Source of the DNA: Brachybacterium sp. SGAir0954
GTDB lineage: Bacteria; Actinomycetota; Actinomycetes; Actinomycetales; Dermabacteraceae
Reading direction: 5' to 3'
NCBI RefSeq assembly: GCF_005490785.1
Contig: NZ_CP027295.1
Span: 186,001 to 250,000, forward strand
Length of the DNA stretch: 64,000 nucleotides
Part shown: positions 1-64,000 of the stretch, piece by piece
Position numbering within the stretch: position 1 is the stretch's first letter
Layout: each line of letters starts with the position of its first letter
The notes under the pieces: model-generated
The model's database searches: none
Told to the model about the DNA's origin: nothing
What the model saw: the letters and a program-made list of their open reading frames with translations, nothing else
Program-made: the position numbers and the translations under genes

Positions 1-38
1 CGGCATGTTCGTACGACGGCGTGAGGACGTGACACCCC

Positions 39-1745
39 GTGGCTTCCACACCACCACCCCGGCCGGGCCTGCCGGGAACCCTCGACCACGCGGCGCCGCT
101 GCGCCGCCGCACCCTCCTGGGCGGCACCGCGCTCGCGGCCGGGCTCCTCGCGAGCGGCTGCAGCCTGCAGATCACCAGCAAGCCCGATCCCACGATCGGT
201 GACGACACCCTGCTGATCGCCGGGGACAAGGGCACGCCCACGTTCACCGCGAACTTCAACCCCTTCAACGCGAACGCCCGCAAGGCCGCCGCGATCGTCT
301 ACGAGCCCCTGATCTGGATCAACCCCCTGGACGGCACGCTCGTGCCGTGGCTCGCCGAGAGCTGGGAGCAGCCGGACCCGCAGAAGATCGTGCTGACGCT
401 GCGCAGCGGCGCCACCTGGCACGACGGCACCCCGCTCACCACCGGGGACGTGGACTACACCTTCCGGATGCTCAAGGAGCACCCCGCCAACGACACCGGC
501 GGCGTCTGGAGCCGCGTCGACACCGTCGAGACGACGGACTCCACCATCGAGATCACGCTGCTCGCCCCGGACTCCCCCGCCCTGCCCGTCATCGGCGCGA
601 TGCTCATCGTCCCCGAGCACATCTGGGCCGACGTCGAGGACCCCTCGACCTGGCGCAACGAGGAGCCCGTCGGCTCCGGCCCGTTCCAGCTCGGCAACTT
701 CACCTCCCTCCAGTACACGCTCGACCGCTACGCGGGCTACTGGCAGGCGGACCAGATCGACGTCGAGCACCTCGTCTACCCCGCCGCGAGCGAGGAGATG
801 GACCTGGTCACGAAGGGCTACGACTGGGCGTACGCCTACATGAGCGACGTCGAGAACACCTGGATGGCCGCGAACCCGCACAACAGGTACTGGTTCCCGC
901 CGGGCGGCATCATCGGCCTCCACCTCAACCACGACGTCGCCCCCTTCGACGACCTCGACGTGCGGCGCGGCCTGTCCCTCGCGCTCGACGGCAAGCAGGT
1001 GGGCGAGGTCGCCGCGGAGGGCTACATGGACGAGGCCAGCCAGTCCGGCCTGCTCCTGCCCAACCAGGAGGACCTCCTGAACCCGGAGATCCCGGACCGC
1101 GGCATCATCGCCCGGGACGCCGACGCCGCGATCGCCGCCTTCGAGAAGGCCGGCTTCCAGCACGACGGCACGACCCTGCGCACGGCCGACGGCGAGCCCT
1201 TCACCTTCGCCATCACGACCGCGAACGGCTACACCGACTGGCTGCGCGCGGCCCAGGAGGTCCAGCGCCAGCTGCGCGGCGTGGGCATCGAGGCGACCAT
1301 CGAGACGCCGCAGCCCGCGGCCTACGAGGCGAACCTGACCAGCGGCGACTTCGCCGTCGCGATGGGCTCCTCCAACGGGTCCGACGCCTTCCAGGGCTAC
1401 TCCAACCTCCTGTGGGGCGAGTACTACGCGCCCGTCGGCGAGGCGAGCCAGAACAACCGGATCCGCTACCGCAACGACGAGGTCGACCAGCTCATCGGCG
1501 ACTACCGCGCGAGCGTCGACGAGGACGAGCAGGCCCGCATCCTGCAGCAGCTCGAGAAGATCTTCTACGACGACCTCCCCGTCATCGCCCTCTACTACGG
1601 CGGCCTCTGGGGCCTGTACAACGACGGCCGCTTCACCGGCTGGCCCAGCGCGGAGGACCCCTACGCGCCCCTGCAGACCTACCAGTCCTCTCCGCTGCGC
1701 GTCCTCACCCGGGTGCGCCGCGTCCGGAACGGAGGCGCCTCATGA
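39..1745 (+). CDS. ABC transporter substrate-binding lipoprotein, family 5 (peptide/oligosaccharide)
   Basis: This is the extracytoplasmic binding component of a Dpp/Opp-type ABC importer, 568 aa, close to the usual family length. The GTG start follows a GAGGA at about 11 nt. The N-terminus has a twin-arginine-like stretch (Arg22-24) and a lipobox LASGC with Cys41, so a Tat- or Sec-exported lipoprotein is expected. The body has family 5 features such as an early EPL and a LAESWE block followed by the TWHDGTPL region. The next permease gene starts inside its stop codon (ATGA). The ligand cannot be read from the sequence; the glycosidase at the end of the operon favours an oligosaccharide over a peptide. 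Confidence 0.9.
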   Translation: MASTPPPRPGLPGTLDHAAPLRRRTLLGGTALAAGLLASGCSLQITSKPDPTIGDDTLLIAGDKGTPTFTANFNPFNANARKAAAIVYEPLIWINPLDGTLVPWLAESWEQPDPQKIVLTLRSGATWHDGTPLTTGDVDYTFRMLKEHPANDTGGVWSRVDTVETTDSTIEITLLAPDSPALPVIGAMLIVPEHIWADVEDPSTWRNEEPVGSGPFQLGNFTSLQYTLDRYAGYWQADQIDVEHLVYPAASEEMDLVTKGYDWAYAYMSDVENTWMAANPHNRYWFPPGGIIGLHLNHDVAPFDDLDVRRGLSLALDGKQVGEVAAEGYMDEASQSGLLLPNQEDLLNPEIPDRGIIARDADAAIAAFEKAGFQHDGTTLRTADGEPFTFAITTANGYTDWLRAAQEVQRQLRGVGIEATIETPQPAAYEANLTSGDFAVAMGSSNGSDAFQGYSNLLWGEYYAPVGEASQNNRIRYRNDEVDQLIGDYRASVDEDEQARILQQLEKIFYDDLPVIALYYGGLWGLYNDGRFTGWPSAEDPYAPLQTYQSSPLRVLTRVRRVRNGGAS

Positions 1746-2722
1746 GGTACATGCTCCAGCGCGCGGGGTGGTTCCTGCTGACCCTCTGGGCGGCGATCAC
1801 CCTAAACTTCCTGCTGCCGCGCATGATGCCCGGCTCCCCGGCGGACGCCGCCCTCGCGAAGCTCGCGCAGAACGGCCCCGTCACCGAACAGACCCGCAAG
1901 GCCGTCGAGGCGCAGCTCGGCGTGCCCGACGGCAACCTGCTCCAGCAGTACCTCGACTACCTCCACCAGGTCGTCACGCTCGACTTCGGCGTCTCCTACG
2001 CCTTCTACCCCGAGCCCGTGACGGGCCTGGTCCTCCAGGCCCTGCCCTACACGCTCATCCTCGTGGGGCTCGTGACGATCGCGGCGTTCGTGATCGGCAC
2101 CCTGCTGGGCGTGCTCGCCGCCTGGAAGCGGGGCACCTGGATGGACGCCCTGCCCGCCGTGGGCGGCAGCTTCCTGGGGACCTTCCCCTACTTCTGGACC
2201 GCCCTGCTGCTGCTGTTCTTCCTCGGCTACGTCGGCCACCTGTTCCCCACCTTCGGCGCCTACTCGGCGACCACGGTCCCCGGGTTCAGCTGGGCGTTCA
2301 TCGAGGACGCGCTCTACCACGCGGCGCTCCCCGCGACGACGATGCTGGTCACCTCCCTCGGCGGCTGGATCATCGGCATGCGCAACGCGATGATCACGAC
2401 CCTCGGCGAGGACCACGTGACCTTCGCGGAGGCCAACGGCATCCCCGGTCGCACCGTCGCCCTGAAGTACGCGGCGCGCAACGCGATCCTCCCGAACCTC
2501 ACGGGCTTCGGCATGGCGCTCGGCGGCGTGGTCGGCGGCTCCGTGCTCGTCGAGCAGGTCTTCGGCTACCCGGGCATCGGCTTCCTGCTGTTCAACGCCG
2601 TCACCGGCCAGGACTACCCGCTGATGCAGGCGATCTTCCTGATGATCACCGTGAGCGTCCTGGTCGCGAACCTGCTCGTGGACATCATGTACGGCATTCT
2701 CGACCCGAGGACGAGGCGATGA
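1742..2722 (+). CDS. ABC transporter permease, DppB/OppB type
   Basis: This 326-aa protein is one of two membrane subunits of the importer. A first transmembrane helix near residues 8-28 is followed by an extracytoplasmic loop and five more hydrophobic segments. The cytoplasmic coupling loop is visible near residues 225-250 (EANGIPGRTVALKYAARNA), the place where the ATPase docks. Its ATG overlaps the stop of the binding-protein gene by 4 bp, and its own stop overlaps the next gene by 4 bp, so translational coupling is likely. Length and topology are ordinary for the DppB family. Confidence 0.93.
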   Translation: MRYMLQRAGWFLLTLWAAITLNFLLPRMMPGSPADAALAKLAQNGPVTEQTRKAVEAQLGVPDGNLLQQYLDYLHQVVTLDFGVSYAFYPEPVTGLVLQALPYTLILVGLVTIAAFVIGTLLGVLAAWKRGTWMDALPAVGGSFLGTFPYFWTALLLLFFLGYVGHLFPTFGAYSATTVPGFSWAFIEDALYHAALPATTMLVTSLGGWIIGMRNAMITTLGEDHVTFAEANGIPGRTVALKYAARNAILPNLTGFGMALGGVVGGSVLVEQVFGYPGIGFLLFNAVTGQDYPLMQAIFLMITVSVLVANLLVDIMYGILDPRTRR

Positions 2723-3603
2723 GCGCGATGAGCACTGCCCTGACCACCACCTTCACCGCCTCGATCCGCACCGTCTGGGGCAACCGCAAGGCACGGATCG
2801 GCCTGATCATCCTCGGGCTGTTCGTCGTGCTCGCGGTGCTCGCCCCGCTCGTCGCGCCCTACGGCCCCGAGGACAACGGCTTCGAGCGCAACCAGGGCGC
2901 CTCCGCCGCGCACTGGCTGGGCACCACCGCCGCCGGCGAGGACGTGCTGAGCCAGCTGATCTTCGGCTCCCGCATCTCCCTGCTCGTGGGCTTCGGCGCC
3001 GGCGGCATCGCCACCGTGATCTCCGTGCTCGTGGGCCTCAGCTGGGGCTACGTGCGCGGTTGGCTCGGCGACGTCATCAACTTCGTCGTCAACATGTTCC
3101 TGGTGATCCCGGGCCTGCCGCTGATGATCGTGGTCGCCACGTACCTCAGCAACGGCGGCATCTCCGTGATCGTCGCGGTCATCGCGATCACCGGCTGGGC
3201 CTGGGGCGCGCGCGTGCTGCGCAGCCAGACCCGGACCCTGCGCGGGCGCGACTTCGTGGAGGCCGCGCGGTTCTCCGGCGAGCGCGCGCCGCGGATCGTC
3301 TTCCGCGAGATCCTGCCGAACATGACCTCGCTCATCGCGGGCGGGTTCTTCGGCTCGGCGACCGCCGCGATCCTCGCCGAGGCGGGCCTGGAGTACCTGG
3401 GTCTCGGCGACTCCACCGTCATCAGCTGGGGGACGATGATCTATTGGGCGCAGAACTCCAACGCGCTCCTCACCGGCCAGTGGGCGCTGCTGTTCGCGCC
3501 CGGCCTGTGCATCGCCCTGCTCGCCACCTCGCTGACCCTCATCAACTTCGGCATCGACGGGATCAGCAATCCCCGTCTGAGGGAAGGGAGCACCGGCCGA
3601 TGA
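2719..3603 (+). CDS. ABC transporter permease, DppC/OppC type
   Basis: This 294-aa protein is the second membrane subunit. It has the family's N-terminal single helix (about residues 26-48), an extracytoplasmic segment containing HWLGTTAAGEDVLSQLIFG, which is the conserved DppC pre-helix block, and five further helices. The coupling loop is the EAARFSGERAPRIVFRE stretch in the C-terminal half. ATGA overlaps join it to both neighbours. An ATG four codons into the gene is an alternative start; the first ATG is chosen because it overlaps the preceding stop. Confidence 0.93.
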   Translation: MSAMSTALTTTFTASIRTVWGNRKARIGLIILGLFVVLAVLAPLVAPYGPEDNGFERNQGASAAHWLGTTAAGEDVLSQLIFGSRISLLVGFGAGGIATVISVLVGLSWGYVRGWLGDVINFVVNMFLVIPGLPLMIVVATYLSNGGISVIVAVIAITGWAWGARVLRSQTRTLRGRDFVEAARFSGERAPRIVFREILPNMTSLIAGGFFGSATAAILAEAGLEYLGLGDSTVISWGTMIYWAQNSNALLTGQWALLFAPGLCIALLATSLTLINFGIDGISNPRLREGSTGR

Positions 3604-5339
3604 GCACCGCCACGCACCGCACCACCCCGTCCACCCCCGGGGCGGAGGAGCCGCTGCTGCGGGTCCAGGACCTCTCCGTCGTCTACGAGCCGGTCGGGGC
3701 TCCCGCCACCCGGGCCGTCCGCGAGGTCTCCTTCGAGGTGGGCCGCGGCGAGTTCGTGGGCCTCGTGGGCGAGTCCGGCTCCGGGAAGTCCACGCTCGGG
3801 TTCGCGCTCACCGCGCTCTCGAAGCCTCCTGCCCGCATCGAGTCCGGCAGCATCCTGTTCGGAGACGTCGACATCGCCTCGATGAGCGCGGAGGAGCTGC
3901 GCACCCAGCGCCAGGGCGGCTTCGCCATGGTGCTGCAGGCGGGCATGAACACGCTCAGCCCCGTGCGCACGATCCGGAAGCACTTCCACGACATCTTCGC
4001 CGCCCACCGGCACGTCGCCCCCGGCGATCGGGACGACCGCGCCGCGGAGCTCGTGGGCCGCGTGTCGCTGGGACCGGAGGTCCTGGACCGCTATCCCTTC
4101 GAGCTCTCCGGCGGCATGCGCCAGCGCGTGACGATCGCGCTCGCGCTCTCCCTCGAGCCGCAGCTGATGGTGTTCGACGAGCCCACCACCGCGCTCGACG
4201 TCCTCGTCCAGCACGCGGTGATGGACACGATCCGCGAGCTGCAGGCGCAGGAGGGCTTCACGGCCATCCTCATCAGCCATGACCTGGGCGTGGTGCTCGA
4301 GTCCGCGCACCGCGTGATGGTGATGCACGACGGCCGGGTCGTCGAGGACGCCCCGAGCGAGGACATCCTGCGCCGCCCGCAGCACGAGTACACCCGCATG
4401 CTGCTGAGCCACTTCGCGGATCCGCGTGCGGAGCACGTCGCGCTCCCCGGCCTCGAGGCCCCGGTCGCCGGGACCGCGACGTCGGCCCCGTCGGCCTCCT
4501 CCTCCCCCGCCGCAGGCGGTGGGCTCGAGCTGCGGGTCCAGGGCGTCAGCAAGTCCTTCGGCGCACCGCGTCGCGGGGCGCAGCCCGTGCTCGCCGTCGA
4601 CGACGTCAGCTTCACCCTCGCCGCCGGCGGGGCGACCGCGCTCGTCGGCCAGTCCGGCAGCGGGAAGTCGACGCTCGCGAAGCTCATCACGGGCGTCGAG
4701 AAGCCCACCGCCGGCACGATCCACGTCGGCGACGCGGAGGTGGGGAGCCTGCGCCGCAAGGAGCTGCGGGACCTGCGCCGGAGCGTGCAGATGGTCTTCC
4801 AGGACCCGTACGCGGCGCTGAACCCGCTCAGCACCGTCGAGTACACGCTCACCCGGGCGCTGACGAACCTCACGGACCTGCGGGGCAACGCCCTGCGGAA
4901 GCGTCTGCACGAGCTGCTCGAGACGGTGGGCCTCACCCCCGCCGCGCAGTTCGCCGCGAAGCTGCCCCACCAGCTCTCCGGCGGGCAGCGGCAGCGCGTG
5001 GTCATCGCACGGGCGCTCGCCGCGGATCCGCAGGTGATCATCGCCGACGAGCCCGTCTCGATGCTCGACGTGTCCCTGCGCGCCGGGGTGCTGGCCCTGC
5101 TGCGCGACCTGCGCGAGCGCACCGGCATGTCCCTGCTCTACATCACGCACGACCTGCTCAGCGCCCGGCTGATCACCGACGACATCCTCGTCCTGCACGA
5201 TGGCCGCGTCGTCGAGTCCGGCCCCACCGCCGAGGTCATGCGGCATCCGCAGGACGAGTACACGATCCGTCTGCTCGACGCGATCCCCGACCCGGCGCGT
5301 GTGCACGGCGCCCGACCCGACCGAGGAGACCTCCCGTGA
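3600..5339 (+). CDS. ABC transporter dual ATPase (DppD-DppF fusion)
   Basis: One 579-aa polypeptide carries both nucleotide-binding domains that power the importer; in many bacteria they are separate DppD and DppF proteins. The first domain has Walker A GESGSGKST near residue 57, the signature LSGGMRQRV near 168 and Walker B VFDEP near 187. The second has GQSGSGKST near 350, LSGGQRQRV near 459 and ADEP near 481. An Ala/Ser/Pro-rich linker (about residues 285-310) joins the halves. The short oligopeptide-binding tail (P.HEYT/P.DEYT) follows each domain. The stop overlaps the glycosidase GTG start. Confidence 0.95.
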   Translation: MSTATHRTTPSTPGAEEPLLRVQDLSVVYEPVGAPATRAVREVSFEVGRGEFVGLVGESGSGKSTLGFALTALSKPPARIESGSILFGDVDIASMSAEELRTQRQGGFAMVLQAGMNTLSPVRTIRKHFHDIFAAHRHVAPGDRDDRAAELVGRVSLGPEVLDRYPFELSGGMRQRVTIALALSLEPQLMVFDEPTTALDVLVQHAVMDTIRELQAQEGFTAILISHDLGVVLESAHRVMVMHDGRVVEDAPSEDILRRPQHEYTRMLLSHFADPRAEHVALPGLEAPVAGTATSAPSASSSPAAGGGLELRVQGVSKSFGAPRRGAQPVLAVDDVSFTLAAGGATALVGQSGSGKSTLAKLITGVEKPTAGTIHVGDAEVGSLRRKELRDLRRSVQMVFQDPYAALNPLSTVEYTLTRALTNLTDLRGNALRKRLHELLETVGLTPAAQFAAKLPHQLSGGQRQRVVIARALAADPQVIIADEPVSMLDVSLRAGVLALLRDLRERTGMSLLYITHDLLSARLITDDILVLHDGRVVESGPTAEVMRHPQDEYTIRLLDAIPDPARVHGARPDRGDLP

Positions 5340-6562
5340 CCACAGCATCCACCGCGACCGCACTGACCTTCCCCGACGGTTTCCTGTGGGGCGCCGCGAC
5401 CGCCGCCCACCAGATCGAGGGCAACAACGTGAACGCGAACTGGTGGGAGATGGAGCACCGCCCCGACTCCCCGGTCGTCGAGCCGAGCGGCGACGCCGCG
5501 GACAGCTACCACCGCTTCGAGGAGGACATCCGGATCCTCGCGGAGCTCGGGCTGAACACCTACCGCTTCAGCTTCGAGTGGGCGCGCATCGAGCCCGAGC
5601 GCGGGTTCGTCTCCCGCGCCGAGCTCGCGCACTACCGGCGCATGATCGAGGCGTGCCTCGCGCACGACGTCGAGCCCGTCGTCACGCTCATGCACTTCAC
5701 GGTGCCGCGCTGGTTCGAGCGGGACGGCTTCTGGCGCGCCGACGACGCCCCCGCGCTCTTCGCCCGCTACACGGAGACCGTGCTGCCGATCCTCGACGGC
5801 GTGCGCTACGTGTGCACGATCAACGAGCCCAACATCGCCGCGATGCTCGCGGGCGGCGAGAAGGCGGAGAACCTCGTCGCCCACGGCCTGCCCGCCCCGG
5901 ACCTGCAGGTCGCCGATCAGCTCCTCGCCGCGCACCGCGCGTCCCGGGCCGTGCTCGCGCGCCGGCCCGAGATCCTCTCCGGCTGGACGGTCGCCACCCA
6001 GGCCTTCCACGCGACCGGCGAGCCGGGCAGCGAGGAGATGCTCCAGGAGTACGGCTACCCGCGGGACTTCTGGTACCTCGAGAACGCGCGGGGCGACGAC
6101 TTCCTCGGCGTCCAGGCGTACACCCGCACCTTCATCGGGCCCGGGGGCCCGCTGCCCGTCGAGGAGGGCGTGGAGACCACGCTGACCGGCTGGGAGTTCT
6201 TCCCCGAGGCCGCGGAGCTCGGGCTGCGCAGCGCCTGGGAGCTCAGCGGCCACGTGCCGCTCATGGTCACCGAGAACGGCATCGCCACCGGGGACGACAC
6301 CCGCCGCCGCGACTACGTCCAGGGCTCCCTCGAGGGCATCCACCGCGCGATCGCCGACGGCATCGACGTGCGCGGCTTCCAGTACTGGTCGCTGCTGGAC
6401 AACTACGAGTGGGCGAGCGGCTACCGGCCCACCTTCGGGCTCGTCAGCTGGGACCCCGAGACCTTCGAACGGACGGTGAAGCCGAGCGCCCGCTGGTACG
6501 GCGGCATCGCCCGCGACAACGCGCTCCCCCTCGAGGGCGGAGGCGGCCCCACAGCCCGCTGA
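5336..6562 (+). CDS. Glycoside hydrolase family 1 (beta-glucosidase-like)
   Basis: This 408-aa retaining glycosidase has the GH1 N-terminal block FPDGFLWGAATAAHQIEG, the acid/base glutamate in TINEPN (Glu164) and the nucleophile in VTENG (Glu313). It is shorter than the 440-480 aa usual for the family, mostly in the loops between the two catalytic residues. There is no signal peptide, so it should act on imported oligosaccharide in the cytosol. The GTG start overlaps the ATPase stop (GTGA), placing it last in the importer operon. The substrate is not decidable; a beta-linked disaccharide or short oligosaccharide is the natural guess. Confidence 0.92.
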   Translation: MTTASTATALTFPDGFLWGAATAAHQIEGNNVNANWWEMEHRPDSPVVEPSGDAADSYHRFEEDIRILAELGLNTYRFSFEWARIEPERGFVSRAELAHYRRMIEACLAHDVEPVVTLMHFTVPRWFERDGFWRADDAPALFARYTETVLPILDGVRYVCTINEPNIAAMLAGGEKAENLVAHGLPAPDLQVADQLLAAHRASRAVLARRPEILSGWTVATQAFHATGEPGSEEMLQEYGYPRDFWYLENARGDDFLGVQAYTRTFIGPGGPLPVEEGVETTLTGWEFFPEAAELGLRSAWELSGHVPLMVTENGIATGDDTRRRDYVQGSLEGIHRAIADGIDVRGFQYWSLLDNYEWASGYRPTFGLVSWDPETFERTVKPSARWYGGIARDNALPLEGGGGPTAR

Positions 6563-6574
6563 TCCCCTGATTGC

Positions 6575-6580
6575 TACAGT
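6575..6580 (+). promoter_or_regulatory. Putative -10 element of a leaderless transcript
   Basis: TACAGT ends 6 nt before the GTG start at 6587, and there is no Shine-Dalgarno sequence in the short gap. This TANNNT-to-start spacing is typical of leaderless mRNAs in actinobacteria. It suggests that the cassette 6587-10104 has its own promoter. Confidence 0.5.
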
Positions 6581-6586
6581 GCGAGC

Positions 6587-7624
6587 GTGATCAAGACCCC
6601 GGTGAGCCGCCGCCGCGGCCTGCCCTGGGCCGTCCCCGTCCTCGCCTGCCTGGTCGTCATCGCGCTCGCGCTGGTGTTCGCGGTCGTCCGCACCAACCCG
6701 CCGGAGCGATCGCAGCCCCTGCAGATCTCCACCTCCGAGTGGCTGCCCTACATCTCCCCGGACCTCCCCGACTCCGGTCCGGTCGCCCAGCTCCTCACCG
6801 AGGTGTTCGGCCGCGCCGGGTACACGCCCGAGTTCGTCTACAGCAACTGGCCGACCGCCGAGAAGGAGGTCACCAGCGGTGCGACGATCGGCATGGCCCC
6901 CGTCGTCGTCTCCGAATCCCGGGCCTCGTTCGCCCTGTACAGCGACCCGCTCCTGGAGTTCCGCTACACCTTGATCGGGAAGAAGGGGGAGGCCCTGGAC
7001 TCGCTGTCGCATCGCAGCGACCTGACAGGGGTGAAGGTCGCGCGCATCGCGGGCTACCAGTACTGGGAACAGCTCGAGGACTCCGGCGCCACGTTCACCG
7101 ACTACCCCTCCTCCCTCGCGGCGTTCACGGCCCTCAAGGACGGCGAGGTCGACGTCGTCGCCGAGGGATCCGTCGCCGGCCAGGCAGTGCTCGAGAGCGC
7201 CGAGTTCGCCGACGACGCCTCGCTCTACGGCGAGGTGCAGCCCGCCAGCGACCTCACCTCCTCGACCCAGGGCCTGCACCTCCTGATGAAGGACACGCCA
7301 GAGGGCCGCGAGACCCAGCAGGAGTTCAACGCCGCTCTGGCCGAGCTGCGCGGGACAGCCGACTACGAGGAGCTCGTGGCCTCCCTCGAGGACACCTCGC
7401 AGCAGGTGATCCTCACCGGCGCGAGCGGCGGCGCCGTGGACCTGTTCGACGACAAGGGTGCGGCCGTCGGCTCCACTCCCTCCGGGACCACCGGCTCCGT
7501 GCTCGGCTGGCCCGAAGGATCCCCGGACCGGGAGACGCTCGTCGAGGTCAAGATCCTCGATGGCCCGTACCGGGGGCGCCTGCTCTCCGCTCGCCTCGAC
7601 GACATGGAGATCGACCATGCATGA
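6587..7624 (+). CDS. Membrane-anchored periplasmic-binding-like protein (SBP family 3 fold)
   Basis: This 345-aa protein has a basic N-terminus and one hydrophobic segment at about residues 13-34 without a lipobox, so it should stay anchored with the domain outside. Residues about 45-265 resemble amino-acid-type binding proteins and their sensor relatives (ISTSEWLPYISP near the start, then a two-lobed alpha/beta pattern). The last 80 residues form an extra small domain not expected in a transport binding protein. No ABC permease or ATPase is adjacent. It overlaps the next gene by 8 bp. A sensory role rather than transport is my inference; no specific family member is recognised. Confidence 0.7.
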   Translation: MIKTPVSRRRGLPWAVPVLACLVVIALALVFAVVRTNPPERSQPLQISTSEWLPYISPDLPDSGPVAQLLTEVFGRAGYTPEFVYSNWPTAEKEVTSGATIGMAPVVVSESRASFALYSDPLLEFRYTLIGKKGEALDSLSHRSDLTGVKVARIAGYQYWEQLEDSGATFTDYPSSLAAFTALKDGEVDVVAEGSVAGQAVLESAEFADDASLYGEVQPASDLTSSTQGLHLLMKDTPEGRETQQEFNAALAELRGTADYEELVASLEDTSQQVILTGASGGAVDLFDDKGAAVGSTPSGTTGSVLGWPEGSPDRETLVEVKILDGPYRGRLLSARLDDMEIDHA

Positions 7625-8921
7625 GTTCCGCTGGATGGCTCCGATCCGGGTGGGCTTCACCTCGTCCCCGGGCATCCTGGATCGCGAGCCCGCCCGCTAT
7701 CGCACGTTCTGGGATCGCGTCGCCGATCGCGCCTCGGATCGCCCGTGGAGCTTCCCCCGGGCATCCTCGACGGACGACCTTGCACGCATCGGGTGGTCGA
7801 AGGCAGCGGCCGACGTCCTCCACCGCCCGCTCGAGGTCGTCACCGGGACGCTCACCGCGGCCGACGTCCCCGCCTTCCCCGACCTCGAGGTCGCCGAGCT
7901 GGGCTGGACGCTCTACGACCACGGCGTGCTGCTCGTCGAGGGACGGCTCGAGGTGGCGGCCACCGCGACGGCCGAGCACTGGGACGATGCCGAGCACTGG
8001 GAACAGGCCGTCCAGGACGCCGGCCGCGACCTCACCCGTCTCTGCGCCGAGCTGGAGTACGCGGCGCTCGAGAGCATCCTCGCCGCGGTCCCGGATCATG
8101 CCGACCTCCTCATGCTCGAGCAGGTCCCGGTCGGTGAGCCGCTGTGGGTCACCCGATCACTCGCCCTGGACCCGGCGGATCCGAGCAGCCACGATCTCGC
8201 CCGTCGCTGGGTCTCGGAGATCGATAGCTTCCACCGCGAGGCGATCGAGGAGGTGATCAGCGGGGAGCGCCCGCTGCTCGCCCGCTGGCTCAACCACGTC
8301 TACCGGCCCGATCGCGGAGCAGAGGTCGAGCTCAGCTGGAACGCGCTGAAGAAGGCACAGTTCTGCTGGTCGGCGATGCACTGGATCGACCAGACCCTGC
8401 GCGAGATCCTCGCGTGGTCCATGGCGGACCACAAGGACATCTCCGTGGGGAGCCTCCGGACGGCGCTGCAGGCCGCGATGAATCAGGCGCAGGAGCAGCT
8501 GATGCTCATGACGGACATCCGCCAGCAGGTCAGCCGCCAGACCCATGCGGAGATGCAGCGCTTCCTCGGCGGCTGGGACTACACGGAGCTCCTGGAGACC
8601 CCGGTGCGCGAGAAGGTCGACATCTGCCAGCAGCGGCTCGAGGTGCTCGCGGAGGAGCGTGCCGCCCGCTCCTCGATCTTCACCGACATCATCCTCATGA
8701 GCATCGGCGTGACCTCGGTGCTGGCCACCGCCATCGCCCTCGTGCAGTTCGGCCGTGACGCCGGCCAGGATCCGTCCCAGTCGGTGTTCGACCTCGGCAG
8801 CGGATCGATCACCTCCTGGGTGTCCTCGCAGTCGATGGACGCGATCCTCATCGTGAGTCTTCTGCTCTCGATCGTGCTCGTCGTGGTGTTCATCTGGAAG
8901 CGACGGCAGAGCATCTCGTGA
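7617..8921 (+). CDS. Unrecognised protein with two C-terminal membrane helices (CorA/DUF155-like topology)
   Basis: I do not recognise this 434-aa protein. It has a long soluble N-terminal part rich in Asp, Glu and Trp, long helices over about residues 215-355, then two transmembrane segments at about 356-378 and 407-428, and a short basic tail. This order (alpha/beta domain, long helices, two C-terminal membrane spans) recalls CorA-type channels and DUF155 proteins, but the CorA GMN motif between the helices is absent. The ATG overlaps the preceding gene by 8 bp (ATGCATGA), so the two are translationally coupled. Function unknown. Confidence 0.65.
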   Translation: MHEFRWMAPIRVGFTSSPGILDREPARYRTFWDRVADRASDRPWSFPRASSTDDLARIGWSKAAADVLHRPLEVVTGTLTAADVPAFPDLEVAELGWTLYDHGVLLVEGRLEVAATATAEHWDDAEHWEQAVQDAGRDLTRLCAELEYAALESILAAVPDHADLLMLEQVPVGEPLWVTRSLALDPADPSSHDLARRWVSEIDSFHREAIEEVISGERPLLARWLNHVYRPDRGAEVELSWNALKKAQFCWSAMHWIDQTLREILAWSMADHKDISVGSLRTALQAAMNQAQEQLMLMTDIRQQVSRQTHAEMQRFLGGWDYTELLETPVREKVDICQQRLEVLAEERAARSSIFTDIILMSIGVTSVLATAIALVQFGRDAGQDPSQSVFDLGSGSITSWVSSQSMDAILIVSLLLSIVLVVVFIWKRRQSIS

Positions 8922-8940
8922 TCGGTCGCGAGGGCCCGCC

Positions 8941-10104
8941 ATGGGACCGCTGACCCGACTGCTGGGCGTCCGCGTCCTCCTCGACGTCCAGTTCTGGTTC
9001 CCCACCTGGATGATCTTCCTGCTGGACCAGGGGTTCTCGCCGCTCGAGGCGGCCGCCGTGGACGCGGTGTTCAACGCGGTCGTCGTCCTCGCCGAGATCC
9101 CCCTGGGTCGCGTGGTCGACGCCATCGGCCGCAAACGCGCACTCATCGCGACGTGCGCGCTGACCTCCGTGGTCTTCGCCGGGATCGGTCTGGCGCCCAG
9201 CTTCTGGGTCATGTTCGCGATCTGGGCGCTGTGGGGCGTCCTCTGGGCGCTCGCCTCCGGGGTGGACACGACCTACGCGTGGGAGCTCGCCGATCAGCTC
9301 CCCGGCCGCTTCTCCCCCGCGCGCTACCTGGGACGGACGCGGCTGGCGGGCGGCATCGCGGGGGTGATCTCCCTGGTCACGGCCGGACTGCTGCTGGAGA
9401 TCTGGGCCCCGCTGCCGTATCTCGTCACGGCAGGGCTGGCGCTGATCGCGCTCCCCCTCGCGCTGTCGATCCCCGATGTGTCCCGGAGCGCGCAGCACCA
9501 CCTCCACGTCACCGCTCAGTCCCTCCGTGACGCGCTCCGGCATCCCGCGGTGAGGTCCGGCATCCTGCTCGCGGCGATCATCCTGACGGCCGGGGTCTCG
9601 ATCCGCATCGTGTTCCAGCCCGTCGGCCTCGGCCTGGGTTTCAGCGCCTTCGGGATCAGCATCGCCTATGGCGCCATCGCCCTCTCGGCCGCGGCCGGGG
9701 GGTGGCTGGGGAGCCGCATCGCCGCGGCCCATCGCGGCCGATGGGTCGTGCTCTCCGTGGCGCTGATGGCGGGCAGCTACCTGCTGACCGCTCTCACCAT
9801 CCACCTCGACTCCGGGTGGGCGACGATGCTCGTCGCGATCCCGGCGGGCACAGCGGCCTTCGGCATGGGCAAGACGATCACGGACATCTGGATCATCGAG
9901 TCCGTGGGCCCGCGCTGGCGGGCGACCGTGCTCTCGATCGCCTCCGCCGCGAACGGCCTCATGATGGTCGGGCTGCGCCCCGTCCTGCTGCTCACGGCGG
10001 ATTCCGCCGGGGATTCCCTCGCCTTCCTGCTCTGGGCGGCGGTGAGCGTGGGCCTCTGCCTGCTGTGCATCCCCCTCGTGCGCGCCGGCGCCCGCGCCGC
10101 CTGA
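8941..10104 (+). CDS. MFS transporter
   Basis: This 387-aa protein has about 12 hydrophobic segments and a major-facilitator motif A-like loop, GRVVDAIGRKR, between helices 2 and 3 (about residues 56-66). It begins 19 bp after the preceding gene in the same orientation, so it is probably the third gene of one transcript with the anchored binding-like protein and the CorA-like protein. Substrate unknown; efflux is usual for 12-helix actinobacterial members of this size. Confidence 0.85.
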   Translation: MGPLTRLLGVRVLLDVQFWFPTWMIFLLDQGFSPLEAAAVDAVFNAVVVLAEIPLGRVVDAIGRKRALIATCALTSVVFAGIGLAPSFWVMFAIWALWGVLWALASGVDTTYAWELADQLPGRFSPARYLGRTRLAGGIAGVISLVTAGLLLEIWAPLPYLVTAGLALIALPLALSIPDVSRSAQHHLHVTAQSLRDALRHPAVRSGILLAAIILTAGVSIRIVFQPVGLGLGFSAFGISIAYGAIALSAAAGGWLGSRIAAAHRGRWVVLSVALMAGSYLLTALTIHLDSGWATMLVAIPAGTAAFGMGKTITDIWIIESVGPRWRATVLSIASAANGLMMVGLRPVLLLTADSAGDSLAFLLWAAVSVGLCLLCIPLVRAGARAA

Positions 10105-10116
10105 CGCGAGGCCGCG

Positions 10117-10794
10117 TCACCGCCGCACGGCCCCCGGCAGCCACCGCGACCCGAGCGCCGCGAGCCACGCCGCGGCGATCCCGATCACCGCGGCGAGCAC
10201 GAGCTCGACGCCCCACAGCACGGGGCTCGGGATGCCGTGGTACACGACCATCCACTGCGCGGGGAGGATCAGCAGGAAGCCCAGCACGAGCACGTACGTC
10301 ACGGGGCTGCGGCCCCGCACGATCAGCCAGCCCAGCAGCCCCACGGCCGGGCCGAGGATCGAGAGGTCCAGCATCCGCGGGAAGGGCTGCGGCAGGTCCA
10401 GGTCGCCCCGGAGGTACGAGATCACGAGGACCGTCCCGAGCAGGACGGGCACGACGACCACCAGCACGGCGAGCGCCGCCCGCCACAGGGCGGTGGGCGC
10501 GAGCGCGAGACCGCCCGCGAGCACGAGCAGGCCGATCCCGAGCTGGACGATGCCCTGGAGCTTCAGCAGCGGGTCGTCGAAGCCGACGAACCCCACCGGG
10601 GACCACTGCGTGAGCAGGTAGGAGCCGATCACGGTCGCGACGAGGGCCATGCCGTAGCGGGCTCCGTCCCTCCGCTCGTGGCGGTCCGGCGTGGCGACAG
10701 GCGCGCCGAACTGCGGCCCGGGGAAGCCCGGAGGGGCGCCGGGCACGGCGGGCCGGGGCGCGGGGAGGCCGGGCTGGGGCTGGGTCATCGTCAC
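10117..10794 (-). CDS. Hypothetical integral membrane protein
   Basis: This 225-aa protein has a Pro/Gly-rich cytoplasmic leader (about residues 1-45) followed by five or six hydrophobic segments. There are no catalytic motifs. Such Pro-rich heads on small multi-span proteins are common in Micrococcales and are usually annotated as DUF or hypothetical membrane proteins. It is convergent with the MFS gene upstream and divergent from the thiC leader. Confidence 0.7.
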   Translation of the reverse strand: MTMTQPQPGLPAPRPAVPGAPPGFPGPQFGAPVATPDRHERRDGARYGMALVATVIGSYLLTQWSPVGFVGFDDPLLKLQGIVQLGIGLLVLAGGLALAPTALWRAALAVLVVVVPVLLGTVLVISYLRGDLDLPQPFPRMLDLSILGPAVGLLGWLIVRGRSPVTYVLVLGFLLILPAQWMVVYHGIPSPVLWGVELVLAAVIGIAAAWLAALGSRWLPGAVRR

Positions 10795-12849
<2,055 letters not shown>

Positions 12850-12918
12850 GATCCAGGGGTCCTCACCGGTGCCAGCGTCGGCAGCGATGCCCTGAACCAC
12901 CCCGCGCTGGAGTCCCCG

Positions 12919-14172
12919 TTGAGCACCTCGACCCCCACCCTGCCGCCTGCGGCCCCCGCTCCCCTGCCCCCAGGCCGGCTGCGGCTGGTCATCCTCGCGA
13001 TGGCGCTCGGCGCCTTCGCGATCGGCACCACCGAGTTCGCGTCGATGGGCCTGCTGCCGCAGATCGCGCGCTCGCTCGAGGTGAGCGTGCCGCAGGCGGG
13101 CATGCTCATCACGCTCTACGCGCTGGGCGTGGTGATCGGGGCGCCGCTCGTGACGATCGCCGCGGTGCGGGTGCCGCGGGCGAGGCTGCTGGTGGTGCTC
13201 ATCGCGCTGATCGGCCTCGGGAACCTGGCCTCGGCGATCGCCCCGAGCTTCACCGTGCTCGCCCTCGCCCGCTTCGTGGCGGGGCTGCCGCACGGCGCGT
13301 TCTTCGGGGTCTCGGCGCTCGTCGCCTCGCGCCTGTCCCCGCCGGGGCGGCGCGCCCGCTCGGTGTCCCTCGTGATGCTGGGCCTGACGATCGCGACGAT
13401 GCTCGGCGTGCCGGCGTCGACGGCGCTCGGGCAGTCGGTGGGCTGGCGCTCGGCGTACGTGATCGTGGTGGTGCTCGCGGCGGCGTCGACCCTCGCGATC
13501 TGGCGCCTGGTGCCGGAGCCGGAGGGCTCCACGGGCACCGGCTCGATCCGCGGGGAGCTGGGAGCGCTGCGCCGCGGCCAGGTGTGGTTCGGGCTCGGGA
13601 TCGGCGCGATCGGTTTCGGCGGCATGTTCGCGGTGTACAGCTACGTGGGCGAGATCGTGCCGGGTGTGATGGGCCTCGGCGAGCGCGCCGTGCCGATCGC
13701 GCTGTTCGTGTTCGGCGTGGGCATGACGGTGGGCAATGTGATCGCGGGCCGGCTCGCGGATCGCAGCATCTACGGGACGATCCTCCTGGGCCTCGTGGGC
13801 ATGGCGATCACGCTCGCAATCTTCGCCCTGGTCGCCCAGCACGCGATCGCGGGGATGGCTCTGCTGTTCGCGATCGCGGTGACCTCGCAGCTCATGGGCC
13901 CGTCGCTGCAGCTGTTCCTGCTCGACGCCTCCCCGGACGCCCCCTCGCTCGCCGCGGCCCTGCACCACTCCGCGCTGAACATCGGCAACTCGCTCGGGGC
14001 GGCGCTCGGCGCGGCGGTGCTCGCGGCGGGCTGGGGCCTGCTCGCCCCGGCGTGGACCGGCGTGGTCCTCGCGGTGCTGGGCCTCGGGATCGCGGGCGCG
14101 TCGCTGTGGGTGCACCGCCGCTCCGTCGCGGCGACCGTGGCTGAGGACGCCCCGGTGCCGATGGCCTGCTGA
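12919..14172 (+). CDS. MFS transporter, AraJ/DHA1 type
   Basis: This 417-aa 12-helix exporter has the DHA1 block GTTEFASMGLLPQIA in helix 1 and PHGAFFGVSALVA in helix 4, which is typical of the AraJ/PbuE-like subgroup. The TTG start follows GGAG at about 8 nt and is preceded by only 69 bp after thiC, so it may share the thiC transcript. The N-terminal 20 residues are Pro/Ala-rich. The substrate cannot be assigned; purine or sugar-like exporters occur in this subgroup. Confidence 0.88.
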   Translation: MSTSTPTLPPAAPAPLPPGRLRLVILAMALGAFAIGTTEFASMGLLPQIARSLEVSVPQAGMLITLYALGVVIGAPLVTIAAVRVPRARLLVVLIALIGLGNLASAIAPSFTVLALARFVAGLPHGAFFGVSALVASRLSPPGRRARSVSLVMLGLTIATMLGVPASTALGQSVGWRSAYVIVVVLAAASTLAIWRLVPEPEGSTGTGSIRGELGALRRGQVWFGLGIGAIGFGGMFAVYSYVGEIVPGVMGLGERAVPIALFVFGVGMTVGNVIAGRLADRSIYGTILLGLVGMAITLAIFALVAQHAIAGMALLFAIAVTSQLMGPSLQLFLLDASPDAPSLAAALHHSALNIGNSLGAALGAAVLAAGWGLLAPAWTGVVLAVLGLGIAGASLWVHRRSVAATVAEDAPVPMAC

Positions 14173-14251
14173 GTCAGTCCCGCGGGGGTGCCGCCCGATA
14201 TCTCGGGACAGGCTCGACAGGAGACCTCGCTCACCGCACAGGACGAGCCCC

Positions 14252-15173
14252 ATGAGCACCACCCCGCTGTCCCGTCGCGCCCTTGTGCGCGGCGCCGCCT
14301 GGACCCTCCCCACCGCCCTCGCCGCCACGGCCGCACCCGCCGTCGCGGCGAGCGCCGCCTGCCCCTCGACCGCCGCGATCGATGCGCTGTTCGCGGCCCG
14401 CCAGCAGGAGGTCTCCGCGTACGACGGCTGCGCCGGCACCACGCGCCCCACCTTCACGATCTGGTACGACGGCCCCGGCGGCGTGAACGGCTACCTCCAG
14501 AACGCGAACATCAACGTGCGCAACCAGAACCTCTGCGCGATCGACACGACCGCCTACCCGCTCGCCTTCAGCGTCGACATCGTCAACCTCTCCGGCCCGG
14601 ACCGGAACCCCGGCGGGGCGACCACGCTCCAGCGCAGCATCACCGCGACCAACAGCGACGGCTACCTCAGCCCGCTCAGCCGGCCCGGCGTGCGCACCTC
14701 GGGCGTGAAGACGGAGAGCACCTGGGAGGCCGTGGGGTCGGAGACCGTCGCGGGCGCCTCCCGGACCGTCCACTCGGCCCGCTGGAACGTGGTGAGCGCG
14801 TGCTCGGTGAACGCCGGTGAGGACATCGACCTGCAGATCTCGTGGGCGGACGGCCGCACCTCCTCCGGGCGCCTCACGGACGCGGTGCGGCTCGTGCCGC
14901 TCGGCATGGCCGCCCCGCAGTGGGGGGGAGGTCACCGGCGCCTCCTCGGCCGAGTGCGCGAGCGCCTACGCGCACGACGCCGCGAAAGTGCAGCAGTGGT
15001 ACGCGAACGGCGACGGGTGCAGCCCGAACATCCGCTGGGAGGTCGCGCCCTCCGTCACCACGACCCGGTTCTCGACGACCTCCGGGTACATCCGCACGCC
15101 GATCTCCTGCGGCACGGGCCTCTGGTCGAGCGAGGCGAAGGTCTTCACCCCCACGCACGACGGGATCTACTGA
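14252..15173 (+). pseudogene. Tat-exported secreted protein interrupted by a +1 frameshift in a G7 run
   Basis: The first frame encodes a twin-arginine signal (SRRALVRGAAW near residues 7-17, AxA cleavage region near 33) and a secreted domain. At 14922-14928 there is a run of seven G. The original frame degenerates into an Arg-rich tail there, while the frame one base over continues smoothly (GGEVTGASSAEC onward) to a stop at 15171-15173. Removing one G restores a single protein of about 306 aa. The downstream part has paired cysteines and ends in HDGIY. I do not recognise the family. The frameshift may be a sequencing error, slippage/phase variation or a recent mutation. Confidence 0.75.
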
Positions 15174-15182
15174 CGCTCCCGC

Positions 15183-16562
15183 TCATCCCAGCGCCGCGGC
15201 CTGCAGCCGCTCGGCGGCACGCCGGTGGGCGGTGAGGACCTCCGCGAGGGCGGGGGCGACGGGCTCCCCGTCCCGCACGAGCACCCGTCCCGCGACGAGT
15301 GTGTGCCAGGCACGGGCGGGGCCCGTGCGCAGCCACCCCTCGACCGGATCGGTGAGCGCCCCGGCGAGCGCGACCGGGTGCGTCTCCCACACGACGAGGT
15401 CCGCGCAGGCCCCGGGCCTCAGGTGGCCGATCTCGTCCTCCCAGCCCAGGCAGGCGGCGCTGCCGCGGGTCGCGAGGTCCAGCGCGTCGCGGGCCCGCAT
15501 CGAGGCCGGGCCGTTGCGCAGCCGCCCCAGCAGCAGCGCGTTGCGGGTCTCCATCCACATCGAGGCGCTGTCCGTGGAGGCGGAGCCGTCGCAGCCGAGC
15601 CCCACCGTCAGCCCGAGCTCCCGCCAGCGCAGCGCGTCCATGGTGCCGTGGCCGATCATCATGTTCGAGCTCGGGCACTGGGTGGCGCCCACCCCGGCAC
15701 GGCCCAGGCGGGCGACCTCCTCCTCGGAGGGGTAGATGAAGTGAGCGAGCCAGGTGCGCTCCCCCGCCCAGCCCACCCGCTCGAGGTACTCGACCGGGCG
15801 GCAGCCGTAGACCTCGGCGCAGTAGTCGTCCTCGTCGTGGTCCTCCGCGAGGTGGGTGTGCAGGCGCACGCCGGTGCGCTCGGAGAGCTCCGCGGAGGAG
15901 ACCATGATCCGCTCGGAGACGGAGAACGGGGAGCAGGGGGCGAGGGCGACGCGCGTCATGGCGCCGGGTGCGGGGTCGTGGTGCGCGGCGATCGCGGCCT
16001 CGGCGTCCGCCATGATCGTGTCGTGGTCCTGGACGACGGAGGCCGGGGGCAGACCGCCGTCCTCGACGGAGCGTGTCATGGAGCCGCGGGTCGCGACGAA
16101 GCGGAAGCCGAGCGTGCGTGCCGCCCGCACCTGCGCGTCGAGGAAGCCGGGGCGGGGGTGGACGTACAGGTGGTCGGAGCTCGTGGTGCAGCCGCCCATG
16201 AGCAGCTCGACGATCGCGACGTAGGTGGAGACCTCGACGTCGTCCACGTCCAGCTGCGCCCACACCGGGTACAGCGCGGTGAGCCAGTCGAAGAGGCTTC
16301 CGTTGATCGCGGGCGCGTAGGCGCGCGTGAGGTTCTGGTACATGTGGTGGTGCGTGTTGATCAGCCCTGGCGTGACGAGCCGGCCGCCGGCGTCGATGCG
16401 CGCGGCGGCGGCCGGCAGCGGGTCCGCGGGTCCGCCCACCGCCGCGACCCGGCCGTCCCGCAGGGCGATCCAGCCGCCGGGGATCTCGAGATCGCGGTCG
16501 ACGACGAGGTGCGCGCCGTGCACGAGGGTGTCGCAGGGGGCGGGGACGGGGGTCGGGCTCAT
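15183..16562 (-). CDS. Amidohydrolase, 8-oxoguanine deaminase-like
   Basis: This 459-aa enzyme belongs to the metal-dependent amidohydrolase superfamily and resembles 8-oxoguanine deaminases, which convert 8-oxoguanine to urate with release of ammonia. Seen motifs are the metal site NTHHHMYQN, HTHLAED, and LGCDGSASTDS late in the barrel. It is last in the importer/FAD-subunit operon, 75 bp after the xanthine dehydrogenase FAD subunit. Its product would enter the urate pathway encoded to the right. Other aminohydrolases of this family (guanine, S-adenosylhomocysteine-type) cannot be excluded. Confidence 0.85.
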   Translation of the reverse strand: MSPTPVPAPCDTLVHGAHLVVDRDLEIPGGWIALRDGRVAAVGGPADPLPAAAARIDAGGRLVTPGLINTHHHMYQNLTRAYAPAINGSLFDWLTALYPVWAQLDVDDVEVSTYVAIVELLMGGCTTSSDHLYVHPRPGFLDAQVRAARTLGFRFVATRGSMTRSVEDGGLPPASVVQDHDTIMADAEAAIAAHHDPAPGAMTRVALAPCSPFSVSERIMVSSAELSERTGVRLHTHLAEDHDEDDYCAEVYGCRPVEYLERVGWAGERTWLAHFIYPSEEEVARLGRAGVGATQCPSSNMMIGHGTMDALRWRELGLTVGLGCDGSASTDSASMWMETRNALLLGRLRNGPASMRARDALDLATRGSAACLGWEDEIGHLRPGACADLVVWETHPVALAGALTDPVEGWLRTGPARAWHTLVAGRVLVRDGEPVAPALAEVLTAHRRAAERLQAAALG

Positions 16563-16637
16563 GATGATCCTCCTGGGACGGGGTGGTGGAGTCGCCGGGA
16601 CGGCGCGCGCGATGCGCGCGGCACACGGGCCGACGAC

Positions 16638-17573
16638 TCAGCGCAGGTGACCGCCGGGCCCCTCGAGCGGGTGCCGGGCCTCTCGCGGCGCGACGGGCGG
16701 GGCGGAGAGCTCCGCGGTGATCTCGCGGGCGAGCAGCAGGGTCATGTCGTGGCGCCAGGCGGGATGGCCGTGCACGTCGTCGTGGAACAGCCCCGGCGGG
16801 ACCGCGGCCTCGACGAGCGCCCCGACCTGCTCCCCGCTCGCGCCGAGCGGCACCGTGAGCTGCACGGGACGCACGGTCGCGGCGGTGACCGTGAGCCGCA
16901 GGGACCCGTCCCCGAGGTCGCGGCCGATCAGCAGCACGCCCGAGCGGCCCAGGTTCGACAGCGACAGCCGCCGGAACGCGATGCGGGAGGCGAGCGACGC
17001 GGCCGGGACGTGGAAGGAGCGGATCAGCTCGCCGGGAGCGAGCGCGGTGCGGCCGTCCCCCACCACGAGCGCGGCGACGGGCAGCGTGCGCCGGGCGCCG
17101 CCGCGGCCCCACAGCGTCGCCGTCGCGTCGAGCCCCGTCAGCAGCGAGGTCATGGGCCCCGCCGGGAGCGCGGTCGCCACGTTCCCGCCGACGGTGGACG
17201 TGTTCCAGATCTTGAAGGAGGCGACGAAGGCGTCGCAGCAGGGGCGGATCAGCGCCGTCGCGGGCCAGCGCCCCGCGGAGGGGAAGCCGGGTCGCCGCGG
17301 CTGGTGCGCGGTGCCGGGCCGCAGCAGCGCGTAGGGCGCCTCGCTCCCCGGCAGCGCGTACAGCTCGGCGATCGTGCAGGTCGCGGCGATCTCGAGGCCG
17401 TCCTCCCGCACCGTCCAGGGCTCCCATCCGGACCGGCTCAGGTCCAGGAGCCGGCGGAGGGTCGAGCTGCCGTAGGAGAACAGGACGGTGCCGCCCGCGA
17501 GCCAGGCGTCGCCGTCGGTGAACTCGTCCGGGTCCGTGGTCGCGAGGACCTGCTCGACGGTGCCGAGGTCCAT
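16638..17573 (-). CDS. Xanthine dehydrogenase FAD-binding subunit
   Basis: This 311-aa protein resembles the CoxM/XdhB family, which passes electrons from the iron-sulphur subunit to NAD. The FAD-binding features are the N-terminal AWLAGGT and the central STVGGNVATALPAG, corresponding to the family's TIGGNI.. loop. The start at 17573 is an ATG 5 bp after the permease stop. It is encoded in the transporter operon and not beside the molybdopterin subunit, which lies 4.6 kb away. Confidence 0.88.
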   Translation of the reverse strand: MDLGTVEQVLATTDPDEFTDGDAWLAGGTVLFSYGSSTLRRLLDLSRSGWEPWTVREDGLEIAATCTIAELYALPGSEAPYALLRPGTAHQPRRPGFPSAGRWPATALIRPCCDAFVASFKIWNTSTVGGNVATALPAGPMTSLLTGLDATATLWGRGGARRTLPVAALVVGDGRTALAPGELIRSFHVPAASLASRIAFRRLSLSNLGRSGVLLIGRDLGDGSLRLTVTAATVRPVQLTVPLGASGEQVGALVEAAVPPGLFHDDVHGHPAWRHDMTLLLAREITAELSAPPVAPREARHPLEGPGGHLR

Positions 17574-17578
17574 CGCGC

Positions 17579-18370
17579 TCAGGCCGCCGTGCCCATGCGG
17601 CGCAGCACGAGCCGCTCGAGGGCGGAGACGATCCCGTACAGCAGCAGCGACGCGAGGGTCACGACCACCACGGACGCCCACACGGACTCGTAGCGGGCGC
17701 GGGAGACGTCGGAGACGATCTGGTAGCCGATGCCCTGGCCCGTCGCGAGCCACTCCGCGAGCAGGGCTCCGGTCAGGGCTCCGGGGATCGAGATCCGCAG
17801 CGCCGTGAAGAAGGCCGGCAGCGACGCGGGCAGCGCCACCTTCCGGAAGGCCGCGAGGCGGCTGCCGCCGAACACGCCCACCACGTCGAGCATCGCCGGG
17901 GAGGCGGAGCGCAGACCCAGCACGAGCGTGACCAGCGCCGGGAAGAGCACCACGATCCCGCCCATGGCGCCCACGGTCGCGGTCCCGCGGCCGAACACCA
18001 GGATGAGGATCGGCGCCATCGCGACCAGCGGCACCGAGCGCAGCAGCATGGCCAGCGGCATGAGCGCGTCCTCGACCCCGCGCACGAGGGTGAACAGGGC
18101 GGCGACGACGAGCGCCACGGCGAGGCCGCACACGAAGCCGAGAGCGGCGTCGGCGAGGGTGTGCTGGAGGTTGCCGAGAGCGGCGGCGCGGTGCTCGGCG
18201 GCGTCCTCGTCGAGCGCGAGGTACGCCCACACGTCCAGCGGTCCCTTGCCGATGAAGCTCGAGACGTCCAGCACGCGCAGACCGGCCGCCCAGACGGCGA
18301 CGACGACGGCGAGCGAGACGAGGACCCCGAGCGTGGAGCGGGAGACGTCCTTGAGGGCCTGGACGGTCAT
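17579..18370 (-). CDS. ABC transporter permease, NitT/TauT (SsuC) type, second copy
   Basis: This 263-aa protein with about six membrane helices carries the BPD_transp_1 coupling loop (GVFGGSRLAAFRKVALP near residue 165). Its ATG overlaps the stop of the upstream permease. Two non-identical permeases with one ATPase and one binding protein make a heterodimeric importer of the NMT1/THI5 or sulfonate class. Context suggests a purine or purine breakdown product as substrate. Confidence 0.9.
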   Translation of the reverse strand: MTVQALKDVSRSTLGVLVSLAVVVAVWAAGLRVLDVSSFIGKGPLDVWAYLALDEDAAEHRAAALGNLQHTLADAALGFVCGLAVALVVAALFTLVRGVEDALMPLAMLLRSVPLVAMAPILILVFGRGTATVGAMGGIVVLFPALVTLVLGLRSASPAMLDVVGVFGGSRLAAFRKVALPASLPAFFTALRISIPGALTGALLAEWLATGQGIGYQIVSDVSRARYESVWASVVVVTLASLLLYGIVSALERLVLRRMGTAA

Positions 18371-19266
18371 GACCGTCCTCCTTCCGTGCCGGTGGACCAG
18401 GGGGTGACGACGCGCGCCACGAGCGCGAGCAGGGCGAAGGCGGCGCCGGCGAGGAGACCGCAGACGATCGCCACGCCCCACACCCGCTCGATCTCGAGGG
18501 ACTGCTGGGCGTTGACCATCGCCGGGCCGAGGCCCCGGTCCACGCCGCCCACGTACTCGCCGAGCACCGCTCCCAGCAGCGCGCCGGGCGCCGCGATCCG
18601 CAGCGAGGTGAGCACGCCGGGCAGCGCGGCGACGATCTGCACCTTCCGCAGCTGGGTGAGGCGGGTGCCGCCGTAGACGGTGACGACGTCGAGGGCGGAG
18701 CGGTCCGCCGCCCGCAGGCCCATGATCGAGCCGACGAGGGTCGTGAAGAAGACCGAGAGCCCCGCGAGCACCACGGCGGTCCCCGAGGGGGCGCCGCTCT
18801 CCGGCGGGCCCAGCACGATGAAGACGATCGGGCCGATCGCGACGAGCGGCAGGCAGTAGCTGACGACGCCCAGCTGGGTGATGACCCGCTCGAGGGCGGG
18901 CACCACCATGACGAGCCCGGCGAGCAGCAGCGCGAGCGCATTCCCGCCGAGGTAGCCGAGTCCGGCCTCGGCGAGGGTGACCGAGGCGTTGCGGGCGTAG
19001 TAGACCGGTCCGTCGGCGACGAGCTGGGCGAGGATCGCCCCGGGCGTGGGGATCGCGCCGCCTCCGGCCGCACCCACCCCGGAGAGCAGGGTCGCCGCGA
19101 GGATCCACCACACGGCGAGGGTCGCGAGGACGCCGATCGCGCCGATCGCCCAGCGCGGCAGGGGCCGGCGGTCGGCGGTGCGTCCCGCGCGGCGGGAGCG
19201 GCGGCCCTCCGCGGGGCCGGCGGGCGACGCGGGCGGGGCCGGCGTCGCGGGGGTCGTGGTCGTCAT
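18367..19266 (-). CDS. ABC transporter permease, NitT/TauT (SsuC) type, first copy
   Basis: This 299-aa protein has a Pro/Ala-rich cytoplasmic head with basic residues, then about six membrane helices and the coupling loop VYGGTRLTQLRKVQIVAALP. An upstream in-frame start at 19359 would add 31 Arg-rich residues overlapping the ATPase gene; I prefer 19266 because the extra stretch looks non-coding. It overlaps the second permease by 4 bp. Confidence 0.88.
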   Translation of the reverse strand: MTTTTPATPAPPASPAGPAEGRRSRRAGRTADRRPLPRWAIGAIGVLATLAVWWILAATLLSGVGAAGGGAIPTPGAILAQLVADGPVYYARNASVTLAEAGLGYLGGNALALLLAGLVMVVPALERVITQLGVVSYCLPLVAIGPIVFIVLGPPESGAPSGTAVVLAGLSVFFTTLVGSIMGLRAADRSALDVVTVYGGTRLTQLRKVQIVAALPGVLTSLRIAAPGALLGAVLGEYVGGVDRGLGPAMVNAQQSLEIERVWGVAIVCGLLAGAAFALLALVARVVTPWSTGTEGGRS

Positions 19267-19310
19267 GGGGTCCGTGTCCTTCCGTCGTCCGTCATCCGTC
19301 GGGCCGGCGC

Positions 19311-20135
19311 TCAGGCGGCCGCGGGGGCGCCGAAGAGGACCTCGGAGGCGTGGTCGCACAGGGCGTGGAACTCCGGGGTGCGCATCATCTCCGGGGTGCG
19401 CGGCCGCGGCAGGTCCACGTCGAAGACCTCGACGATGCGCCCGGGCCGGGCGCTCATCACGGCGACCTGGTCGGAGAGGAACACGGCCTCGGAGATGCCG
19501 TGGGTGACCATGAGGGTGGTCGCCGGCTTCTCCGTCCAGATCCGCAGCAGCTCGAGGTTCAGGCGCTGCCGGGTCATGTCGTCGAGGGCGCCGAACGGCT
19601 CGTCCAGCAGCAGCACCTCGGGCCGGACGACGAGCGCCCGCGCGATCGAGACCCGCTGGCGCATGCCGCCGGAGAGCTGACCGGGCTTCGCGCGCTCGAA
19701 GCCGCGCAGGCCCACGAGGTCGATGAGGTCGTCGATGTAGGGCTCGTTCTCGAGCTTCCCCGCGACCTCGAGGGCGAGGCGGATGTTCGCGCGGACGCTG
19801 CGCCAGGGCAGCAGCGCGGAGTCCTGGAAGGCGATCCCGAGGCGGGCGCTCGCCCGCAGCTGCTCGGGGCTCAGGCCGTCGACCATGGCGGTGCCGGCCG
19901 TCGGCGTCTCGAGCCCCGCGAGGATCCGCAGGATCGTGGACTTCCCGCAGCCCGAGGGGCCCAGCAGGGAGAGGAAGGAGCCGCGCTCGGTCGCGAGGTC
20001 GGTGTCCTGGAAGGCGGTGACCGCGCGGCGGCCGGAGCCGTAGGTCTTGCTCAGCCCGGAGAGGTCGATGCCGGTCGCGCCGGGGCGGGGCGCGGTCGTG
20101 CCGGCGGTGGGACGGGGGTCGATCGGCGTGCTCAT
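19311..20135 (-). CDS. ABC transporter ATPase, SsuB/TauB type
   Basis: This 274-aa single nucleotide-binding domain has Walker [10 protein letters not shown] near residue 58, the Q-loop [12 protein letters not shown], signature LSGGMRQRV near 156, Walker [13 protein letters not shown] and the H-loop in VTHGISEAV. These are hallmarks of the nitrate/taurine/sulfonate subfamily. It lies between the lipoprotein gene (25 bp gap) and the permeases (44 bp gap). Confidence 0.95.
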
Positions 20136-20160
20136 GGTGGGCCTTCCGGGGAGTGCGGTG

Positions 20161-21255
20161 TCAGGCGGACGCGAGATCGGGCTGCGCCTCGAAGACGTCC
20201 TGCAGGAGGGTGGGGTCGAAGAAGGTGGAGGCGTCGACCTCGTGCCCGGCGAGCGCGAGCAGCTCGACGTTCTTCTGCGCGAGCTCGTCGGAGATCGTGA
20301 GCAGGCCGGAGGCGGCGGTCTCGTCGCTGACGACGAGCTCGTTCTGCGCCCTCGCCTGTCGCGTCTCCTTCTCCGGGTCCAGGCCCTGGTCCTTGCCGTA
20401 GACCTCGTAGGCGAGGCGGGCGGACTCCTCGGGGTCGGCGAGGGCGTCCTTCCAGCCGCGGACCTCCGCGGTGAGGAAGGCGAGGAGCTCCGCGCGGTGC
20501 TCCTCGATGTTCTCCCGGGTCGTCACGAACGCCCCGGAGACGAAGGGCAGGCCGTTCTCGGCGAAGGGGAGGTTCACGACGTCGATCCCGGCGAGGGCCA
20601 CGGTGACGGCCTCGTTGGTGAGGGTGCCGATCTGGCCGTCGACCTCGCCGTTCATGAGGGGCTGCGGGTCGAACTGCACGGTGACCTTCTCGACGTCGGC
20701 CGGGTCGATGCCGTGCACCTGCAGGAGCGAGGAGAAGAGCACCTCGTTGGTGCCGGTCGCGACGCCGATCCGCTTCCCCACGAGATCCGCCGGGGAGGAG
20801 ATCGGGTTCTGCGCGGTGGAGTAGATGGTGAAGGGGTTGCGCTGGAACTTCGCGCCGATGAGCACGAGCGGCGCCTCCTCCTCCGCGACCATGGAGCCCG
20901 CGGCGAGCGGCGTCGTCATGCCGACGAGGGCGGAGTCGGAGAGCACCATCGCCTCGGAGGAGGTGCCGCTGGGGCCGCCGGGCACGAGCGTGACGTCGGA
21001 GAAGCCGGCCTCGACGTAGTAGCCGCGGGAGTCCGCGAAGTACTCGCCGGCGAACTCGGTGGTGCGGATCCAGTTCTGGTTGACCGTGAGGGCGCCGAGG
21101 TCCTCGCCGGCGGCCGCGGCGGTCCCGCGGGAGCAGCCGGCGAGGGCGAGCGCGGAGGCGGCGACGGACCCGGCCAGGAGGGTGCGACGCCCCGTGAGGA
21201 GTCGGCCCGTGGCGCGGCCGGCGGCAGCGTGGGTCGGGGTGCTGAGCGGGAGCAT
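20161..21255 (-). CDS. NMT1/THI5-like substrate-binding lipoprotein (importer operon)
   Basis: This 364-aa protein is the binding component of the adjacent importer. It has a signal peptide with lipobox LALAGC (Cys near residue 41) and NMT1-family features: [18 protein letters not shown] near the N-terminus, [10 protein letters not shown] and [11 protein letters not shown]. It is clearly paralogous to the protein at 29180-30262 along its whole length, yet only this copy has a full transporter beside it. It is first in an operon reading left to the deaminase at 15183. The upstream region holds a GlnR-like box. Confidence 0.92.
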
Positions 21256-21338
21256 CGGGGCCCTTTCGTCGAGGGGGCCGGGCGGCCGACGGGGCGGTCG
21301 GGGCGACCGCCGTCGAGGAGCGTCGTCCGGCGCGGCCC

Positions 21339-21344
21339 ACGCTA
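21339..21344 (-). promoter_or_regulatory. Putative -10 element for the importer operon
   Basis: On the minus strand the hexamer reads TAGCGT, the same -10 hexamer seen before several genes in this window. It lies about 40 bp from the centre of the GTTTC/GTAAA box to its right, which puts that box near -50, a common activator position. Confidence 0.45.
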
Positions 21345-21354
21345 TGGAACGGCT

Positions 21355-21392
21355 GTTTCGCCAGGGGTGCGCTCCTGTTTCCGCCGCGTAAA
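21355..21392 (-). promoter_or_regulatory. Candidate GlnR-type operator
   Basis: GTTTC occurs at 21355-21359 and 21377-21381 (22 bp apart), and GTAAA at 21388-21392, exactly 11 bp after the second GTTTC. Read on the minus strand this is TTTAC-N6-GAAAC with a further GAAAC two helical turns on. It matches the alternating GTNAC-N6-GAAAC layout known for GlnR in Streptomyces. A further GAAAC at 21416-21420 lies on the side of the divergent gene. Confidence 0.5.
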
Positions 21393-21503
21393 CCCCTGCC
21401 GGGGCCCCGACGCGGGAAACATCCCGGACATCTCCCGTCCCTAGCCTGGTCGCGCCCGGGAGGCTCCCCCGGGGACGTGTCGAGAACGCCGGGAGGCAGA
21501 GCC

Positions 21504-22169
21504 GTGGAACGACAGGATCATCAGGACCCGCAGCGCCGGACCGCGCGCGCCGCCTCCTTCGGCGTGCAGATCCCCGACTGGGTCGAGGAGGAGGTCGCCG
21601 CGCTCGGTGCGGCGCCCGCCGGCGACGGACCGGAGGCGCGGGTGACGCTCATGCGCCTGCTGAACCGCCTCGCCTCGCGGAACATGCACGAGGGCGGCGG
21701 CGGGCCGTTCTCCGCGCTCGTGCGGGACCCCGCGAGCGGGGAGATCGTCGCCGCCGGGGTGAACCGGGTGCTCGACTCGGGGCTCTCCTCGATGCACGCC
21801 GAGGTCACGACCCTGTCCCTCGCGCAGGAGCGGCGGGGCGGCTGGGACCTGGGGGCGGAGGGCTCCCCCGCGCTCGAGCTGTGGGTCAACTGGCGCCCGT
21901 GCGTCATGTGCTACGGCGCGACGATGTGGTCCGGCGTGCGGCGCCTGGTGATCGCGGGCGAGGGCCCGGAGGTCGAGGAGCTCACGGGCTTCGACGAGGG
22001 CCCCATGCCCGAGGACTGGGCGGGCCGCTTCCGCGAGCGCGGCATCGGGGTCGAGGTGGACGTGCTGCGCGACGAGGCGATCGCGGTGTTCCGCGAGTAC
22101 CGCGCCCTCGTCTCCCGCGGCGGCGCCACGGTCTACAACGCCCGCGGCACCGGCCTCAACGCGGGCTGA
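21504..22169 (+). CDS. Nucleoside/guanine deaminase-like zinc enzyme
   Basis: This 221-aa protein has the cytidine/guanine deaminase zinc signature: HAE in SSMHAEVTTL and PCVMC about 50 residues later, with an upstream ASRNM..GGGGPFSA block as in guanine deaminases. The GTG at 21504 follows GGGAGG at 7 nt and is preferred to an in-frame ATG nine codons upstream. Context makes guanine or a related purine base the likely substrate. It is divergent from the importer operon and its 3' end overlaps the xanthine dehydrogenase gene by 14 bp on the other strand. Confidence 0.8.
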   Translation: MERQDHQDPQRRTARAASFGVQIPDWVEEEVAALGAAPAGDGPEARVTLMRLLNRLASRNMHEGGGGPFSALVRDPASGEIVAAGVNRVLDSGLSSMHAEVTTLSLAQERRGGWDLGAEGSPALELWVNWRPCVMCYGATMWSGVRRLVIAGEGPEVEELTGFDEGPMPEDWAGRFRERGIGVEVDVLRDEAIAVFREYRALVSRGGATVYNARGTGLNAG

Positions 22170-25038
22170 GCACCCCCGCCTCGCGCATGGCGAGGTAGAG
22201 GCGGTCGCGGCCCAGCGGCAGCGTGGTCATGCGCACGCCGATCGCGTCCCGCACCGCGTTGGCGAGGGCGGGCGCGACGGCCGTGTACGGGCTCTCGCTC
22301 ATGGACTTCGCGCCGAGCGGTCCCAGGCGGTCGCTCGTGCTCGCGAAGAGCACCTCGGTGGGCGGGACGTCCGCGAGGGTGGGCACGTGGTACTGCCGCA
22401 GGATGTCGGTGCGCACACGGCCGGCGTCGTCGACGACGACCTCCTCGTACAGCGCCGCCCCGAGCGCCTGCGCGGCCCCGCCCTGCACCTGGCCGCGGCA
22501 CTGCAGGGGGTTGACGACGAAGCCGGCGTCCGCCGCCTGCACGCTGCGCAGGATCCGCAGCTCGCCGGTGGCCCGGTGCACCGCGACGCGCACGCCGTGC
22601 ACGTTGAAGGCGACCGAGCGGGGCGAGCCGTCCCAGTGCGCCTCCGCCTCGAGCGTGCGGCCCGCGGCGCCCGCGGAGGCGGCGAGCTCCGCCCAGGTGA
22701 CGAACCGGCCGCTCGGTCGATGGCGCAGCCCCGCGGTCTCCCCCGCCCAGTCGCCCGTCGCGGGGTCCGGGCCCGCCGCGCCGCCCTCCACGGGCTCCGG
22801 GCCCGCGGTCCCGCCCGTCGCGCCCTCGCCGGCGAGCACGGCGTCCGCCTCGGCGGCGAGCACGCGCAGCAGGGCCTGCGCCGCGTGCAGCGTCGCCTTC
22901 CCCGCCACGACCGTGCCGGCGGAGCCGTAGGCGCCGGTGTCGTGGCCGACGAGAGCCGTGTCCGACTGCCGGATCCGGATCCGCTCCGGCGCGCAGCCGA
23001 GCGCGGCGGCCGCGAGCTGCACGTGCACCGTCGTGGTGCCGTTGCCGAACTCGGCCGTGCCCACGCGCACCTCGAGGGTGCCGTCGCGGTCGAGCAGGAC
23101 CCGGCTGTGGGAGAAGTGCCCGCGCGGGGGCACCGTGTCCAGCATCGACAGCGCCACCCCGGTGCCGCAGGCCCACTCCGGGCCCGGCCCGTCCGCGCCC
23201 CCGTCGGCCGTGCCGGCTCTGTCGACAGGAGAGGCGAGCGCCTCCTCGACGAGGTCCAGGCACTGGTCCAGGCCGTAGCTGCCGTACTCGACGTCCGCCG
23301 CGGGGACCGGGGAGGTCGAGATCATCGGGTCCCCCTCACGGATCACGTTGAGGCGCCGGAACGCGATCGGGTCGAGGTCCAGGGCGCGGGCGAGCTCGTC
23401 CATCGCGGACTCCACCGCGAAGGCCGTCTGGCTGAGGCCGTAGCCGCGGAACGCGCCCGAGGGCACCGTGTTCGTGTAGACCACCTCGGCGTCCACCGCC
23501 TTCGCGGGGCAGCGGTAGACGGCCAGGCACTCCCCCGTGCCGTGGTACATCGTGCCGGGGCCGTGGTTGCCGTAGGCGCCCGTGTCCGAGAGCAGGCTCA
23601 GGTGCAGGGCCGTGAGGCGGCCGTCGGCGTCCGCGCCGGCCCGCACCCGGATCCGCATGGGGTGGCGCACCGAGGTCGAGGTGAACTGCTCGCTGCGCGT
23701 GTGCTCGAGCTGCACGGGACGTCCCGTGCGCAGGGTCGCGAGGGCGACGAGGTCCTCGGTGAACACCTCCTGCTTGCCGCCGAACCCGCCGCCCACGCGC
23801 GGGGCGATCACCCGCACCCGCTCCTCGGGCAGGTCCAGCAGCCGCTGCAGGGTGCGCTTGGCGAGATAGGGCACCTGGGTGCTGCTGCGCACCACGAGCG
23901 TGCCGTCCTCGTCGAGGGAGGCGATCGCGGCGTGCGTCTCGAGGCTCACGTGCTGGACCCGCTGGGTGCGGTACACGCGGTCGGTGACGACGGCGGCGCG
24001 GGCGAGGCCCTCCTCGAGGTCGCCCACCCGCGAGTGCAGCTCCGCGACGAGGTTCGTGGCGGGGTCGGCGATGCCGGAGCCCTCCCCCTTCTCCCCGTGG
24101 AGGGCGGGGCCGGTGCGGGCCAGCTCCGGGTCGGTCACCGCGGGCAGCGGCGCGTAGTCCACGACGAGGGCGCGCACGCCCGCCTCCGCGGCGGCGACCG
24201 AGTCCGCGAGCACCGCGGCGACGCGCTGCCCGACGAAGCGGACGGTGTCGTCGAGGATCCGCGTGTCCAGGGGATCGTCGGCGAGGTGCTCGTGCTGCCC
24301 GGTCGAGAAGAGGGTGCGCGGCGCATCCTCGTGGGTGAGCACCGTGTGCACCCCGGGCACGGCGAGCGCGGCGGTGGTGTCGATCGAGCGGATCCGGGCG
24401 TGGGCGTGCGGGGAGCGCAGGAGCTTCATGTGCAGCAGCCCGGGGAGGGAGCCGGGTTCGACGTCGAGCGTGTAGGGCTCGGTGCCGGTGACGACCCGGC
24501 GGGCGGCGGGGGCGCCCAGGCTGCCGCCGGCCGCGGCGCCCTCCTCGACCCGGGTGACGCCCGCGAGGGCCTCGCGGATCGAGCCGTAGCCCGTGCAGCG
24601 GCAGAGGTTGCCCTTGAGCGAGCGGGGGAGGTCCGCCCGGTCGCCCTCGGTGAGCGCGGCGGCGGTCATGATCATGCCGGAGGTGCAGAACCCGCACTGG
24701 AAGCCCTGCGCACAGCGGAACGCCGTCTGCACCGGGTGCTCGACGGGCGCCTCGGTCCCGGACGTCGCCCGATCATCGGCGGCGGTCGCCGCGAGGCCGT
24801 TGATCGTCGTGACCTCGCGGCCCGCGGCGCGCACGGCGGGGACGACGCAGCTGTGCACGGGGCGGCCGTCCAGGTGCACGGTGCACGCGCCGCAGTCCCC
24901 GCCGTCACAGCCCTTCTTCACCCCGAGCCGGCCCAGGTCCCGCAGGTAGGTGCGCAGGCACTGCCCGGGGCGGGGCGGGGTCGGGGCGGGTGCGCCGTCC
25001 ACGACGGCCGGGTCGGGGACGACGGGGTGGCTGGTCAT
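22156..25038 (-). CDS. Xanthine dehydrogenase, fused 2Fe-2S and molybdopterin subunits
   Basis: This 960-aa protein joins two subunits that are often separate. The first 170 residues are the small subunit: a plant-type 2Fe-2S site (Cys44, 49, 52 and 64) and a second all-helical cluster domain (CGFC ... CRCTG). The rest is the molybdopterin-binding subunit with RVGGGFGGKQE, GAFRGYG and GAKSMSES. It would oxidise hypoxanthine and xanthine to urate. Its start overlaps the xdhC stop by 4 bp. The FAD subunit needed to reach NAD is encoded in another operon at 16638. A low-complexity Gly/Ala insert sits near residue 740. Confidence 0.93.
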   Translation of the reverse strand: MTSHPVVPDPAVVDGAPAPTPPRPGQCLRTYLRDLGRLGVKKGCDGGDCGACTVHLDGRPVHSCVVPAVRAAGREVTTINGLAATAADDRATSGTEAPVEHPVQTAFRCAQGFQCGFCTSGMIMTAAALTEGDRADLPRSLKGNLCRCTGYGSIREALAGVTRVEEGAAAGGSLGAPAARRVVTGTEPYTLDVEPGSLPGLLHMKLLRSPHAHARIRSIDTTAALAVPGVHTVLTHEDAPRTLFSTGQHEHLADDPLDTRILDDTVRFVGQRVAAVLADSVAAAEAGVRALVVDYAPLPAVTDPELARTGPALHGEKGEGSGIADPATNLVAELHSRVGDLEEGLARAAVVTDRVYRTQRVQHVSLETHAAIASLDEDGTLVVRSSTQVPYLAKRTLQRLLDLPEERVRVIAPRVGGGFGGKQEVFTEDLVALATLRTGRPVQLEHTRSEQFTSTSVRHPMRIRVRAGADADGRLTALHLSLLSDTGAYGNHGPGTMYHGTGECLAVYRCPAKAVDAEVVYTNTVPSGAFRGYGLSQTAFAVESAMDELARALDLDPIAFRRLNVIREGDPMISTSPVPAADVEYGSYGLDQCLDLVEEALASPVDRAGTADGGADGPGPEWACGTGVALSMLDTVPPRGHFSHSRVLLDRDGTLEVRVGTAEFGNGTTTVHVQLAAAALGCAPERIRIRQSDTALVGHDTGAYGSAGTVVAGKATLHAAQALLRVLAAEADAVLAGEGATGGTAGPEPVEGGAAGPDPATGDWAGETAGLRHRPSGRFVTWAELAASAGAAGRTLEAEAHWDGSPRSVAFNVHGVRVAVHRATGELRILRSVQAADAGFVVNPLQCRGQVQGGAAQALGAALYEEVVVDDAGRVRTDILRQYHVPTLADVPPTEVLFASTSDRLGPLGAKSMSESPYTAVAPALANAVRDAIGVRMTTLPLGRDRLYLAMREAGVLSPR

Positions 25039-26210
25039 GCGGGGATCCTCCCGTGGAGCGGGCCGGTCGTGGAGCGGAGGGGCTGCGGGGCGGCGCGGCC
25101 GCCGCGCACGGCGACCACCTCCGCCATGACGGAGAGCGCGAACTCCGCGGGGGTCGAGCCGCCGAGGTCGAGGCCGATCGGCGAGTGCAGGCGGTCGAGG
25201 TCGGCGGGGGTCGTGCCCCGCTCGGCGAGGCGTCGCATCCGCTCCGCGTGGGTGCGGCGGGAGCCCATGGCGCCCACGTAGGCGAGGGGCAGCGTGAGGG
25301 CGAGCGCGAGCAGCGGGTCGTCGACCTTCGGGTCGTGGCCGAGGCTGCAGACCACGCTCCGGTGGTCCAGGCGGCCGGCGGCGTGCTCCGCGGCGAGGTA
25401 GCGGTGGGGCCACTGCACCTCGATGCGGTGCGCGGCGGGGAAGCGCTCGGGGGTGAGGAAGGTGGCGCGGGGGTCGCAGACGGTCGTGTCGTAGCCCAGC
25501 AGCCGCCCCTGCTCGACGAGCGCCGCGGCGTGGTCGGTGGTGCCCGCGACGACCAGCCGCGGGGCGGGACGGTGCACGGAGAGGAACAGCTCGGGCAGCC
25601 CCGTCGCGCAGAGCTCGTCGCCCCCGAGCAGACCGGTGCGTCCGGCGGCGACGCCCTCGGCGACCCGGGCGGCGAGCCGGCGCAGGGGAATCCCGTCGGC
25701 CCCGGACGCTCCCCCGCTCCCCGTGCCCGGCTCCTCCGCGAGCAGCGCGGCGAGCGGGGCGCGCCAGGCGACGGGATCGTCCGCGGCGGGCAGCGGGAGG
25801 GCCGCCCTCCGCCCGCGGGCGTCGGTGCGCCACAGCACGGCCGCGGGAGCCTCGTCGAGCAGGGCGGCGAGCCCCGCGGCCTCGGCCCGGTCGCGGACGG
25901 GCTGGACGAGCACCTCGATGCTGCCGCCGCACATGAGGCCCACCTCCCAGGCGGTGTGGTCGGAGTAGCCGTAGCGGCGGCGGTGCGGCCGTCCCTCCGC
26001 GATCACCTCGAGCGCCGTCCCGACGACGTCCGCCTCGACGCAGCCCCCGGAGAGGGAGCCGCGCACGATCCCGCCCTCGGCGACGAGCATCGAGGTGCCC
26101 ACGGGGCGCGGGGCGGAGCCCTCGGCGGCGATCAGGGTCGCGAGCGCGAAGGGGCGGCCGGCGGCGAGCCACTCCTCCCCCGCGGCGGCGAGGCCAGGTC
26201 CGGGGCTCAT
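25035..26210 (-). CDS. XdhC/CoxI family molybdenum cofactor insertion protein
   Basis: This 391-aa protein resembles XdhC, which binds molybdenum cofactor and delivers it to xanthine dehydrogenase. It has the N-terminal GSAPRPVGTSMLV and SGGCVEADVV blocks, MCGG near residue 94, and a C-terminal Rossmann-like half ending in GLDLGGSTPAEFALSVMAEV. It lies in the urate operon and overlaps both neighbours (allantoinase stop and the dehydrogenase start), which fits a dedicated maturation factor. Confidence 0.92.
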   Translation of the reverse strand: MSPGPGLAAAGEEWLAAGRPFALATLIAAEGSAPRPVGTSMLVAEGGIVRGSLSGGCVEADVVGTALEVIAEGRPHRRRYGYSDHTAWEVGLMCGGSIEVLVQPVRDRAEAAGLAALLDEAPAAVLWRTDARGRRAALPLPAADDPVAWRAPLAALLAEEPGTGSGGASGADGIPLRRLAARVAEGVAAGRTGLLGGDELCATGLPELFLSVHRPAPRLVVAGTTDHAAALVEQGRLLGYDTTVCDPRATFLTPERFPAAHRIEVQWPHRYLAAEHAAGRLDHRSVVCSLGHDPKVDDPLLALALTLPLAYVGAMGSRRTHAERMRRLAERGTTPADLDRLHSPIGLDLGGSTPAEFALSVMAEVVAVRGGRAAPQPLRSTTGPLHGRIPA

Positions 26211-27646
26211 GCCGGGGCCCCGCCCCGCCCGGTGAGGAAGCGCCCCTGCGGGACGGCGACCCGCCCGCCCTGCGCGATCACGGCGCCGCGCAGGATCGTG
26301 GTCGTGACCTCGCCGTGCAGGGCCATGCCGTCGTAGGCGGAGATCGGGTTGCGGTGGGCGAGCTCGGCGGCGCGCAGCGTGCGCGCGCGGCGCGGGTCGT
26401 GGAGCACGAGGTCGGCGTCAGCGCCCTCGGCGATCCGGCCCTTCGCGGGCAGGCCCACGAGGTCCGCGGTGGCGGTCGCCATCCAGCGGCTCACCTGCGC
26501 GATGCCCACCCCCCGCTCCTGCGCGTGCGCGGCGACCGCGGTGAAGCCGGCCTGCAGGCCGGAGATCCCTCCCCAGGCCTGTTGGAGGTCCGGGGCGCCG
26601 CGGCGCTTCTCCTCCGCGGTGGAGGGCGAGTGGTCGGTGACGACCGTGTCGATGAGGCCCTCCTGCAGACCCTGCCAGAGGGCGTCGCGGTTGCCGCTGT
26701 CGCGGATCGGCGGGCAGCACTTGTACTCCGGGGCGGCGTCCGGGATGGTCGCCGCGTCGAAGCACAGGTAGTGCGGGCAGGTCTCCACCGTGAGCGGCAG
26801 GCCCTCCGTGCGGGCGGAGGCGATGAGGTCCAGCGCGCGGGCGCTCGAGAGGTGCAGCAGGTGCGTGCGGGCGCCCGTCTCCCGGATCGCCTCGATCAGA
26901 CCGGCGATCGCGGTGACCTCCGCGGCGTCGGGACGGGAGGCCACGAAGTCGGCGTAGGAGGCGGAGGGGACGGCGGGGGCCTGCGCGATCGTGCGGGCGT
27001 CCTCCGCGTGCACGATGACCAGCCCGTCGAAGCGGGCGACCTCACGCATGGCCTCCCGCAGCTGCCGCGCGTCCACGGGCGGGAACTCGTCCACGCCTGA
27101 GGGCAGCAGGAAGCACTTGAAGCCCCGCACCCCGGCGTCCCACAGGCCCTCGAGAGCGCCGGTGTTCCCGGGGACGATGCCTCCCCAGAAGCCCAGGTCC
27201 ACGCGCAGCGCGTCCCGGGCAGCGGCCTGCTTCACGCGCAGCGCGGGCAGGTCCACCGTGGGCGGGACGCTGTTCAGCGGCATGTCCACGAGGGTGGTCA
27301 CACCGCCGAGGGCCGCGGCGGTCGTGGCGGTCGCGAAGCCCTCCCACTCGGTGCGGCCGGGCTCGTTGATGTGCACGTGGGTGTCGACGTTCCCGGGGAG
27401 CACCCGGACCCCGTCGGGGACGCGCAGCTCCTCGCCGGGCGGGGCCGACGGGCCGACGGCCCCGCCGGTCGCGACGGTCGCGTCGGCGCCGTCGAGACGC
27501 TCGATGCGGCGGATCCGCCCGCCGTCGAGGTGCAGCACGGCGGGGACGAGCTCCCCCTCGAGCAGCACCTCCGCCGCGCGGACCGTGCGGATCGTGCGCG
27601 GGAGGGCCGGGGGCGCCGCGGGGCCCGGGAGCGCGCGGTCGGGCAT
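26207..27646 (-). CDS. Allantoinase
   Basis: This 479-aa enzyme hydrolyses allantoin to allantoate. It is a dihydroorotase-type amidohydrolase with the metal motif HVHINEPGRTEWEGF, the carboxylated-lysine stretch GFKCFLLPSG, HAED, LHLSSA, and the DHSPST aspartate. The ATG at 27646 is preferred; an in-frame start at 27679 would overlap the urate oxidase gene by 22 bp and add 11 residues. It sits between urate oxidase and xdhC in the same operon. Confidence 0.93.
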   Translation of the reverse strand: MPDRALPGPAAPPALPRTIRTVRAAEVLLEGELVPAVLHLDGGRIRRIERLDGADATVATGGAVGPSAPPGEELRVPDGVRVLPGNVDTHVHINEPGRTEWEGFATATTAAALGGVTTLVDMPLNSVPPTVDLPALRVKQAAARDALRVDLGFWGGIVPGNTGALEGLWDAGVRGFKCFLLPSGVDEFPPVDARQLREAMREVARFDGLVIVHAEDARTIAQAPAVPSASYADFVASRPDAAEVTAIAGLIEAIRETGARTHLLHLSSARALDLIASARTEGLPLTVETCPHYLCFDAATIPDAAPEYKCCPPIRDSGNRDALWQGLQEGLIDTVVTDHSPSTAEEKRRGAPDLQQAWGGISGLQAGFTAVAAHAQERGVGIAQVSRWMATATADLVGLPAKGRIAEGADADLVLHDPRRARTLRAAELAHRNPISAYDGMALHGEVTTTILRGAVIAQGGRVAVPQGRFLTGRGGAPA

Positions 27647-27657
27647 CGCCGGGGCCC

Positions 27658-28596
27658 TCAGCAGAACCCGCCGAGCCACTCCCAGGCGGCAGGCGCCTCG
27701 GGCTCCCCGTCACGGACCACCGCCGCCTGCATGAGGCCGTAGGGGCGGTCGCCGGCGACGAACACCTCGTTGTCGTTGCCGAGCTCGAACGGGGAGAGGT
27801 CCACGAGGTAGTGGTGCTTGTTGGGCATGACCATGCGGATCTCGGCGAGCTCCGGGCGGGCGCCGAGCACGGCCTCGCCGATCGCGAAGAGGCTCTGCTG
27901 GAGGGACAGCGAGTGGGTGGTCGCGAAGGTCTCGAGCAGCAGGGCGCGCACCGCCGCGAAGGTCGCGTCGGGGTCCGCCTCCGGGTCCCGGAAGCGCCAG
28001 CGGGCCGTGACCTCGGTGGCGAGGATGCGGTCCGTGGTCTCCGGGAGGGTCGTGTAGGCGTCGCGCGGGAAGCCGTGGAACTCGCTGCCGGTGGACTTCA
28101 GCACCACGAGGTCCTTGATCCCGCCCACCACGTGCCGCTCGCCGTCCTGGACGGTCACCGCCGCGGTGCGCACCTCGGGGCCCGTGCGGACGAAGGCGTG
28201 GTCGTGGCCGGCGCCGTCCACCTCGATGCGCTCCCAGCCGTGCGCCTCCGCCTCCCAGCGGCCGCCGGTGAGCCAGCTGCCCTGGCCCATGAAGTGGTCC
28301 GCGAGCAGGCCCAGGAACTGCTCGGGCCCGGCCACGCCGTGCTTCTTGGCGAAGGCGTAGACGGTGTTCTTCTGGGTGTCCGTCGCGATCACGCGGGCGT
28401 TGTCCCCGGTGCGGTAGCAGTCCTCGAAGTCGCCGCGGAGCATCGAGGTCACGGTGAGATCGGTGAGGACGTGGCGCGGCGTGGAGCGGTCCACGTGGAC
28501 CAGGCGCACACCGGCCTTCCCGTACTGGTTGGCGCCCAGGGAGATGCCGGTCGCGGCGGGGGCGGTGGTCGTGGCGGGGGCGGTGGTCTCGGTCAT
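27658..28596 (-). CDS. Urate oxidase (uricase)
   Basis: This 312-aa cofactor-independent oxidase converts urate to 5-hydroxyisourate. Uricase landmarks are visible: YGKAGVRLVHVDR near the N-terminus, DNARVIATDTQKNTVYAFAK with the catalytic Thr, the LKSTGSEFHGF block with the substrate-binding Phe, and NKHHYLVDLSPF with the catalytic His. A Thr/Ala-rich leader of about 17 residues precedes the core. The gene starts 1 bp after the hydroxyisourate hydrolase stop, so the two consecutive enzymes are coupled. Confidence 0.96.
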   Translation of the reverse strand: MTETTAPATTTAPAATGISLGANQYGKAGVRLVHVDRSTPRHVLTDLTVTSMLRGDFEDCYRTGDNARVIATDTQKNTVYAFAKKHGVAGPEQFLGLLADHFMGQGSWLTGGRWEAEAHGWERIEVDGAGHDHAFVRTGPEVRTAAVTVQDGERHVVGGIKDLVVLKSTGSEFHGFPRDAYTTLPETTDRILATEVTARWRFRDPEADPDATFAAVRALLLETFATTHSLSLQQSLFAIGEAVLGARPELAEIRMVMPNKHHYLVDLSPFELGNDNEVFVAGDRPYGLMQAAVVRDGEPEAPAAWEWLGGFC

Positions 28597-28597
28597 C

Positions 28598-28924
28598 TCA
28601 GCTGCCTCGGTAGGTGGAGTAGGCGAAGGGGCTCAGGAGCAGCGGCACGTGCAGGTGCCCCTGCTCCTCGTCGATGCGGAAGGCGACCACGACCTCCGGG
28701 TAGAAGGTCTCCTGGCCGCGGGCGGCGAAGTAGGCGCCGGTGTCGAAGCGGAGGGAGGCGGTGCCCGCGGGGAGGCGGTCGGGGCCCAGGTCCCCGATCC
28801 GGCCGTCGGCGTCGGTCGCGGCGGAGGCGATCTCGCCGCCGTCCGGGCCCCGCAGGGAGACGGCCACGCCGGCGGCGGGCCGTCCGGTGCCGGAGTCCAG
28901 CACGTGGGTGGTGACGTGGCTGAT
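28598..28924 (-). CDS. 5-hydroxyisourate hydrolase with apparent ATC start
   Basis: This transthyretin-like enzyme hydrolyses 5-hydroxyisourate. It ends in YRGS, the family signature. The family N-terminus with the catalytic His (SHVTTHVLDSG) is encoded, but there is no ATG, GTG or TTG before it in frame. The codon at the expected start is ATC (28922-28924), preceded by AGGAGG with 5 nt spacing. The only canonical start, GTG at 28903, would cut off the THV histidine and has no ribosome site. I therefore call 108 aa starting at ATC. A true AUC start or an ATG-to-ATC error are the options. Confidence 0.85.
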   Translation of the reverse strand: MSHVTTHVLDSGTGRPAAGVAVSLRGPDGGEIASAATDADGRIGDLGPDRLPAGTASLRFDTGAYFAARGQETFYPEVVVAFRIDEEQGHLHVPLLLSPFAYSTYRGS

Positions 28925-28995
28925 GACGACCTCCTGGATCCGACGGCGACGACGCGGCGCGGGCCCTGCGGGCCCGGTCCGCGTCCGGTCCTCCC

Positions 28996-29001
28996 ACGCT
29001 A
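28996..29001 (-). promoter_or_regulatory. Putative -10 element for the urate operon
   Basis: TAGCGT on the minus strand lies about 70 bp before the hydroxyisourate hydrolase start and about 37 bp from the centre of the box at 29023-29049. It is the same hexamer as before the importer operon at 21255. Confidence 0.45.
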
Positions 29002-29022
29002 GGAAGCGGGTGCGGCACCACG

Positions 29023-29049
29023 GTTTCCCCCGTGTAAAACGTGTGTTTC
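29023..29049 (-). promoter_or_regulatory. Candidate GlnR-type operator for the urate operon
   Basis: GTTTC (29023-29027), GTAAA (29034-29038) and GTTTC (29045-29049) follow one another with exactly 6 bp between pentamers. On the minus strand this is GAAAC-N6-TTTAC-N6-GAAAC, the alternating a/b-site pattern of GlnR boxes with one mismatch in the a-site. It lies near -47 relative to the minus-strand TAGCGT. Confidence 0.55.
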
Positions 29050-29068
29050 AGGGGCTCCCCCTGCAGAT

Positions 29069-29106
29069 GTAACCGCGGCGAAACAGGCCGCGGCCCCTCT
29101 TGAAAC
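29069..29106 (+). promoter_or_regulatory. Candidate GlnR-type operator for the orphan binding protein
   Basis: GTAAC (29069-29073), six bases, then GAAAC (29080-29084) is a perfect GTNAC-N6-GAAAC pair. A second GAAAC follows at 29102-29106, 22 bp later. A -10-like TAACCT sits at 29117-29122, putting the pair near -50. Together with the mirror-image box at 29023-29049 it gives one back-to-back operator for two divergent units. Confidence 0.6.
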
Positions 29107-29179
29107 ACACGATCCCTAACCTCGGGCCCCACACCCGCCCGCGGCCCCGCGGCCCACCCACGCGAAGAAGGCGATCCTC

Positions 29180-30262
29180 ATGGAGACCACTCCCGCCCCT
29201 GTCCCTCGCCCCTCCCGGCGCACCGCCCTCGGCGCCGCCGCCGCGTCGATCGGAGCGCTCGCCCTCGCCGCCTGCGGCGGCTCCTCGGACGCCGCCTCCG
29301 GCGCCTCCGACGGCGGCTCCGGGGACTACGGCTCCCTGGACCTGAATCTCTCGTGGATCAAGAACGCCGAGTTCGCCGGCGAGTACCTCGCGGTGGACCG
29401 CGGGTACTTCGAGAAGGCCGGGTTCTCCTCGGTGAACCTCATCGCCGGCGGCCCCAGCGGCACCTCCACCGAGACTATGGTGCTCTCCGGCTCCGCCCTC
29501 ATCGGCACGTCCTCCCCGCTCGGCGTCGCCCCGCTGATCAAGGACGACGAGGCGCCGCTGAAGATCATCGGCACCACCTACCAGAAGAACCCCTTCACGA
29601 TCATCTCGCTCGGCGACGCGACCCCGATCACGACCCTCGCGGACCTCGCCGGGAAGCGGATCGGCGTGCAGGCCGGCGTCAACGAGACGCTCTTCGACGG
29701 CTTCCTCGCCGCGAACGGCATCGAGGCCTCCGCCCTCGAGATCGTGCCTGTGCAGTACGACCCGCAGCCCCTCGTCAACGGCGAGGTCGACGGCTTCTTC
29801 GGCTACCTCACCAATGAGGCGATCACCCTCGAGCTGGACGGGAAGGACGTCGTGAACCTGCCGCTCGCGGACAACGGGCTGCCGTTCATGGCCGAGAGCC
29901 TCGTCGTGACCCAGGAGAGCATCGAGACGAAGCGGGAGGAGCTCAAGGCCGTGCTGGTCGCCCTGATCCGCGGCTGGTCCGACGCCGTCGAGGACCCCGA
30001 GGAGGGGGCGCGGCTCGCCGTCGAGGACTTCGGCAAGGACCTGGGCCTGGACATGGAGAAGGAGACGCGCCAGGCGAAGGCCCAGGTGGACCTCGTCAGC
30101 ACCGACGAGACCGATGCGAACGGGCTGCTGACCATGTCCCAGGACCTCATGCAGAAGAACGTCGACGCGCTCGTCACCGCCGGATTCGACCTCACCCTCG
30201 AGGACTACTTCGACACCTCGCTGCTCGAGGAGGTCTACGAGGAGAACCCCGACCTGCGCTGA
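29180..30262 (+). CDS. NMT1/THI5-like substrate-binding lipoprotein, orphan copy
   Basis: This 360-aa protein is a second binding protein of the NMT1 type, with signal peptide and lipobox ALAAC (Cys near residue 33), a Gly/Ser/Ala-rich linker, and the same landmarks as the copy at 20161 (FAGEYLAVDRGYFEKAGF, GGPSGTSTE, KRIGVQAGVNE, DPQPLVNGEVDGFFG). No permease or ATPase is adjacent. I infer that it presents a second ligand to the importer at 17579-20135. It stands alone between a GlnR-like box and a strong hairpin terminator. Confidence 0.9.
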   Translation: METTPAPVPRPSRRTALGAAAASIGALALAACGGSSDAASGASDGGSGDYGSLDLNLSWIKNAEFAGEYLAVDRGYFEKAGFSSVNLIAGGPSGTSTETMVLSGSALIGTSSPLGVAPLIKDDEAPLKIIGTTYQKNPFTIISLGDATPITTLADLAGKRIGVQAGVNETLFDGFLAANGIEASALEIVPVQYDPQPLVNGEVDGFFGYLTNEAITLELDGKDVVNLPLADNGLPFMAESLVVTQESIETKREELKAVLVALIRGWSDAVEDPEEGARLAVEDFGKDLGLDMEKETRQAKAQVDLVSTDETDANGLLTMSQDLMQKNVDALVTAGFDLTLEDYFDTSLLEEVYEENPDLR

Positions 30263-30282
30263 GCGGTCGGCGCCCGAGGGAC

Positions 30283-30318
30283 GACGGGCGGGGAGGGTCG
30301 ACGCCCTCCCCGCCCGTC
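30283..30318. terminator. Bidirectional hairpin terminator
   Basis: GACGGGCGGGGAGGG at 30283-30297 pairs perfectly with its complement at 30304-30318 around a TCGACG loop (15-bp stem). It lies between the convergent 3' ends of the orphan binding protein and the RpiR regulator, with no U-tract, as usual in high-GC actinobacteria. Confidence 0.8.
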
Positions 30319-30349
30319 GCGGTTCCCCCACCCGTCCTCGGCGGGCCCC

Positions 30350-31228
30350 TCAGCGCTGCTCGAGCTCCCCGAGCTCGTCGTAGGCGGCGGTGATCCCGCG
30401 GATGCGGCGCGCGCCGTCGCTCCCCAGGAGGTTGAGCATGCCGTCGGCGAGCAGCGCGACGAGGGACATGGCCGTCGAGTAGCTGTCGAAGGCGCCGTCG
30501 GAGTCGATCGGGCACTCGATCCAGCAGTCCGCTCCGACAGCGTAGGGCCGGGCGGTGCCGTCGCCGATGAGCAGGCAGCGCGCCGGCGAGCGCTCGATCG
30601 CCGCGGCGAGGGCCGGGAACACGGCCGGCCGACGGCGGAACCCGATGAGCACGACGACGTCCTCCTCCCCGATCCCGGCGATCTCCTCCCCCACCGCCTG
30701 CCCGGGCTGCGGCGCGAGGCGCACCCCGTCCCGCGCCTGGATCAGCTGCTGGTGCAGGTGCAGGGCGACGGGGTAGCTGTTGCGCAGGCCCACGACGAGC
30801 ACCCGGCGGGCGCCGGCGAGCAGCTCCGTGCCCGTCCCGAGCGCTCCCCCGCCGAGCACGGTGAGCAGCCGGTCGTGGTTCAGCCGCTCCGTGCGGACGT
30901 GGCCCTCGATGCCCGGGCGCAGTCCCCCCGCGCCCGTGCGGGACGGCGCGGCGAGCGGGGTGCCCGACTGCCGCATGGCCCGTGTGTGCTCCTTGACCTC
31001 GCGGAAGTCCGCGAAGTCGAGCTTGCGGAACAGGCGGCTCACGGTGGCCTTGGAGACGCCGGTCTCGCGGCTGATGTCCGCCGCGCTGAACACGGCGAGG
31101 TCGCCCAGGTGCTCGAGGAGGAAGTCGGAGATCCGCCTCTCCTGCGGCGTGAGCTCGCCGTAGCGCGCGTCGATGCGGGCGTCGATCCGGGGCCCGGTGA
31201 GGACGGAGGTCCCGGTCCCGGCGCTCAT
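30350..31228 (-). CDS. RpiR-family transcriptional regulator
   Basis: This 292-aa regulator has an N-terminal helix-turn-helix (about residues 25-100, with SAADISRETGVSKATVSRLFRKL as the recognition part) and a C-terminal SIS sugar-isomerase-type ligand domain (VLVVGLRNSYPVALHL, then VVLIGFRR). RpiR proteins usually bind phosphosugars, but members near allantoin genes respond to purine breakdown products. It is third in the aminotransferase-allantoate hydrolase operon, overlapping the preceding gene by 4 bp. It is the obvious local regulator of the island beside the proposed GlnR control. Confidence 0.9.
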   Translation of the reverse strand: MSAGTGTSVLTGPRIDARIDARYGELTPQERRISDFLLEHLGDLAVFSAADISRETGVSKATVSRLFRKLDFADFREVKEHTRAMRQSGTPLAAPSRTGAGGLRPGIEGHVRTERLNHDRLLTVLGGGALGTGTELLAGARRVLVVGLRNSYPVALHLHQQLIQARDGVRLAPQPGQAVGEEIAGIGEEDVVVLIGFRRRPAVFPALAAAIERSPARCLLIGDGTARPYAVGADCWIECPIDSDGAFDSYSTAMSLVALLADGMLNLLGSDGARRIRGITAAYDELGELEQR

Positions 31229-32507
31229 CGCCGGTCCCCTCCCTCGGGCGCCCCGGTCCCGGACCGCGCGACCTCGAGCACCGCCGCCTCGAGCGCCTCG
31301 AGCGCGAGGGCGACGTCCTCCGTCGTGACGGACTCGTCGGGGTGGTGGCTGATGCCGTCGGCGCAGCGCACGAACAGCATGCCCACGTCGGTGATCGCGG
31401 CGAGGGCCATCGCGTCGTGCCCGGCGCGCGAGAACAGCTCCGGCGGCTCCGGGTCCCCGGTCGCCCGGATCCCCGTGCGCACCGCGTCCATGAGCCGCGG
31501 GGCGCAGCGCACGGCGGGCGCCGCATGGATCTGCTCGACCGTGAGCTCGAGGCGGCGCCCCGCGCAGAAGCCGCGGATCCGCTCGAGGACGAGGTCGAGG
31601 ACCTCGTCGCGCAGCGCATCGGTCTCCGCCCTCAGGTCCAGGGACATCTCCACGCGTCCGGGGACGACGTTGACGCCGCCGGGGAAGGTCTCCAGGCGGC
31701 CCACCGTCGCGATCGCCCCGTGCTCACGGGCGATCTGCTCGATGTCGAGCACCGCCCGGCTCGCCCCGATCAGCGCGTCGCGGCGGCGCTCGTAGGGGGT
31801 GCCGCCCGCGTGGCGGGCCTCGCCGGTGACGGTGAGGGCGAAGCGGCGGGCGCCCGCGATCGACGTGACCACGCCGAGCGCCCGATCCGCCTGCTCGAGG
31901 TACGGGCCCTGCTCGATGTGCACCTCGAGATACCCGGCGAGATCCTCGGGGCGCAGGGCCGCCTCGCCCACCCGCCCGGGGTCGAGGCCGAAGTCCTGGA
32001 AGGCCTGCTCCATCGTGGTGCCCTCGGCGTCGGCCAGGGCGAGCCATCCCGGTTCCCAGGTCCCGGCGAGCGCGCGGGACCCCAGGAGCGTCGCCCCGAA
32101 GCGGGTGCCCTCCTCGTCCGCGAAGGCGGCGACCTCGAGGGCGAAGGGCAGCTCGTGGGCGCGGTCGCGGAGCCGGGAGACGGCCTCCACGGCGAGCAGC
32201 ACGCCGAGGATGCCGTCGTAGCGGCCGGCGTCGGGCACCGTGTCGAGGTGGGAGGCGAGCAGCAGGGCGGGCAGCCCGGGGCGGCTCCCCTCGAGCCGGC
32301 CCCGCCGGTTGCCGGCGGCGTCCTGCCAGGTGCGCATGCCCGCCGTGGTGACGAGCTCGGCGGCGAGCGCGTCGTGGCGGGCGTGCTCGGGGGTGAGGTA
32401 CGTGCGCTCGATGCCGTCCTCGCGGGCGGAGATCGCGGCGATCCGGTCGCAGTCCGCCATGATCCGGCGGGCCGCCTCGAGCGCCTCGGCGGAGGGGGCG
32501 AGGCGGG

Positions 32508-32511
<4 letters not shown>
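31225..32511 (-). CDS. Allantoate amidohydrolase (M20 family)
   Basis: This 428-aa metallo-amidohydrolase releases ammonia and carbon dioxide from allantoate to give ureidoglycine. M20 metal ligands are visible: HLDTVPDAGRYDG, ADEEGTRFG, HIEQGP, and the late HHPDESV histidine. The related N-carbamoyl amino acid hydrolases share these motifs; the purine context decides for allantoate. The ATG overlaps the aminotransferase stop and the stop overlaps the RpiR start. Confidence 0.9.
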
Positions 32512-33752
<1,241 letters not shown>

Positions 33753-33796
33753 CGGGGTTCCGTTCTGCGGTGGTGCCGGTGTTCCGCCCCAGTCAA

Positions 33797-33823
33797 CGAA
33801 ACAGACGTTTCACGCGTGTTTCG
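33797..33823 (-). promoter_or_regulatory. Palindromic operator upstream of the aminotransferase operon
   Basis: CGAAACA at 33797-33803 and TGTTTCG at 33817-33823 form a perfect 7-bp inverted repeat over 27 bp, with a further GTTTC at 33807-33811. GTTTC-ACGCGT-GTTTC again shows the 11-bp pentamer period seen before the other island operons. It is about 45 bp from the start codon, so either RpiR or GlnR could be the binder; the symmetric part would suit RpiR. Confidence 0.5.
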
Positions 33824-33919
33824 TCCACGGTTCCGTCCCGCGAAGATTGCCCTGCGCAGGCGTGATGCGCCGGTCCCGGCCGCGGGACGCGGGCGGAATG
33901 ACCGTTCCAGCCCCGCCGC

Positions 33920-34420
33920 TCAGGCGGGGACGAGGGCCTCGAGGCGCAGCAGGGCGATCTGCCGCAGCTGCTCCGCGCGCTCGCTCCGCTCCTGCTCCTC
34001 GTCGAGCGCCAGGCGCCGCTCGAGCTCCGCGAGCATCTCCGCCTGCGAGCGGCCCGCGGCGCGGATGAGGAACACGGTGCCGAAGCGCCCCTCGTAGCGG
34101 GCGTTCGCGGCGACCCAGGCGCCGGGGTCCTCGACCCCGGCCTGCTCGGCGCGCGAGTGCGCGGCCTCCACCGCCGCGAGCCCCTGCGCCCGCTCCCCGA
34201 TCCGCGGATGGTGCGCGAGCGCGCCGCGGACCTCCGCGGCGGTCCACTCCCCGGCGAGCGCGGAGGCCGTGCCCCGCAGCTGCTCGACGTCCGCGTAGGG
34301 GCGCCCGGCGAGGATCGCCCCGGTCCAGCGGTCGATCGGGGCGCAGGCGCGCAGCGGATCCTCGAGGTCCGCGGCGGGCGCCGTGTTGAACTGCGCGAGG
34401 GTGAGGCTGCTCGGGCTCAT
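33920..34420 (-). CDS. 2-oxo-4-hydroxy-4-carboxy-5-ureidoimidazoline (OHCU) decarboxylase
   Basis: This 166-aa all-helical enzyme converts OHCU to (S)-allantoin, the third step after urate oxidase. The family pattern is intact: FNTAPAADLEDPLRAC at the start, the catalytic HPRIGE near residue 70, and YEGRFGTVFLIRAAGRS near 110. It is last in an operon with the AtzH-amidase fusion and formamidase, not beside urate oxidase. Its ATG lies within the stop region of the amidase gene (4-bp overlap). Confidence 0.95.
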   Translation of the reverse strand: MSPSSLTLAQFNTAPAADLEDPLRACAPIDRWTGAILAGRPYADVEQLRGTASALAGEWTAAEVRGALAHHPRIGERAQGLAAVEAAHSRAEQAGVEDPGAWVAANARYEGRFGTVFLIRAAGRSQAEMLAELERRLALDEEQERSERAEQLRQIALLRLEALVPA

Positions 34421-36036
34421 GGGGTCTCCTCGAGGGCGGCGGCGAGGTGGATCAGCTCCACGTCGGAGCCGGCGGGCCCCACCAGGGTGACACCGGTGGG
34501 CAGGCCCGCGGCGGTGCGCAGCGGGACGGTGACGGCGGGCAGGCCGGCGAGGCCCGCGAGGCAGGTCAGGCGCAGGGTCCGCTCGCGCTGGGCCTCGATG
34601 AGGGGGCCGCCGGCCGCGGAGTCCCGCAGCAGCGGCGCCACCGAGGAGGCCGCCGGCACCACGAGCACGCCGCCGCCGAGCCGCCCGCGCACCTCCTCCG
34701 CGGCGACGGCGCGCACCTCGCGGGCACGGCGCTCCTGCTCCGCGGTGACGGTGCGGGCGGTGCGGAAGCGGGCGGCGACGTCCGGGCCGAGGTCGCCCTC
34801 ATGGACGCGGACCCAGTCGCCGTGCGCCTGCCACGCCTCGCGCGCCTGGATCGTCCGGAAGGCGCCCAGCCATGCGGTGTGGGCCGCCTCGTCGATCGCG
34901 GCGGCGCGCTCCATGCGCCGGCTCCCGGCCCAGCGGCGCAGTGCCGCGTCGATCGCCTCGGCGACGTCGCCGTCGGCGAGCTCCACGAGACCGGGCACGG
35001 TGCGCAGGGCGGCGCCGGCGAGCATTCCGGCCCTCCCCGTCCCGGCCGCGGCGCCGTCGACGTCGTGCAGCAGCACGTCGGCGGCACGGGCGAGCGGCCC
35101 GGGGGTGCGCGCGAGCAGGCCCACGGTGTCGAAGCTCGGCGCGAGCGGCAGCAGCCCGTCGCGGGGGACGGCGCCGTGGGTGGTGCGGATCCCCCACAGC
35201 CCCTGGTAGGCGGCGGGGACGCGGATCGAGCCGCCCGTGTCCGTACCGAGGCCCAGGCTCGCGTGCCCGAGGGAGACGGCGCTCGCGGAGCCGGAGGACG
35301 AGCCGCCGCTGATGCGGTGCGGGGCGCGGGGGTTCGGCGGGGTGCCGTAGTGCGTGCTGGTGCCGGCGAGGCTGTAGGCGAGCTCGTCGGTCGCGGCGAT
35401 CCCGGTGACGGCGGCGCCCGCGCCCAGCAGCGCCTCGACCGCGGCGGCGTGGCGGGGCTCCGGGGAGGCCTCCGCGAGCCGGGCGGGGTTCCCGGCGCCG
35501 ATCCGCTGGCCGGCGACGGCGAACAGGTCCTTGACCGCGACGGTCTCCCCCGTGAGCGGGCCGCCCTCCGTGGTGGCCGGAACGAGCGGGGTGCCCACCA
35601 CCCGCCAGATCCGACGGTCCAGCGCCGGCGCCGCGACCGCCACGTGCGCGACGGCGACCTTCCAGCCGCCCTCGCCGCGCTCCCACACCTGGGTCTGCTG
35701 GCCGCGGCCCCCGCGCAGCAGCTCCGTGATCGCGACGACGACGGCGTGCCGCTCGCCGAGCGCGCGCACCTCGACGCGGACGATGCGCCGGGCCGGGGCG
35801 CCGCCGCGCCCGCCGCGGAAGGAGCTGATCGCCTCGTGCCCCACGAGCAGACCCGCCGCGTCGCCGCGGAGGGTGTCCGGGCCGGGGGCGAAGAGCGCGT
35901 CGAGGGTCGGGAGGTCGTCGGCCATGAGGGCCGTCTCGTAGGCCCAGAAGGCGTCCATGAGCCCGGGGACATCCGGGCCGTGGGGCACCGGCCGGGCCTC
36001 CGCGGCGACCGGTCCCGAGCCGCCGTCGGCGCTCAT
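34417..36036 (-). CDS. AtzH-like domain fused to an amidase-signature amidase
   Basis: This 539-aa protein starts with a small SnoaL-like domain (about residues 20-140) of the AtzH/DUF3225 type known from cyanurate/allophanate loci. The rest is an amidase-signature domain with the Ser-cisSer-Lys triad: Lys in VAVKDLFAV, GGSSSGSAS, and GTDTGGSIRVPAAYQG. The family hydrolyses small carbonyl-amides such as allophanate. In this operon (formamidase before it, OHCU decarboxylase after it) a ureido or oxamate-type intermediate of purine breakdown is plausible but not shown. The GTG/ATG overlaps on both sides indicate coupling. Confidence 0.85.
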   Translation of the reverse strand: MSADGGSGPVAAEARPVPHGPDVPGLMDAFWAYETALMADDLPTLDALFAPGPDTLRGDAAGLLVGHEAISSFRGGRGGAPARRIVRVEVRALGERHAVVVAITELLRGGRGQQTQVWERGEGGWKVAVAHVAVAAPALDRRIWRVVGTPLVPATTEGGPLTGETVAVKDLFAVAGQRIGAGNPARLAEASPEPRHAAAVEALLGAGAAVTGIAATDELAYSLAGTSTHYGTPPNPRAPHRISGGSSSGSASAVSLGHASLGLGTDTGGSIRVPAAYQGLWGIRTTHGAVPRDGLLPLAPSFDTVGLLARTPGPLARAADVLLHDVDGAAAGTGRAGMLAGAALRTVPGLVELADGDVAEAIDAALRRWAGSRRMERAAAIDEAAHTAWLGAFRTIQAREAWQAHGDWVRVHEGDLGPDVAARFRTARTVTAEQERRAREVRAVAAEEVRGRLGGGVLVVPAASSVAPLLRDSAAGGPLIEAQRERTLRLTCLAGLAGLPAVTVPLRTAAGLPTGVTLVGPAGSDVELIHLAAALEETP

Positions 36037-37127
36037 CGGCCCACCCCCGCGAGGTCCTCGACCCGGATGCGGGCGTGGACGCCCTTGACCACGTCCACCA
36101 CCTGCGAGATGTCGAAGTCCGTGGCGGCGCTGAGGTAGGCGTAGGCGTGCTCGGGATCGAGCCCCCAGCGGGCCCCGAGCAGGGCGATCGCCGCCCGCAC
36201 GCACTCCTGGACGGCCACGTCGAGGTCCTCGTCCATGCCGGTGGGCACCAGGTACCGGGAGGTCTCGGCGAGCGGCCCGGCGAGCTCCCCGAACCGCTCG
36301 AGCGCGTCCTCCCGGGCGATGACCTCGAAGCGCAGGCGGCTGCGCAGGCTCGCCTCCATCGCCGTCAGCGCGACCTCCCCGTCCCCCTGCGCGAAGTGCG
36401 GGTCGCCCACGTAGGCGAGGGCACCCTCGACCTGCACCGGCAGGTAGAGGGAGGAGCCGGCGGTGAGCAGGTTGATGTCGATGTTGCCGCCGTGGCGTCC
36501 GGGCGGCACCGAGTGCGGCCGCTCCACCTCTGCGACGGCGACGCCCATGATCCCGAGGAAGGGGCGCAGCGGGAAGCGGATCGTGCGCTCGGCCCCCTCG
36601 CGCGGGGCCATGGTGCCGAGCAGGGCGCCGTCGGCCCCCTCCTCGACCCCGGCGAAGACGCTCACCGCACCCGCGCCTCGCGGGTACTCCCCCGGCAGCG
36701 CGCCGCGTCCGTGGCGGTTGGAGACCACGCCGTAGGGGACGCGCAGCGCATGGTCCACCACGGTGATCCGCAGCAGGTCGCCGGGGAGGGCGCCGTCCAC
36801 GTGGATCGGCCCGGTGACCACGTGCGGGCCGTCGCGGCCGGGGTCGCGGTCCGGGTGCCCGGCGGCGATCGCGACCGCATCCGGGAGCACCTGCTCGACG
36901 TCGACGCCGTGCGCGGCGAAGAAGCGGCGCGGGTCCCGGCCCTGGTCCTCGAGGATGCCCTCGTGGCTCACCGTGTCCAGGACCGCCTCGTCCCCGCTGC
37001 GCAGGCGCAGCACCGGGGAGTCCGCGGCGCAGGGCAACCGGCCCCACAGGCTCGTGGTCTCCTCCGCGGGGAGATAGGCGATGCCGTCCGGCAGGTCCTC
37101 GCCGGGGCGCAGGATGGGTGTCCGCAT
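36033..37127 (-). CDS. Acetamidase/formamidase (FmdA/AmdA)
   Basis: This 364-aa enzyme of the FmdA family splits formamide or short amides to ammonia and acid. Family landmarks are VTGPIHVDGALPGDLLRITV, GGNIDINLLTAGSSLYLPVQVEGAL near the middle, and GDPHFAQGDGEVALTAME. It is first in the operon with the AtzH-amidase and OHCU decarboxylase. A GlnR-like box lies 40-55 bp upstream, which fits a nitrogen-scavenging role. Start ATG follows GAGGAGG. Confidence 0.92.
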   Translation of the reverse strand: MRTPILRPGEDLPDGIAYLPAEETTSLWGRLPCAADSPVLRLRSGDEAVLDTVSHEGILEDQGRDPRRFFAAHGVDVEQVLPDAVAIAAGHPDRDPGRDGPHVVTGPIHVDGALPGDLLRITVVDHALRVPYGVVSNRHGRGALPGEYPRGAGAVSVFAGVEEGADGALLGTMAPREGAERTIRFPLRPFLGIMGVAVAEVERPHSVPPGRHGGNIDINLLTAGSSLYLPVQVEGALAYVGDPHFAQGDGEVALTAMEASLRSRLRFEVIAREDALERFGELAGPLAETSRYLVPTGMDEDLDVAVQECVRAAIALLGARWGLDPEHAYAYLSAATDFDISQVVDVVKGVHARIRVEDLAGVGR

Positions 37128-37150
37128 GGGTCCTCCTCGGGTCGACGCTC

Positions 37151-37182
37151 ACCCTAGGGACGTGCTTTTACGTGCTTGTTAC
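37151..37182 (-). promoter_or_regulatory. Candidate GlnR box and -10 element before the formamidase operon
   Basis: On the minus strand GTAAC, six bases, GTAAA occupies 37167-37182, close to GTNAC-N6-GNAAC. A minus-strand TAGGGT at 37151-37156 is a likely -10. The glnR-like gene itself lies 0.75 kb away. Confidence 0.5.
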
Positions 37183-37227
37183 ACGCCCGTGCCGCCCGGG
37201 TTTCGCGAGGTCGATAGCGTCCGGGGC

Positions 37228-37923
37228 ATGACCGAGACCTCCACCGCCGCCGCCGTCTCCCCCGCCCGGGACACGGGGCCCGCCCTCCTGCGCCTCATGC
37301 TCGCGCTCACCTTCACCACCGGGATCGTCGACGCGATCGGCTACCTGGGCCTGGACCGGGTGTTCACCGCGAACATGACCGGCAACGTGGTGATCCTCGG
37401 GATGGCCCTCACCGGGGCGGACGACCTCCCCGTGGCGGGGCCGCTGATCGCGCTCGGCGGCTTCGTGCTCGGGGCGGTGCTCGCGGGGCGCGCGCTCGGC
37501 GGCCGCACGGGCGCCTGGAGCGCGGTGACGACCGCCCTGCTCGGCGGGGTCGCCGGGCTCGTCGTCGCCATCGGCGCGGTGCTGCTGCTGTGGGACGGGG
37601 CGCCGGAGCCGGCGCTGCTGGTGATCACCGGCGCGCTGGGCCTCGCGATGGGTGCGCAGGCCGCGACGGCCCGCGCGATCGGGGTCAAGGACGTGACGAC
37701 CGTGGTCATCACCTCGACGATCACGGGCCTCGCCATGGACTCCCCGCTCGCCGGCGGCAGCGGCGCGCTGTGGCCGCGGCGCCTGCTCGCCGTGCTGCTC
37801 ATGCTCGCGGGAGCGGCCGTGGGCGCCGCCCTGCTGCGCGTGCACGCCGGGGCGGGGCTGCTCGTGGCCGGGCTGATCTGCGCGGCGGTCGCCGCGATCG
37901 GCCACGCCCGCTGCCGGGGCTGA
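37228..37923 (+). CDS. DUF1275 (YoaK-like) membrane protein
   Basis: This 231-aa protein has about six hydrophobic segments. The family pattern is in GIVDAIGYLGLDRVFTANMTGNVVILG near the start and GLAMGAQAATAR in the second half. The biochemical role of DUF1275 is not settled. A TAGCGT 7 nt before the ATG, with no ribosome site, suggests a leaderless transcript. It is divergent from formamidase and convergent with the glnR-like gene. Confidence 0.88.
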   Translation: MTETSTAAAVSPARDTGPALLRLMLALTFTTGIVDAIGYLGLDRVFTANMTGNVVILGMALTGADDLPVAGPLIALGGFVLGAVLAGRALGGRTGAWSAVTTALLGGVAGLVVAIGAVLLLWDGAPEPALLVITGALGLAMGAQAATARAIGVKDVTTVVITSTITGLAMDSPLAGGSGALWPRRLLAVLLMLAGAAVGAALLRVHAGAGLLVAGLICAAVAAIGHARCRG

Positions 37924-37929
37924 GCCGCC

Positions 37930-38640
37930 TCAGGCGGTCTGCAGCGCGGGCTCCACGACGTCGAAGCGGTAGCCGACGTTGCGCACCGTGTGGATCGCGG
38001 AGTCGAGGCTCTCACCGAGCTTCGCCCGCAGCCGGCGCACGTGCACGTCCACGGTGCGGGTGCCGCCGAAGTAGTCGTAGCCCCACACCTCCTGCAGCAG
38101 CTGGGCACGGGTGAACACCCGGCCCGGGTGCGCGACGAGGTACTTCAGCAGCTCGAACTCCTTGAACGTCAGCTCGAGGGGCATGCCGTGCACGGAGGCG
38201 GTGAAGCTCGACTCGTCGATCAGCAGGCCACCCGCGGAGAGAAGCGCAGGTGTCGGCTCCTCCGCGGGGACGTTGCGGAGCGCGAGCCGCAGCCGGGCGT
38301 CGACCTCCGCGGCCCCGGCGGAGGGCAGCAGGTAGTCCGCGGCGCCCCAGTCCCGGTTCGCGGCCGCAAGCCCGGATTCCGCCATCACGAGCACCATCGG
38401 CAGCGCGAGCCCCGACGACTCGAGCCGCATCGCCATGTGCGGCGCCCAGGTGAGGTCCGCGGTCGCGTCGAAGACGGCGACGTCGCACTCCGGGGCGCGG
38501 CGGAGGTCCGGGAGGTCCATTCCGCAGTAATGCACCGTGTGCGGGAGCATCGCGAGGGCGCCGAGAGCCGGTCGCCGCAGCGCCGGGCGGGCGGGCGAGA
38601 TGTGCAGGACGCGCAGTGCGGAGGACATGGAACGGCTCAC
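37930..38640 (-). CDS. glnR: GlnR-like OmpR-family nitrogen response regulator
   Basis: This 236-aa protein has an N-terminal receiver-like domain without the usual acidic pocket and a C-terminal OmpR winged helix (LTFKEFELLKYL, HPGRVFTRAQLL, RTVDVHVRRLRAKL, TVRNVGYRF). The receiver with GLAAANRDWGAADYLLP and the wing sequence match actinobacterial GlnR, an orphan regulator of nitrogen assimilation. The GTG start at 38640 is preceded by AAAGGGG; ATG at 38628 is the alternative. No histidine kinase gene is adjacent, as is usual for GlnR. It lies directly beyond the purine island. Confidence 0.85.
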   Translation of the reverse strand: MSRSMSSALRVLHISPARPALRRPALGALAMLPHTVHYCGMDLPDLRRAPECDVAVFDATADLTWAPHMAMRLESSGLALPMVLVMAESGLAAANRDWGAADYLLPSAGAAEVDARLRLALRNVPAEEPTPALLSAGGLLIDESSFTASVHGMPLELTFKEFELLKYLVAHPGRVFTRAQLLQEVWGYDYFGGTRTVDVHVRRLRAKLGESLDSAIHTVRNVGYRFDVVEPALQTA

Positions 38641-38653
38641 CGGGAGACCCCTT

Positions 38654-39055
38654 TCACTGTGGGAGGGAGGGGCGCGCCGTCGGTCCCCGAGATGGCCTCC
38701 ACTTCACTGCAACGATCGTGCCAAGGACAGGTCCAGGAGGCGTCGAGACCTTTTCGTGACCGTCGTTCTCGCGGCGCGAGAGGAGGACGGGAGTGGTCAT
38801 CCCGGCGTCGTCCAGCACGAGCGAGTCCTCTCCCCCCACGAGCTGCGGCGGCACGGAGAAGGCCATGCCGCCCCCCATGATCACGAGGGTCGCGGAGACG
38901 TCGTCCGTGAGCGCCGTGCGACCGAGCGAGGCGAGGACCGCCGCGAACACCGCGCGGAGCGGCGTGTGCAGCAGGGCGGCGACCGCGTTGGGCACCAGCG
39001 CCCTCCCCGTCTGCAACAGCTGGTGCAGAGCGCCCAGAAGCCCGTGCGCCAGCAC
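38654..39055 (-). CDS. Possible small protein or gene remnant
   Basis: A 133-codon frame with a GTG start reads as a plausible amphipathic protein (AVFAAVLASLGRTAL, VIMGGGMAFSVPP, DDAGMTTPVLLSRREN). Third-position GC is high until about 38770, after which it falls off and the tail looks non-coding. There is no clear ribosome site. It may be a degraded gene; I recognise no family. Confidence 0.35.
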   Translation of the reverse strand: MLAHGLLGALHQLLQTGRALVPNAVAALLHTPLRAVFAAVLASLGRTALTDDVSATLVIMGGGMAFSVPPQLVGGEDSLVLDDAGMTTPVLLSRRENDGHEKVSTPPGPVLGTIVAVKWRPSRGPTARPSLPQ

Positions 39056-39084
39056 CCGGCGTGGCTGAGCGCCCTCGCCCTCGA

Positions 39085-39119
39085 CTCCTCGCCCGTCGCC
39101 GGGACCCGGCGGCGAGGAG
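39085..39119 (-). terminator. Hairpin terminator after the CotH-like gene
   Basis: CTCCTCGCC at 39085-39093 pairs with GGCGAGGAG at 39111-39119, enclosing a second GC-rich inverted repeat. It lies 29-63 bp after the CotH-like stop codon. Confidence 0.6.
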
Positions 39120-39147
39120 GAGCCCCGCACGCGCCGGGCGGGACGGG

Positions 39148-40716
39148 TCAGCTCTCGATCACGGCGCTGATGGCCTCGCCGTCGGAGTCGACGTCGGCGG
39201 AGTCCACGAGGTCGCTCGCCTCGGCCTTCAGCAGAGCGATCAGCGTCTCCAGTCGGTCGCTCGCGGTTCCCGAGGTGTAGACGGCCTCCTCGACCGAGGC
39301 GAGGGTCTCCTCGTAGAGATCGGCGAACGTGGATTCCGCGAGGAACCGCTCGGAGAGGATGTTGCTCCCGCCCATGCCACCGCCACCGCCGCCGCCCTGT
39401 GCGTCCGTGTCGCCGTCCCGGCCGGGGGCCTGCGCGCCGTCCGGGACCCCGCCCGGCATGCCGCCGGTCGCCTCGTCGCCGCCGGCATCGCTCGCCATGT
39501 CGCCCCCGCCGCCCTGGCCCCCGCCGCCCTGGCCTCCACCGCCCCGGCCTCCACCGCCGCCCATCCCGCCGAAGGACAGGTTCTGGTCCCAGGCCACGAC
39601 CTCCCACCTCTCGGCGGAGGGGTCGTAGTGCAGGTAGGAGTTGTTGCCGGGGCCGTCGATGTCGTCGGAGTTCTGCACGAGCTCCTGGACCGCGAGGTAC
39701 GTCGCGAAGCCGTCCACGTCCAGGCGGCTGCCCAGGTCCGAGGCGAACTCGTCGTCCTCGGACTCGTTGATGAACTGCAGGAAGCTGCCCAGCGCGGCGA
39801 AGGACTCCTCGTCGGTCAAATCGTCGCCCACGAACTTCGCATCGAAGACGTCGGTGTAGTCCTCCTCCGTGTCCCCGCGGTAGGTGTAGTCGCCGCCCGA
39901 GTCCGCCTTGAAGGTCGCCCCGGTGGAGTCGAAGGCGTCGGCGTTCCAGAGGTCGTCGTCCGGGAGGTCGAGCACCAGGCGGAGCTTCGCGTCGGCGCCG
40001 TTCACGCTGAACCGGGTGAAGGCGTACTTCTCCGCGGGGACGCCGGCCTCGGAGAGCACGTCCAGGGCGACGGCCTCGTTCAACGAGGTCTCCGTGTTGC
40101 TGCCGCGCACCACGAACTCGGTGCGGCCCGAGAAGCTCTGGCCATCGGTGTACTTGTCCAGTCGGATCACCCACGGCAGACCGGTCGGATCGTCGGCGGA
40201 GATCGTGCCGTCACCCTCGGTGTCGCCCCCGGCCGCGCCCATGCCGTCGCCTCCCCCGTCGGAGGCCTGGTCACCGCCCCCGTCGGACGCCTGGTCGCCG
40301 CCCCCGCCCGGGGCACCGCCGCCCATCCCGCCCCCTCCCGCGCCGCCACCCGCGAGGCTGCGGAGGCTGGAGTTGCCCTTGAGCTTGATGCCCGCCTTCT
40401 CGAACACGCTGCCGTCGATCTCGACGTCCGCCTCGATCCAGTTCTTCGTCTGGTCGTCCTGGTAGGCAGCGATCATCTCGTCGTAGGCGTCCTCGTCCAG
40501 GGCGACGCTCATCGTGTGGACGGTCGACATGTCCCAGAAATCTCCGTCGACGGCGCCGGTGACGACGTCGCCGTCCAGTGCCGTGTCGTCGGCCGAGGAC
40601 CGGGTGCAGGCCACGGCCGTGAGCACCACTCCGGCCGCCCCGCCGAGCGCGAGGAATCCTCGCCGGGACGGTGTGGACAGGAAGGCGGGCGTGGTGCGTC
40701 GGAGCGATGTCGTCAT
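39148..40716 (-). CDS. CotH-like secreted lipoprotein
   Basis: This 522-aa protein has an exported N-terminus with paired Arg and a lipobox ending in AVAC. The core matches the CotH family, a kinase-like fold first found in spore coats: KLKGNSSLR, DKYTDGQSFSGRTEFVVRG, EAVALDVLSEAGVPAEKYAF, YLAVQELVQNSDDIDGPGNNSYLHYD and VAWDQNLSFGG. Two long Gly/Asp-rich inserts are embedded: one after the first motif, with a 24-bp unit twice at 40255-40302 (QASDGGGD), and one before the C-terminal helices. Its substrate is unknown. An in-frame start at 40761 adds 15 residues and is less likely. Confidence 0.85.
   Translation of the reverse strand: MTTSLRRTTPAFLSTPSRRGFLALGGAAGVVLTAVACTRSSADDTALDGDVVTGAVDGDFWDMSTVHTMSVALDEDAYDEMIAAYQDDQTKNWIEADVEIDGSVFEKAGIKLKGNSSLRSLAGGGAGGGGMGGGAPGGGGDQASDGGGDQASDGGGDGMGAAGGDTEGDGTISADDPTGLPWVIRLDKYTDGQSFSGRTEFVVRGSNTETSLNEAVALDVLSEAGVPAEKYAFTRFSVNGADAKLRLVLDLPDDDLWNADAFDSTGATFKADSGGDYTYRGDTEEDYTDVFDAKFVGDDLTDEESFAALGSFLQFINESEDDEFASDLGSRLDVDGFATYLAVQELVQNSDDIDGPGNNSYLHYDPSAERWEVVAWDQNLSFGGMGGGGGRGGGGQGGGGQGGGGDMASDAGGDEATGGMPGGVPDGAQAPGRDGDTDAQGGGGGGGMGGSNILSERFLAESTFADLYEETLASVEEAVYTSGTASDRLETLIALLKAEASDLVDSADVDSDGEAISAVIES
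40255..40302 (-). repeat. 24-bp tandem repeat inside the CotH-like gene
   Basis: Two copies of a 24-bp unit differing at two positions encode repeated Gly-Gly-Gly-Asp-Gln-Ala-Ser-Asp. The unit is a multiple of three, so copy-number change would lengthen the acidic glycine-rich linker without shifting the frame. Confidence 0.8.
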
Positions 40717-40829
40717 GGTGACGACGGTAGGGACGCCGGGTAGGGGTCCCGCCTGCCCCACCTGTGCATCCCCTGTGCGGCGCCGCCTCAGGGGAGCGGC
40801 CGGCGGGGGGCGGGGCTCAGGGAGCGGCC

Positions 40830-42404
40830 CTACTCATCCTGCTCCCAGGCCCCGGTCTCGACGGGCCTGCCGATGCACAGCGCGGCGACGACGCCCACGA
40901 GGGAGAGCAGCACGGGCAGCAGCAGGGAGTCCGCCATCGCCTGCGCGAAGGGGGCATGGAGGAACTCGGGCAGGGAGCCCGTCTGCGCGCCCTCGGCCGT
41001 GGCCCCCGCGCCGCCCTGGCCGCCGGCGCCGCCGGTGACCTCGCCGATGCGGTCCGCGATACGGGTGCTCATGAGGGTCGCGATCGCGGCGGAGCCCAGC
41101 ACGGAGCCGATCTGCCGGGTCTCGTTGTAGACGCCGGAGCCGGCGCCCGCGAGCGACGGCGGCAGGTTGCGGGTCGCGGTCATCGACAGCGGGCCCCAGA
41201 TGAGGGCGTTGCCGAGGCCCACGAGCACGAAGGGCAGCAGGAGCAGCCAGATCGCGGTGTCCGGCTCCATGATCAGGGCGAGCCAGCCGAGGCCCGCGGC
41301 GAGCGAGGCGAAGCCGCCCACGGCGAGCCAGCGCGGGTTCACGCGGTTCATCCAGCGGCCCACGAACGGGGCGAGCGCGCCGGAGACGAGCGCCATCGGC
41401 ACGGTCATGAGCGCGGCCTGCGTCGGGTCCATGCCGAGCACCTGCTGGAAGTACAGGGTGATCGGGATGGACAGGGTGAGCACGGTCGCGCCCATCATCG
41501 CGATCGCGATGTTGGCGACGGAGAAGTTGCGGTCGCGGAACAGGCGCAGCGGCACGAGCGGCTCGCGGCGGTTCACGGCCTGCCACACGACGAAGGCGAC
41601 CATGACGACGGCGCCCGCGATGATCAGCCCGGGCACGGAGATCGGCAGGTGGGTGTCGACGCCCGCGATGACGAGCGAGTCGGTGATGGTGCCCCAGTCG
41701 TAGGTGTCCCCCTCCTGGATCCCGAAGACCAGCATGAACAGGCCCGCGGCGGAGAGCACCACGCCGAGCCAGTCGAAGGAGTGGGCGCGGCGGGAGAAGC
41801 GGGGCACGTTGCGGGCGGCGAGCAGCAGGCCGATGATCCCGACGGGCACGTTGACGAAGAAGATCCACTCCCAGCCGGGGCCGTCGACGAGCAGGCCTCC
41901 CGCGAGCGGGCCGACGAGGGTCGCGACGCCCGCGGTGGCGCCCCACAGCGCCATCGCCTGGGGGCGGTCCTTGGGGGCGAACATGCGGGTGATCATGGAC
42001 ATCGTCTGCGGGGTCATCATGCCGGCGCCGAGGCCCTGCACCACGCGGGCGAGGATGAGCATCTCGACGCTGCCGGCGAGGCCGCACCACAGGCTCGAGA
42101 GGGTGAAGACGGCGAGGCCGGCCATGTACATGGTCTTCATGCCGAGCCGGTCGCCGAGACGGCCGGTGATGAGCAGCGGCACGGCGTAGGCGAGCAGGTA
42201 GGCGCTCGTGACCCACAGCAGGCTCGAGAGCTCGGTGTCGAGGTCCTCCTGCATGCGCGGGATCGCGACGGTAACGATCGTGGTGTCCACGAGGATCATG
42301 AAGAACCCCAGGACGATCGACCACAGGGCGGGCCAGGGACGGTCCAGGCGCGGGTCGCGCTCCGCCTGCCCGGACTCGGCGACGGACGGGGCGGCTTCGG
42401 CCAT
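40830..42404 (-). CDS. MFS drug exporter, EmrB/QacA (DHA2) type
   Basis: This 524-aa protein has about 14 membrane segments. DHA2 features include FFMILVDTTIVTVAIPRMQEDL in helix 1, GRLGDRLGMKTMYMAGL (motif A) and GPLAGGLLVDGPGWEWIFFVNVPVG (motif C). The ATG at 42404 follows GGAGG at 5 nt. Longer in-frame extensions upstream look non-coding. No regulator gene is adjacent on its own side. Confidence 0.92.
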   Translation of the reverse strand: MAEAAPSVAESGQAERDPRLDRPWPALWSIVLGFFMILVDTTIVTVAIPRMQEDLDTELSSLLWVTSAYLLAYAVPLLITGRLGDRLGMKTMYMAGLAVFTLSSLWCGLAGSVEMLILARVVQGLGAGMMTPQTMSMITRMFAPKDRPQAMALWGATAGVATLVGPLAGGLLVDGPGWEWIFFVNVPVGIIGLLLAARNVPRFSRRAHSFDWLGVVLSAAGLFMLVFGIQEGDTYDWGTITDSLVIAGVDTHLPISVPGLIIAGAVVMVAFVVWQAVNRREPLVPLRLFRDRNFSVANIAIAMMGATVLTLSIPITLYFQQVLGMDPTQAALMTVPMALVSGALAPFVGRWMNRVNPRWLAVGGFASLAAGLGWLALIMEPDTAIWLLLLPFVLVGLGNALIWGPLSMTATRNLPPSLAGAGSGVYNETRQIGSVLGSAAIATLMSTRIADRIGEVTGGAGGQGGAGATAEGAQTGSLPEFLHAPFAQAMADSLLLPVLLSLVGVVAALCIGRPVETGAWEQDE

Positions 42405-42693
42405 GGGGACCTCCGGGGGACGTGCTGGGGGCGCCCGGCGCGGGTGCCTCCGAGAATGTACGCCCGCTCCCGGACGCTCGACCACGGGGATGACCCCCGG
42501 ACGTGGCGAGCATCCCTTCCCCTCGACGCCCGGACGTGAGCGTGGGCACCGGAGCACCTGTGAGAGCGTGGACGGCGAGGCCTCGTCGGACCGCCCGGTC
42601 GCAGTGCGACATGATCACTGCACGTCCCGTCCTCGCGTGTCTACACTCGCAGCATCGCCGGACCCGGCGGTGGACCACGTCGAGGAGGCACGT

Positions 42694-42891
42694 ATGAGCA
42701 CCGAGGACAAGTTCGACAACGCGACCGAGAAGCTGGGCGGCCAGGCCAAGGAGGGCGTCGGCAAGCTCACCGGCGACAGGGAGCTGGAGACCGAGGGGCA
42801 GGTCGACCAGTCCAAGGCCGGGCTGAAGGACAAGGTCCAGGACGCCAAGGACACCGTGACCGGTGCCCTCAAGGGCGTGAAGAAGGACTGA
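42694..42891 (+). CDS. CsbD-like stress protein
   Basis: This 65-aa hydrophilic, lysine- and glycine-rich protein has the CsbD pattern DKFDNATEKLGGQAKEGVGKLTGD. CsbD proteins are small general-stress proteins of unclear function. GAGGAGG lies 5 nt before the ATG and TACACT at 42642-42647 is a possible -10. The 289-bp gap to the exporter gene on the other strand holds both promoters and nothing else recognised. Confidence 0.92.
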   Translation: MSTEDKFDNATEKLGGQAKEGVGKLTGDRELETEGQVDQSKAGLKDKVQDAKDTVTGALKGVKKD

Positions 42892-42930
42892 TCAGCTGAC
42901 GCACCGGCCACCACCGTGGCCGGGCGAGCA

Positions 42931-42962
42931 CGAGGGCGGTCCTGCACGGCGGGCCGCCCTCG
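42931..42962 (+). terminator. Hairpin terminator after csbD-like gene
   Basis: CGAGGGCGG at 42931-42939 pairs with its complement at 42954-42962 (9-bp stem, 14-nt loop). It lies 40 bp after the CsbD stop codon. Confidence 0.55.
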
Positions 42963-43016
42963 CGGCGTCCGCGCCGCCGGTGACCGGCGGCGTGACGCGG
43001 GCGCGCGGTCAGCAGG

Positions 43017-43559
43017 TCAGCGCCGGCCGCGCGGCGCCGGGGTCAGGGGCTCGGGGACGGACTGCTCGTCGATCTGCTCGGTGAGGGCGTCGAGGAACTC
43101 CGCGACCGCGCGACGGGAGTCCGGGGGAACCTGCTGCGCCGCCTCGAGCATGCGCTCGTGCATCACGGCGAGGCGGTCGCGGACCTCCTCGTGGGCATGG
43201 TCCGTCGCGAGCACGACGAGGGCGCGGCGGTCGGTGGGATGAGGGGTGCGGCGAAGGTGCCCGGAGCGGGTGAGCCGGTCCAGCAGCTTGCTGGTGGAGG
43301 CCCCGGAGATCCCGAGGAGCCGTGCGAGGCGCAGCAGGGTGAGCGGGTCCTCGGCGGCCTCGTGGGCGATCACGTGGCGCAGCGCCTCGAGGTCCGTGGT
43401 GTTCATGTCCATGCCTGCGCTGATGCGTCGGCGCAGGTCGTGATCGGCCTGGCGGAGGCGGCGGACCGCGGCTAGCATCGTGATCGCCGAGTCGTCCTCC
43501 TCCTCGTCGTACCAGTAGCCGCGGCGCTGGGGGTCACCGGCGGTCGTGTGCGCATCCAT
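43017..43559 (-). CDS. MarR-family regulator of the carotenoid operon (CrtR-like)
   Basis: This 180-aa winged-helix protein has the MarR core LLRLARLLGISGASTSKLLDRLTRSGHLRRTPHPTDRRA, including the wing Asp-Arg-Arg. An acidic leader precedes it. It is divergent from idi-crtE with a palindrome between them. In Corynebacterium a MarR protein CrtR in the same position represses carotenoid genes and responds to prenyl diphosphates; the same role is inferred here. Confidence 0.85.
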   Translation of the reverse strand: MDAHTTAGDPQRRGYWYDEEEDDSAITMLAAVRRLRQADHDLRRRISAGMDMNTTDLEALRHVIAHEAAEDPLTLLRLARLLGISGASTSKLLDRLTRSGHLRRTPHPTDRRALVVLATDHAHEEVRDRLAVMHERMLEAAQQVPPDSRRAVAEFLDALTEQIDEQSVPEPLTPAPRGRR

Positions 43560-43585
43560 GGTTCTCGATGCTACGCTTTGGTTAC

Positions 43586-43598
43586 ATAGCCAGGCTAT
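43586..43598 (+). promoter_or_regulatory. Perfect palindrome, probable MarR/CrtR operator
   Basis: ATAGCCAGGCTAT is a perfect 13-bp inverted repeat (one central A) placed 27 bp from the regulator start codon and 122 bp before idi. It lies in the only AT-rich part of the divergent region, where the two promoters must overlap. Confidence 0.7.
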
Positions 43599-43719
43599 CA
43601 ACATTGGTATGTCGACAACGCTGCCGAGTGCGACGGGACAGAGCGCCGCACGCCGGCCACCCGAGGACACGGTGACGCTCCGCCGGACCGCGGTCGGCGC
43701 CGAGGGGACAGGAGAGCCC

Positions 43720-44277
43720 ATGACCGTCACCTCAACCCAGGACCACGTCGTCCTGGTCGATGCGGACGGGCGCCCCACCGGGGAGCTCGCCCTCCGCGCG
43801 GAGGTGCACTCGACCAGCACCCCGCGCCACCTCGGCTTCTCCTGCTACGTGATCCGCGAGGACGGCCGGGTGCTGCTGACGCGACGGGCCCTGGACAAGC
43901 GCACCTGGCCGGGCGTGTGGACGAACTCCCTCTGCGGCCATCCCCGTCTCGGAGAGTCGCTCCCCGACGCCATCGCCCGACGGGCCGAGGACGAGCTCGG
44001 CATGGCGCTGCACTCGCCGAGGACGGCCCTCCCCGACTTCCACTACGTCGCCACCGATGCCTCCGGCATCGTCGAGAACGAGTTCTGCCCGGTCGCCGTG
44101 GCACGCTGTGCGACCGCACCCGACCCCCGCCCCGAGGAGGTGATGGACCTGCGCTGGGTCACCCCGGGCGAGCTCCACCAGCTCGTGCGGACCGCGCCCT
44201 GGACTCTCAGCCCCTGGTGCGCCGCCCAGGTCCCGCTGCTCGGGGCGCACCTCTCCGCCTCCAGGACCGATCGATGA
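43720..44277 (+). CDS. idi: Isopentenyl-diphosphate delta-isomerase, type I
   Basis: This 185-aa Nudix-fold enzyme interconverts isopentenyl and dimethylallyl diphosphate. It shows the catalytic Cys in WTNSLCGHP, the EDELGM block, and the late ENEFCPV glutamates. The ATG at 43720 follows AGGAGA at 5 nt; a longer frame to 43546 would overlap the operator and the regulator start. Its stop overlaps the crtE start (ATGA), so supply of prenyl precursor is coupled to carotenoid synthesis. Confidence 0.93.
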   Translation: MTVTSTQDHVVLVDADGRPTGELALRAEVHSTSTPRHLGFSCYVIREDGRVLLTRRALDKRTWPGVWTNSLCGHPRLGESLPDAIARRAEDELGMALHSPRTALPDFHYVATDASGIVENEFCPVAVARCATAPDPRPEEVMDLRWVTPGELHQLVRTAPWTLSPWCAAQVPLLGAHLSASRTDR

Positions 44278-45380
44278 GCACGGACGCGCAGTCGCAGCGA
44301 CCCTCTCTCGACGCCACCATCGCCGAGACCCTCACCGCCACGGCCCGGCGCGCCGCCCCCGGATCCGACCACGAGCACGTCGAGCTCATGGCTGCTCTGT
44401 CCCACGCGTGCAGCGGCGGCGGCCGGCTCCGCCCGCAGCTCCTGCTGGACACCTGCCGAGCCCTCGGCGGCGATCCCGACGGCCCCGCCCTCCGCGTCGC
44501 CGCCGCGATCGAGATCCTCCACGCCGCCTTCGTCCTCCAGGACGACGTCATCGACGCCGATCCCGTCCGCCGCGGGGCCCCCACGGCGCACGCCGCGCTG
44601 ACGACCGCCGCTCTCGCCGAGGGCGCTCCCCTGCGCGGCGCCCGACGCTACGGCGACGCCGGAGGGACCCTCGCCGGGGACCTCGGGCTGATCACCGCGC
44701 TCACGGCCGTCCTGCGCTGCGGCGCTCCCGCGACGACGGTCGACCGTCTCGTCGATCTCCTGGAGAGCGCGGTGCACGCGAGCGCCGCGGGCGAGCTCGC
44801 CGACGTCGCGCCGACGGCCGTCGCGCCTGCCGGCGGGCCCTCGCCCACCCCGGTCACCGCCTCCTTGCGGGTCGCCGCCCTCAAGACCTCCGCCTACACG
44901 ACCGAGCTGCCGCTGCGCGCCGGAGCCGTGCTCGCCGGAGCCGACGAGCAGGTCGACGAGGCGCTCGCCGCCGTCGGCCGCCCGCTCGGCATCGGCTTCC
45001 AGCTGCTCGACGACCTCGTCGGCATCTTCGGTGACGAGTCCCGCACCGGCAAGAGCGCGCTCTCCGACCTCCGGGACGGGGCGCGCACGGGTCTGATCGC
45101 CCATGCGGAGTCGACGGACACCTGGCCACTGCTCCTCCCCCTCATCGGGGACCCCGATGCGGACGAGAGCTCCCTGCAGGAGGCGCGCCGACTGCTCGAG
45201 GACTGCGGGGCCCGCGCGCGCGCCGAGGCTCTCGCCGAGGAGCAGCTGGATCTCGCCGTCGAGCTCGCCGTCTCCAGCGGCGTGCCGGACGGGCTGGTCG
45301 TCGTGCTGGATGCGACGCGCCGCCGGATGCTCGAGACGGCGCACGCACAGCTCGTGGGCGTGCGGGAGGTCGGCGCATGA
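44274..45380 (+). CDS. crtE: Geranylgeranyl diphosphate synthase
   Basis: This 368-aa trans-prenyltransferase has the first aspartate-rich motif DDVIDAD, preceded by IEILHAAFVLQ, and the second as QLLDDLVGIFGDE followed by the SRTGKSALSDLRDGA lysine region. The Ala residues five positions before the first motif are consistent with a C20 product. It is coupled to idi and feeds phytoene synthase in the same operon. Confidence 0.93.
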   Translation: MSTDAQSQRPSLDATIAETLTATARRAAPGSDHEHVELMAALSHACSGGGRLRPQLLLDTCRALGGDPDGPALRVAAAIEILHAAFVLQDDVIDADPVRRGAPTAHAALTTAALAEGAPLRGARRYGDAGGTLAGDLGLITALTAVLRCGAPATTVDRLVDLLESAVHASAAGELADVAPTAVAPAGGPSPTPVTASLRVAALKTSAYTTELPLRAGAVLAGADEQVDEALAAVGRPLGIGFQLLDDLVGIFGDESRTGKSALSDLRDGARTGLIAHAESTDTWPLLLPLIGDPDADESSLQEARRLLEDCGARARAEALAEEQLDLAVELAVSSGVPDGLVVVLDATRRRMLETAHAQLVGVREVGA

Positions 45381-45429
45381 TCCCGCACGATCGCCACCCC
45401 CGTCCCCTCTTCCTCGCGGAGGACCGCTC

Positions 45430-46269
45430 ATGACCACGTCCACGGCGCCACGCGCTCCCCGCCCGCACGGCGTCCTCCCCCGCCTCGCCACCACCGCGGC
45501 ACTCGCCCTCACGGTCGTCGGCACCGCCGTGGGTGTCGGCGCGTTCGGCGGCACGCCGGTCCAGGGCGCCGGAGGCGGACTGCTCTCGGCCGACGCGACC
45601 CCGCTCGCGCCCGCCGGCGGCGCCTTCTCCATCTGGTCGCTGATCTACCTGGGCCTCGCCGCCTACACGATCGTCCAGTGGTGGGACCCGACGGACCGGC
45701 ACCGGATCCGGGTCGCGGCGATCCTCTCGATGCTGCTGAACGCCCTGTGGATCCTCGTCGTGCAGGCGGGCATGCTCTCCCTGTCCGTCCTCGTCATCAT
45801 CGTGCTGCTCACGGTCCTCGCGGTGATCGTCCGCCGCCTCACCGCGAGTGCGCCCCGCGGGCCGGTCGAGGCGGTCGCCCTGCACGGCACCTTCGGCCTC
45901 TACCTCGGATGGGTGTGCGTGGCGACCTGCGCGAACATCGCCGCGGCCCTGCTCGGAGCGGGCTTCCGCGGCTTCTCCACGACGGGTGCAGGATCACCCG
46001 GCCCGCTCGCCGCCGGCGTGGTGATCGTCGCCGCCGCCGTGGGCACGGGCCTGGCCCTCTCCGGCCGCCGCTCCGCCGGCGCGGTCGCCCCGCTCGCCGC
46101 CGTCCTGGCGGTGGGGTGGGGGCTCGCGTGGATCGCCGTGGGGCGCCTGGCCGGTGAACCCGCCTCCACGCTCGTCGGCGGGACGGCAGCCGTCGCCGCC
46201 GCAGGGGTGGTCATCGCCGGGATCACCACGGCGCAGGAGCGGATCCGCGCGATCCGGAACGCGTCATGA
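45430..46269 (+). CDS. TspO/MBR-like membrane protein within the carotenoid operon
   Basis: This 279-aa protein has about seven hydrophobic segments and the TspO-like block FSIWSLIYLGLAAYTIVQWW followed by LNALWILVVQ, matching the longer actinobacterial relatives of tryptophan-rich sensory proteins. TspO was described in Rhodobacter as crtK beside carotenoid genes, where it affects pigment expression and tetrapyrrole handling. GGAGG precedes the ATG, and its stop overlaps crtB, so it is cotranscribed. The direct role here is inferred only. Confidence 0.8.
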   Translation: MTTSTAPRAPRPHGVLPRLATTAALALTVVGTAVGVGAFGGTPVQGAGGGLLSADATPLAPAGGAFSIWSLIYLGLAAYTIVQWWDPTDRHRIRVAAILSMLLNALWILVVQAGMLSLSVLVIIVLLTVLAVIVRRLTASAPRGPVEAVALHGTFGLYLGWVCVATCANIAAALLGAGFRGFSTTGAGSPGPLAAGVVIVAAAVGTGLALSGRRSAGAVAPLAAVLAVGWGLAWIAVGRLAGEPASTLVGGTAAVAAAGVVIAGITTAQERIRAIRNAS

Positions 46270-47126
46270 GCGCATCCGATGCCGCACCCGGCGCGCTCTA
46301 CGACCGGGTCGCACGCGACAGCGCGTCCCGCGTCATCGCCGGCTACTCCACGAGCTTCGGCTGGGCGAGTCGCCTGCTCGACGAGCCCGTCCGCACCGAC
46401 GTGCGCAGCATCTACGCCCTCGTGCGGCTCGCCGACGAGATCGTGGACGACCCGGATCCACGGCTCCGGCCGGAGGACCGCGCCCGACTGCTCGCGGAGC
46501 TCGAGCAGCAGACCGGTGCCGCTCTCGCCGGGGAGCGCAGCACCAACCTCGTGGTGCACGCCTTCGCCCTCGCGGCCCGGGAGCACGGCATCGATGCGGG
46601 ACTCGTGGACCCGTTCTTCCGCTCGATGCGGGCCGACCTCACCGTGACCGCGCACGATGCGGCGAGCCTGGACACCTACATCCACGGCTCCGCGGAGGTC
46701 GTGGGGCTCATGTGCCTGCGCGTCTTCGTGGGCGGCGACGAGAGCTCCTTCACCCGGCTCCGGGACCCGGCGGTGCATCTGGCCGCCGCCTTCCAGAAGG
46801 TCAACTTCCTGCGCGACCTCGCCGAGGACCATTCCCACCTGGGCCGCACGTACGGGCCCGAGCTGGACCTCGACGTGTTCGACGACGCCCGACGCGACGC
46901 GGCCCTCGACCAGATCGACGCCGACCTCCGATCCGCCGCGCAGGGGATCCCGCAGCTCCCCCCGAGCAGCCGCCGTGCCGTCGCCGCCGCGCACGGCCTG
47001 TATCGCGAGCTGGCGCTCCGACTGCGACGCACGCCCTCCGCGCAGATCCGGGTGCGTCGCGTGCGCGTCCCGGGCCCCGTCAAGGCCCGCGTGCTCGCCT
47101 CCGCGCTCCTGGGAGGTGGACGATGA
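46266..47126 (+). CDS. crtB: Phytoene synthase
   Basis: This 286-aa squalene/phytoene synthase condenses two geranylgeranyl diphosphates. The two aspartate-rich motifs are YALVRLADEIVDDP near residue 56 and FQKVNFLRDLAEDH near 176. Overlaps of 4 bp connect it to the TspO-like gene and to crtI. Length is slightly below the usual 300 aa. Confidence 0.95.
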   Translation: MSASDAAPGALYDRVARDSASRVIAGYSTSFGWASRLLDEPVRTDVRSIYALVRLADEIVDDPDPRLRPEDRARLLAELEQQTGAALAGERSTNLVVHAFALAAREHGIDAGLVDPFFRSMRADLTVTAHDAASLDTYIHGSAEVVGLMCLRVFVGGDESSFTRLRDPAVHLAAAFQKVNFLRDLAEDHSHLGRTYGPELDLDVFDDARRDAALDQIDADLRSAAQGIPQLPPSSRRAVAAAHGLYRELALRLRRTPSAQIRVRRVRVPGPVKARVLASALLGGGR

Positions 47127-48751
47127 GCGCGCGGGGCGGACTGCCCGGCGCGCGCCGCGTGGTCGTCATCGGCGGGGGCGTCTCGGGTCTCGCCGCGGCG
47201 ACGCTGCTCGCGCGGGACGGACACCGGGTGACCCTGCTCGAGGCCCGCGAGGAGCTGGGCGGGCGCGCGGGCACATGGGAGCAGGGCGGGTTCCGCTTCG
47301 ACACCGGCCCGTCCTGGTATCTCATGCCCGAGGTGTTCGACCACTACTTCCGCCTGCTGGGCACCTCCGCCGCCGAGCAGCTGGAGCTCCGCCATCCTGA
47401 GCCCGCCTTCCGCGTGCGCTTCGAGGGCGAGCAGGAGCCGTTGGACGTGAGCCGCTCCGCGGCGAGCAATGCCGAGGCGTTCGAGCGGAGGGAGCCGGGA
47501 GCGGGACGTGCCCTGGACCGCCACCTCACCTCGGCCCGGCGCACCTACGACATGGCCCTGCGACGGTTCCTCTACACCTCGTTCGACTCCCCCGCCTCCC
47601 TCGCCCACCCGGAGGTGCTGCGGCATGCGCCGACCCTGGCGCGTCTGCTCGTGGAGCCGCTGGACTCCCTGGTCGGGCGGCGGTTCCGGGACCGACGCCT
47701 CCGTCAGGTGCTGGGATATCCCGCCGTCTTCCTGGGGACCTCCCCGGATCGCGCACCCAGCATGTACCACCTCATGAGCGCCCTCGACCTCACCGGTGGG
47801 GTCCAGTACCCCCTCGGCGGCTTCGCCCGCGTCATCGAGGCGATGACCTCGCTCGCTCGGAGGGAAGGAGTGGACCTGCGCATGGGTGCCCGCGCGCAGC
47901 AGATCCTCGTCGACACCAGGACGCGACGACGCCCGCACGTGACCGGTGTGCGCGTGGGTGCCGAGGGCGGCACGGAGGACATCCCCGCGGATCTCGTCGT
48001 GGCCGCCGCTGACCTCCACCACGTGGAGACCGCCCTCCTGCCCCCGTCGCTGCGCACCTATCCCGAGCGCTGGTGGCGTCGCCGCACACCGGGGCCGGGC
48101 GCCGTCCTCGTCATGCTCGGGGTCCGCGGCGCGCTCCCCCAGCTCGCCCACCACAGCCTCTTCTTCACCCGCGACTGGACGGAGAACTTCGGGGCGATCG
48201 CGCAGGGGCGTGTCCCCGATCCCGCCTCGAGCTACGTGTGCCGTCCGTCGGCCACCGATCCCGGGGTCGCGCCCGCGGGCCACGAGAACCTGTTCGTGCT
48301 GGTCCCCGTGCCCGCCGATGCCGAGCTGGGACGCGGTGGGATCGACGGCGGGGGCGATCCGCGCATCGAGGCGATCGCGGACGCCGCGATCTCCCAGGTC
48401 TCCGCGTGGGCAGGCATCCCGGACCTGGCCTCACGGGTGGTGGTGCGACGCACGGTGGGACCGGGGGACCACGCCGCGGACCTCTCCGCCTGGCGGGGCA
48501 GCATGCTGGGCCCCGCGCACACTCTCCGCCAGAGCGCCATGTTCCGGGCACGCAACGCCTCTCGGAAGGTCGACGGGCTGCTGTACGCGGGGTCCTCGAC
48601 CATCCCCGGGATCGGAGTGCCGATGTGCCTCATCAGCGGGGAGCTCGTGGCCAAACGGGTGCGGGGCGACCGTTCGTCCTCGCCGCTGCCCGAACCCCTC
48701 CCCCGGCCTGCCGCCCCGGGAGCGGCCGCGGCACGGGCGGGGGAACGATGA
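47123..48751 (+). CDS. crtI: Phytoene desaturase
   Basis: This 542-aa FAD enzyme desaturates phytoene to lycopene. It has the dinucleotide-binding motif VVVIGGGVSGLAAATLLARDGHRV at residues about 12-35, the desaturase block FRFDTGPSWYLMPEVFDHYF, and the C-terminal LLYAGSSTIPGIGVPMCLISGELVAKRV. The C-terminus carries a short Pro/Ala extension. It overlaps crtB and crtYe by 4 bp each. Confidence 0.96.
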   Translation: MSARGGLPGARRVVVIGGGVSGLAAATLLARDGHRVTLLEAREELGGRAGTWEQGGFRFDTGPSWYLMPEVFDHYFRLLGTSAAEQLELRHPEPAFRVRFEGEQEPLDVSRSAASNAEAFERREPGAGRALDRHLTSARRTYDMALRRFLYTSFDSPASLAHPEVLRHAPTLARLLVEPLDSLVGRRFRDRRLRQVLGYPAVFLGTSPDRAPSMYHLMSALDLTGGVQYPLGGFARVIEAMTSLARREGVDLRMGARAQQILVDTRTRRRPHVTGVRVGAEGGTEDIPADLVVAAADLHHVETALLPPSLRTYPERWWRRRTPGPGAVLVMLGVRGALPQLAHHSLFFTRDWTENFGAIAQGRVPDPASSYVCRPSATDPGVAPAGHENLFVLVPVPADAELGRGGIDGGGDPRIEAIADAAISQVSAWAGIPDLASRVVVRRTVGPGDHAADLSAWRGSMLGPAHTLRQSAMFRARNASRKVDGLLYAGSSTIPGIGVPMCLISGELVAKRVRGDRSSSPLPEPLPRPAAPGAAAARAGER

Positions 48752-49086
48752 TCGGCGGGCTGTACCTGCTGTGCCTGTGCGTGCCGCTGGCCGGCATGGG
48801 CGCGCTCGACGCGCGGTACCGCCTCGTGCTGGGGCGCGCAGCGCGGCCCGCCCTCGCCGTCCTCGCCATCGGCGCCGTGTACTTCCTCGGCTGGGACCTC
48901 GCGGCCATCGCCGCAGGCCATTACGGGCTGGGGCGCAGCCCGGCCCTGAGCGGGCTGATGCTCGCACCTCACCTGCCCGTGGAGGAGCTCGTCTTCATCG
49001 TCGTCCTCGCCTACACCACGCTGGTCCTGCACGCCCTCGTCGCGCGCGCCCTCGCCCGTCGGCGCGCAGCGGATCCCGCGCGATGA
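48748..49086 (+). CDS. crtYe: Lycopene cyclase subunit, CrtYe/c type
   Basis: This 112-aa protein with three hydrophobic helices carries the conserved PVEELVFIVV motif. Heterodimeric C50 carotenoid cyclases consist of two such small subunits; this is the first. The reading frame joins crtI and the next subunit with 4-bp overlaps. Confidence 0.9.
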   Translation: MIGGLYLLCLCVPLAGMGALDARYRLVLGRAARPALAVLAIGAVYFLGWDLAAIAAGHYGLGRSPALSGLMLAPHLPVEELVFIVVLAYTTLVLHALVARALARRRAADPAR

Positions 49087-49391
49087 CCTACGCCGCCCTC
49101 GCCGGCTGCTTCCTGCTGCCGCCGCTGCTCGTGCTCGCCCTCGCCGTGCACCGACGTCGTCCCGGTGCGTCGTGGTGGATCGCGACCTCGGCGACGATCC
49201 TGGGCCTGCTCGTGCTCACCACGGTGTTCGACAACCTCATGATCGCGGCCGATCTGTTCCGCTTCGAGCCCTCGCTGCTGCTGGGGGTCCGGATCGGTCT
49301 CATGCCCCTCGAGGACCTCGCCTGGCCGATCGCCGCCGGCCTGCTCCTGCCCGCCCTGCACCTGCTGCTCGCCCCTGCGGAGGATTCATGA
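49083..49391 (+). CDS. crtYf: Lycopene cyclase subunit, CrtYf/d type
   Basis: This 102-aa membrane protein is the partner subunit. It has the FDNLMIAADLFRF segment and MPLEDLAWPI, the counterpart of the PxEE motif. Together with CrtYe and the prenyltransferase it would form the C50 end rings. Whether epsilon (decaprenoxanthin) or gamma (sarcinaxanthin) rings are made cannot be read from these short sequences. Confidence 0.9.
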   Translation: MTYAALAGCFLLPPLLVLALAVHRRRPGASWWIATSATILGLLVLTTVFDNLMIAADLFRFEPSLLLGVRIGLMPLEDLAWPIAAGLLLPALHLLLAPAEDS

Positions 49392-50278
49392 CGACCGCCC
49401 TCGCCCCCGGTGCCGTGCTTCGCCTGCTGGCCTCGTCCCGCCCTCTGAGCTGGGTCAACACCGCCTACCCCTTCGCTCTCGGCTACCTGGCCGGGGGTGG
49501 CGGGGTCGATGCGGTGCTCGCCGTCGGCACCCTGTTCTTCCTGTTCCCCTACAACCTGCTGATGTACGGGGTCAACGACGTCTTCGACCACGAGTCGGAC
49601 CTCCGCAACCCGCGCAAGGGCGGCGTCGAGGGGATCGTCCTGGATCCCGGGCTGCACCGCACGATGCTCTGGGCCGCCGGCCTCGTCTGCGTCCCTTTCG
49701 TCCTCGCTCTCCTCGCGCTCGGGAACCCGTGGTCGTCCCTCGCCCTCGTCGTCGTGCTCGCGGCGGTGGTCGGGTACTCGGCGCCGCGGGTGCGCCTGAA
49801 GGAGCGGCCGGTCCTCGACTCGCTCACCTCGTCGGTGCACTTCGTGGGACCCGCGCTCGTGGGCCTGCTGATGACGGGCGGCGGCATCGACCGGACGGCG
49901 CTCGTCGTGCTCGCCGCGTTCCTCGCCTGGGGCATGGCCTCCCACGCCCTCGGCGCGGTCCAGGACGTCCTCGCCGATCGGTCGGCGGGGATCGGATCGG
50001 TCGCGACCGCCCTCGGCGCACGGTGGACGGTCCGCGGCGTGATCGCGCTGTACCTCGTGGCCGGAGCGCTGCTCGTGACCCTGCCCGGACCGCTCCGGCT
50101 CACCGCGCTACTGGTGCTCCCCTACGCGCTGAGCGCCTGGCCGCTCCGCTCGCTGCCCGATGCGGAGAGCCCGCGCGCCCACGCCGCCTGGCGCCGCTTC
50201 CTCGTGCTCAACCTGCTGTCCGGGGCCGCGCTCACGATCGGCCTGCTGATCGCCGCGCTGCCCGGCTCCGGCCGGTAG
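49388..50278 (+). CDS. crtEb: Lycopene elongase (UbiA family, CrtEb-like)
   Basis: This 296-aa UbiA-type prenyltransferase with about eight membrane segments adds C5 units to lycopene. The aspartate-rich site NDVFDHESDLRNPRKGG is at about residues 62-78, and the second site AVQDVLADRSAGIGSVAT lies near 200. It closes the carotenoid operon; no glycosyltransferase (crtX) follows, so glycosylation is not encoded here. Confidence 0.93.
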   Translation: MTTALAPGAVLRLLASSRPLSWVNTAYPFALGYLAGGGGVDAVLAVGTLFFLFPYNLLMYGVNDVFDHESDLRNPRKGGVEGIVLDPGLHRTMLWAAGLVCVPFVLALLALGNPWSSLALVVVLAAVVGYSAPRVRLKERPVLDSLTSSVHFVGPALVGLLMTGGGIDRTALVVLAAFLAWGMASHALGAVQDVLADRSAGIGSVATALGARWTVRGVIALYLVAGALLVTLPGPLRLTALLVLPYALSAWPLRSLPDAESPRAHAAWRRFLVLNLLSGAALTIGLLIAALPGSGR

Positions 50279-50300
50279 GTCGTCGGCGGAGACGACCGCC

Positions 50301-51314
50301 TCAGTTCGCCGAGGCCGCGGACACCGCCGCGGCCTGCGCCTCGGCCATGACGAGGTCGCCGTTCACGTGCGCGCCGGCGAGCGCGCCGCCCGCGGCGGAG
50401 GCGCCCACCTGCGCCATCGGCTCCGCGACGTTGCCGGCGGCCCAGACGCCCGGCACCGCGGTCACGCCGGCCATGGCGGTCGGGACCTTCTCGCCGAACC
50501 CGCCGGGCATCTCCTCGATCCCGAGGCCGAGGCCCTCGAGACCGTCGAGTCGGGGGTGCACGCGGCTCGCGACGGCGAGCACCTCGCGCGCGAGCGTCTC
50601 CCCGCTCGCGAGGCGCACCCCGGCGACGCGGGAGCCGGTGACGGGGTCGGCCTCCTCCGCGGCGAGCACCTCGACCACGTCCTCCTCGATGATCCGCACG
50701 CCGCGCGCGGCGAGCAGGGCGCGGCCGTCCTCGGGCAGCTCGGTGCCGCGCACGAGGTAGATGACGTCCTCGCTGAGCTGGCGGAACATGAGCGCCTGGT
50801 GCACGGACCCGGGGCCCACGGCGACGATGCCGATCGCGCGGTCGCGCACCTCGTAGCCGTGGCAGTAGGGGCAGTGGACGAGGCCGTGGCCCCAGTGCTC
50901 GGCGAGGCCAGGGAGCTCCGGGAGCTCGTCGCGCACGCCGGTCGCGACGATGATCCGGCGGGCCGTGAGGCGGGCGCCGGAGGCGAGGTCGAGGTCGAAG
51001 CGGAGGTCGCCGTCGACGGGATCGGCGGGGCGGGCGGCGAGCACGGCGTCCTCGAGGATCACGCCGCCGTAGGAGCGCACCTCCTCGCGGCCGCGGGCGA
51101 GCAGCTCGAGGGGCGGCGTGCCCTCGTGGCCGAGGAGTCCGTGCACGCCTTCGGCGGGGGCGTTGCGCGGGGTGCCGGCGTCGAGGACGACGACGCTGCG
51201 CAGCGAGCGGCCCAGCTGGAGGGCGGCGTTGAGGCCGGCGGCGCCGCCGCCGATCACGGCGACGTCGACGAGCTCGGGGAGAGCGGGAGCGGTGGTGGGG
51301 ACGGGTGCGGTCAT
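50301..51314 (-). CDS. NAD(P)/FAD oxidoreductase, thioredoxin-reductase-like
   Basis: This 337-aa flavoprotein has the FAD-binding IGGGAAGLNAALQLGR at about residues 20-35, the redox pair CPYC near residue 150, and the C-terminal GVWAAGNVAEPMAQVGASAAGG. It resembles the small thioredoxin reductase-like proteins that lack a dedicated thioredoxin. Divergent to it is an XRE-cupin regulator with a palindrome on its start codon, so the pair probably forms one regulated unit. Confidence 0.87.
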   Translation of the reverse strand: MTAPVPTTAPALPELVDVAVIGGGAAGLNAALQLGRSLRSVVVLDAGTPRNAPAEGVHGLLGHEGTPPLELLARGREEVRSYGGVILEDAVLAARPADPVDGDLRFDLDLASGARLTARRIIVATGVRDELPELPGLAEHWGHGLVHCPYCHGYEVRDRAIGIVAVGPGSVHQALMFRQLSEDVIYLVRGTELPEDGRALLAARGVRIIEEDVVEVLAAEEADPVTGSRVAGVRLASGETLAREVLAVASRVHPRLDGLEGLGLGIEEMPGGFGEKVPTAMAGVTAVPGVWAAGNVAEPMAQVGASAAGGALAGAHVNGDLVMAEAQAAAVSAASAN

Positions 51315-51382
51315 GGTGGCCTCCTGGGGCGACGGGCGGATGCTCCGACGCTAGCCCCGCTTTGCGCCACAGGACTACGCTA

Positions 51383-51397
51383 TTGCGCATGACGCAA
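51383..51397 (+). promoter_or_regulatory. Palindrome across the XRE-cupin start codon
   Basis: TTGCGCATGACGCAA is an inverted repeat (TTGCG/CGCAA) centred on the ATG at 51389. A related TTTGCGCC lies at 51361-51368, and TACGCT at 51375-51380 fits a -10 for a leaderless message. Binding here would block both transcription start and initiation. Confidence 0.6.
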
Positions 51398-51994
51398 GAG
51401 ACCTCGGTCGTCGACGACCTCGTGCGCAAACGCCTGCGGGCGCTGCGCCTCGCCCGCGGCCTGAGCCTCGGCGACCTCGCCGAGCGCACGCACCTCTCCC
51501 CCGCGACCCTCTCCCGTCTCGAGACGGGCTCCCGGCGCCTGGCCCTGGACCAGCTGGTGCTGCTCTCCCGCGCCCTGGACACGAGCCTGGACCAGCTCGT
51601 CGCGGCCGAGGCGGAGGACGTCGTCATCGCCCCCGTGCGCGACCACGGCCAGGACGGCGGGCTGCGCTGGACGCTCCGCGACAGCCCGGACACGACGGTG
51701 CTGCGTCGTCGCTTCACCGCCCCGCCCGGCACCCCCGCGGGAGCGACGAGCGCCGCGACGGGCGCACCGGCCACGATGGCCTCCGCCCAGCGCGCCCACC
51801 CCGGCCGGGAGTGGCTGCTCGTCCTCTCCGGCACGGCGCTGCTGCACCTGGGCACCCGCAGCGTGCGGGTCGAGCGGGACCACGTGGCCGAGTTCCCGAC
51901 AATGCTCCCGCACGCCCTGGGCGCCGCGGACTCCCGCCCCTGCGAGGTGGTGATGGTCTTCGACCGCGAGGCGCGCCGCGCCCATCCGGGCTGA
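51389..51994 (+). CDS. XRE-family regulator with C-terminal cupin domain
   Basis: This 201-aa protein has an N-terminal helix-turn-helix (LRALRLARGLSLGDLAERTHLSPATLSRLETGSR, residues about 17-50) and a C-terminal cupin with AHPGREWLLVLSGTALLHLG. The two are joined by an Ala/Thr-rich loop. Such proteins are one-component regulators. It is divergent from the flavoprotein at 50301. Confidence 0.9.
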   Translation: MTQETSVVDDLVRKRLRALRLARGLSLGDLAERTHLSPATLSRLETGSRRLALDQLVLLSRALDTSLDQLVAAEAEDVVIAPVRDHGQDGGLRWTLRDSPDTTVLRRRFTAPPGTPAGATSAATGAPATMASAQRAHPGREWLLVLSGTALLHLGTRSVRVERDHVAEFPTMLPHALGAADSRPCEVVMVFDREARRAHPG

Positions 51995-52036
51995 CGCGCC
52001 TCGCGAGTCGGCGTCACCCCACCCCGCTTCACTCGC

Positions 52037-53293
52037 TCAGACGCGGGCGCCGCGCTCCCCGAGCCAGGGGGCGAGCAGGTCCTCCCGGTCCATCCAGGGC
52101 GCGAGACCGCGCGCCCACTCCTCCGGGGTGACGAGGCTGCGCACGAAGGCGCGGTGCACCCGGTCGGCATCTGCCGCGACCACTCCGGTGACGACGAGCC
52201 GCGTGGTGGGCAGGTCGCGGCCGGAGTCCGCATGGGCGCCCACGGAGACCTGGCCGCCGGCGCCGTCCCAGCGGGCGATGGTGCCGGGACGGTCCGGTAC
52301 CCAGAAGCGCCCGCGGCTGCGCAGCGCTCCGCCGCCGAGGGCCTCGATGTGCTCGAGCAGCCGCTCGGGGTGGAAGGGGCGCTCGGAGGAGAGGTCGAGG
52401 GTCCAGGTGCCGTGGGCGGTGGGCCCGCCGTGGGACTCGACACTGCGGGGATCACGACGGCGCAGCCCCGCGGCGTGGCCGAGCAGCCCGCCGAGCAGCA
52501 GGGCGGGGTCCACCGCGTAGGGGTCGGTGGCGAGCAGCTGATCGGCGGCGCGGAGGTGCTCGACGAGCTCGAGCCCGGCCTCGGCCTCGGCGCTCGGGGC
52601 GAGGTCCGCGACGACGAGCGGGGAGTACTCGAGCTGGGCGGCGAGCGCCTCCCCCACGCTGCGATGATCCTCGAGTGCCCAGGTCACGCCGCGCTCGGCG
52701 AGGGTCTCGTCGCCGAGGAGGTCCTCGCGGGCGCTCGCGGCGGCGAGCACGACGGCGGCGCCGGAGAGGTGCCAGCGGCGCTGGTGGGCGAGGAGCGTCC
52801 CGACCACGATCTCCGGCTCGGCGCTCAGCGGCGGTGAGAGCAGCACCGCCTGGATCCGCGGATCCCCGGCGAGGCGGTCGAGCGCGGGGACGGCGTCCTC
52901 CCGCATGGCACAGGAGACGCACGGGTGGTCCAGCTCGACCTCCTGCTCCTCGATCACGCCGGCCGCCGAGACGATCAGCCGGCGCAGCGAGCCGGCCTCG
53001 GTGACCACGGTGTAGCGCAGCTCGACGGCGCCGGGCACGTCCAGCAGCAGGCTCGCGACGAGCTCGCCGCGCAGCACGGGGTCGATCGCCGTGACGACGG
53101 CGACAGGCAGGGTGGGTGCGGCGCCGTCCCGGGAATGCGCGGGGCCCGCGGACCGTTGTGGGATCTCGCGACCCGATGTCCCGACCTCGCGACCCGCCTC
53201 GGCCCGCTCCCCGTCAGTCCGTCCCCCTTCGTTCGGGCCCGTCCCGGCCCGGCTCCCGTCGGCCCGACGTCCGTCCTTCTGGCTCCCGGTCAT
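52037..53293 (-). CDS. CobW-like (Mrf-type) zinc-starvation protein without P-loop
   Basis: This 418-aa protein has a charged disordered N-terminus of about 60 residues, then a CobW/COG0523-like domain with the CVSCAMRED motif (the family's CXCC region) and a C-terminal CobW_C-type domain. The P-loop GxxGxGK(S/T) expected near VVTAIDPVLRGEL is missing. In mycobacteria a similar protein, Mrf, is made under zinc starvation with the alternative ribosomal proteins and recruits a hibernation factor. AGGAGG 7 nt upstream supports the ATG at 53293 over 53329, which would sit inside the Zur box. Confidence 0.82.
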   Translation of the reverse strand: MTGSQKDGRRADGSRAGTGPNEGGRTDGERAEAGREVGTSGREIPQRSAGPAHSRDGAAPTLPVAVVTAIDPVLRGELVASLLLDVPGAVELRYTVVTEAGSLRRLIVSAAGVIEEQEVELDHPCVSCAMREDAVPALDRLAGDPRIQAVLLSPPLSAEPEIVVGTLLAHQRRWHLSGAAVVLAAASAREDLLGDETLAERGVTWALEDHRSVGEALAAQLEYSPLVVADLAPSAEAEAGLELVEHLRAADQLLATDPYAVDPALLLGGLLGHAAGLRRRDPRSVESHGGPTAHGTWTLDLSSERPFHPERLLEHIEALGGGALRSRGRFWVPDRPGTIARWDGAGGQVSVGAHADSGRDLPTTRLVVTGVVAADADRVHRAFVRSLVTPEEWARGLAPWMDREDLLAPWLGERGARV

Positions 53294-53313
53294 CCGAGCA
53301 CCTCCTCGCTTGA

Positions 53314-53334
53314 CGATAATCATTCTCATTACTA
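53314..53334. promoter_or_regulatory. Probable Zur box shared by two divergent units
   Basis: The minus strand reads TAATGAGAATGATTATC, very close to the actinobacterial Zur operator (core ATGAAAATGATTTTCA). It is the most AT-rich sequence in the area, lies between the CobW-like gene and rpmB, and precedes a gene set that is a classical Zur regulon. Zinc-loaded Zur would repress both directions. Confidence 0.85.
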
Positions 53335-53346
53335 GTATCTGGGGTC

Positions 53347-53583
53347 ATGTCCACGCGCTGTCAAGTCACGGGAGCGGTCCCCTCCTTCGGCCGGTCCGTC
53401 TCCCACTCGAACCGCCGCAGCCCGCGGCGCTTCGACCCCAACATCCAGTCCAAGCGGTTCTTCGTCCCCTCGCTGGGCCGCACCGTGCGCCTGCAGGTCT
53501 CCGCCAAGGGCCTGCGCACCATCGACCGCCACGGCATCGAGGCGGTCGTCGCCCGGATCCGCGCCCGCGGCGAGAAGATCTGA
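53347..53583 (+). CDS. rpmB: Ribosomal protein L28, zinc-independent paralogue
   Basis: This 78-aa L28 has the family pattern [26 protein letters not shown] and [14 protein letters not shown]. It has only one cysteine (Cys5) and so lacks the two CxxC pairs of the zinc form. It starts 13 bp after the Zur box. It is the first gene of the alternative ribosomal-protein operon. Confidence 0.95.
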
Positions 53584-53614
53584 CACCCGCCCCACCCCCT
53601 GAACGGAGGCCCCC

Positions 53615-53782
53615 ATGGCCAGGAAGAACGACGTGCGCACCACCGTGAAGCTGCGCTCCACGGCCGGCACCGGATTCACCTACATGACCAGCAAGAACCG
53701 CCGGAACACGCCGGACCGGCTCACCATGCGCAAGTTCGATCCGCGGGTGCGGGCCGTCGTCGAGTTCCGCGAGGAGCGCTGA
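53615..53782 (+). CDS. rpmG: Ribosomal protein L33, zinc-independent paralogue
   Basis: This 55-aa protein begins [18 protein letters not shown] and ends [10 protein letters not shown]. It contains no cysteine, whereas zinc-binding L33 has two CxxC pairs. The ATG follows GGAGG at 5 nt. The stop is 1 bp before rpsN. Confidence 0.95.
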
Positions 53783-53783
53783 G

Positions 53784-54089
53784 ATGGCGAAGACCTCGAA
53801 GATCGCGGCGAACGAGCGCCGCCGCGCGACCGTCGCCCGGCACGCCGAGCAGCGCGACGCCCTCAAGCGCACGATCAAGGACCCCGCCGTCCCCCTCGCG
53901 GAGAAGCTCCTCGCCCAACGGGCGCTGCAGCGGCTCCCGCGGGACGCGAGCCCCACCCGGGTGCGCAACCGCGACGCGGTCGACGGCCGCCCCCGCGGCC
54001 ACCTGCGCACCTTCGGCCTCTCCCGCGTGCGCTTCCGGGAGCTCGCCCACCGCGGCGAGCTGCCCGGCATCACGAAGTCCAGCTGGTGA
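53784..54089 (+). CDS. rpsN: Ribosomal protein S14, zinc-independent paralogue
   Basis: This 101-aa S14 is of the long, cysteine-free class (zinc S14 is about 61 aa with a CxxC pair). It has [29 protein letters not shown] and ends in LPGITKSSW. It starts 1 bp after rpmG. Confidence 0.95.
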
Positions 54090-54124
54090 GCCCCGCTCAC
54101 CCCACCCTCACAGGAGGACACCCC

Positions 54125-54376
54125 ATGCAGCAGTCCATCCACCCCGACTACCGGCCCGTCGTCTACCGCGACGCGAGCGCCGACTTCGCCTTCCTCACCC
54201 GTTCCACCGCGACCTCGGAGCGCACGATCACCTGGGAGGACGGCAACGTCTACCCCGTGATCGACGTCGAGGTCTCCTCCGCCTCGCACCCGTTCTACAC
54301 GGGCCAGGCGAAGGTGCTCGACACCGCCGGCCGCGTGGAGCGGTTCCGCCGCCGCTACGGGCAGAGCGCCCGATGA
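54125..54376 (+). CDS. rpmE2: Ribosomal protein L31, type B
   Basis: This 83-aa protein has the type B features [24 protein letters not shown] and [20 protein letters not shown], with no zinc cysteines. AGGAGG precedes the ATG at 54125. Overlap of 4 bp with rpmJ. Confidence 0.95.
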
Positions 54377-54498
54377 AGGTCCGCAGCTCCCTGCGCTCCC
54401 TGGCCGCACGCCCGGGAGCGCAGGTGGTGCGGCGCCGCGGCCGCCTCTACGTCATCAACAAGCAGGAGCCCCGCTTTAAGGGCCGCCAGAAGGGCTGA
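54373..54498 (+). CDS. rpmJ: Ribosomal protein L36, zinc-independent paralogue
   Basis: This 41-aa protein reads [19 protein letters not shown] and then [18 protein letters not shown]. The zinc form has three Cys and one His in the middle; these are absent. It closes the operon just before a strong hairpin. Confidence 0.95.
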
Positions 54499-54510
54499 CG
54501 CCCTGCTGAC

Positions 54511-54540
54511 GTGGGGCCCGGCCCTCGCGCCGGGCCCCAC
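54511..54540 (+). terminator. Hairpin terminator of the alternative ribosomal-protein operon
   Basis: GTGGGGCCCGG at 54511-54521 pairs perfectly with its complement at 54530-54540 around an 8-nt loop, 12 bp after the rpmJ stop. Confidence 0.8.
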
Positions 54541-54614
54541 GACCCGGGGCCGACGTCGGCCCGCCCCGGGTCTACCGTGGACGCATCATCCGCTCCACCC
54601 GAGACGAGGCCCCG

Positions 54615-56162
54615 ATGACGCGCACCGCGGACGCCCTTCCCGCCGAGGTCGACGTGCTCGTCGCGGGCGCCGGCCCCACCGGCCTCATGGCCGGGCTCGT
54701 CGCGCACCGCCGCGGCCTGCGGGTGCTCGTGGTGGATCCGAAGCCGGGCCCCACGCGGGAGTCCCGCGCGATCGTGGTGCAGGCGCGCAGCGTCGAGATC
54801 CTCGACCAGCTGGGGCTCGCGGGCCCCGTGCTCGAGAGCGCGCAGCTCGCCGGCCGCATCCGCATCAAGGGCGGGGACCGCCCCGTCGAGGCGGACTTCG
54901 CCCGCGCGCAGGAGCGGGACACCCTGTTCCCGGGCGCCCGCATCTTCGAGCAGTCCCGTACCGAGGCCCTGCTCTCGGAGGCGCTCGCCTCGGAGGGCTG
55001 CCCGGTGCGGTACGGCATGGAGCTCGAGTCCTTCACGGCCGACGGCCCTGCGGAGGAGGGTCTCGAGGCGCGGCTGGCCTCCTCCCCCACCGATGCCGCC
55101 GGCACCGCGACGCGCGTGCACGCCCGCTGGCTGATCGGCGCGGACGGCGCGAGCTCGCCCGTGCGCCACCGCATGGGGCTCTCCTTCGACGGCGACACCG
55201 ACGAGGCGACCTTCTGCGTCGCGGATCTCCACGACGTGGAGGGCGCCCCGGACGACGCCCTCTCCGCGTACGTCGGTGAGCAGCGCTTCGCGATCCTGTT
55301 CCCGCTGGGCCCGGGCGGTCACGCGCGCCTGATCTGGCTGCACGACGGCACCACTCCGGACCAGGAGGAGGCCCTCGCCGGGGCCCGCGACGACCTGGGG
55401 ATCCGCTACGGGCGGGTGGACTGGTTCTCCTCCTACCGGGTGCACCACCGCCTCGCGAGCCGCTTCCGCGTGGGGCCGGTGCTCCTCGCCGGGGACGCCG
55501 CGCACGTGCACTCCCCGGTGGGCGGGCAGGGGATGAACACGGGCCTGCAGGACGCCCACCATCTCGCGCACCTGCTCGCGGATGTCTCCTCCGGCCTGCG
55601 GGATCCCGCGCAGCTCGCGCGCTACGAGCAGGAGCGCCGGCCGGTCGCGCTCTCCCTCATCACGGCCGTGGACCGCGCATTCGGCCTCATCGCACGGCCC
55701 GGCAGGGGCCCCGGGTTCCTGCGCCGGCGCGCGCGGGACGTGATCGCCGTGCTCGCCCCGCGGGTGCTGCGCTCGGCGGCGGGGCCATGGCTGGGCGGGC
55801 TGCTGGGCCAGTACCGGATCCACTACCACCCGGTGCCGCGCGGGGCGGTGCTGCCGCAGTGGGCCTCGGATCCCGCGGTGGGGCGCCGACTGCCGGTGCT
55901 CGCGGTGAACCGGGAGGCGCTGCGCTCGGGCCGCTGGCAGCTGCACACCTACGGCGGCGCGATCGCCGAGCGCCCTGCCGTGCCGGAGGCCGTGGACGGC
56001 CCGTTCGCCTTCCCGGCGGATCCGCGGGGCCGGCTCCGCTCCTACCAGCTGTACCTCGTGCGGCCGGACGGCTACGTCGCGGCGGCCTGGCCGCTGCACG
56101 CGGGCGCCGCCGCGACCTCCGACGTCACCGCCGCGCTCACGGCCCACGGCTTCCGGGGCTGA
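54615..56162 (+). CDS. FAD-dependent aromatic monooxygenase-like protein
   Basis: This 515-aa protein is of the p-hydroxybenzoate/phenol hydroxylase class. It has LVAGAGPTGLMAGLVAHRRG (about residues 15-34), the RESRAIVVQARSVEIL block, DGASSPVRHRMG and RVGPVLLAGDAAHVHSPVGGQGMNTGLQDAHHLA. The C-terminal domain is thioredoxin-like in character. TACCGT at 54573-54578 may be its -10. Substrate unknown. Confidence 0.9.
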   Translation: MTRTADALPAEVDVLVAGAGPTGLMAGLVAHRRGLRVLVVDPKPGPTRESRAIVVQARSVEILDQLGLAGPVLESAQLAGRIRIKGGDRPVEADFARAQERDTLFPGARIFEQSRTEALLSEALASEGCPVRYGMELESFTADGPAEEGLEARLASSPTDAAGTATRVHARWLIGADGASSPVRHRMGLSFDGDTDEATFCVADLHDVEGAPDDALSAYVGEQRFAILFPLGPGGHARLIWLHDGTTPDQEEALAGARDDLGIRYGRVDWFSSYRVHHRLASRFRVGPVLLAGDAAHVHSPVGGQGMNTGLQDAHHLAHLLADVSSGLRDPAQLARYEQERRPVALSLITAVDRAFGLIARPGRGPGFLRRRARDVIAVLAPRVLRSAAGPWLGGLLGQYRIHYHPVPRGAVLPQWASDPAVGRRLPVLAVNREALRSGRWQLHTYGGAIAERPAVPEAVDGPFAFPADPRGRLRSYQLYLVRPDGYVAAAWPLHAGAAATSDVTAALTAHGFRG

Positions 56163-56221
56163 CGCCGGGTCCCCCGTGGCGCCGTCGCGGGTACGGCGGG
56201 CGCCCGGCATAGGGTCCGGGG

Positions 56222-56554
56222 ATGGACCTCCACGAGATCACCGCCCGCATCGAGAAGCTCTCCACCCAGTACGCGGAGGTCCACGGCGTGGACCGCTCGG
56301 CCGAGTGGGCGCTGCTCAAGCTCACCGAGGAGGTGGGCGAGCTCGCCCAGGCGCACCTGAATGCCTCCGGTCAGAGCCGTGAGCGCGGGCTCGACGACGC
56401 GGCGAAGCAGCAGGCGCTGCGGGACGAGGTGGGCGACGTGCTCGGCATGTGCCTCGTCTACGCGGGGCAGATGGGCATCGACCCCGTCGAGGCGGTCACC
56501 GGCAAGTGGTTCCGGTACGAGAAGGCGGCCGACGGCGCCGCGGCAGGCGTCTGA
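56222..56554 (+). CDS. MazG-like nucleotide pyrophosphohydrolase
   Basis: This 110-aa protein has the all-helical NTP-PPase pattern: LTEEVGELAQAH (ExxE) and LRDEVGDVLG (ExxD). It should hydrolyse a nucleoside triphosphate; the target cannot be specified. TAGGGT at 56211-56216, 5 nt before the ATG, suggests a leaderless transcript. Confidence 0.88.
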   Translation: MDLHEITARIEKLSTQYAEVHGVDRSAEWALLKLTEEVGELAQAHLNASGQSRERGLDDAAKQQALRDEVGDVLGMCLVYAGQMGIDPVEAVTGKWFRYEKAADGAAAGV

Positions 56555-56556
56555 GC

Positions 56557-57144
56557 TCAGGCGAGCGGCGCCAGCAGGACCTCGTCGAGGGGGCGCCGGG
56601 CGCGCGGGGCGGCGTCCCGCTCGCGGATCTTCTCGGGGACGTCCTCGGCGGTGGTGTGCTCGCCGATCGCGATGACCGTCAGCGGGAGCTGGGCCGGGTC
56701 GAGGTCCAGCAGGGTCGCGATCGCATCCTTGTCGAAGCCGGCGGCCTGGTGGGCCCAGAGGCCCAGGTGGGCGGCCTGCACGCTCAGGTGTGCCGCGGCC
56801 TGACCGGCGTCGTAGAGGGCGTAGGGGACCGTCTCGCCGTCCCGCTCGGTCTCCGTCACGAGGACGATGAGCGCGGAGACCCGCCGCATCCACAGCTGGT
56901 TGAACTCGGCGAGAGTGTCGACGATGTCGTCGAACAGCGCGGTGCCGCGGCGGGCGGCCGCGAGGCGCCAGGGCTGCTGGTTGAAGTAGGAGGGCGTCCA
57001 GCGGGCGGCCTCGACGAGGCTCGTGAGCTCCTCGTCGCTCAGCTCGTGACCGGTCGCGAACCCGCGGGGGCTCCAGCGCTCGGCGAGCAGCGGGGCGAGG
57101 GGGACGCTGGTGGCGTTGCGGGGCTCGGTGTCGAGTGCGGTCAC
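56557..57144 (-). CDS. Nitroreductase-family protein
   Basis: This 195-aa flavoprotein has the nitroreductase features RWSPRGF, LTSLVEAARWTPSYFNQQPWRL and the AHLGLWAHQAAGFD stretch. The GTG at 57144 follows GGAAGGA at about 8 nt; longer frames are Arg-rich and implausible. The 3' end abuts the MazG-like gene with 2 bp between the convergent stops. Confidence 0.87.
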   Translation of the reverse strand: MTALDTEPRNATSVPLAPLLAERWSPRGFATGHELSDEELTSLVEAARWTPSYFNQQPWRLAAARRGTALFDDIVDTLAEFNQLWMRRVSALIVLVTETERDGETVPYALYDAGQAAAHLSVQAAHLGLWAHQAAGFDKDAIATLLDLDPAQLPLTVIAIGEHTTAEDVPEKIRERDAAPRARRPLDEVLLAPLA

Positions 57145-57311
57145 GGGGTGGGTCCTTCCGGGTGCGGTCACGGCGGGGCGGCGGGAGCGCCGTCGCCGAC
57201 CTCCCGGTCGCCCGAAGCGCACGTTAGCACTCCCCCAAGCCCACCTTGAAGGCAGGGTGACGCACCCCGTCATCCGGGCACGTCAGCGGCCCTCGCCGCC
57301 TGACCGACGGC

Positions 57312-58529
57312 TCACGCCTGCCCGCCGTCGAAGTAGGCGCGGAGCTCCTCCGGCACGGGCGGCACCTCGAGCGGCACACCGCCGCTGCGGATCGACTCCG
57401 CGCCGCGGATCCCGGTCGCGACTGCCTCGCGCGCCGCGAGGGCCGAGACGTCGGTCGCGCCGCCGCTGCGGGCGAAGCGCAGGAACTCGGCGACCAGCCG
57501 CGGATCCGCGCCGCCGTGGCCGCCGTCGGTGTCCTCCGCCCGCGCGACGACCTCGACCGCGTCCGGCCGGCCGGGCCCCGAGCGGCGGGACTCCCAGAGG
57601 TGGATCTGGTCGCCGCTGCCGTCCCCCATGTTCTCGATCCGCCCGGCGTCCCCGATCACCGTGTAGTTCCGCCAGTAGTCCGGGGGGAAGTGGCACTGCT
57701 GATACGAGGCGAGCACCCCGTTGTCCAGGGTCATCTGCAGCATGGAGATGTCCTCGACGTCGACCACGGGGTTCAGCTCCTTCTGCGCGGTGGGCGGCCA
57801 GATGTCCTCGTCGTACCAGTCCCACATCCGGCGGTCGGTGTTGTCGCGACGGTCCTCGATGTCGCCGTAGACGGCGAGGTCGCCGATGCCGGAGACGCGG
57901 CGGGTGTAGCCGCCCGCGAGCCAGTGGATGACGTCGATGTCGTGCGCGCCCTTCTGCAGCAGCAGGCTCATCACCTTCGCCCGCTCGGCGTGCCAGTCCT
58001 TGAAGTAGAAGTCGCCGCCGGTCCCCACGAAGTGGCGGCACCAGATCGCGCGCACCCGGCCGATCCGCCCCGAGTCCACGATCGCCTTCATCTGCCGCAC
58101 CACGGGCATGTGCCGCATGTTGTGGCCGATGTACAGCCGGGCCCGCTTCTCCACAGCGAGCGCGAGCATCGCGTCCGCGTCCTCGAGCCGGATCGCGAGC
58201 GGCTTCTCGCAGAAGGTGGGCAGGCCCGCGCCGAGGGTCGCGAGGGCGACCTCGGCGTGCGCGAAGTCCGGGGTGAGGATCATGACCGCGTCGACCTCGT
58301 GCTCGGCGAGCAGCTGCTCGACGCTCCCGACGGTCGCGACCTCGGCGCCGATCTCCTCCCTCGCGGTCTCGCGGCCGCGCTCGCTGGGATCGGCGACCAC
58401 GGTGATCCGTGACCCCGCCCCCGGCCGATGGGCGTGGAGCGCGACGGAGTGGCGCATGCCGAATCCGATGACGCCGATGCGCAGGTCCTCGGTGGGCTCG
58501 GCTGGGGTGGCGGGGTCGAGCGGGGTCAT
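57312..58529 (-). CDS. Gfo/Idh/MocA-family oxidoreductase
   Basis: This 405-aa NAD(P)-dependent dehydrogenase has the Rossmann entry RIGVIGFGMRHSVALHAH, then PTFCEKPLAI, the family EKP motif, and GHNMRHMPV. A His-rich FYFKDWHAE region and DIDVIHWL follow. It would act on a sugar or sugar-like substrate. The ATG at 58529 follows AAGGA at 6 nt. The 281-bp divergent region to the peptidase gene has TAGCGT (minus strand, 58592-58597) and TAGTGT (plus, 58763-58768) as likely -10 elements. Confidence 0.92.
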   Translation of the reverse strand: MTPLDPATPAEPTEDLRIGVIGFGMRHSVALHAHRPGAGSRITVVADPSERGRETAREEIGAEVATVGSVEQLLAEHEVDAVMILTPDFAHAEVALATLGAGLPTFCEKPLAIRLEDADAMLALAVEKRARLYIGHNMRHMPVVRQMKAIVDSGRIGRVRAIWCRHFVGTGGDFYFKDWHAERAKVMSLLLQKGAHDIDVIHWLAGGYTRRVSGIGDLAVYGDIEDRRDNTDRRMWDWYDEDIWPPTAQKELNPVVDVEDISMLQMTLDNGVLASYQQCHFPPDYWRNYTVIGDAGRIENMGDGSGDQIHLWESRRSGPGRPDAVEVVARAEDTDGGHGGADPRLVAEFLRFARSGGATDVSALAAREAVATGIRGAESIRSGGVPLEVPPVPEELRAYFDGGQA

Positions 58530-58810
58530 GGCGAGGTCCTTCTCTGTGTCCGACGGCGGATCGCACCGACTGGCGCACAACCTTTCACGCGACGCTATCG
58601 GCGCTCCCGGGGGCGGTCAAGGGATCCGGCCGGGATCCTCCCGAGGCTCGCGGGCCCACTCGATCCGGCCGGGACCCTCCGCCGCGCCGTCGGCCCCACC
58701 GCCCGAGGTCCCGGAGTGGTCACGGTCCCCCGGGCGCCCGCACCCCGCCGGGCCGTCGGTCGTAGTGTCGACGGGTCAGTGCCGTCGCTCCGGAGAGGTC
58801 CTCACCCCCG

Positions 58811-60868
58811 ATGTCATCCAGCCCGCTCACCGCTCTGCTCGATGCCGCCCGCCTGGGCGCGCTGCTTACCACCCGGGGCGGGAGGGTCGTCGCGAAGGTC
58901 TCCCGGCCCGACGCCAAGGGCACCGCCTATCGCACGGGGCTCGTCGAGATCACCGACGCCGGCCTGCTCACCCTCACGCGCGGCGACGCCTCCGTGGGCA
59001 CCGTCGCCCTCGCGGAGGACGGCACCACCTTCTTCACCGCGAAGCGCACCGGCGAGGACGGCTCCGAGGCGGAGGACGCCCAGCTGTGGGCGCTGCCGCC
59101 GCGCGGCGAGGCCCGCGAGCTCGCCTCCCGGCCCGGCGGCTTCGGCGACCTGCACCTGGGCAAGGACGTGCTCGTCGCCCAGCTCTCCGTGCACTCCCAG
59201 GCCACGACCGAGGCCGAGCACCGCGAGCTGTCGAGCCGGCGCGAGGACGCGAAGGTCACCGCCGTGCTGCACGACGGCTTCCCCACCCGCTACTGGAGCG
59301 ACGACCTGGGGCCGGCGCGCGAGGTGCTCGCCGTCGCCGAGCTCCCCCGCGACCTCTGGACCGCCGCCGCGGTCGCGGAGGACGGCGACACGGACGCCGA
59401 GAGCTCCGACGCGAAGGACACCTCCCGCTCGGTGCTGCGCTTCCGGCACGTGGCCCTGCCCCCGGGCCGCCTCGTCGACTGGGTCGCGGACGACGCCGGC
59501 ACCCGCGCCCTCGTCTCGATGCAGGACTCCGTGGGCGAGCTGGTGGGCGTGCCGCACCTGCACCTCGTGGACCTCACCGGCGCCGAGGCGCCGCGCCTGA
59601 TCCTCCCCGGCACCGCCGAGGTCGAGCACTCCCCCGTCTCCTTCAGCCCGGACGGCCGCCGCGCCGTCGTCTCCCGCGAGCAGACCTGGAGCGGGAGCGC
59701 CTCCCTCGACGTGCGTCCCCTGCTGCTGGACCTCCGCACCGGGGACCTCACGGAGCTCTGGCCGGAGCTGGACCGCTGGGTGCAGCCGATCTGGCTGGAC
59801 GACGCGACCCTCGTCGCGGAGAGCGACGACACCGGACGCGGCTCGCTGTGGATCGGTGGCCTCGAGGACGCCGCCCCGCGCCTGCTCGCCTTCGGCCCCG
59901 AGCAGGAGCTCAGCCCCGCAGGGATCTCCGTGGCGGGCGGCGCGATCATCGCCTCCGTCTCCGGCGTCGCCTCCCCGCCGCGCCCCGTGCGGGTGGATCC
60001 CGCGAGCGGCACGGTCACGGACCTCCCCCACCCCGCCGGCGCCTCCTCCCCGCAGCCCGTCTCCCCGGGCACGCTCACCGAGGTCACCGCGACCGGGGTG
60101 GACGGCACGGGCGTGCGCGCCTGGCTGCGGCTCCCCGAGGGCGAGGGCCCGCACCCGCTCGTCGTCTTCGCGCACGGCGGCCCCTGGGGGTCGTGGAACG
60201 CGTGGACCTGGCGCTGGAACCCGGACCCGTTCGTCGCTGCCGGCTACGCGGTGCTGCTGCCGGACCCGGCGATCTCCACCGGCTACGGGCAGTCGATGAT
60301 CGAGCGCGGCCAGCACGAGCTGGGCGGCGCCCCGTTCACCGACGTCATGGCGCTCACCGACGCCGTGATCGCCCGGGAGGACGTCGACGCCGAGCGCACC
60401 GCCTTCGCGGGCGGCAGCTACGGCGGCTACATGGCGAACTGGGTCGCCGGGCACACGGGTGACCGCTTCCGCTGCATCGTCACCCACGCGTCCCTGTGGG
60501 ACACGCGCGTCATGGGCCGCACCACGGACAACGCGGGCTGGGAGCCGCCGATGCGCACCCAGAACGACCGCTTCGACCCGAGCGCGAGCGTCGCCGACAT
60601 CGAGGTGCCGATGCTCGTCATCCACGGCGACAAGGACTACCGGGTGCCGATCTCCCAGGGCCACGCCCTCTGGTACGACCTGCTCACCTTCTCCGCGACG
60701 CCCAAGGACGAGCACGGCCGCACCCGCCACCGCTTCCTGTACTTCCCCGACGAGGGCCACTGGGTGCTGGGCCGCGGCAACGCGCAGGTCTGGTACGAGA
60801 CGTTCCTGGCCTTCCTCGACGAGCACGTGCGCGGCGAGCACACGGAGCGCCCCGCGACGCTCGGCTGA
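58811..60868 (+). CDS. S9-family prolyl oligopeptidase-like peptidase
   Basis: This 685-aa serine peptidase has an N-terminal beta-propeller-like half and a C-terminal alpha/beta-hydrolase. The nucleophile is in AFAGGSYGGYMANW (Ser near residue 536), the acid is in the VIHGDKDYRVPISQGH block and the catalytic His is in PDEGHWVLG. No signal peptide is seen, so it is cytoplasmic. It probably trims small peptides. Confidence 0.92.
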   Translation: MSSSPLTALLDAARLGALLTTRGGRVVAKVSRPDAKGTAYRTGLVEITDAGLLTLTRGDASVGTVALAEDGTTFFTAKRTGEDGSEAEDAQLWALPPRGEARELASRPGGFGDLHLGKDVLVAQLSVHSQATTEAEHRELSSRREDAKVTAVLHDGFPTRYWSDDLGPAREVLAVAELPRDLWTAAAVAEDGDTDAESSDAKDTSRSVLRFRHVALPPGRLVDWVADDAGTRALVSMQDSVGELVGVPHLHLVDLTGAEAPRLILPGTAEVEHSPVSFSPDGRRAVVSREQTWSGSASLDVRPLLLDLRTGDLTELWPELDRWVQPIWLDDATLVAESDDTGRGSLWIGGLEDAAPRLLAFGPEQELSPAGISVAGGAIIASVSGVASPPRPVRVDPASGTVTDLPHPAGASSPQPVSPGTLTEVTATGVDGTGVRAWLRLPEGEGPHPLVVFAHGGPWGSWNAWTWRWNPDPFVAAGYAVLLPDPAISTGYGQSMIERGQHELGGAPFTDVMALTDAVIAREDVDAERTAFAGGSYGGYMANWVAGHTGDRFRCIVTHASLWDTRVMGRTTDNAGWEPPMRTQNDRFDPSASVADIEVPMLVIHGDKDYRVPISQGHALWYDLLTFSATPKDEHGRTRHRFLYFPDEGHWVLGRGNAQVWYETFLAFLDEHVRGEHTERPATLG

Positions 60869-60883
60869 CCCGCGACCTCGGCG

Positions 60884-60927
60884 ATCGGCCGACGGGCCCC
60901 CGCTCCCCCGGGGCCCCGTCGGCCGAT
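60884..60927. terminator. Bidirectional hairpin between peptidase and lipase
   Basis: ATCGGCCGACGGG at 60884-60896 pairs with CCCGTCGGCCGAT at 60915-60927 (13-bp perfect stem with a GC-rich loop). It serves the two convergent genes ending at 60868 and 60933. Confidence 0.75.
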
Positions 60928-60932
60928 GACGC

Positions 60933-61838
60933 TCAGCAGGTGGGGCTCACGTCCTTGCTCGCGGGGCCGTCCTGGTCGAGGGCGTCGAGCACGATCTGGT
61001 GCACCACGGGGTCGTTGGGGCTCTGGTCGTGCGCGAAGGGGTCGCGCGGGCAGAGGTCCTGGAGGACGAGGTTGGTGACCTGCTCCTCGGGGCCGTCGAG
61101 CGCCTGCGAGGTGTAGGGAGTGACGATCTCGTCGTGCTCGGTGGAGATGACGGTGTAGTCGACGCCGGGGACCGTGTCAGGGATCGAGGCGAGCTCCTGC
61201 ATGAAGTCGCTTCCGGCCTGCTGGTCGATGCAGGCGGCGCAGGTCCTGTAGGCGATGCCCTGGTCGGCGTGGGCGAGCGCGCTGCCCTCGCCGTCGTCGT
61301 CGCGGACGATCAGGCCCTGTGTGCCGTGGCTCGAGGGGGCGATGCCGACGAGGTCGTCGACCTTCGCGGCGCCGCCCTGGAAGCCGATGTACCAGCGGGG
61401 CATCATGCCGCCCTGGCTGTGGCCCACGAGGTCCACCTCCTGCGCGCCGGTCGCGCCGAGCACGCGGTCCACGAAGGTGCCGAGCTCGGTCGCGGAGTCG
61501 CGCACGGGACCGGTCGCGGGGACGACGTGGGTGACGCCGTAGTCGAAGGCGTAGACGCAGTAGCCGGCGTCGGCGAGGACGGGCGCGAAAGTCCACCAGT
61601 TCTTCGCCATCGTCTCGAAGGTGCCGTTGACGAGGACCACGGGCTCGGGGTGCTCGGCGGAGGGAACGCAGTCCCAGTCGTTCGCGCCGGGCGGGCTGAT
61701 GCCGAGGGCGTCGGCGCGCGTCGTCGGCGCGGCGGCGAGGGCGAGGACGGCGAGGATCGCCGCGAGGAGGGCGAGCAGCGGGCGCGAGGGACGCCGTCGC
61801 AGCAGCGGTCGGGGCAGGGTCGGGGACGGTGCGGTCAT
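60933..61838 (-). CDS. Secreted triacylglycerol lipase-like alpha/beta hydrolase
   Basis: This 301-aa protein has an Arg-rich head and long hydrophobic signal (about residues 10-40), then VVLVNGTF, the nucleophile elbow LVGHSQGG, and a late HQIVLDAL histidine. Cys pairs (CVPSAEHPEP..C, CAACIDQQAG) suggest extracellular disulfides. It resembles class-2 lipases of Streptomyces. The ATG at 61838 follows AGGAGAT at 6 nt. Confidence 0.87.
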   Translation of the reverse strand: MTAPSPTLPRPLLRRRPSRPLLALLAAILAVLALAAAPTTRADALGISPPGANDWDCVPSAEHPEPVVLVNGTFETMAKNWWTFAPVLADAGYCVYAFDYGVTHVVPATGPVRDSATELGTFVDRVLGATGAQEVDLVGHSQGGMMPRWYIGFQGGAAKVDDLVGIAPSSHGTQGLIVRDDDGEGSALAHADQGIAYRTCAACIDQQAGSDFMQELASIPDTVPGVDYTVISTEHDEIVTPYTSQALDGPEEQVTNLVLQDLCPRDPFAHDQSPNDPVVHQIVLDALDQDGPASKDVSPTC

Positions 61839-62122
61839 GGTGATCTCCTGGTCCGCCGGGAGCATCCGAGAGCCACGTTACTCATCGGTCACCGGCTTGC
61901 TGCGGGACCGTAGCAGGCTGCCCCGACGTCCGGAAGGGACATCCGCACATCGACACGGGACAGACCATCGACGCAGGTCAAAGCCCTGCGTTCGACTCAG
62001 GCGGCCGATGATCTGCGCGAGCGTGCCGGCGCCCTCCCCTGTGCCGGAGCGGATCAGCGCGGTCCGCTGCGAGGAGCGGGGGACCGCGTTCCGGGGGACC
62101 GCGTTCCGGGGGACCGCGGCGC
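61839..62122. other. Gap between lipase and serpin genes
   Basis: The 284-bp gap holds the lipase promoter, a low-GC stretch near 61880-61920 and, at its right end, 15-bp tandem repeats. No gene is recognised in it; the open frames crossing it lack ribosome sites and are Arg-rich. Confidence 0.5.
62078..62119. repeat. 15-bp tandem repeat downstream of the serpin gene
   Basis: GGGGGACCGCGTTCC occurs at 62078-62092 and 62093-62107, followed by a partial third copy to 62119. It lies just outside the serpin 3' end, 4 bp beyond the stop codon. Confidence 0.85.
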
Positions 62123-63490
62123 TCAGCGCGTCGCGCGGGGGTCCCCGACCCGGCCCGCGACGAGCGGCGCACCGGTCGAGGTCTCGAAGGCGACGAGCAC
62201 GTAGGGCGCGTCGATCACGAGCTCCTTCGGCTCGGCGGGCGCGGAGGTCGCGCCGACGCTCACGGCCGTCGCTGCGGCCGCCTCCATGCCCTCCTCGTCG
62301 ACGGTGATCACGGCCTTCTGCACCACACCGGTGATCCGGAGCTGCTCCTCCGACGTGATGCCGGTGAAGTCCGCGTCGTCGGTGAACGGCGCGTCCATCC
62401 CGAGCTCCTGCAGCACCGGGACGAGGTCCCCGTCCCAGCCGAGGTCGATCTTCGGGACGGTGAGGGCGACCGTGGCCGAGGAGTCGCGGATCCCGGCGAG
62501 CACCGCGCCGAGCCCCTCGGCGGTGGGATCCGCGGCGCCGTCGGCCGTCTCCGCCCAGGCGTCGAGCAGCTCCTGCGCGGTGCCGGCGGGTCGCACGAGC
62601 GCGAGACCGAGGTCGTCGCCCTCGGTGGGCAGGGCGGTCGCGGTGCACAGCTCGTCCTCGTACCAGCCGTGCGCGTCGCCGTGGAGCATCGGCGTCGTCA
62701 CCTCCTCGCCCCCCTCGAGGGTGAACGGACTGTCCTCGAGGGTGAGCGGGCTGGGCCAGGCGGCCTTGAGGTGCAGGGTGTTCACGAGCACGAGCCGCGT
62801 GGCCTCGGTGAGCATGCCCTGCGGCACGAGCTCCTCGATGAGGCCTGCGGTCTCCTCCTCCACCCAGTCGTTGATGCGGGTGCGGGCCTTCTCGCGGGGG
62901 CCGTCGGCGGTGAAGTCCGCGGTCCAGACGCCGCTGCCGAACCAGCGGGCGAGCGCGTCGAGGTAGTCCTGCCCGGCGTCGAAGCCCTCCTGCGCCCAGG
63001 TGGCGCAGGCGAGGGAGGCCACGGCGGGCTCCGCCGCGTCCGGATCGTCCTCCTCGTGCTCCACCTCCCCCACGGCGGCGAGCACCTGGTCGAGGGTGTT
63101 CGCGGCGGCGGCGATGGTCTCGGCGTCCCCGCCGAGCACCTGCTCCATCTGCTCCCGGGTGCTGCCCGCGGCGCCGAGCGCGGCCATGGTGAGCGCGATC
63201 TGCGCGGAGAGCGGGGAGCACACGAGGTTCACGGCCTCGCGGTCCGCCGCGGCGAGCAGCCGGGCGGTGAAGGGGAGGACGGCGGCCGCGACCTCCTCCG
63301 CGGGGCCCGCCGGCTCGCGATCCACCTCGGCGCGCAGGTCCGGCTGGGCGGCGGAGCCCTCGTCGCTGCAGGCCGCGAGGCCCAGCGCGAGCGTGGGGAG
63401 CACGAGCCCGGCGCCCAGCACGCTGCGCCGTCGGGCCATCGCGAGCGGTGATCGCGAGGAGCGGGTGGAGGGCAGCGGTGCGGCGTCCAT
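62123..63490 (-). CDS. Serpin (serine protease inhibitor), putative lipoprotein
   Basis: This 455-aa protein has an exported N-terminus with Arg-Arg-Arg and a lipobox ending in ALAAC, then a serpin core. Conserved serpin segments include NLVCSPLSAQIALTMAALGA, LVLVNTLHLKAAWPSPF-like LVNTLHLKAAW, LRITGVVQKAVITVDEEG and the reactive-loop hinge GMEAAAATAV, whose small residues mark an inhibitory serpin. Conserved YVLVAFET closes it. Serpins are uncommon in actinobacteria. The ATG at 63490 or the internal ATG near 63403 could be the start. Confidence 0.9.
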   Translation of the reverse strand: MDAAPLPSTRSSRSPLAMARRRSVLGAGLVLPTLALGLAACSDEGSAAQPDLRAEVDREPAGPAEEVAAAVLPFTARLLAAADREAVNLVCSPLSAQIALTMAALGAAGSTREQMEQVLGGDAETIAAAANTLDQVLAAVGEVEHEEDDPDAAEPAVASLACATWAQEGFDAGQDYLDALARWFGSGVWTADFTADGPREKARTRINDWVEEETAGLIEELVPQGMLTEATRLVLVNTLHLKAAWPSPLTLEDSPFTLEGGEEVTTPMLHGDAHGWYEDELCTATALPTEGDDLGLALVRPAGTAQELLDAWAETADGAADPTAEGLGAVLAGIRDSSATVALTVPKIDLGWDGDLVPVLQELGMDAPFTDDADFTGITSEEQLRITGVVQKAVITVDEEGMEAAAATAVSVGATSAPAEPKELVIDAPYVLVAFETSTGAPLVAGRVGDPRATR

Positions 63491-63530
63491 GCCCCCATCC
63501 TGCCCGCCCCGCCCCTCCCGCGACACAGGA

Positions 63531-63575
63531 CGGCCCCTGCCCCGGCGGCTCGTGGGAGTCGCAGGGCAGGGGCCG
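63531..63575 (-). terminator. Hairpin terminator after the sugar permease gene
   Basis: CGGCCCCTGCCC at 63531-63542 pairs with its complement at 63564-63575 (12-bp stem, 21-nt loop). It lies 20-64 bp past the permease stop codon on the minus strand. Confidence 0.7.
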
Positions 63576-63594
63576 TGCCGGGCCCGTCGGGGCG

Positions 63595-64000
63595 TCAGCC
63601 CTTGACGGAGCCCTCCGTGAGGCCGCCGCGCCAGAAGCGCTGCAGCACCAGGATGAGGATCGCCAGCGGGATCACCGAGAGCAGCGCGCCGCCCACGGTG
63701 AGCTGGTAGAACTCGGGCAGGCGGTCCGTCTGCGCGCGCCAGTTGTCCAGGCCCAGGGTGATCGGGTACAGCTTCTCGTCCGCGAGCATGACCAGCGGCA
63801 GGAAGTAGTTGTTCCAGATGCCCACGAACTGGAAGAGCAGCACGGTGACGATCGCCGGCACCAGCTGCGGAAGGGCGATCCGGTGGAACAGCGCGATCTC
63901 GCCCACGCCGTCGATCCGCCCGGCCTCGAGCACCTCGTCCGGCACCGCCGCGTTCGCGTAGATGGAGGAGAGGAACAGGCCGAAGGGGCTCACGAGCGAG
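63595..64000 (-). CDS. Sugar ABC transporter permease, C-terminal part
   Basis: The last gene enters from beyond 64000. Its visible end has the MalG-type coupling loop EAGRIDGVGEIALFHRIALPQLVPAIV and two final membrane segments, finishing GGLTEGSVKG. An in-frame GTG at 63993 is not the start; the frame stays open to the edge. It belongs to a carbohydrate importer. Confidence 0.85.
   Translation of the reverse strand, partial: SLVSPFGLFLSSIYANAAVPDEVLEAGRIDGVGEIALFHRIALPQLVPAIVTVLLFQFVGIWNNYFLPLVMLADEKLYPITLGLDNWRAQTDRLPEFYQLTVGGALLSVIPLAILILVLQRFWRGGLTEGSVKG

Follow-up and report, generated by a model that had tools for sequence, protein, structure and literature searches.

One question raised by this locus is whether the gap between the divergent genes for a HIUase and an NMT1-type binding protein is controlled by GlnR, as the initial annotation had proposed, and which other genes would share that control. 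The window (the whole stretch of DNA analysed, 64,000 nucleotides) holds a purine cluster around this gap and a glnR-like gene 0.8 kb beyond the cluster. The genes concerned are the following:

15183..21255, minus strand: binding protein 2 genes (PF09084, PF00005, PF00528, PF00941, PF01979), with NMT1-type binding protein 2 (20161-21255), an ABC ATPase (19311-20135), permease frames, a xanthine-dehydrogenase-type FAD domain and an amidohydrolase (15183-16562)
22156..25035, minus strand: xanthine dehydrogenase-type molybdoenzyme, start uncertain (PF02738, PF20256, PF01315)
25035..26210, minus strand: XdhC-type protein (PF13478, PF02625)
26207..27679, minus strand: allantoinase (TIGR03178, over the cut-off)
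27658..28596, minus strand: uricase (TIGR03383, over the cut-off)
28598..28924, minus strand: HIUase, transthyretin family (PF00576), probable ATC start at 28924
29180..30262, plus strand: NMT1-type binding protein 1 (PF09084), the sole plus-strand gene there
30350..31228, minus strand: RpiR-type regulator with HTH_6 and SIS domains (PF01418, PF01380), candidate owner of a palindrome described below
31225..33752, minus strand: allantoate amidohydrolase (31225-32511) and class-V aminotransferase (32508-33752)
33920..37127, minus strand: OHCU decarboxylase (33920-34420), AtzH-like/amidase protein and FmdA-type amidase (36033-37127)
37930..38640, minus strand: glnR-like gene, 236 aa, candidate binding protein (PF21695 and PF00486, over the cut-off)

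The HIUase frame used in the initial annotation was right, whereas its start appears to be the ATC at 28924 (minus strand). AGGAGG lies 5 nt upstream of this codon, and the identical ATC is present in G017, the one genus relative found with both the divergent gene pair and GlnR. Downstream of the candidate transcription start, no in-frame ATG, GTG or TTG was found ahead of THVLD, a conserved HIUase motif; in a survey of starts, 58 of 62 HIUase matches had an ATG or GTG at the motif or up to 11 codons upstream of it. The two NMT1-type binding proteins (20161-21255 and 29180-30262) are paralogues. Binding protein 1 has no ATPase or permease of its own and may therefore work with the transporter encoded at about 17.6-20.1 kb.

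Direct reading of the gap located all six pentamers where the initial annotation had put them: GTTTC (29023-29027), GTAAA (29034-29038) and GTTTC (29045-29049) on the left, and GTAAC (29069-29073), GAAAC (29080-29084) and GAAAC (29102-29106) on the right. The third GAAAC of the right array lies 22 bp past the second, and the in-phase slot between them (29091-29095) reads CGGCC. Arrays were scored over four pentamers in 11-bp steps, with GTNAC and GAAAC alternating, on both strands, up to a maximum of 18. The elements found in the window, together with the candidate -10 hexamers of the gap, are:

29012..29049, minus strand: left array, HIUase/uricase promoter, GAAAC-N6-TTTAC-N6-GAAAC-N6-GCCGC, last box degenerate
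28996..29001, minus strand: candidate -10 of the HIUase/uricase operon, TAGCGT, 10 nt beyond the left array; TAGCGT in G017 too
29069..29106, plus strand: right array, promoter of NMT1-type binding protein 1, GTAAC-N6-GAAAC-N6-CGGCC-N6-GAAAC
29117..29122, plus strand: candidate -10 of binding protein 1, TAACCT; TAGCGT in G017
21355..21392, minus strand: third array, upstream of NMT1-type binding protein 2 and the ABC transporter, TTTAC-N6-GAAAC-N6-GCACC-N6-GAAAC
37167..37204, minus strand: fourth array, upstream of the FmdA/AtzH-amidase/UraD genes, GAAAC-N6-GGCAC-N6-GTAAC-N6-GTAAA
33798..33833, minus strand: weaker element, upstream of the class-V aminotransferase, GAACC-N6-GAAAC-N6-GAAAC

The left and right arrays scored 15/18 each, with one degenerate pentamer apiece, and are separated by 19 bp, 2 bp out of mutual phase. 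Two four-phase 11-bp arrays appeared in none of 5000 shuffles of the 255-bp intergenic region, and at least one array in only 1 of 5000; the left pattern GTTTC-N6-GTAAA-N6-GTTTC occurs once in the 3.41-Mb genome. The claim of two separate GlnR-type arrays in the gap was thus borne out. The boxes were also kept in G017, which carries the same genes, as the initial annotation had demanded of a close relative: 30/30 box letters are identical between the window's own genome (G000) and G017, compared with 129/206 positions in the rest of the gap (the two hexamers within that rest agree at 10/12), and the three good boxes of each array are unchanged. When the box set was slid to 149 other offsets, at most 29 letters were identical. 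Pentamers are short and each array contains a degenerate box, so that a chance resemblance to GlnR boxes had to be considered; contradicted by both the shuffles and the conservation, it was ruled out at the sequence level and its probability is negligible.

The initial annotation had described the boxes of this gap. Its boxes stood, and arrays were found at a minimum of four cluster promoters: only four places in the window reached at least 15/18 (29069 on the plus strand; 29049, 21392 and 37204 on the minus strand), and all of them precede purine-cluster operons, fronting the urate operon, the gene for binding protein 1, the transporter genes that include binding protein 2, and the amidase operon. 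Under a first-order Markov null, 0.0067 such places are expected per window, and four were reached in 0 of 300 simulated windows. A 14/18 array, GCTAC-N6-GCAGC-N6-GTGAC-N6-GTAAC, was also seen at 61877-61914 (minus strand), just upstream of a minus-strand frame (60933-61865).

Each array had been described as lying near -50 from a plausible -10. This is more precisely expressed as an exact register, with the distance counted from the last in-phase pentamer. This pentamer ends 10 nt ahead of TAGCGT in the left array (29016-29012, minus strand, degenerate GCCGC) and 10 nt ahead of TAACCT in the right array (29102-29106), while the third and fourth arrays are followed by N10 and then TAGCGT (21344-21339, minus strand) and TAGGGT (37156-37151, minus strand), respectively. 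The exact N10-TANNNT register was present in 10/10 arrays of G000, G017 and a third genome of the genus, G002; in the four arrays of G017 and the two of G002 the sequence is N10-TAGCGT throughout. The weaker aminotransferase element (33798..33833) showed no TANNNT in register; its GAAAC-N6-GAAAC is kept in G017.

The same register was sought in 80 named uricase loci. All occurrences of GTNAC- or GAAAC-N6-GAAAC were taken, without regard to any -10, and TANNNT was counted at distances of 0-44. This gave 30 sites in 24 of the 80 loci; no exact direct repeat was present in the other 56, one of which (L013) is the uricase locus closest to that of the window. Both spacings were enriched, with GTNAC-N6-GAAAC counted 19 times against 2.1 expected and GAAAC-N6-GAAAC 11 times against 0.26, and 26 of the 30 sites lie within 400 nt upstream of a matched gene start on either strand (3 are inside genes and 1 is unassigned). 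TANNNT stood at exactly 10 nt in 14 sites and at 32 nt (10+22) in 5, the mean being 0.58 per spacing; these 14 cannot count as independent, Curtobacterium contributing 5 and Nocardioides 4. Thirteen of these 14 were matched to a gene: an aminotransferase in 8 cases, a xanthine dehydrogenase in 4 and an OHCU decarboxylase in 1. Around 510 isolated GAAAC words, the commonest TANNNT distance was 21 (10+11), with 11 cases against a mean of 2.0. A weight matrix trained on the 10 cluster arrays and applied to the named loci gave 31 hits of at least 15, where 2.7 were expected, a count that includes overlapping registers of single sites (e.g. in L016 and L013). GlnR was over the cut-off in 48 of the 50 tested genomes behind the 80 loci. 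Five Nesterenkonia genomes have GlnR, and their loci show the palindrome described below and no exact direct repeat. The genomes behind L039 and L088 have direct-repeat sites, yet no GlnR over the cut-off; as metagenome assemblies, these two may lack part of the genome.

The best reading of this layout is a class-II-like (PhoB-type) geometry of the promoters behind the arrays. The Pho box of PhoB consists of 11-bp direct repeats (8-bp boxes with a 3-bp linker) placed 10 bp before the -10 (PMC1906773); repeat length and distance are the same here, whereas the words (GTNAC/GAAAC), the regulator and the signal are different. With the 10+11n register as a simple rule, promoters activated by GlnR could be sought in actinobacterial genomes that lack annotation.

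The protein encoded at 37930-38640, which had been proposed as GlnR, was confirmed as a member of that family. It scored 90.2 bits against the Pfam profile GlnR_1st (cut-off 27) and 102.4 against Trans_reg_C (cut-off 26.2), and its best matches among solved structures were 8hih, 8hig and 8hml. The copies in G017 and G002 are 80% identical to it. The stretch GGTRTVDVHVRRLRAKLG, which we take to be the recognition helix, was compared in 18 of the 24 GlnR rows: 14 have it unchanged, and the other four carry a single V-to-I change. Compared with GlnR of 21 genomes outside the genus, the DNA-binding domain is 71-82% identical and the receiver domain 33-44%. The receiver keeps the Asp of the DA/DG motif, and the position aligned here with Arg-52 is Thr in G000, G017 and G002 as well as in G094, a family member of another genus. 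In a tree of all 24 rows the three genus sequences formed one group on a long branch, whose position beside G094 was weak (72/20).

Its identity held, but it cannot be regarded as a global regulator for the whole genus. At E<=1e-30 it was found in 3 of the 38 genus genomes (G000, G017 and G002), and no match was obtained in the other 35; among 47 family genomes, GlnR_1st was over the cut-off in these three and in G094, in which purine genes are absent within 40 kb around the GlnR gene. A uricase match was present in 8 of the 38 genus genomes, the window's own included, and the only close one was that of G017 (85%). In G017 arrays were found at all four promoters, with scores of 16, 15, 15 and 14. 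In G002 (L131/L132, G002:C1:2665001-2705000) a deletion running from within the RpiR gene into the xanthine dehydrogenase gene takes out XdhC, allantoinase, uricase, HIUase and binding protein 1; GlnR is still present, and so are the arrays at binding protein 2 and at the amidase operon. The six uricase-positive, GlnR-negative genus genomes contained no array of at least 15 in the stretches scanned (2.5-3.9 kb; 20 kb for G012); L008 has one array of 14. One uricase match, in L007 (G012:C1:1009694-1010545), has 60% identity and one in-frame TAA, with GlnR absent and arrays absent nearby.

The pattern GWNAC-N6-GWAAM-N10-TAGNGT occurred in the same 3 of 38 genomes as GlnR and in no others, whereas the looser GTNAC-N6-GAAAC-N17-GAAAC, with one mismatch allowed, hit these three and also the GlnR-negative G036. 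The co-occurrence of arrays and GlnR within the genus is partly one fact, because cluster, GlnR and arrays travel together, and it is confounded with the presence of the whole cluster. The arrays of the three genomes are homologous, and the promoters of the two binding proteins may go back to one duplication.

Another OmpR-family regulator with similar 11-bp repeats, of the MtrA, PhoP or AfsQ1 type, might own the arrays instead, as MtrA overlaps GlnR boxes in Streptomyces. In the same genus PhoP competes at GlnR sites (PMC10704036). Against such a regulator, the box-N6-box-N10-TAGNGT arrangement is confined to the three GlnR-bearing genomes, in all of which the GlnR gene lies near the purine cluster. 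MtrA-type regulators are expected throughout the genus. Moreover, the words match GTNAC/GAAAC and not the Pho box, the consensus of which is of the GTTCACC type. Ownership by such a regulator was judged improbable.

A second motif was found in the same loci, the palindrome GAAAC-N4-GTTTC. It occurs 18 times in the 80 named loci (36 when both strands are counted, where 0.30 would be expected per spacing), and an RpiR homologue accompanied it in 12 of 16 palindrome loci, compared with 7 of 64 loci without it (kinship uncorrected). In the window a perfect copy lies before the aminotransferase gene (33798-33811), where the final GAAAC of the weaker element doubles as half of GAAAC-GTCT-GTTTC (33811-33798; one change in G017), and copies with one mismatch lie at 29036-29049 and 21346-21359. 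This raises the question of whether the GAAAC/GTTTC words are simply halves of an RpiR operator, the 11-bp spacing being incidental. The enrichment of the palindrome, its link to RpiR homologues and the window copies are in keeping with that idea; the direct repeats, however, are enriched separately and showed no clear association with RpiR (8 of 24 loci with a repeat against 11 of 56 without, p 0.25), and neither the right array nor the array at 37204 contains a palindrome, even with one mismatch allowed, in a scan of the window. The gap holds no perfect palindrome, only the one-mismatch copy (29036) inside the left array. Furthermore, in 10 of the 18 palindromes one half also belongs to a direct repeat, which better fits two regulators on one composite site than one regulator. 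As a full account the single palindrome was ruled out, the direct repeats being enriched independently, and there is little probability in the words being RpiR half-sites throughout. The palindrome was kept as a second motif, probably owned by RpiR to judge from their co-occurrence; given the perfect copy at 33798 and the one-mismatch copy in the left array, part of that array may therefore serve RpiR. An RpiR gene and a palindrome before the aminotransferase gene are features shared with RpiR operators of other purine clusters, whereas the arrays reported here are a separate element that the palindrome overlaps at some promoters.

From the family of the protein and the layout of its putative sites, we infer that the arrays would be operators of the GlnR encoded 0.8 kb past the cluster. 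GlnR boxes are known to alternate as a-b-a-b with n6 gaps, the a2 site sometimes being dispensable, and in the activation complex four GlnR domains are arranged head to tail (PMC10704036, PMC5826061). By analogy with that complex, the protomers would bind head to tail, one per pentamer, in 11-bp steps. An array that ends 10 nt before the -10 therefore extends from about -60 to -23, across the -35 position, and GlnR would activate in the PhoB-type (class II) manner. At the divergent arrays one regulator would switch on the urate operon simultaneously with the gene for binding protein 1, the remaining arrays would serve to turn on the paralogous transporter and the amidase genes, and the signal would presumably be nitrogen shortage. 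RpiR of the cluster would probably add a substrate-type control through the overlapping palindrome. That the cluster-linked GlnR would activate purine catabolism through arrays at class-II-like promoters was given a probability of roughly 80%.

GlnR might instead bind and repress, or the two arrays of the gap might form one looped or shared control unit and not two independent activators. GlnR does repress some genes (PMC4140684), and the small separation of the arrays and their 2-bp offset would suit a shared unit. Repression sits poorly with the 10 nt to the -10, which is the geometry reported for the PhoB Pho box (PMC1906773), and with the finding that urate use by Mycobacterium smegmatis needs GlnR (PMC4222082). 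We regard these variants as unlikely, and activation at separate promoters was retained.

The initial annotation knew of no study placing purine catabolism in Micrococcales under GlnR. No report of GlnR control of urate use in that group was found in the open-licence literature, in which broader topics were covered in part, and the terms uric, xanthine, purine and allant occur nowhere in the text of a GlnR study in S. venezuelae (PMC3087709, word search). For actinobacteria at large, GlnR control of urate use is already known: growth of M. smegmatis on uric acid requires GlnR (PMC4222082), and nitrogen limitation induces its uricase, transthyretin and OHCU decarboxylase genes (PMC4617892). In M. 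smegmatis GlnR is global, and the operator layout at the urate genes is not described in the parts of those reports cited here (PMC4222082, PMC4617892). What appears to be new is the combination of ordinary GlnR words, an unusually strict promoter register and a GlnR that is an accessory of the purine cluster. The GlnR system of Streptomyces, Amycolatopsis and Mycobacterium (gTnAC-n6-GaAAC) and the one described here have in common the pentamers, the 6-bp gaps, the four-site arrays, the tolerance of a degenerate a2 and the recognition-helix stretch; here, in contrast, GlnR adjoins a catabolic cluster, is absent from most of the genus and has a diverged receiver domain, and the amtB and glnA loci have no arrays.

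At the amtB-glnK locus and both glnA loci no four-box score of at least 13 was found, a threshold that degenerate sites could escape; one two-box site of score 8 lies about 1 kb away from a glnA. Because the amtB and glnA loci have no arrays, there is no independent training set from the own genome. GlnR of the genus would no longer be general, ammonium uptake and glutamine synthesis appearing to be beyond its reach, and the findings are most simply read as a GlnR whose role has shrunk to the scavenging of purines and, perhaps, of other organic nitrogen. More tentatively, and with odds well below even, it may be a mobile or relict pathway-specific purine regulator with a rewired receiver, perhaps answering a purine-derived or other signal, which at some promoters would use a composite operator jointly with an RpiR repressor, under AND-type control. 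If this is true, the last GlnR box would be half of the RpiR palindrome, and both nitrogen shortage and substrate would be required. The overlap of an array with a palindrome that tracks RpiR suggests a way in which nitrogen status could be sensed jointly with the supply of purines. A 2023 review (PMC10704036) called the nitrogen signal for GlnR unknown, and a genus in which GlnR is dispensable, would serve one pathway and is altered mainly in the receiver could offer a small natural system for studying receiver sensing.

Own-genome sites outside the purine cluster were weaker ones only (C1:171135 and C1:130717). A genome-wide search with the GTNAC-first pattern and up to three mismatches returned three places, two of them within the purine cluster. 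Two-box words (up to one mismatch) occurred at 159 places against 59 for the reversed control and are weak evidence when taken alone. GAAAC-N10-TANNNT occurred at 6 places, two of them in the purine cluster, and at none for the reversed control. Two others, C1:1850560 and C1:2540644, were set aside because the sequence upstream of them contains no good box. A GAAAC-N21-TAGCCT upstream of the deaminase gene (from 21416) was also dropped, being absent at that place in G017. At C1:171135 a weaker, two-box site, GTAAC-N6-GAAAC-N10-TAGCGT, stands upstream of genes encoding a ferredoxin-reductase-like protein and a flavodoxin, and TTGAC-N6-GAAAC-N10-TACGCT was found at the start of a P450 frame at C1:169618. 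The surroundings of these two sites (L178, G000:C1:160001-180000) contain P450, MFS transporter, ferredoxin reductase-like and flavodoxin genes. The weaker four-phase site at C1:130717 (L138/L179) has a degenerate third box and the hexamer CAAGCT; downstream of it lie genes for two BPD_transp_2 permeases and a PnrA/Bmp-type binding protein, that is, an ABC transporter of the purine nucleoside type.
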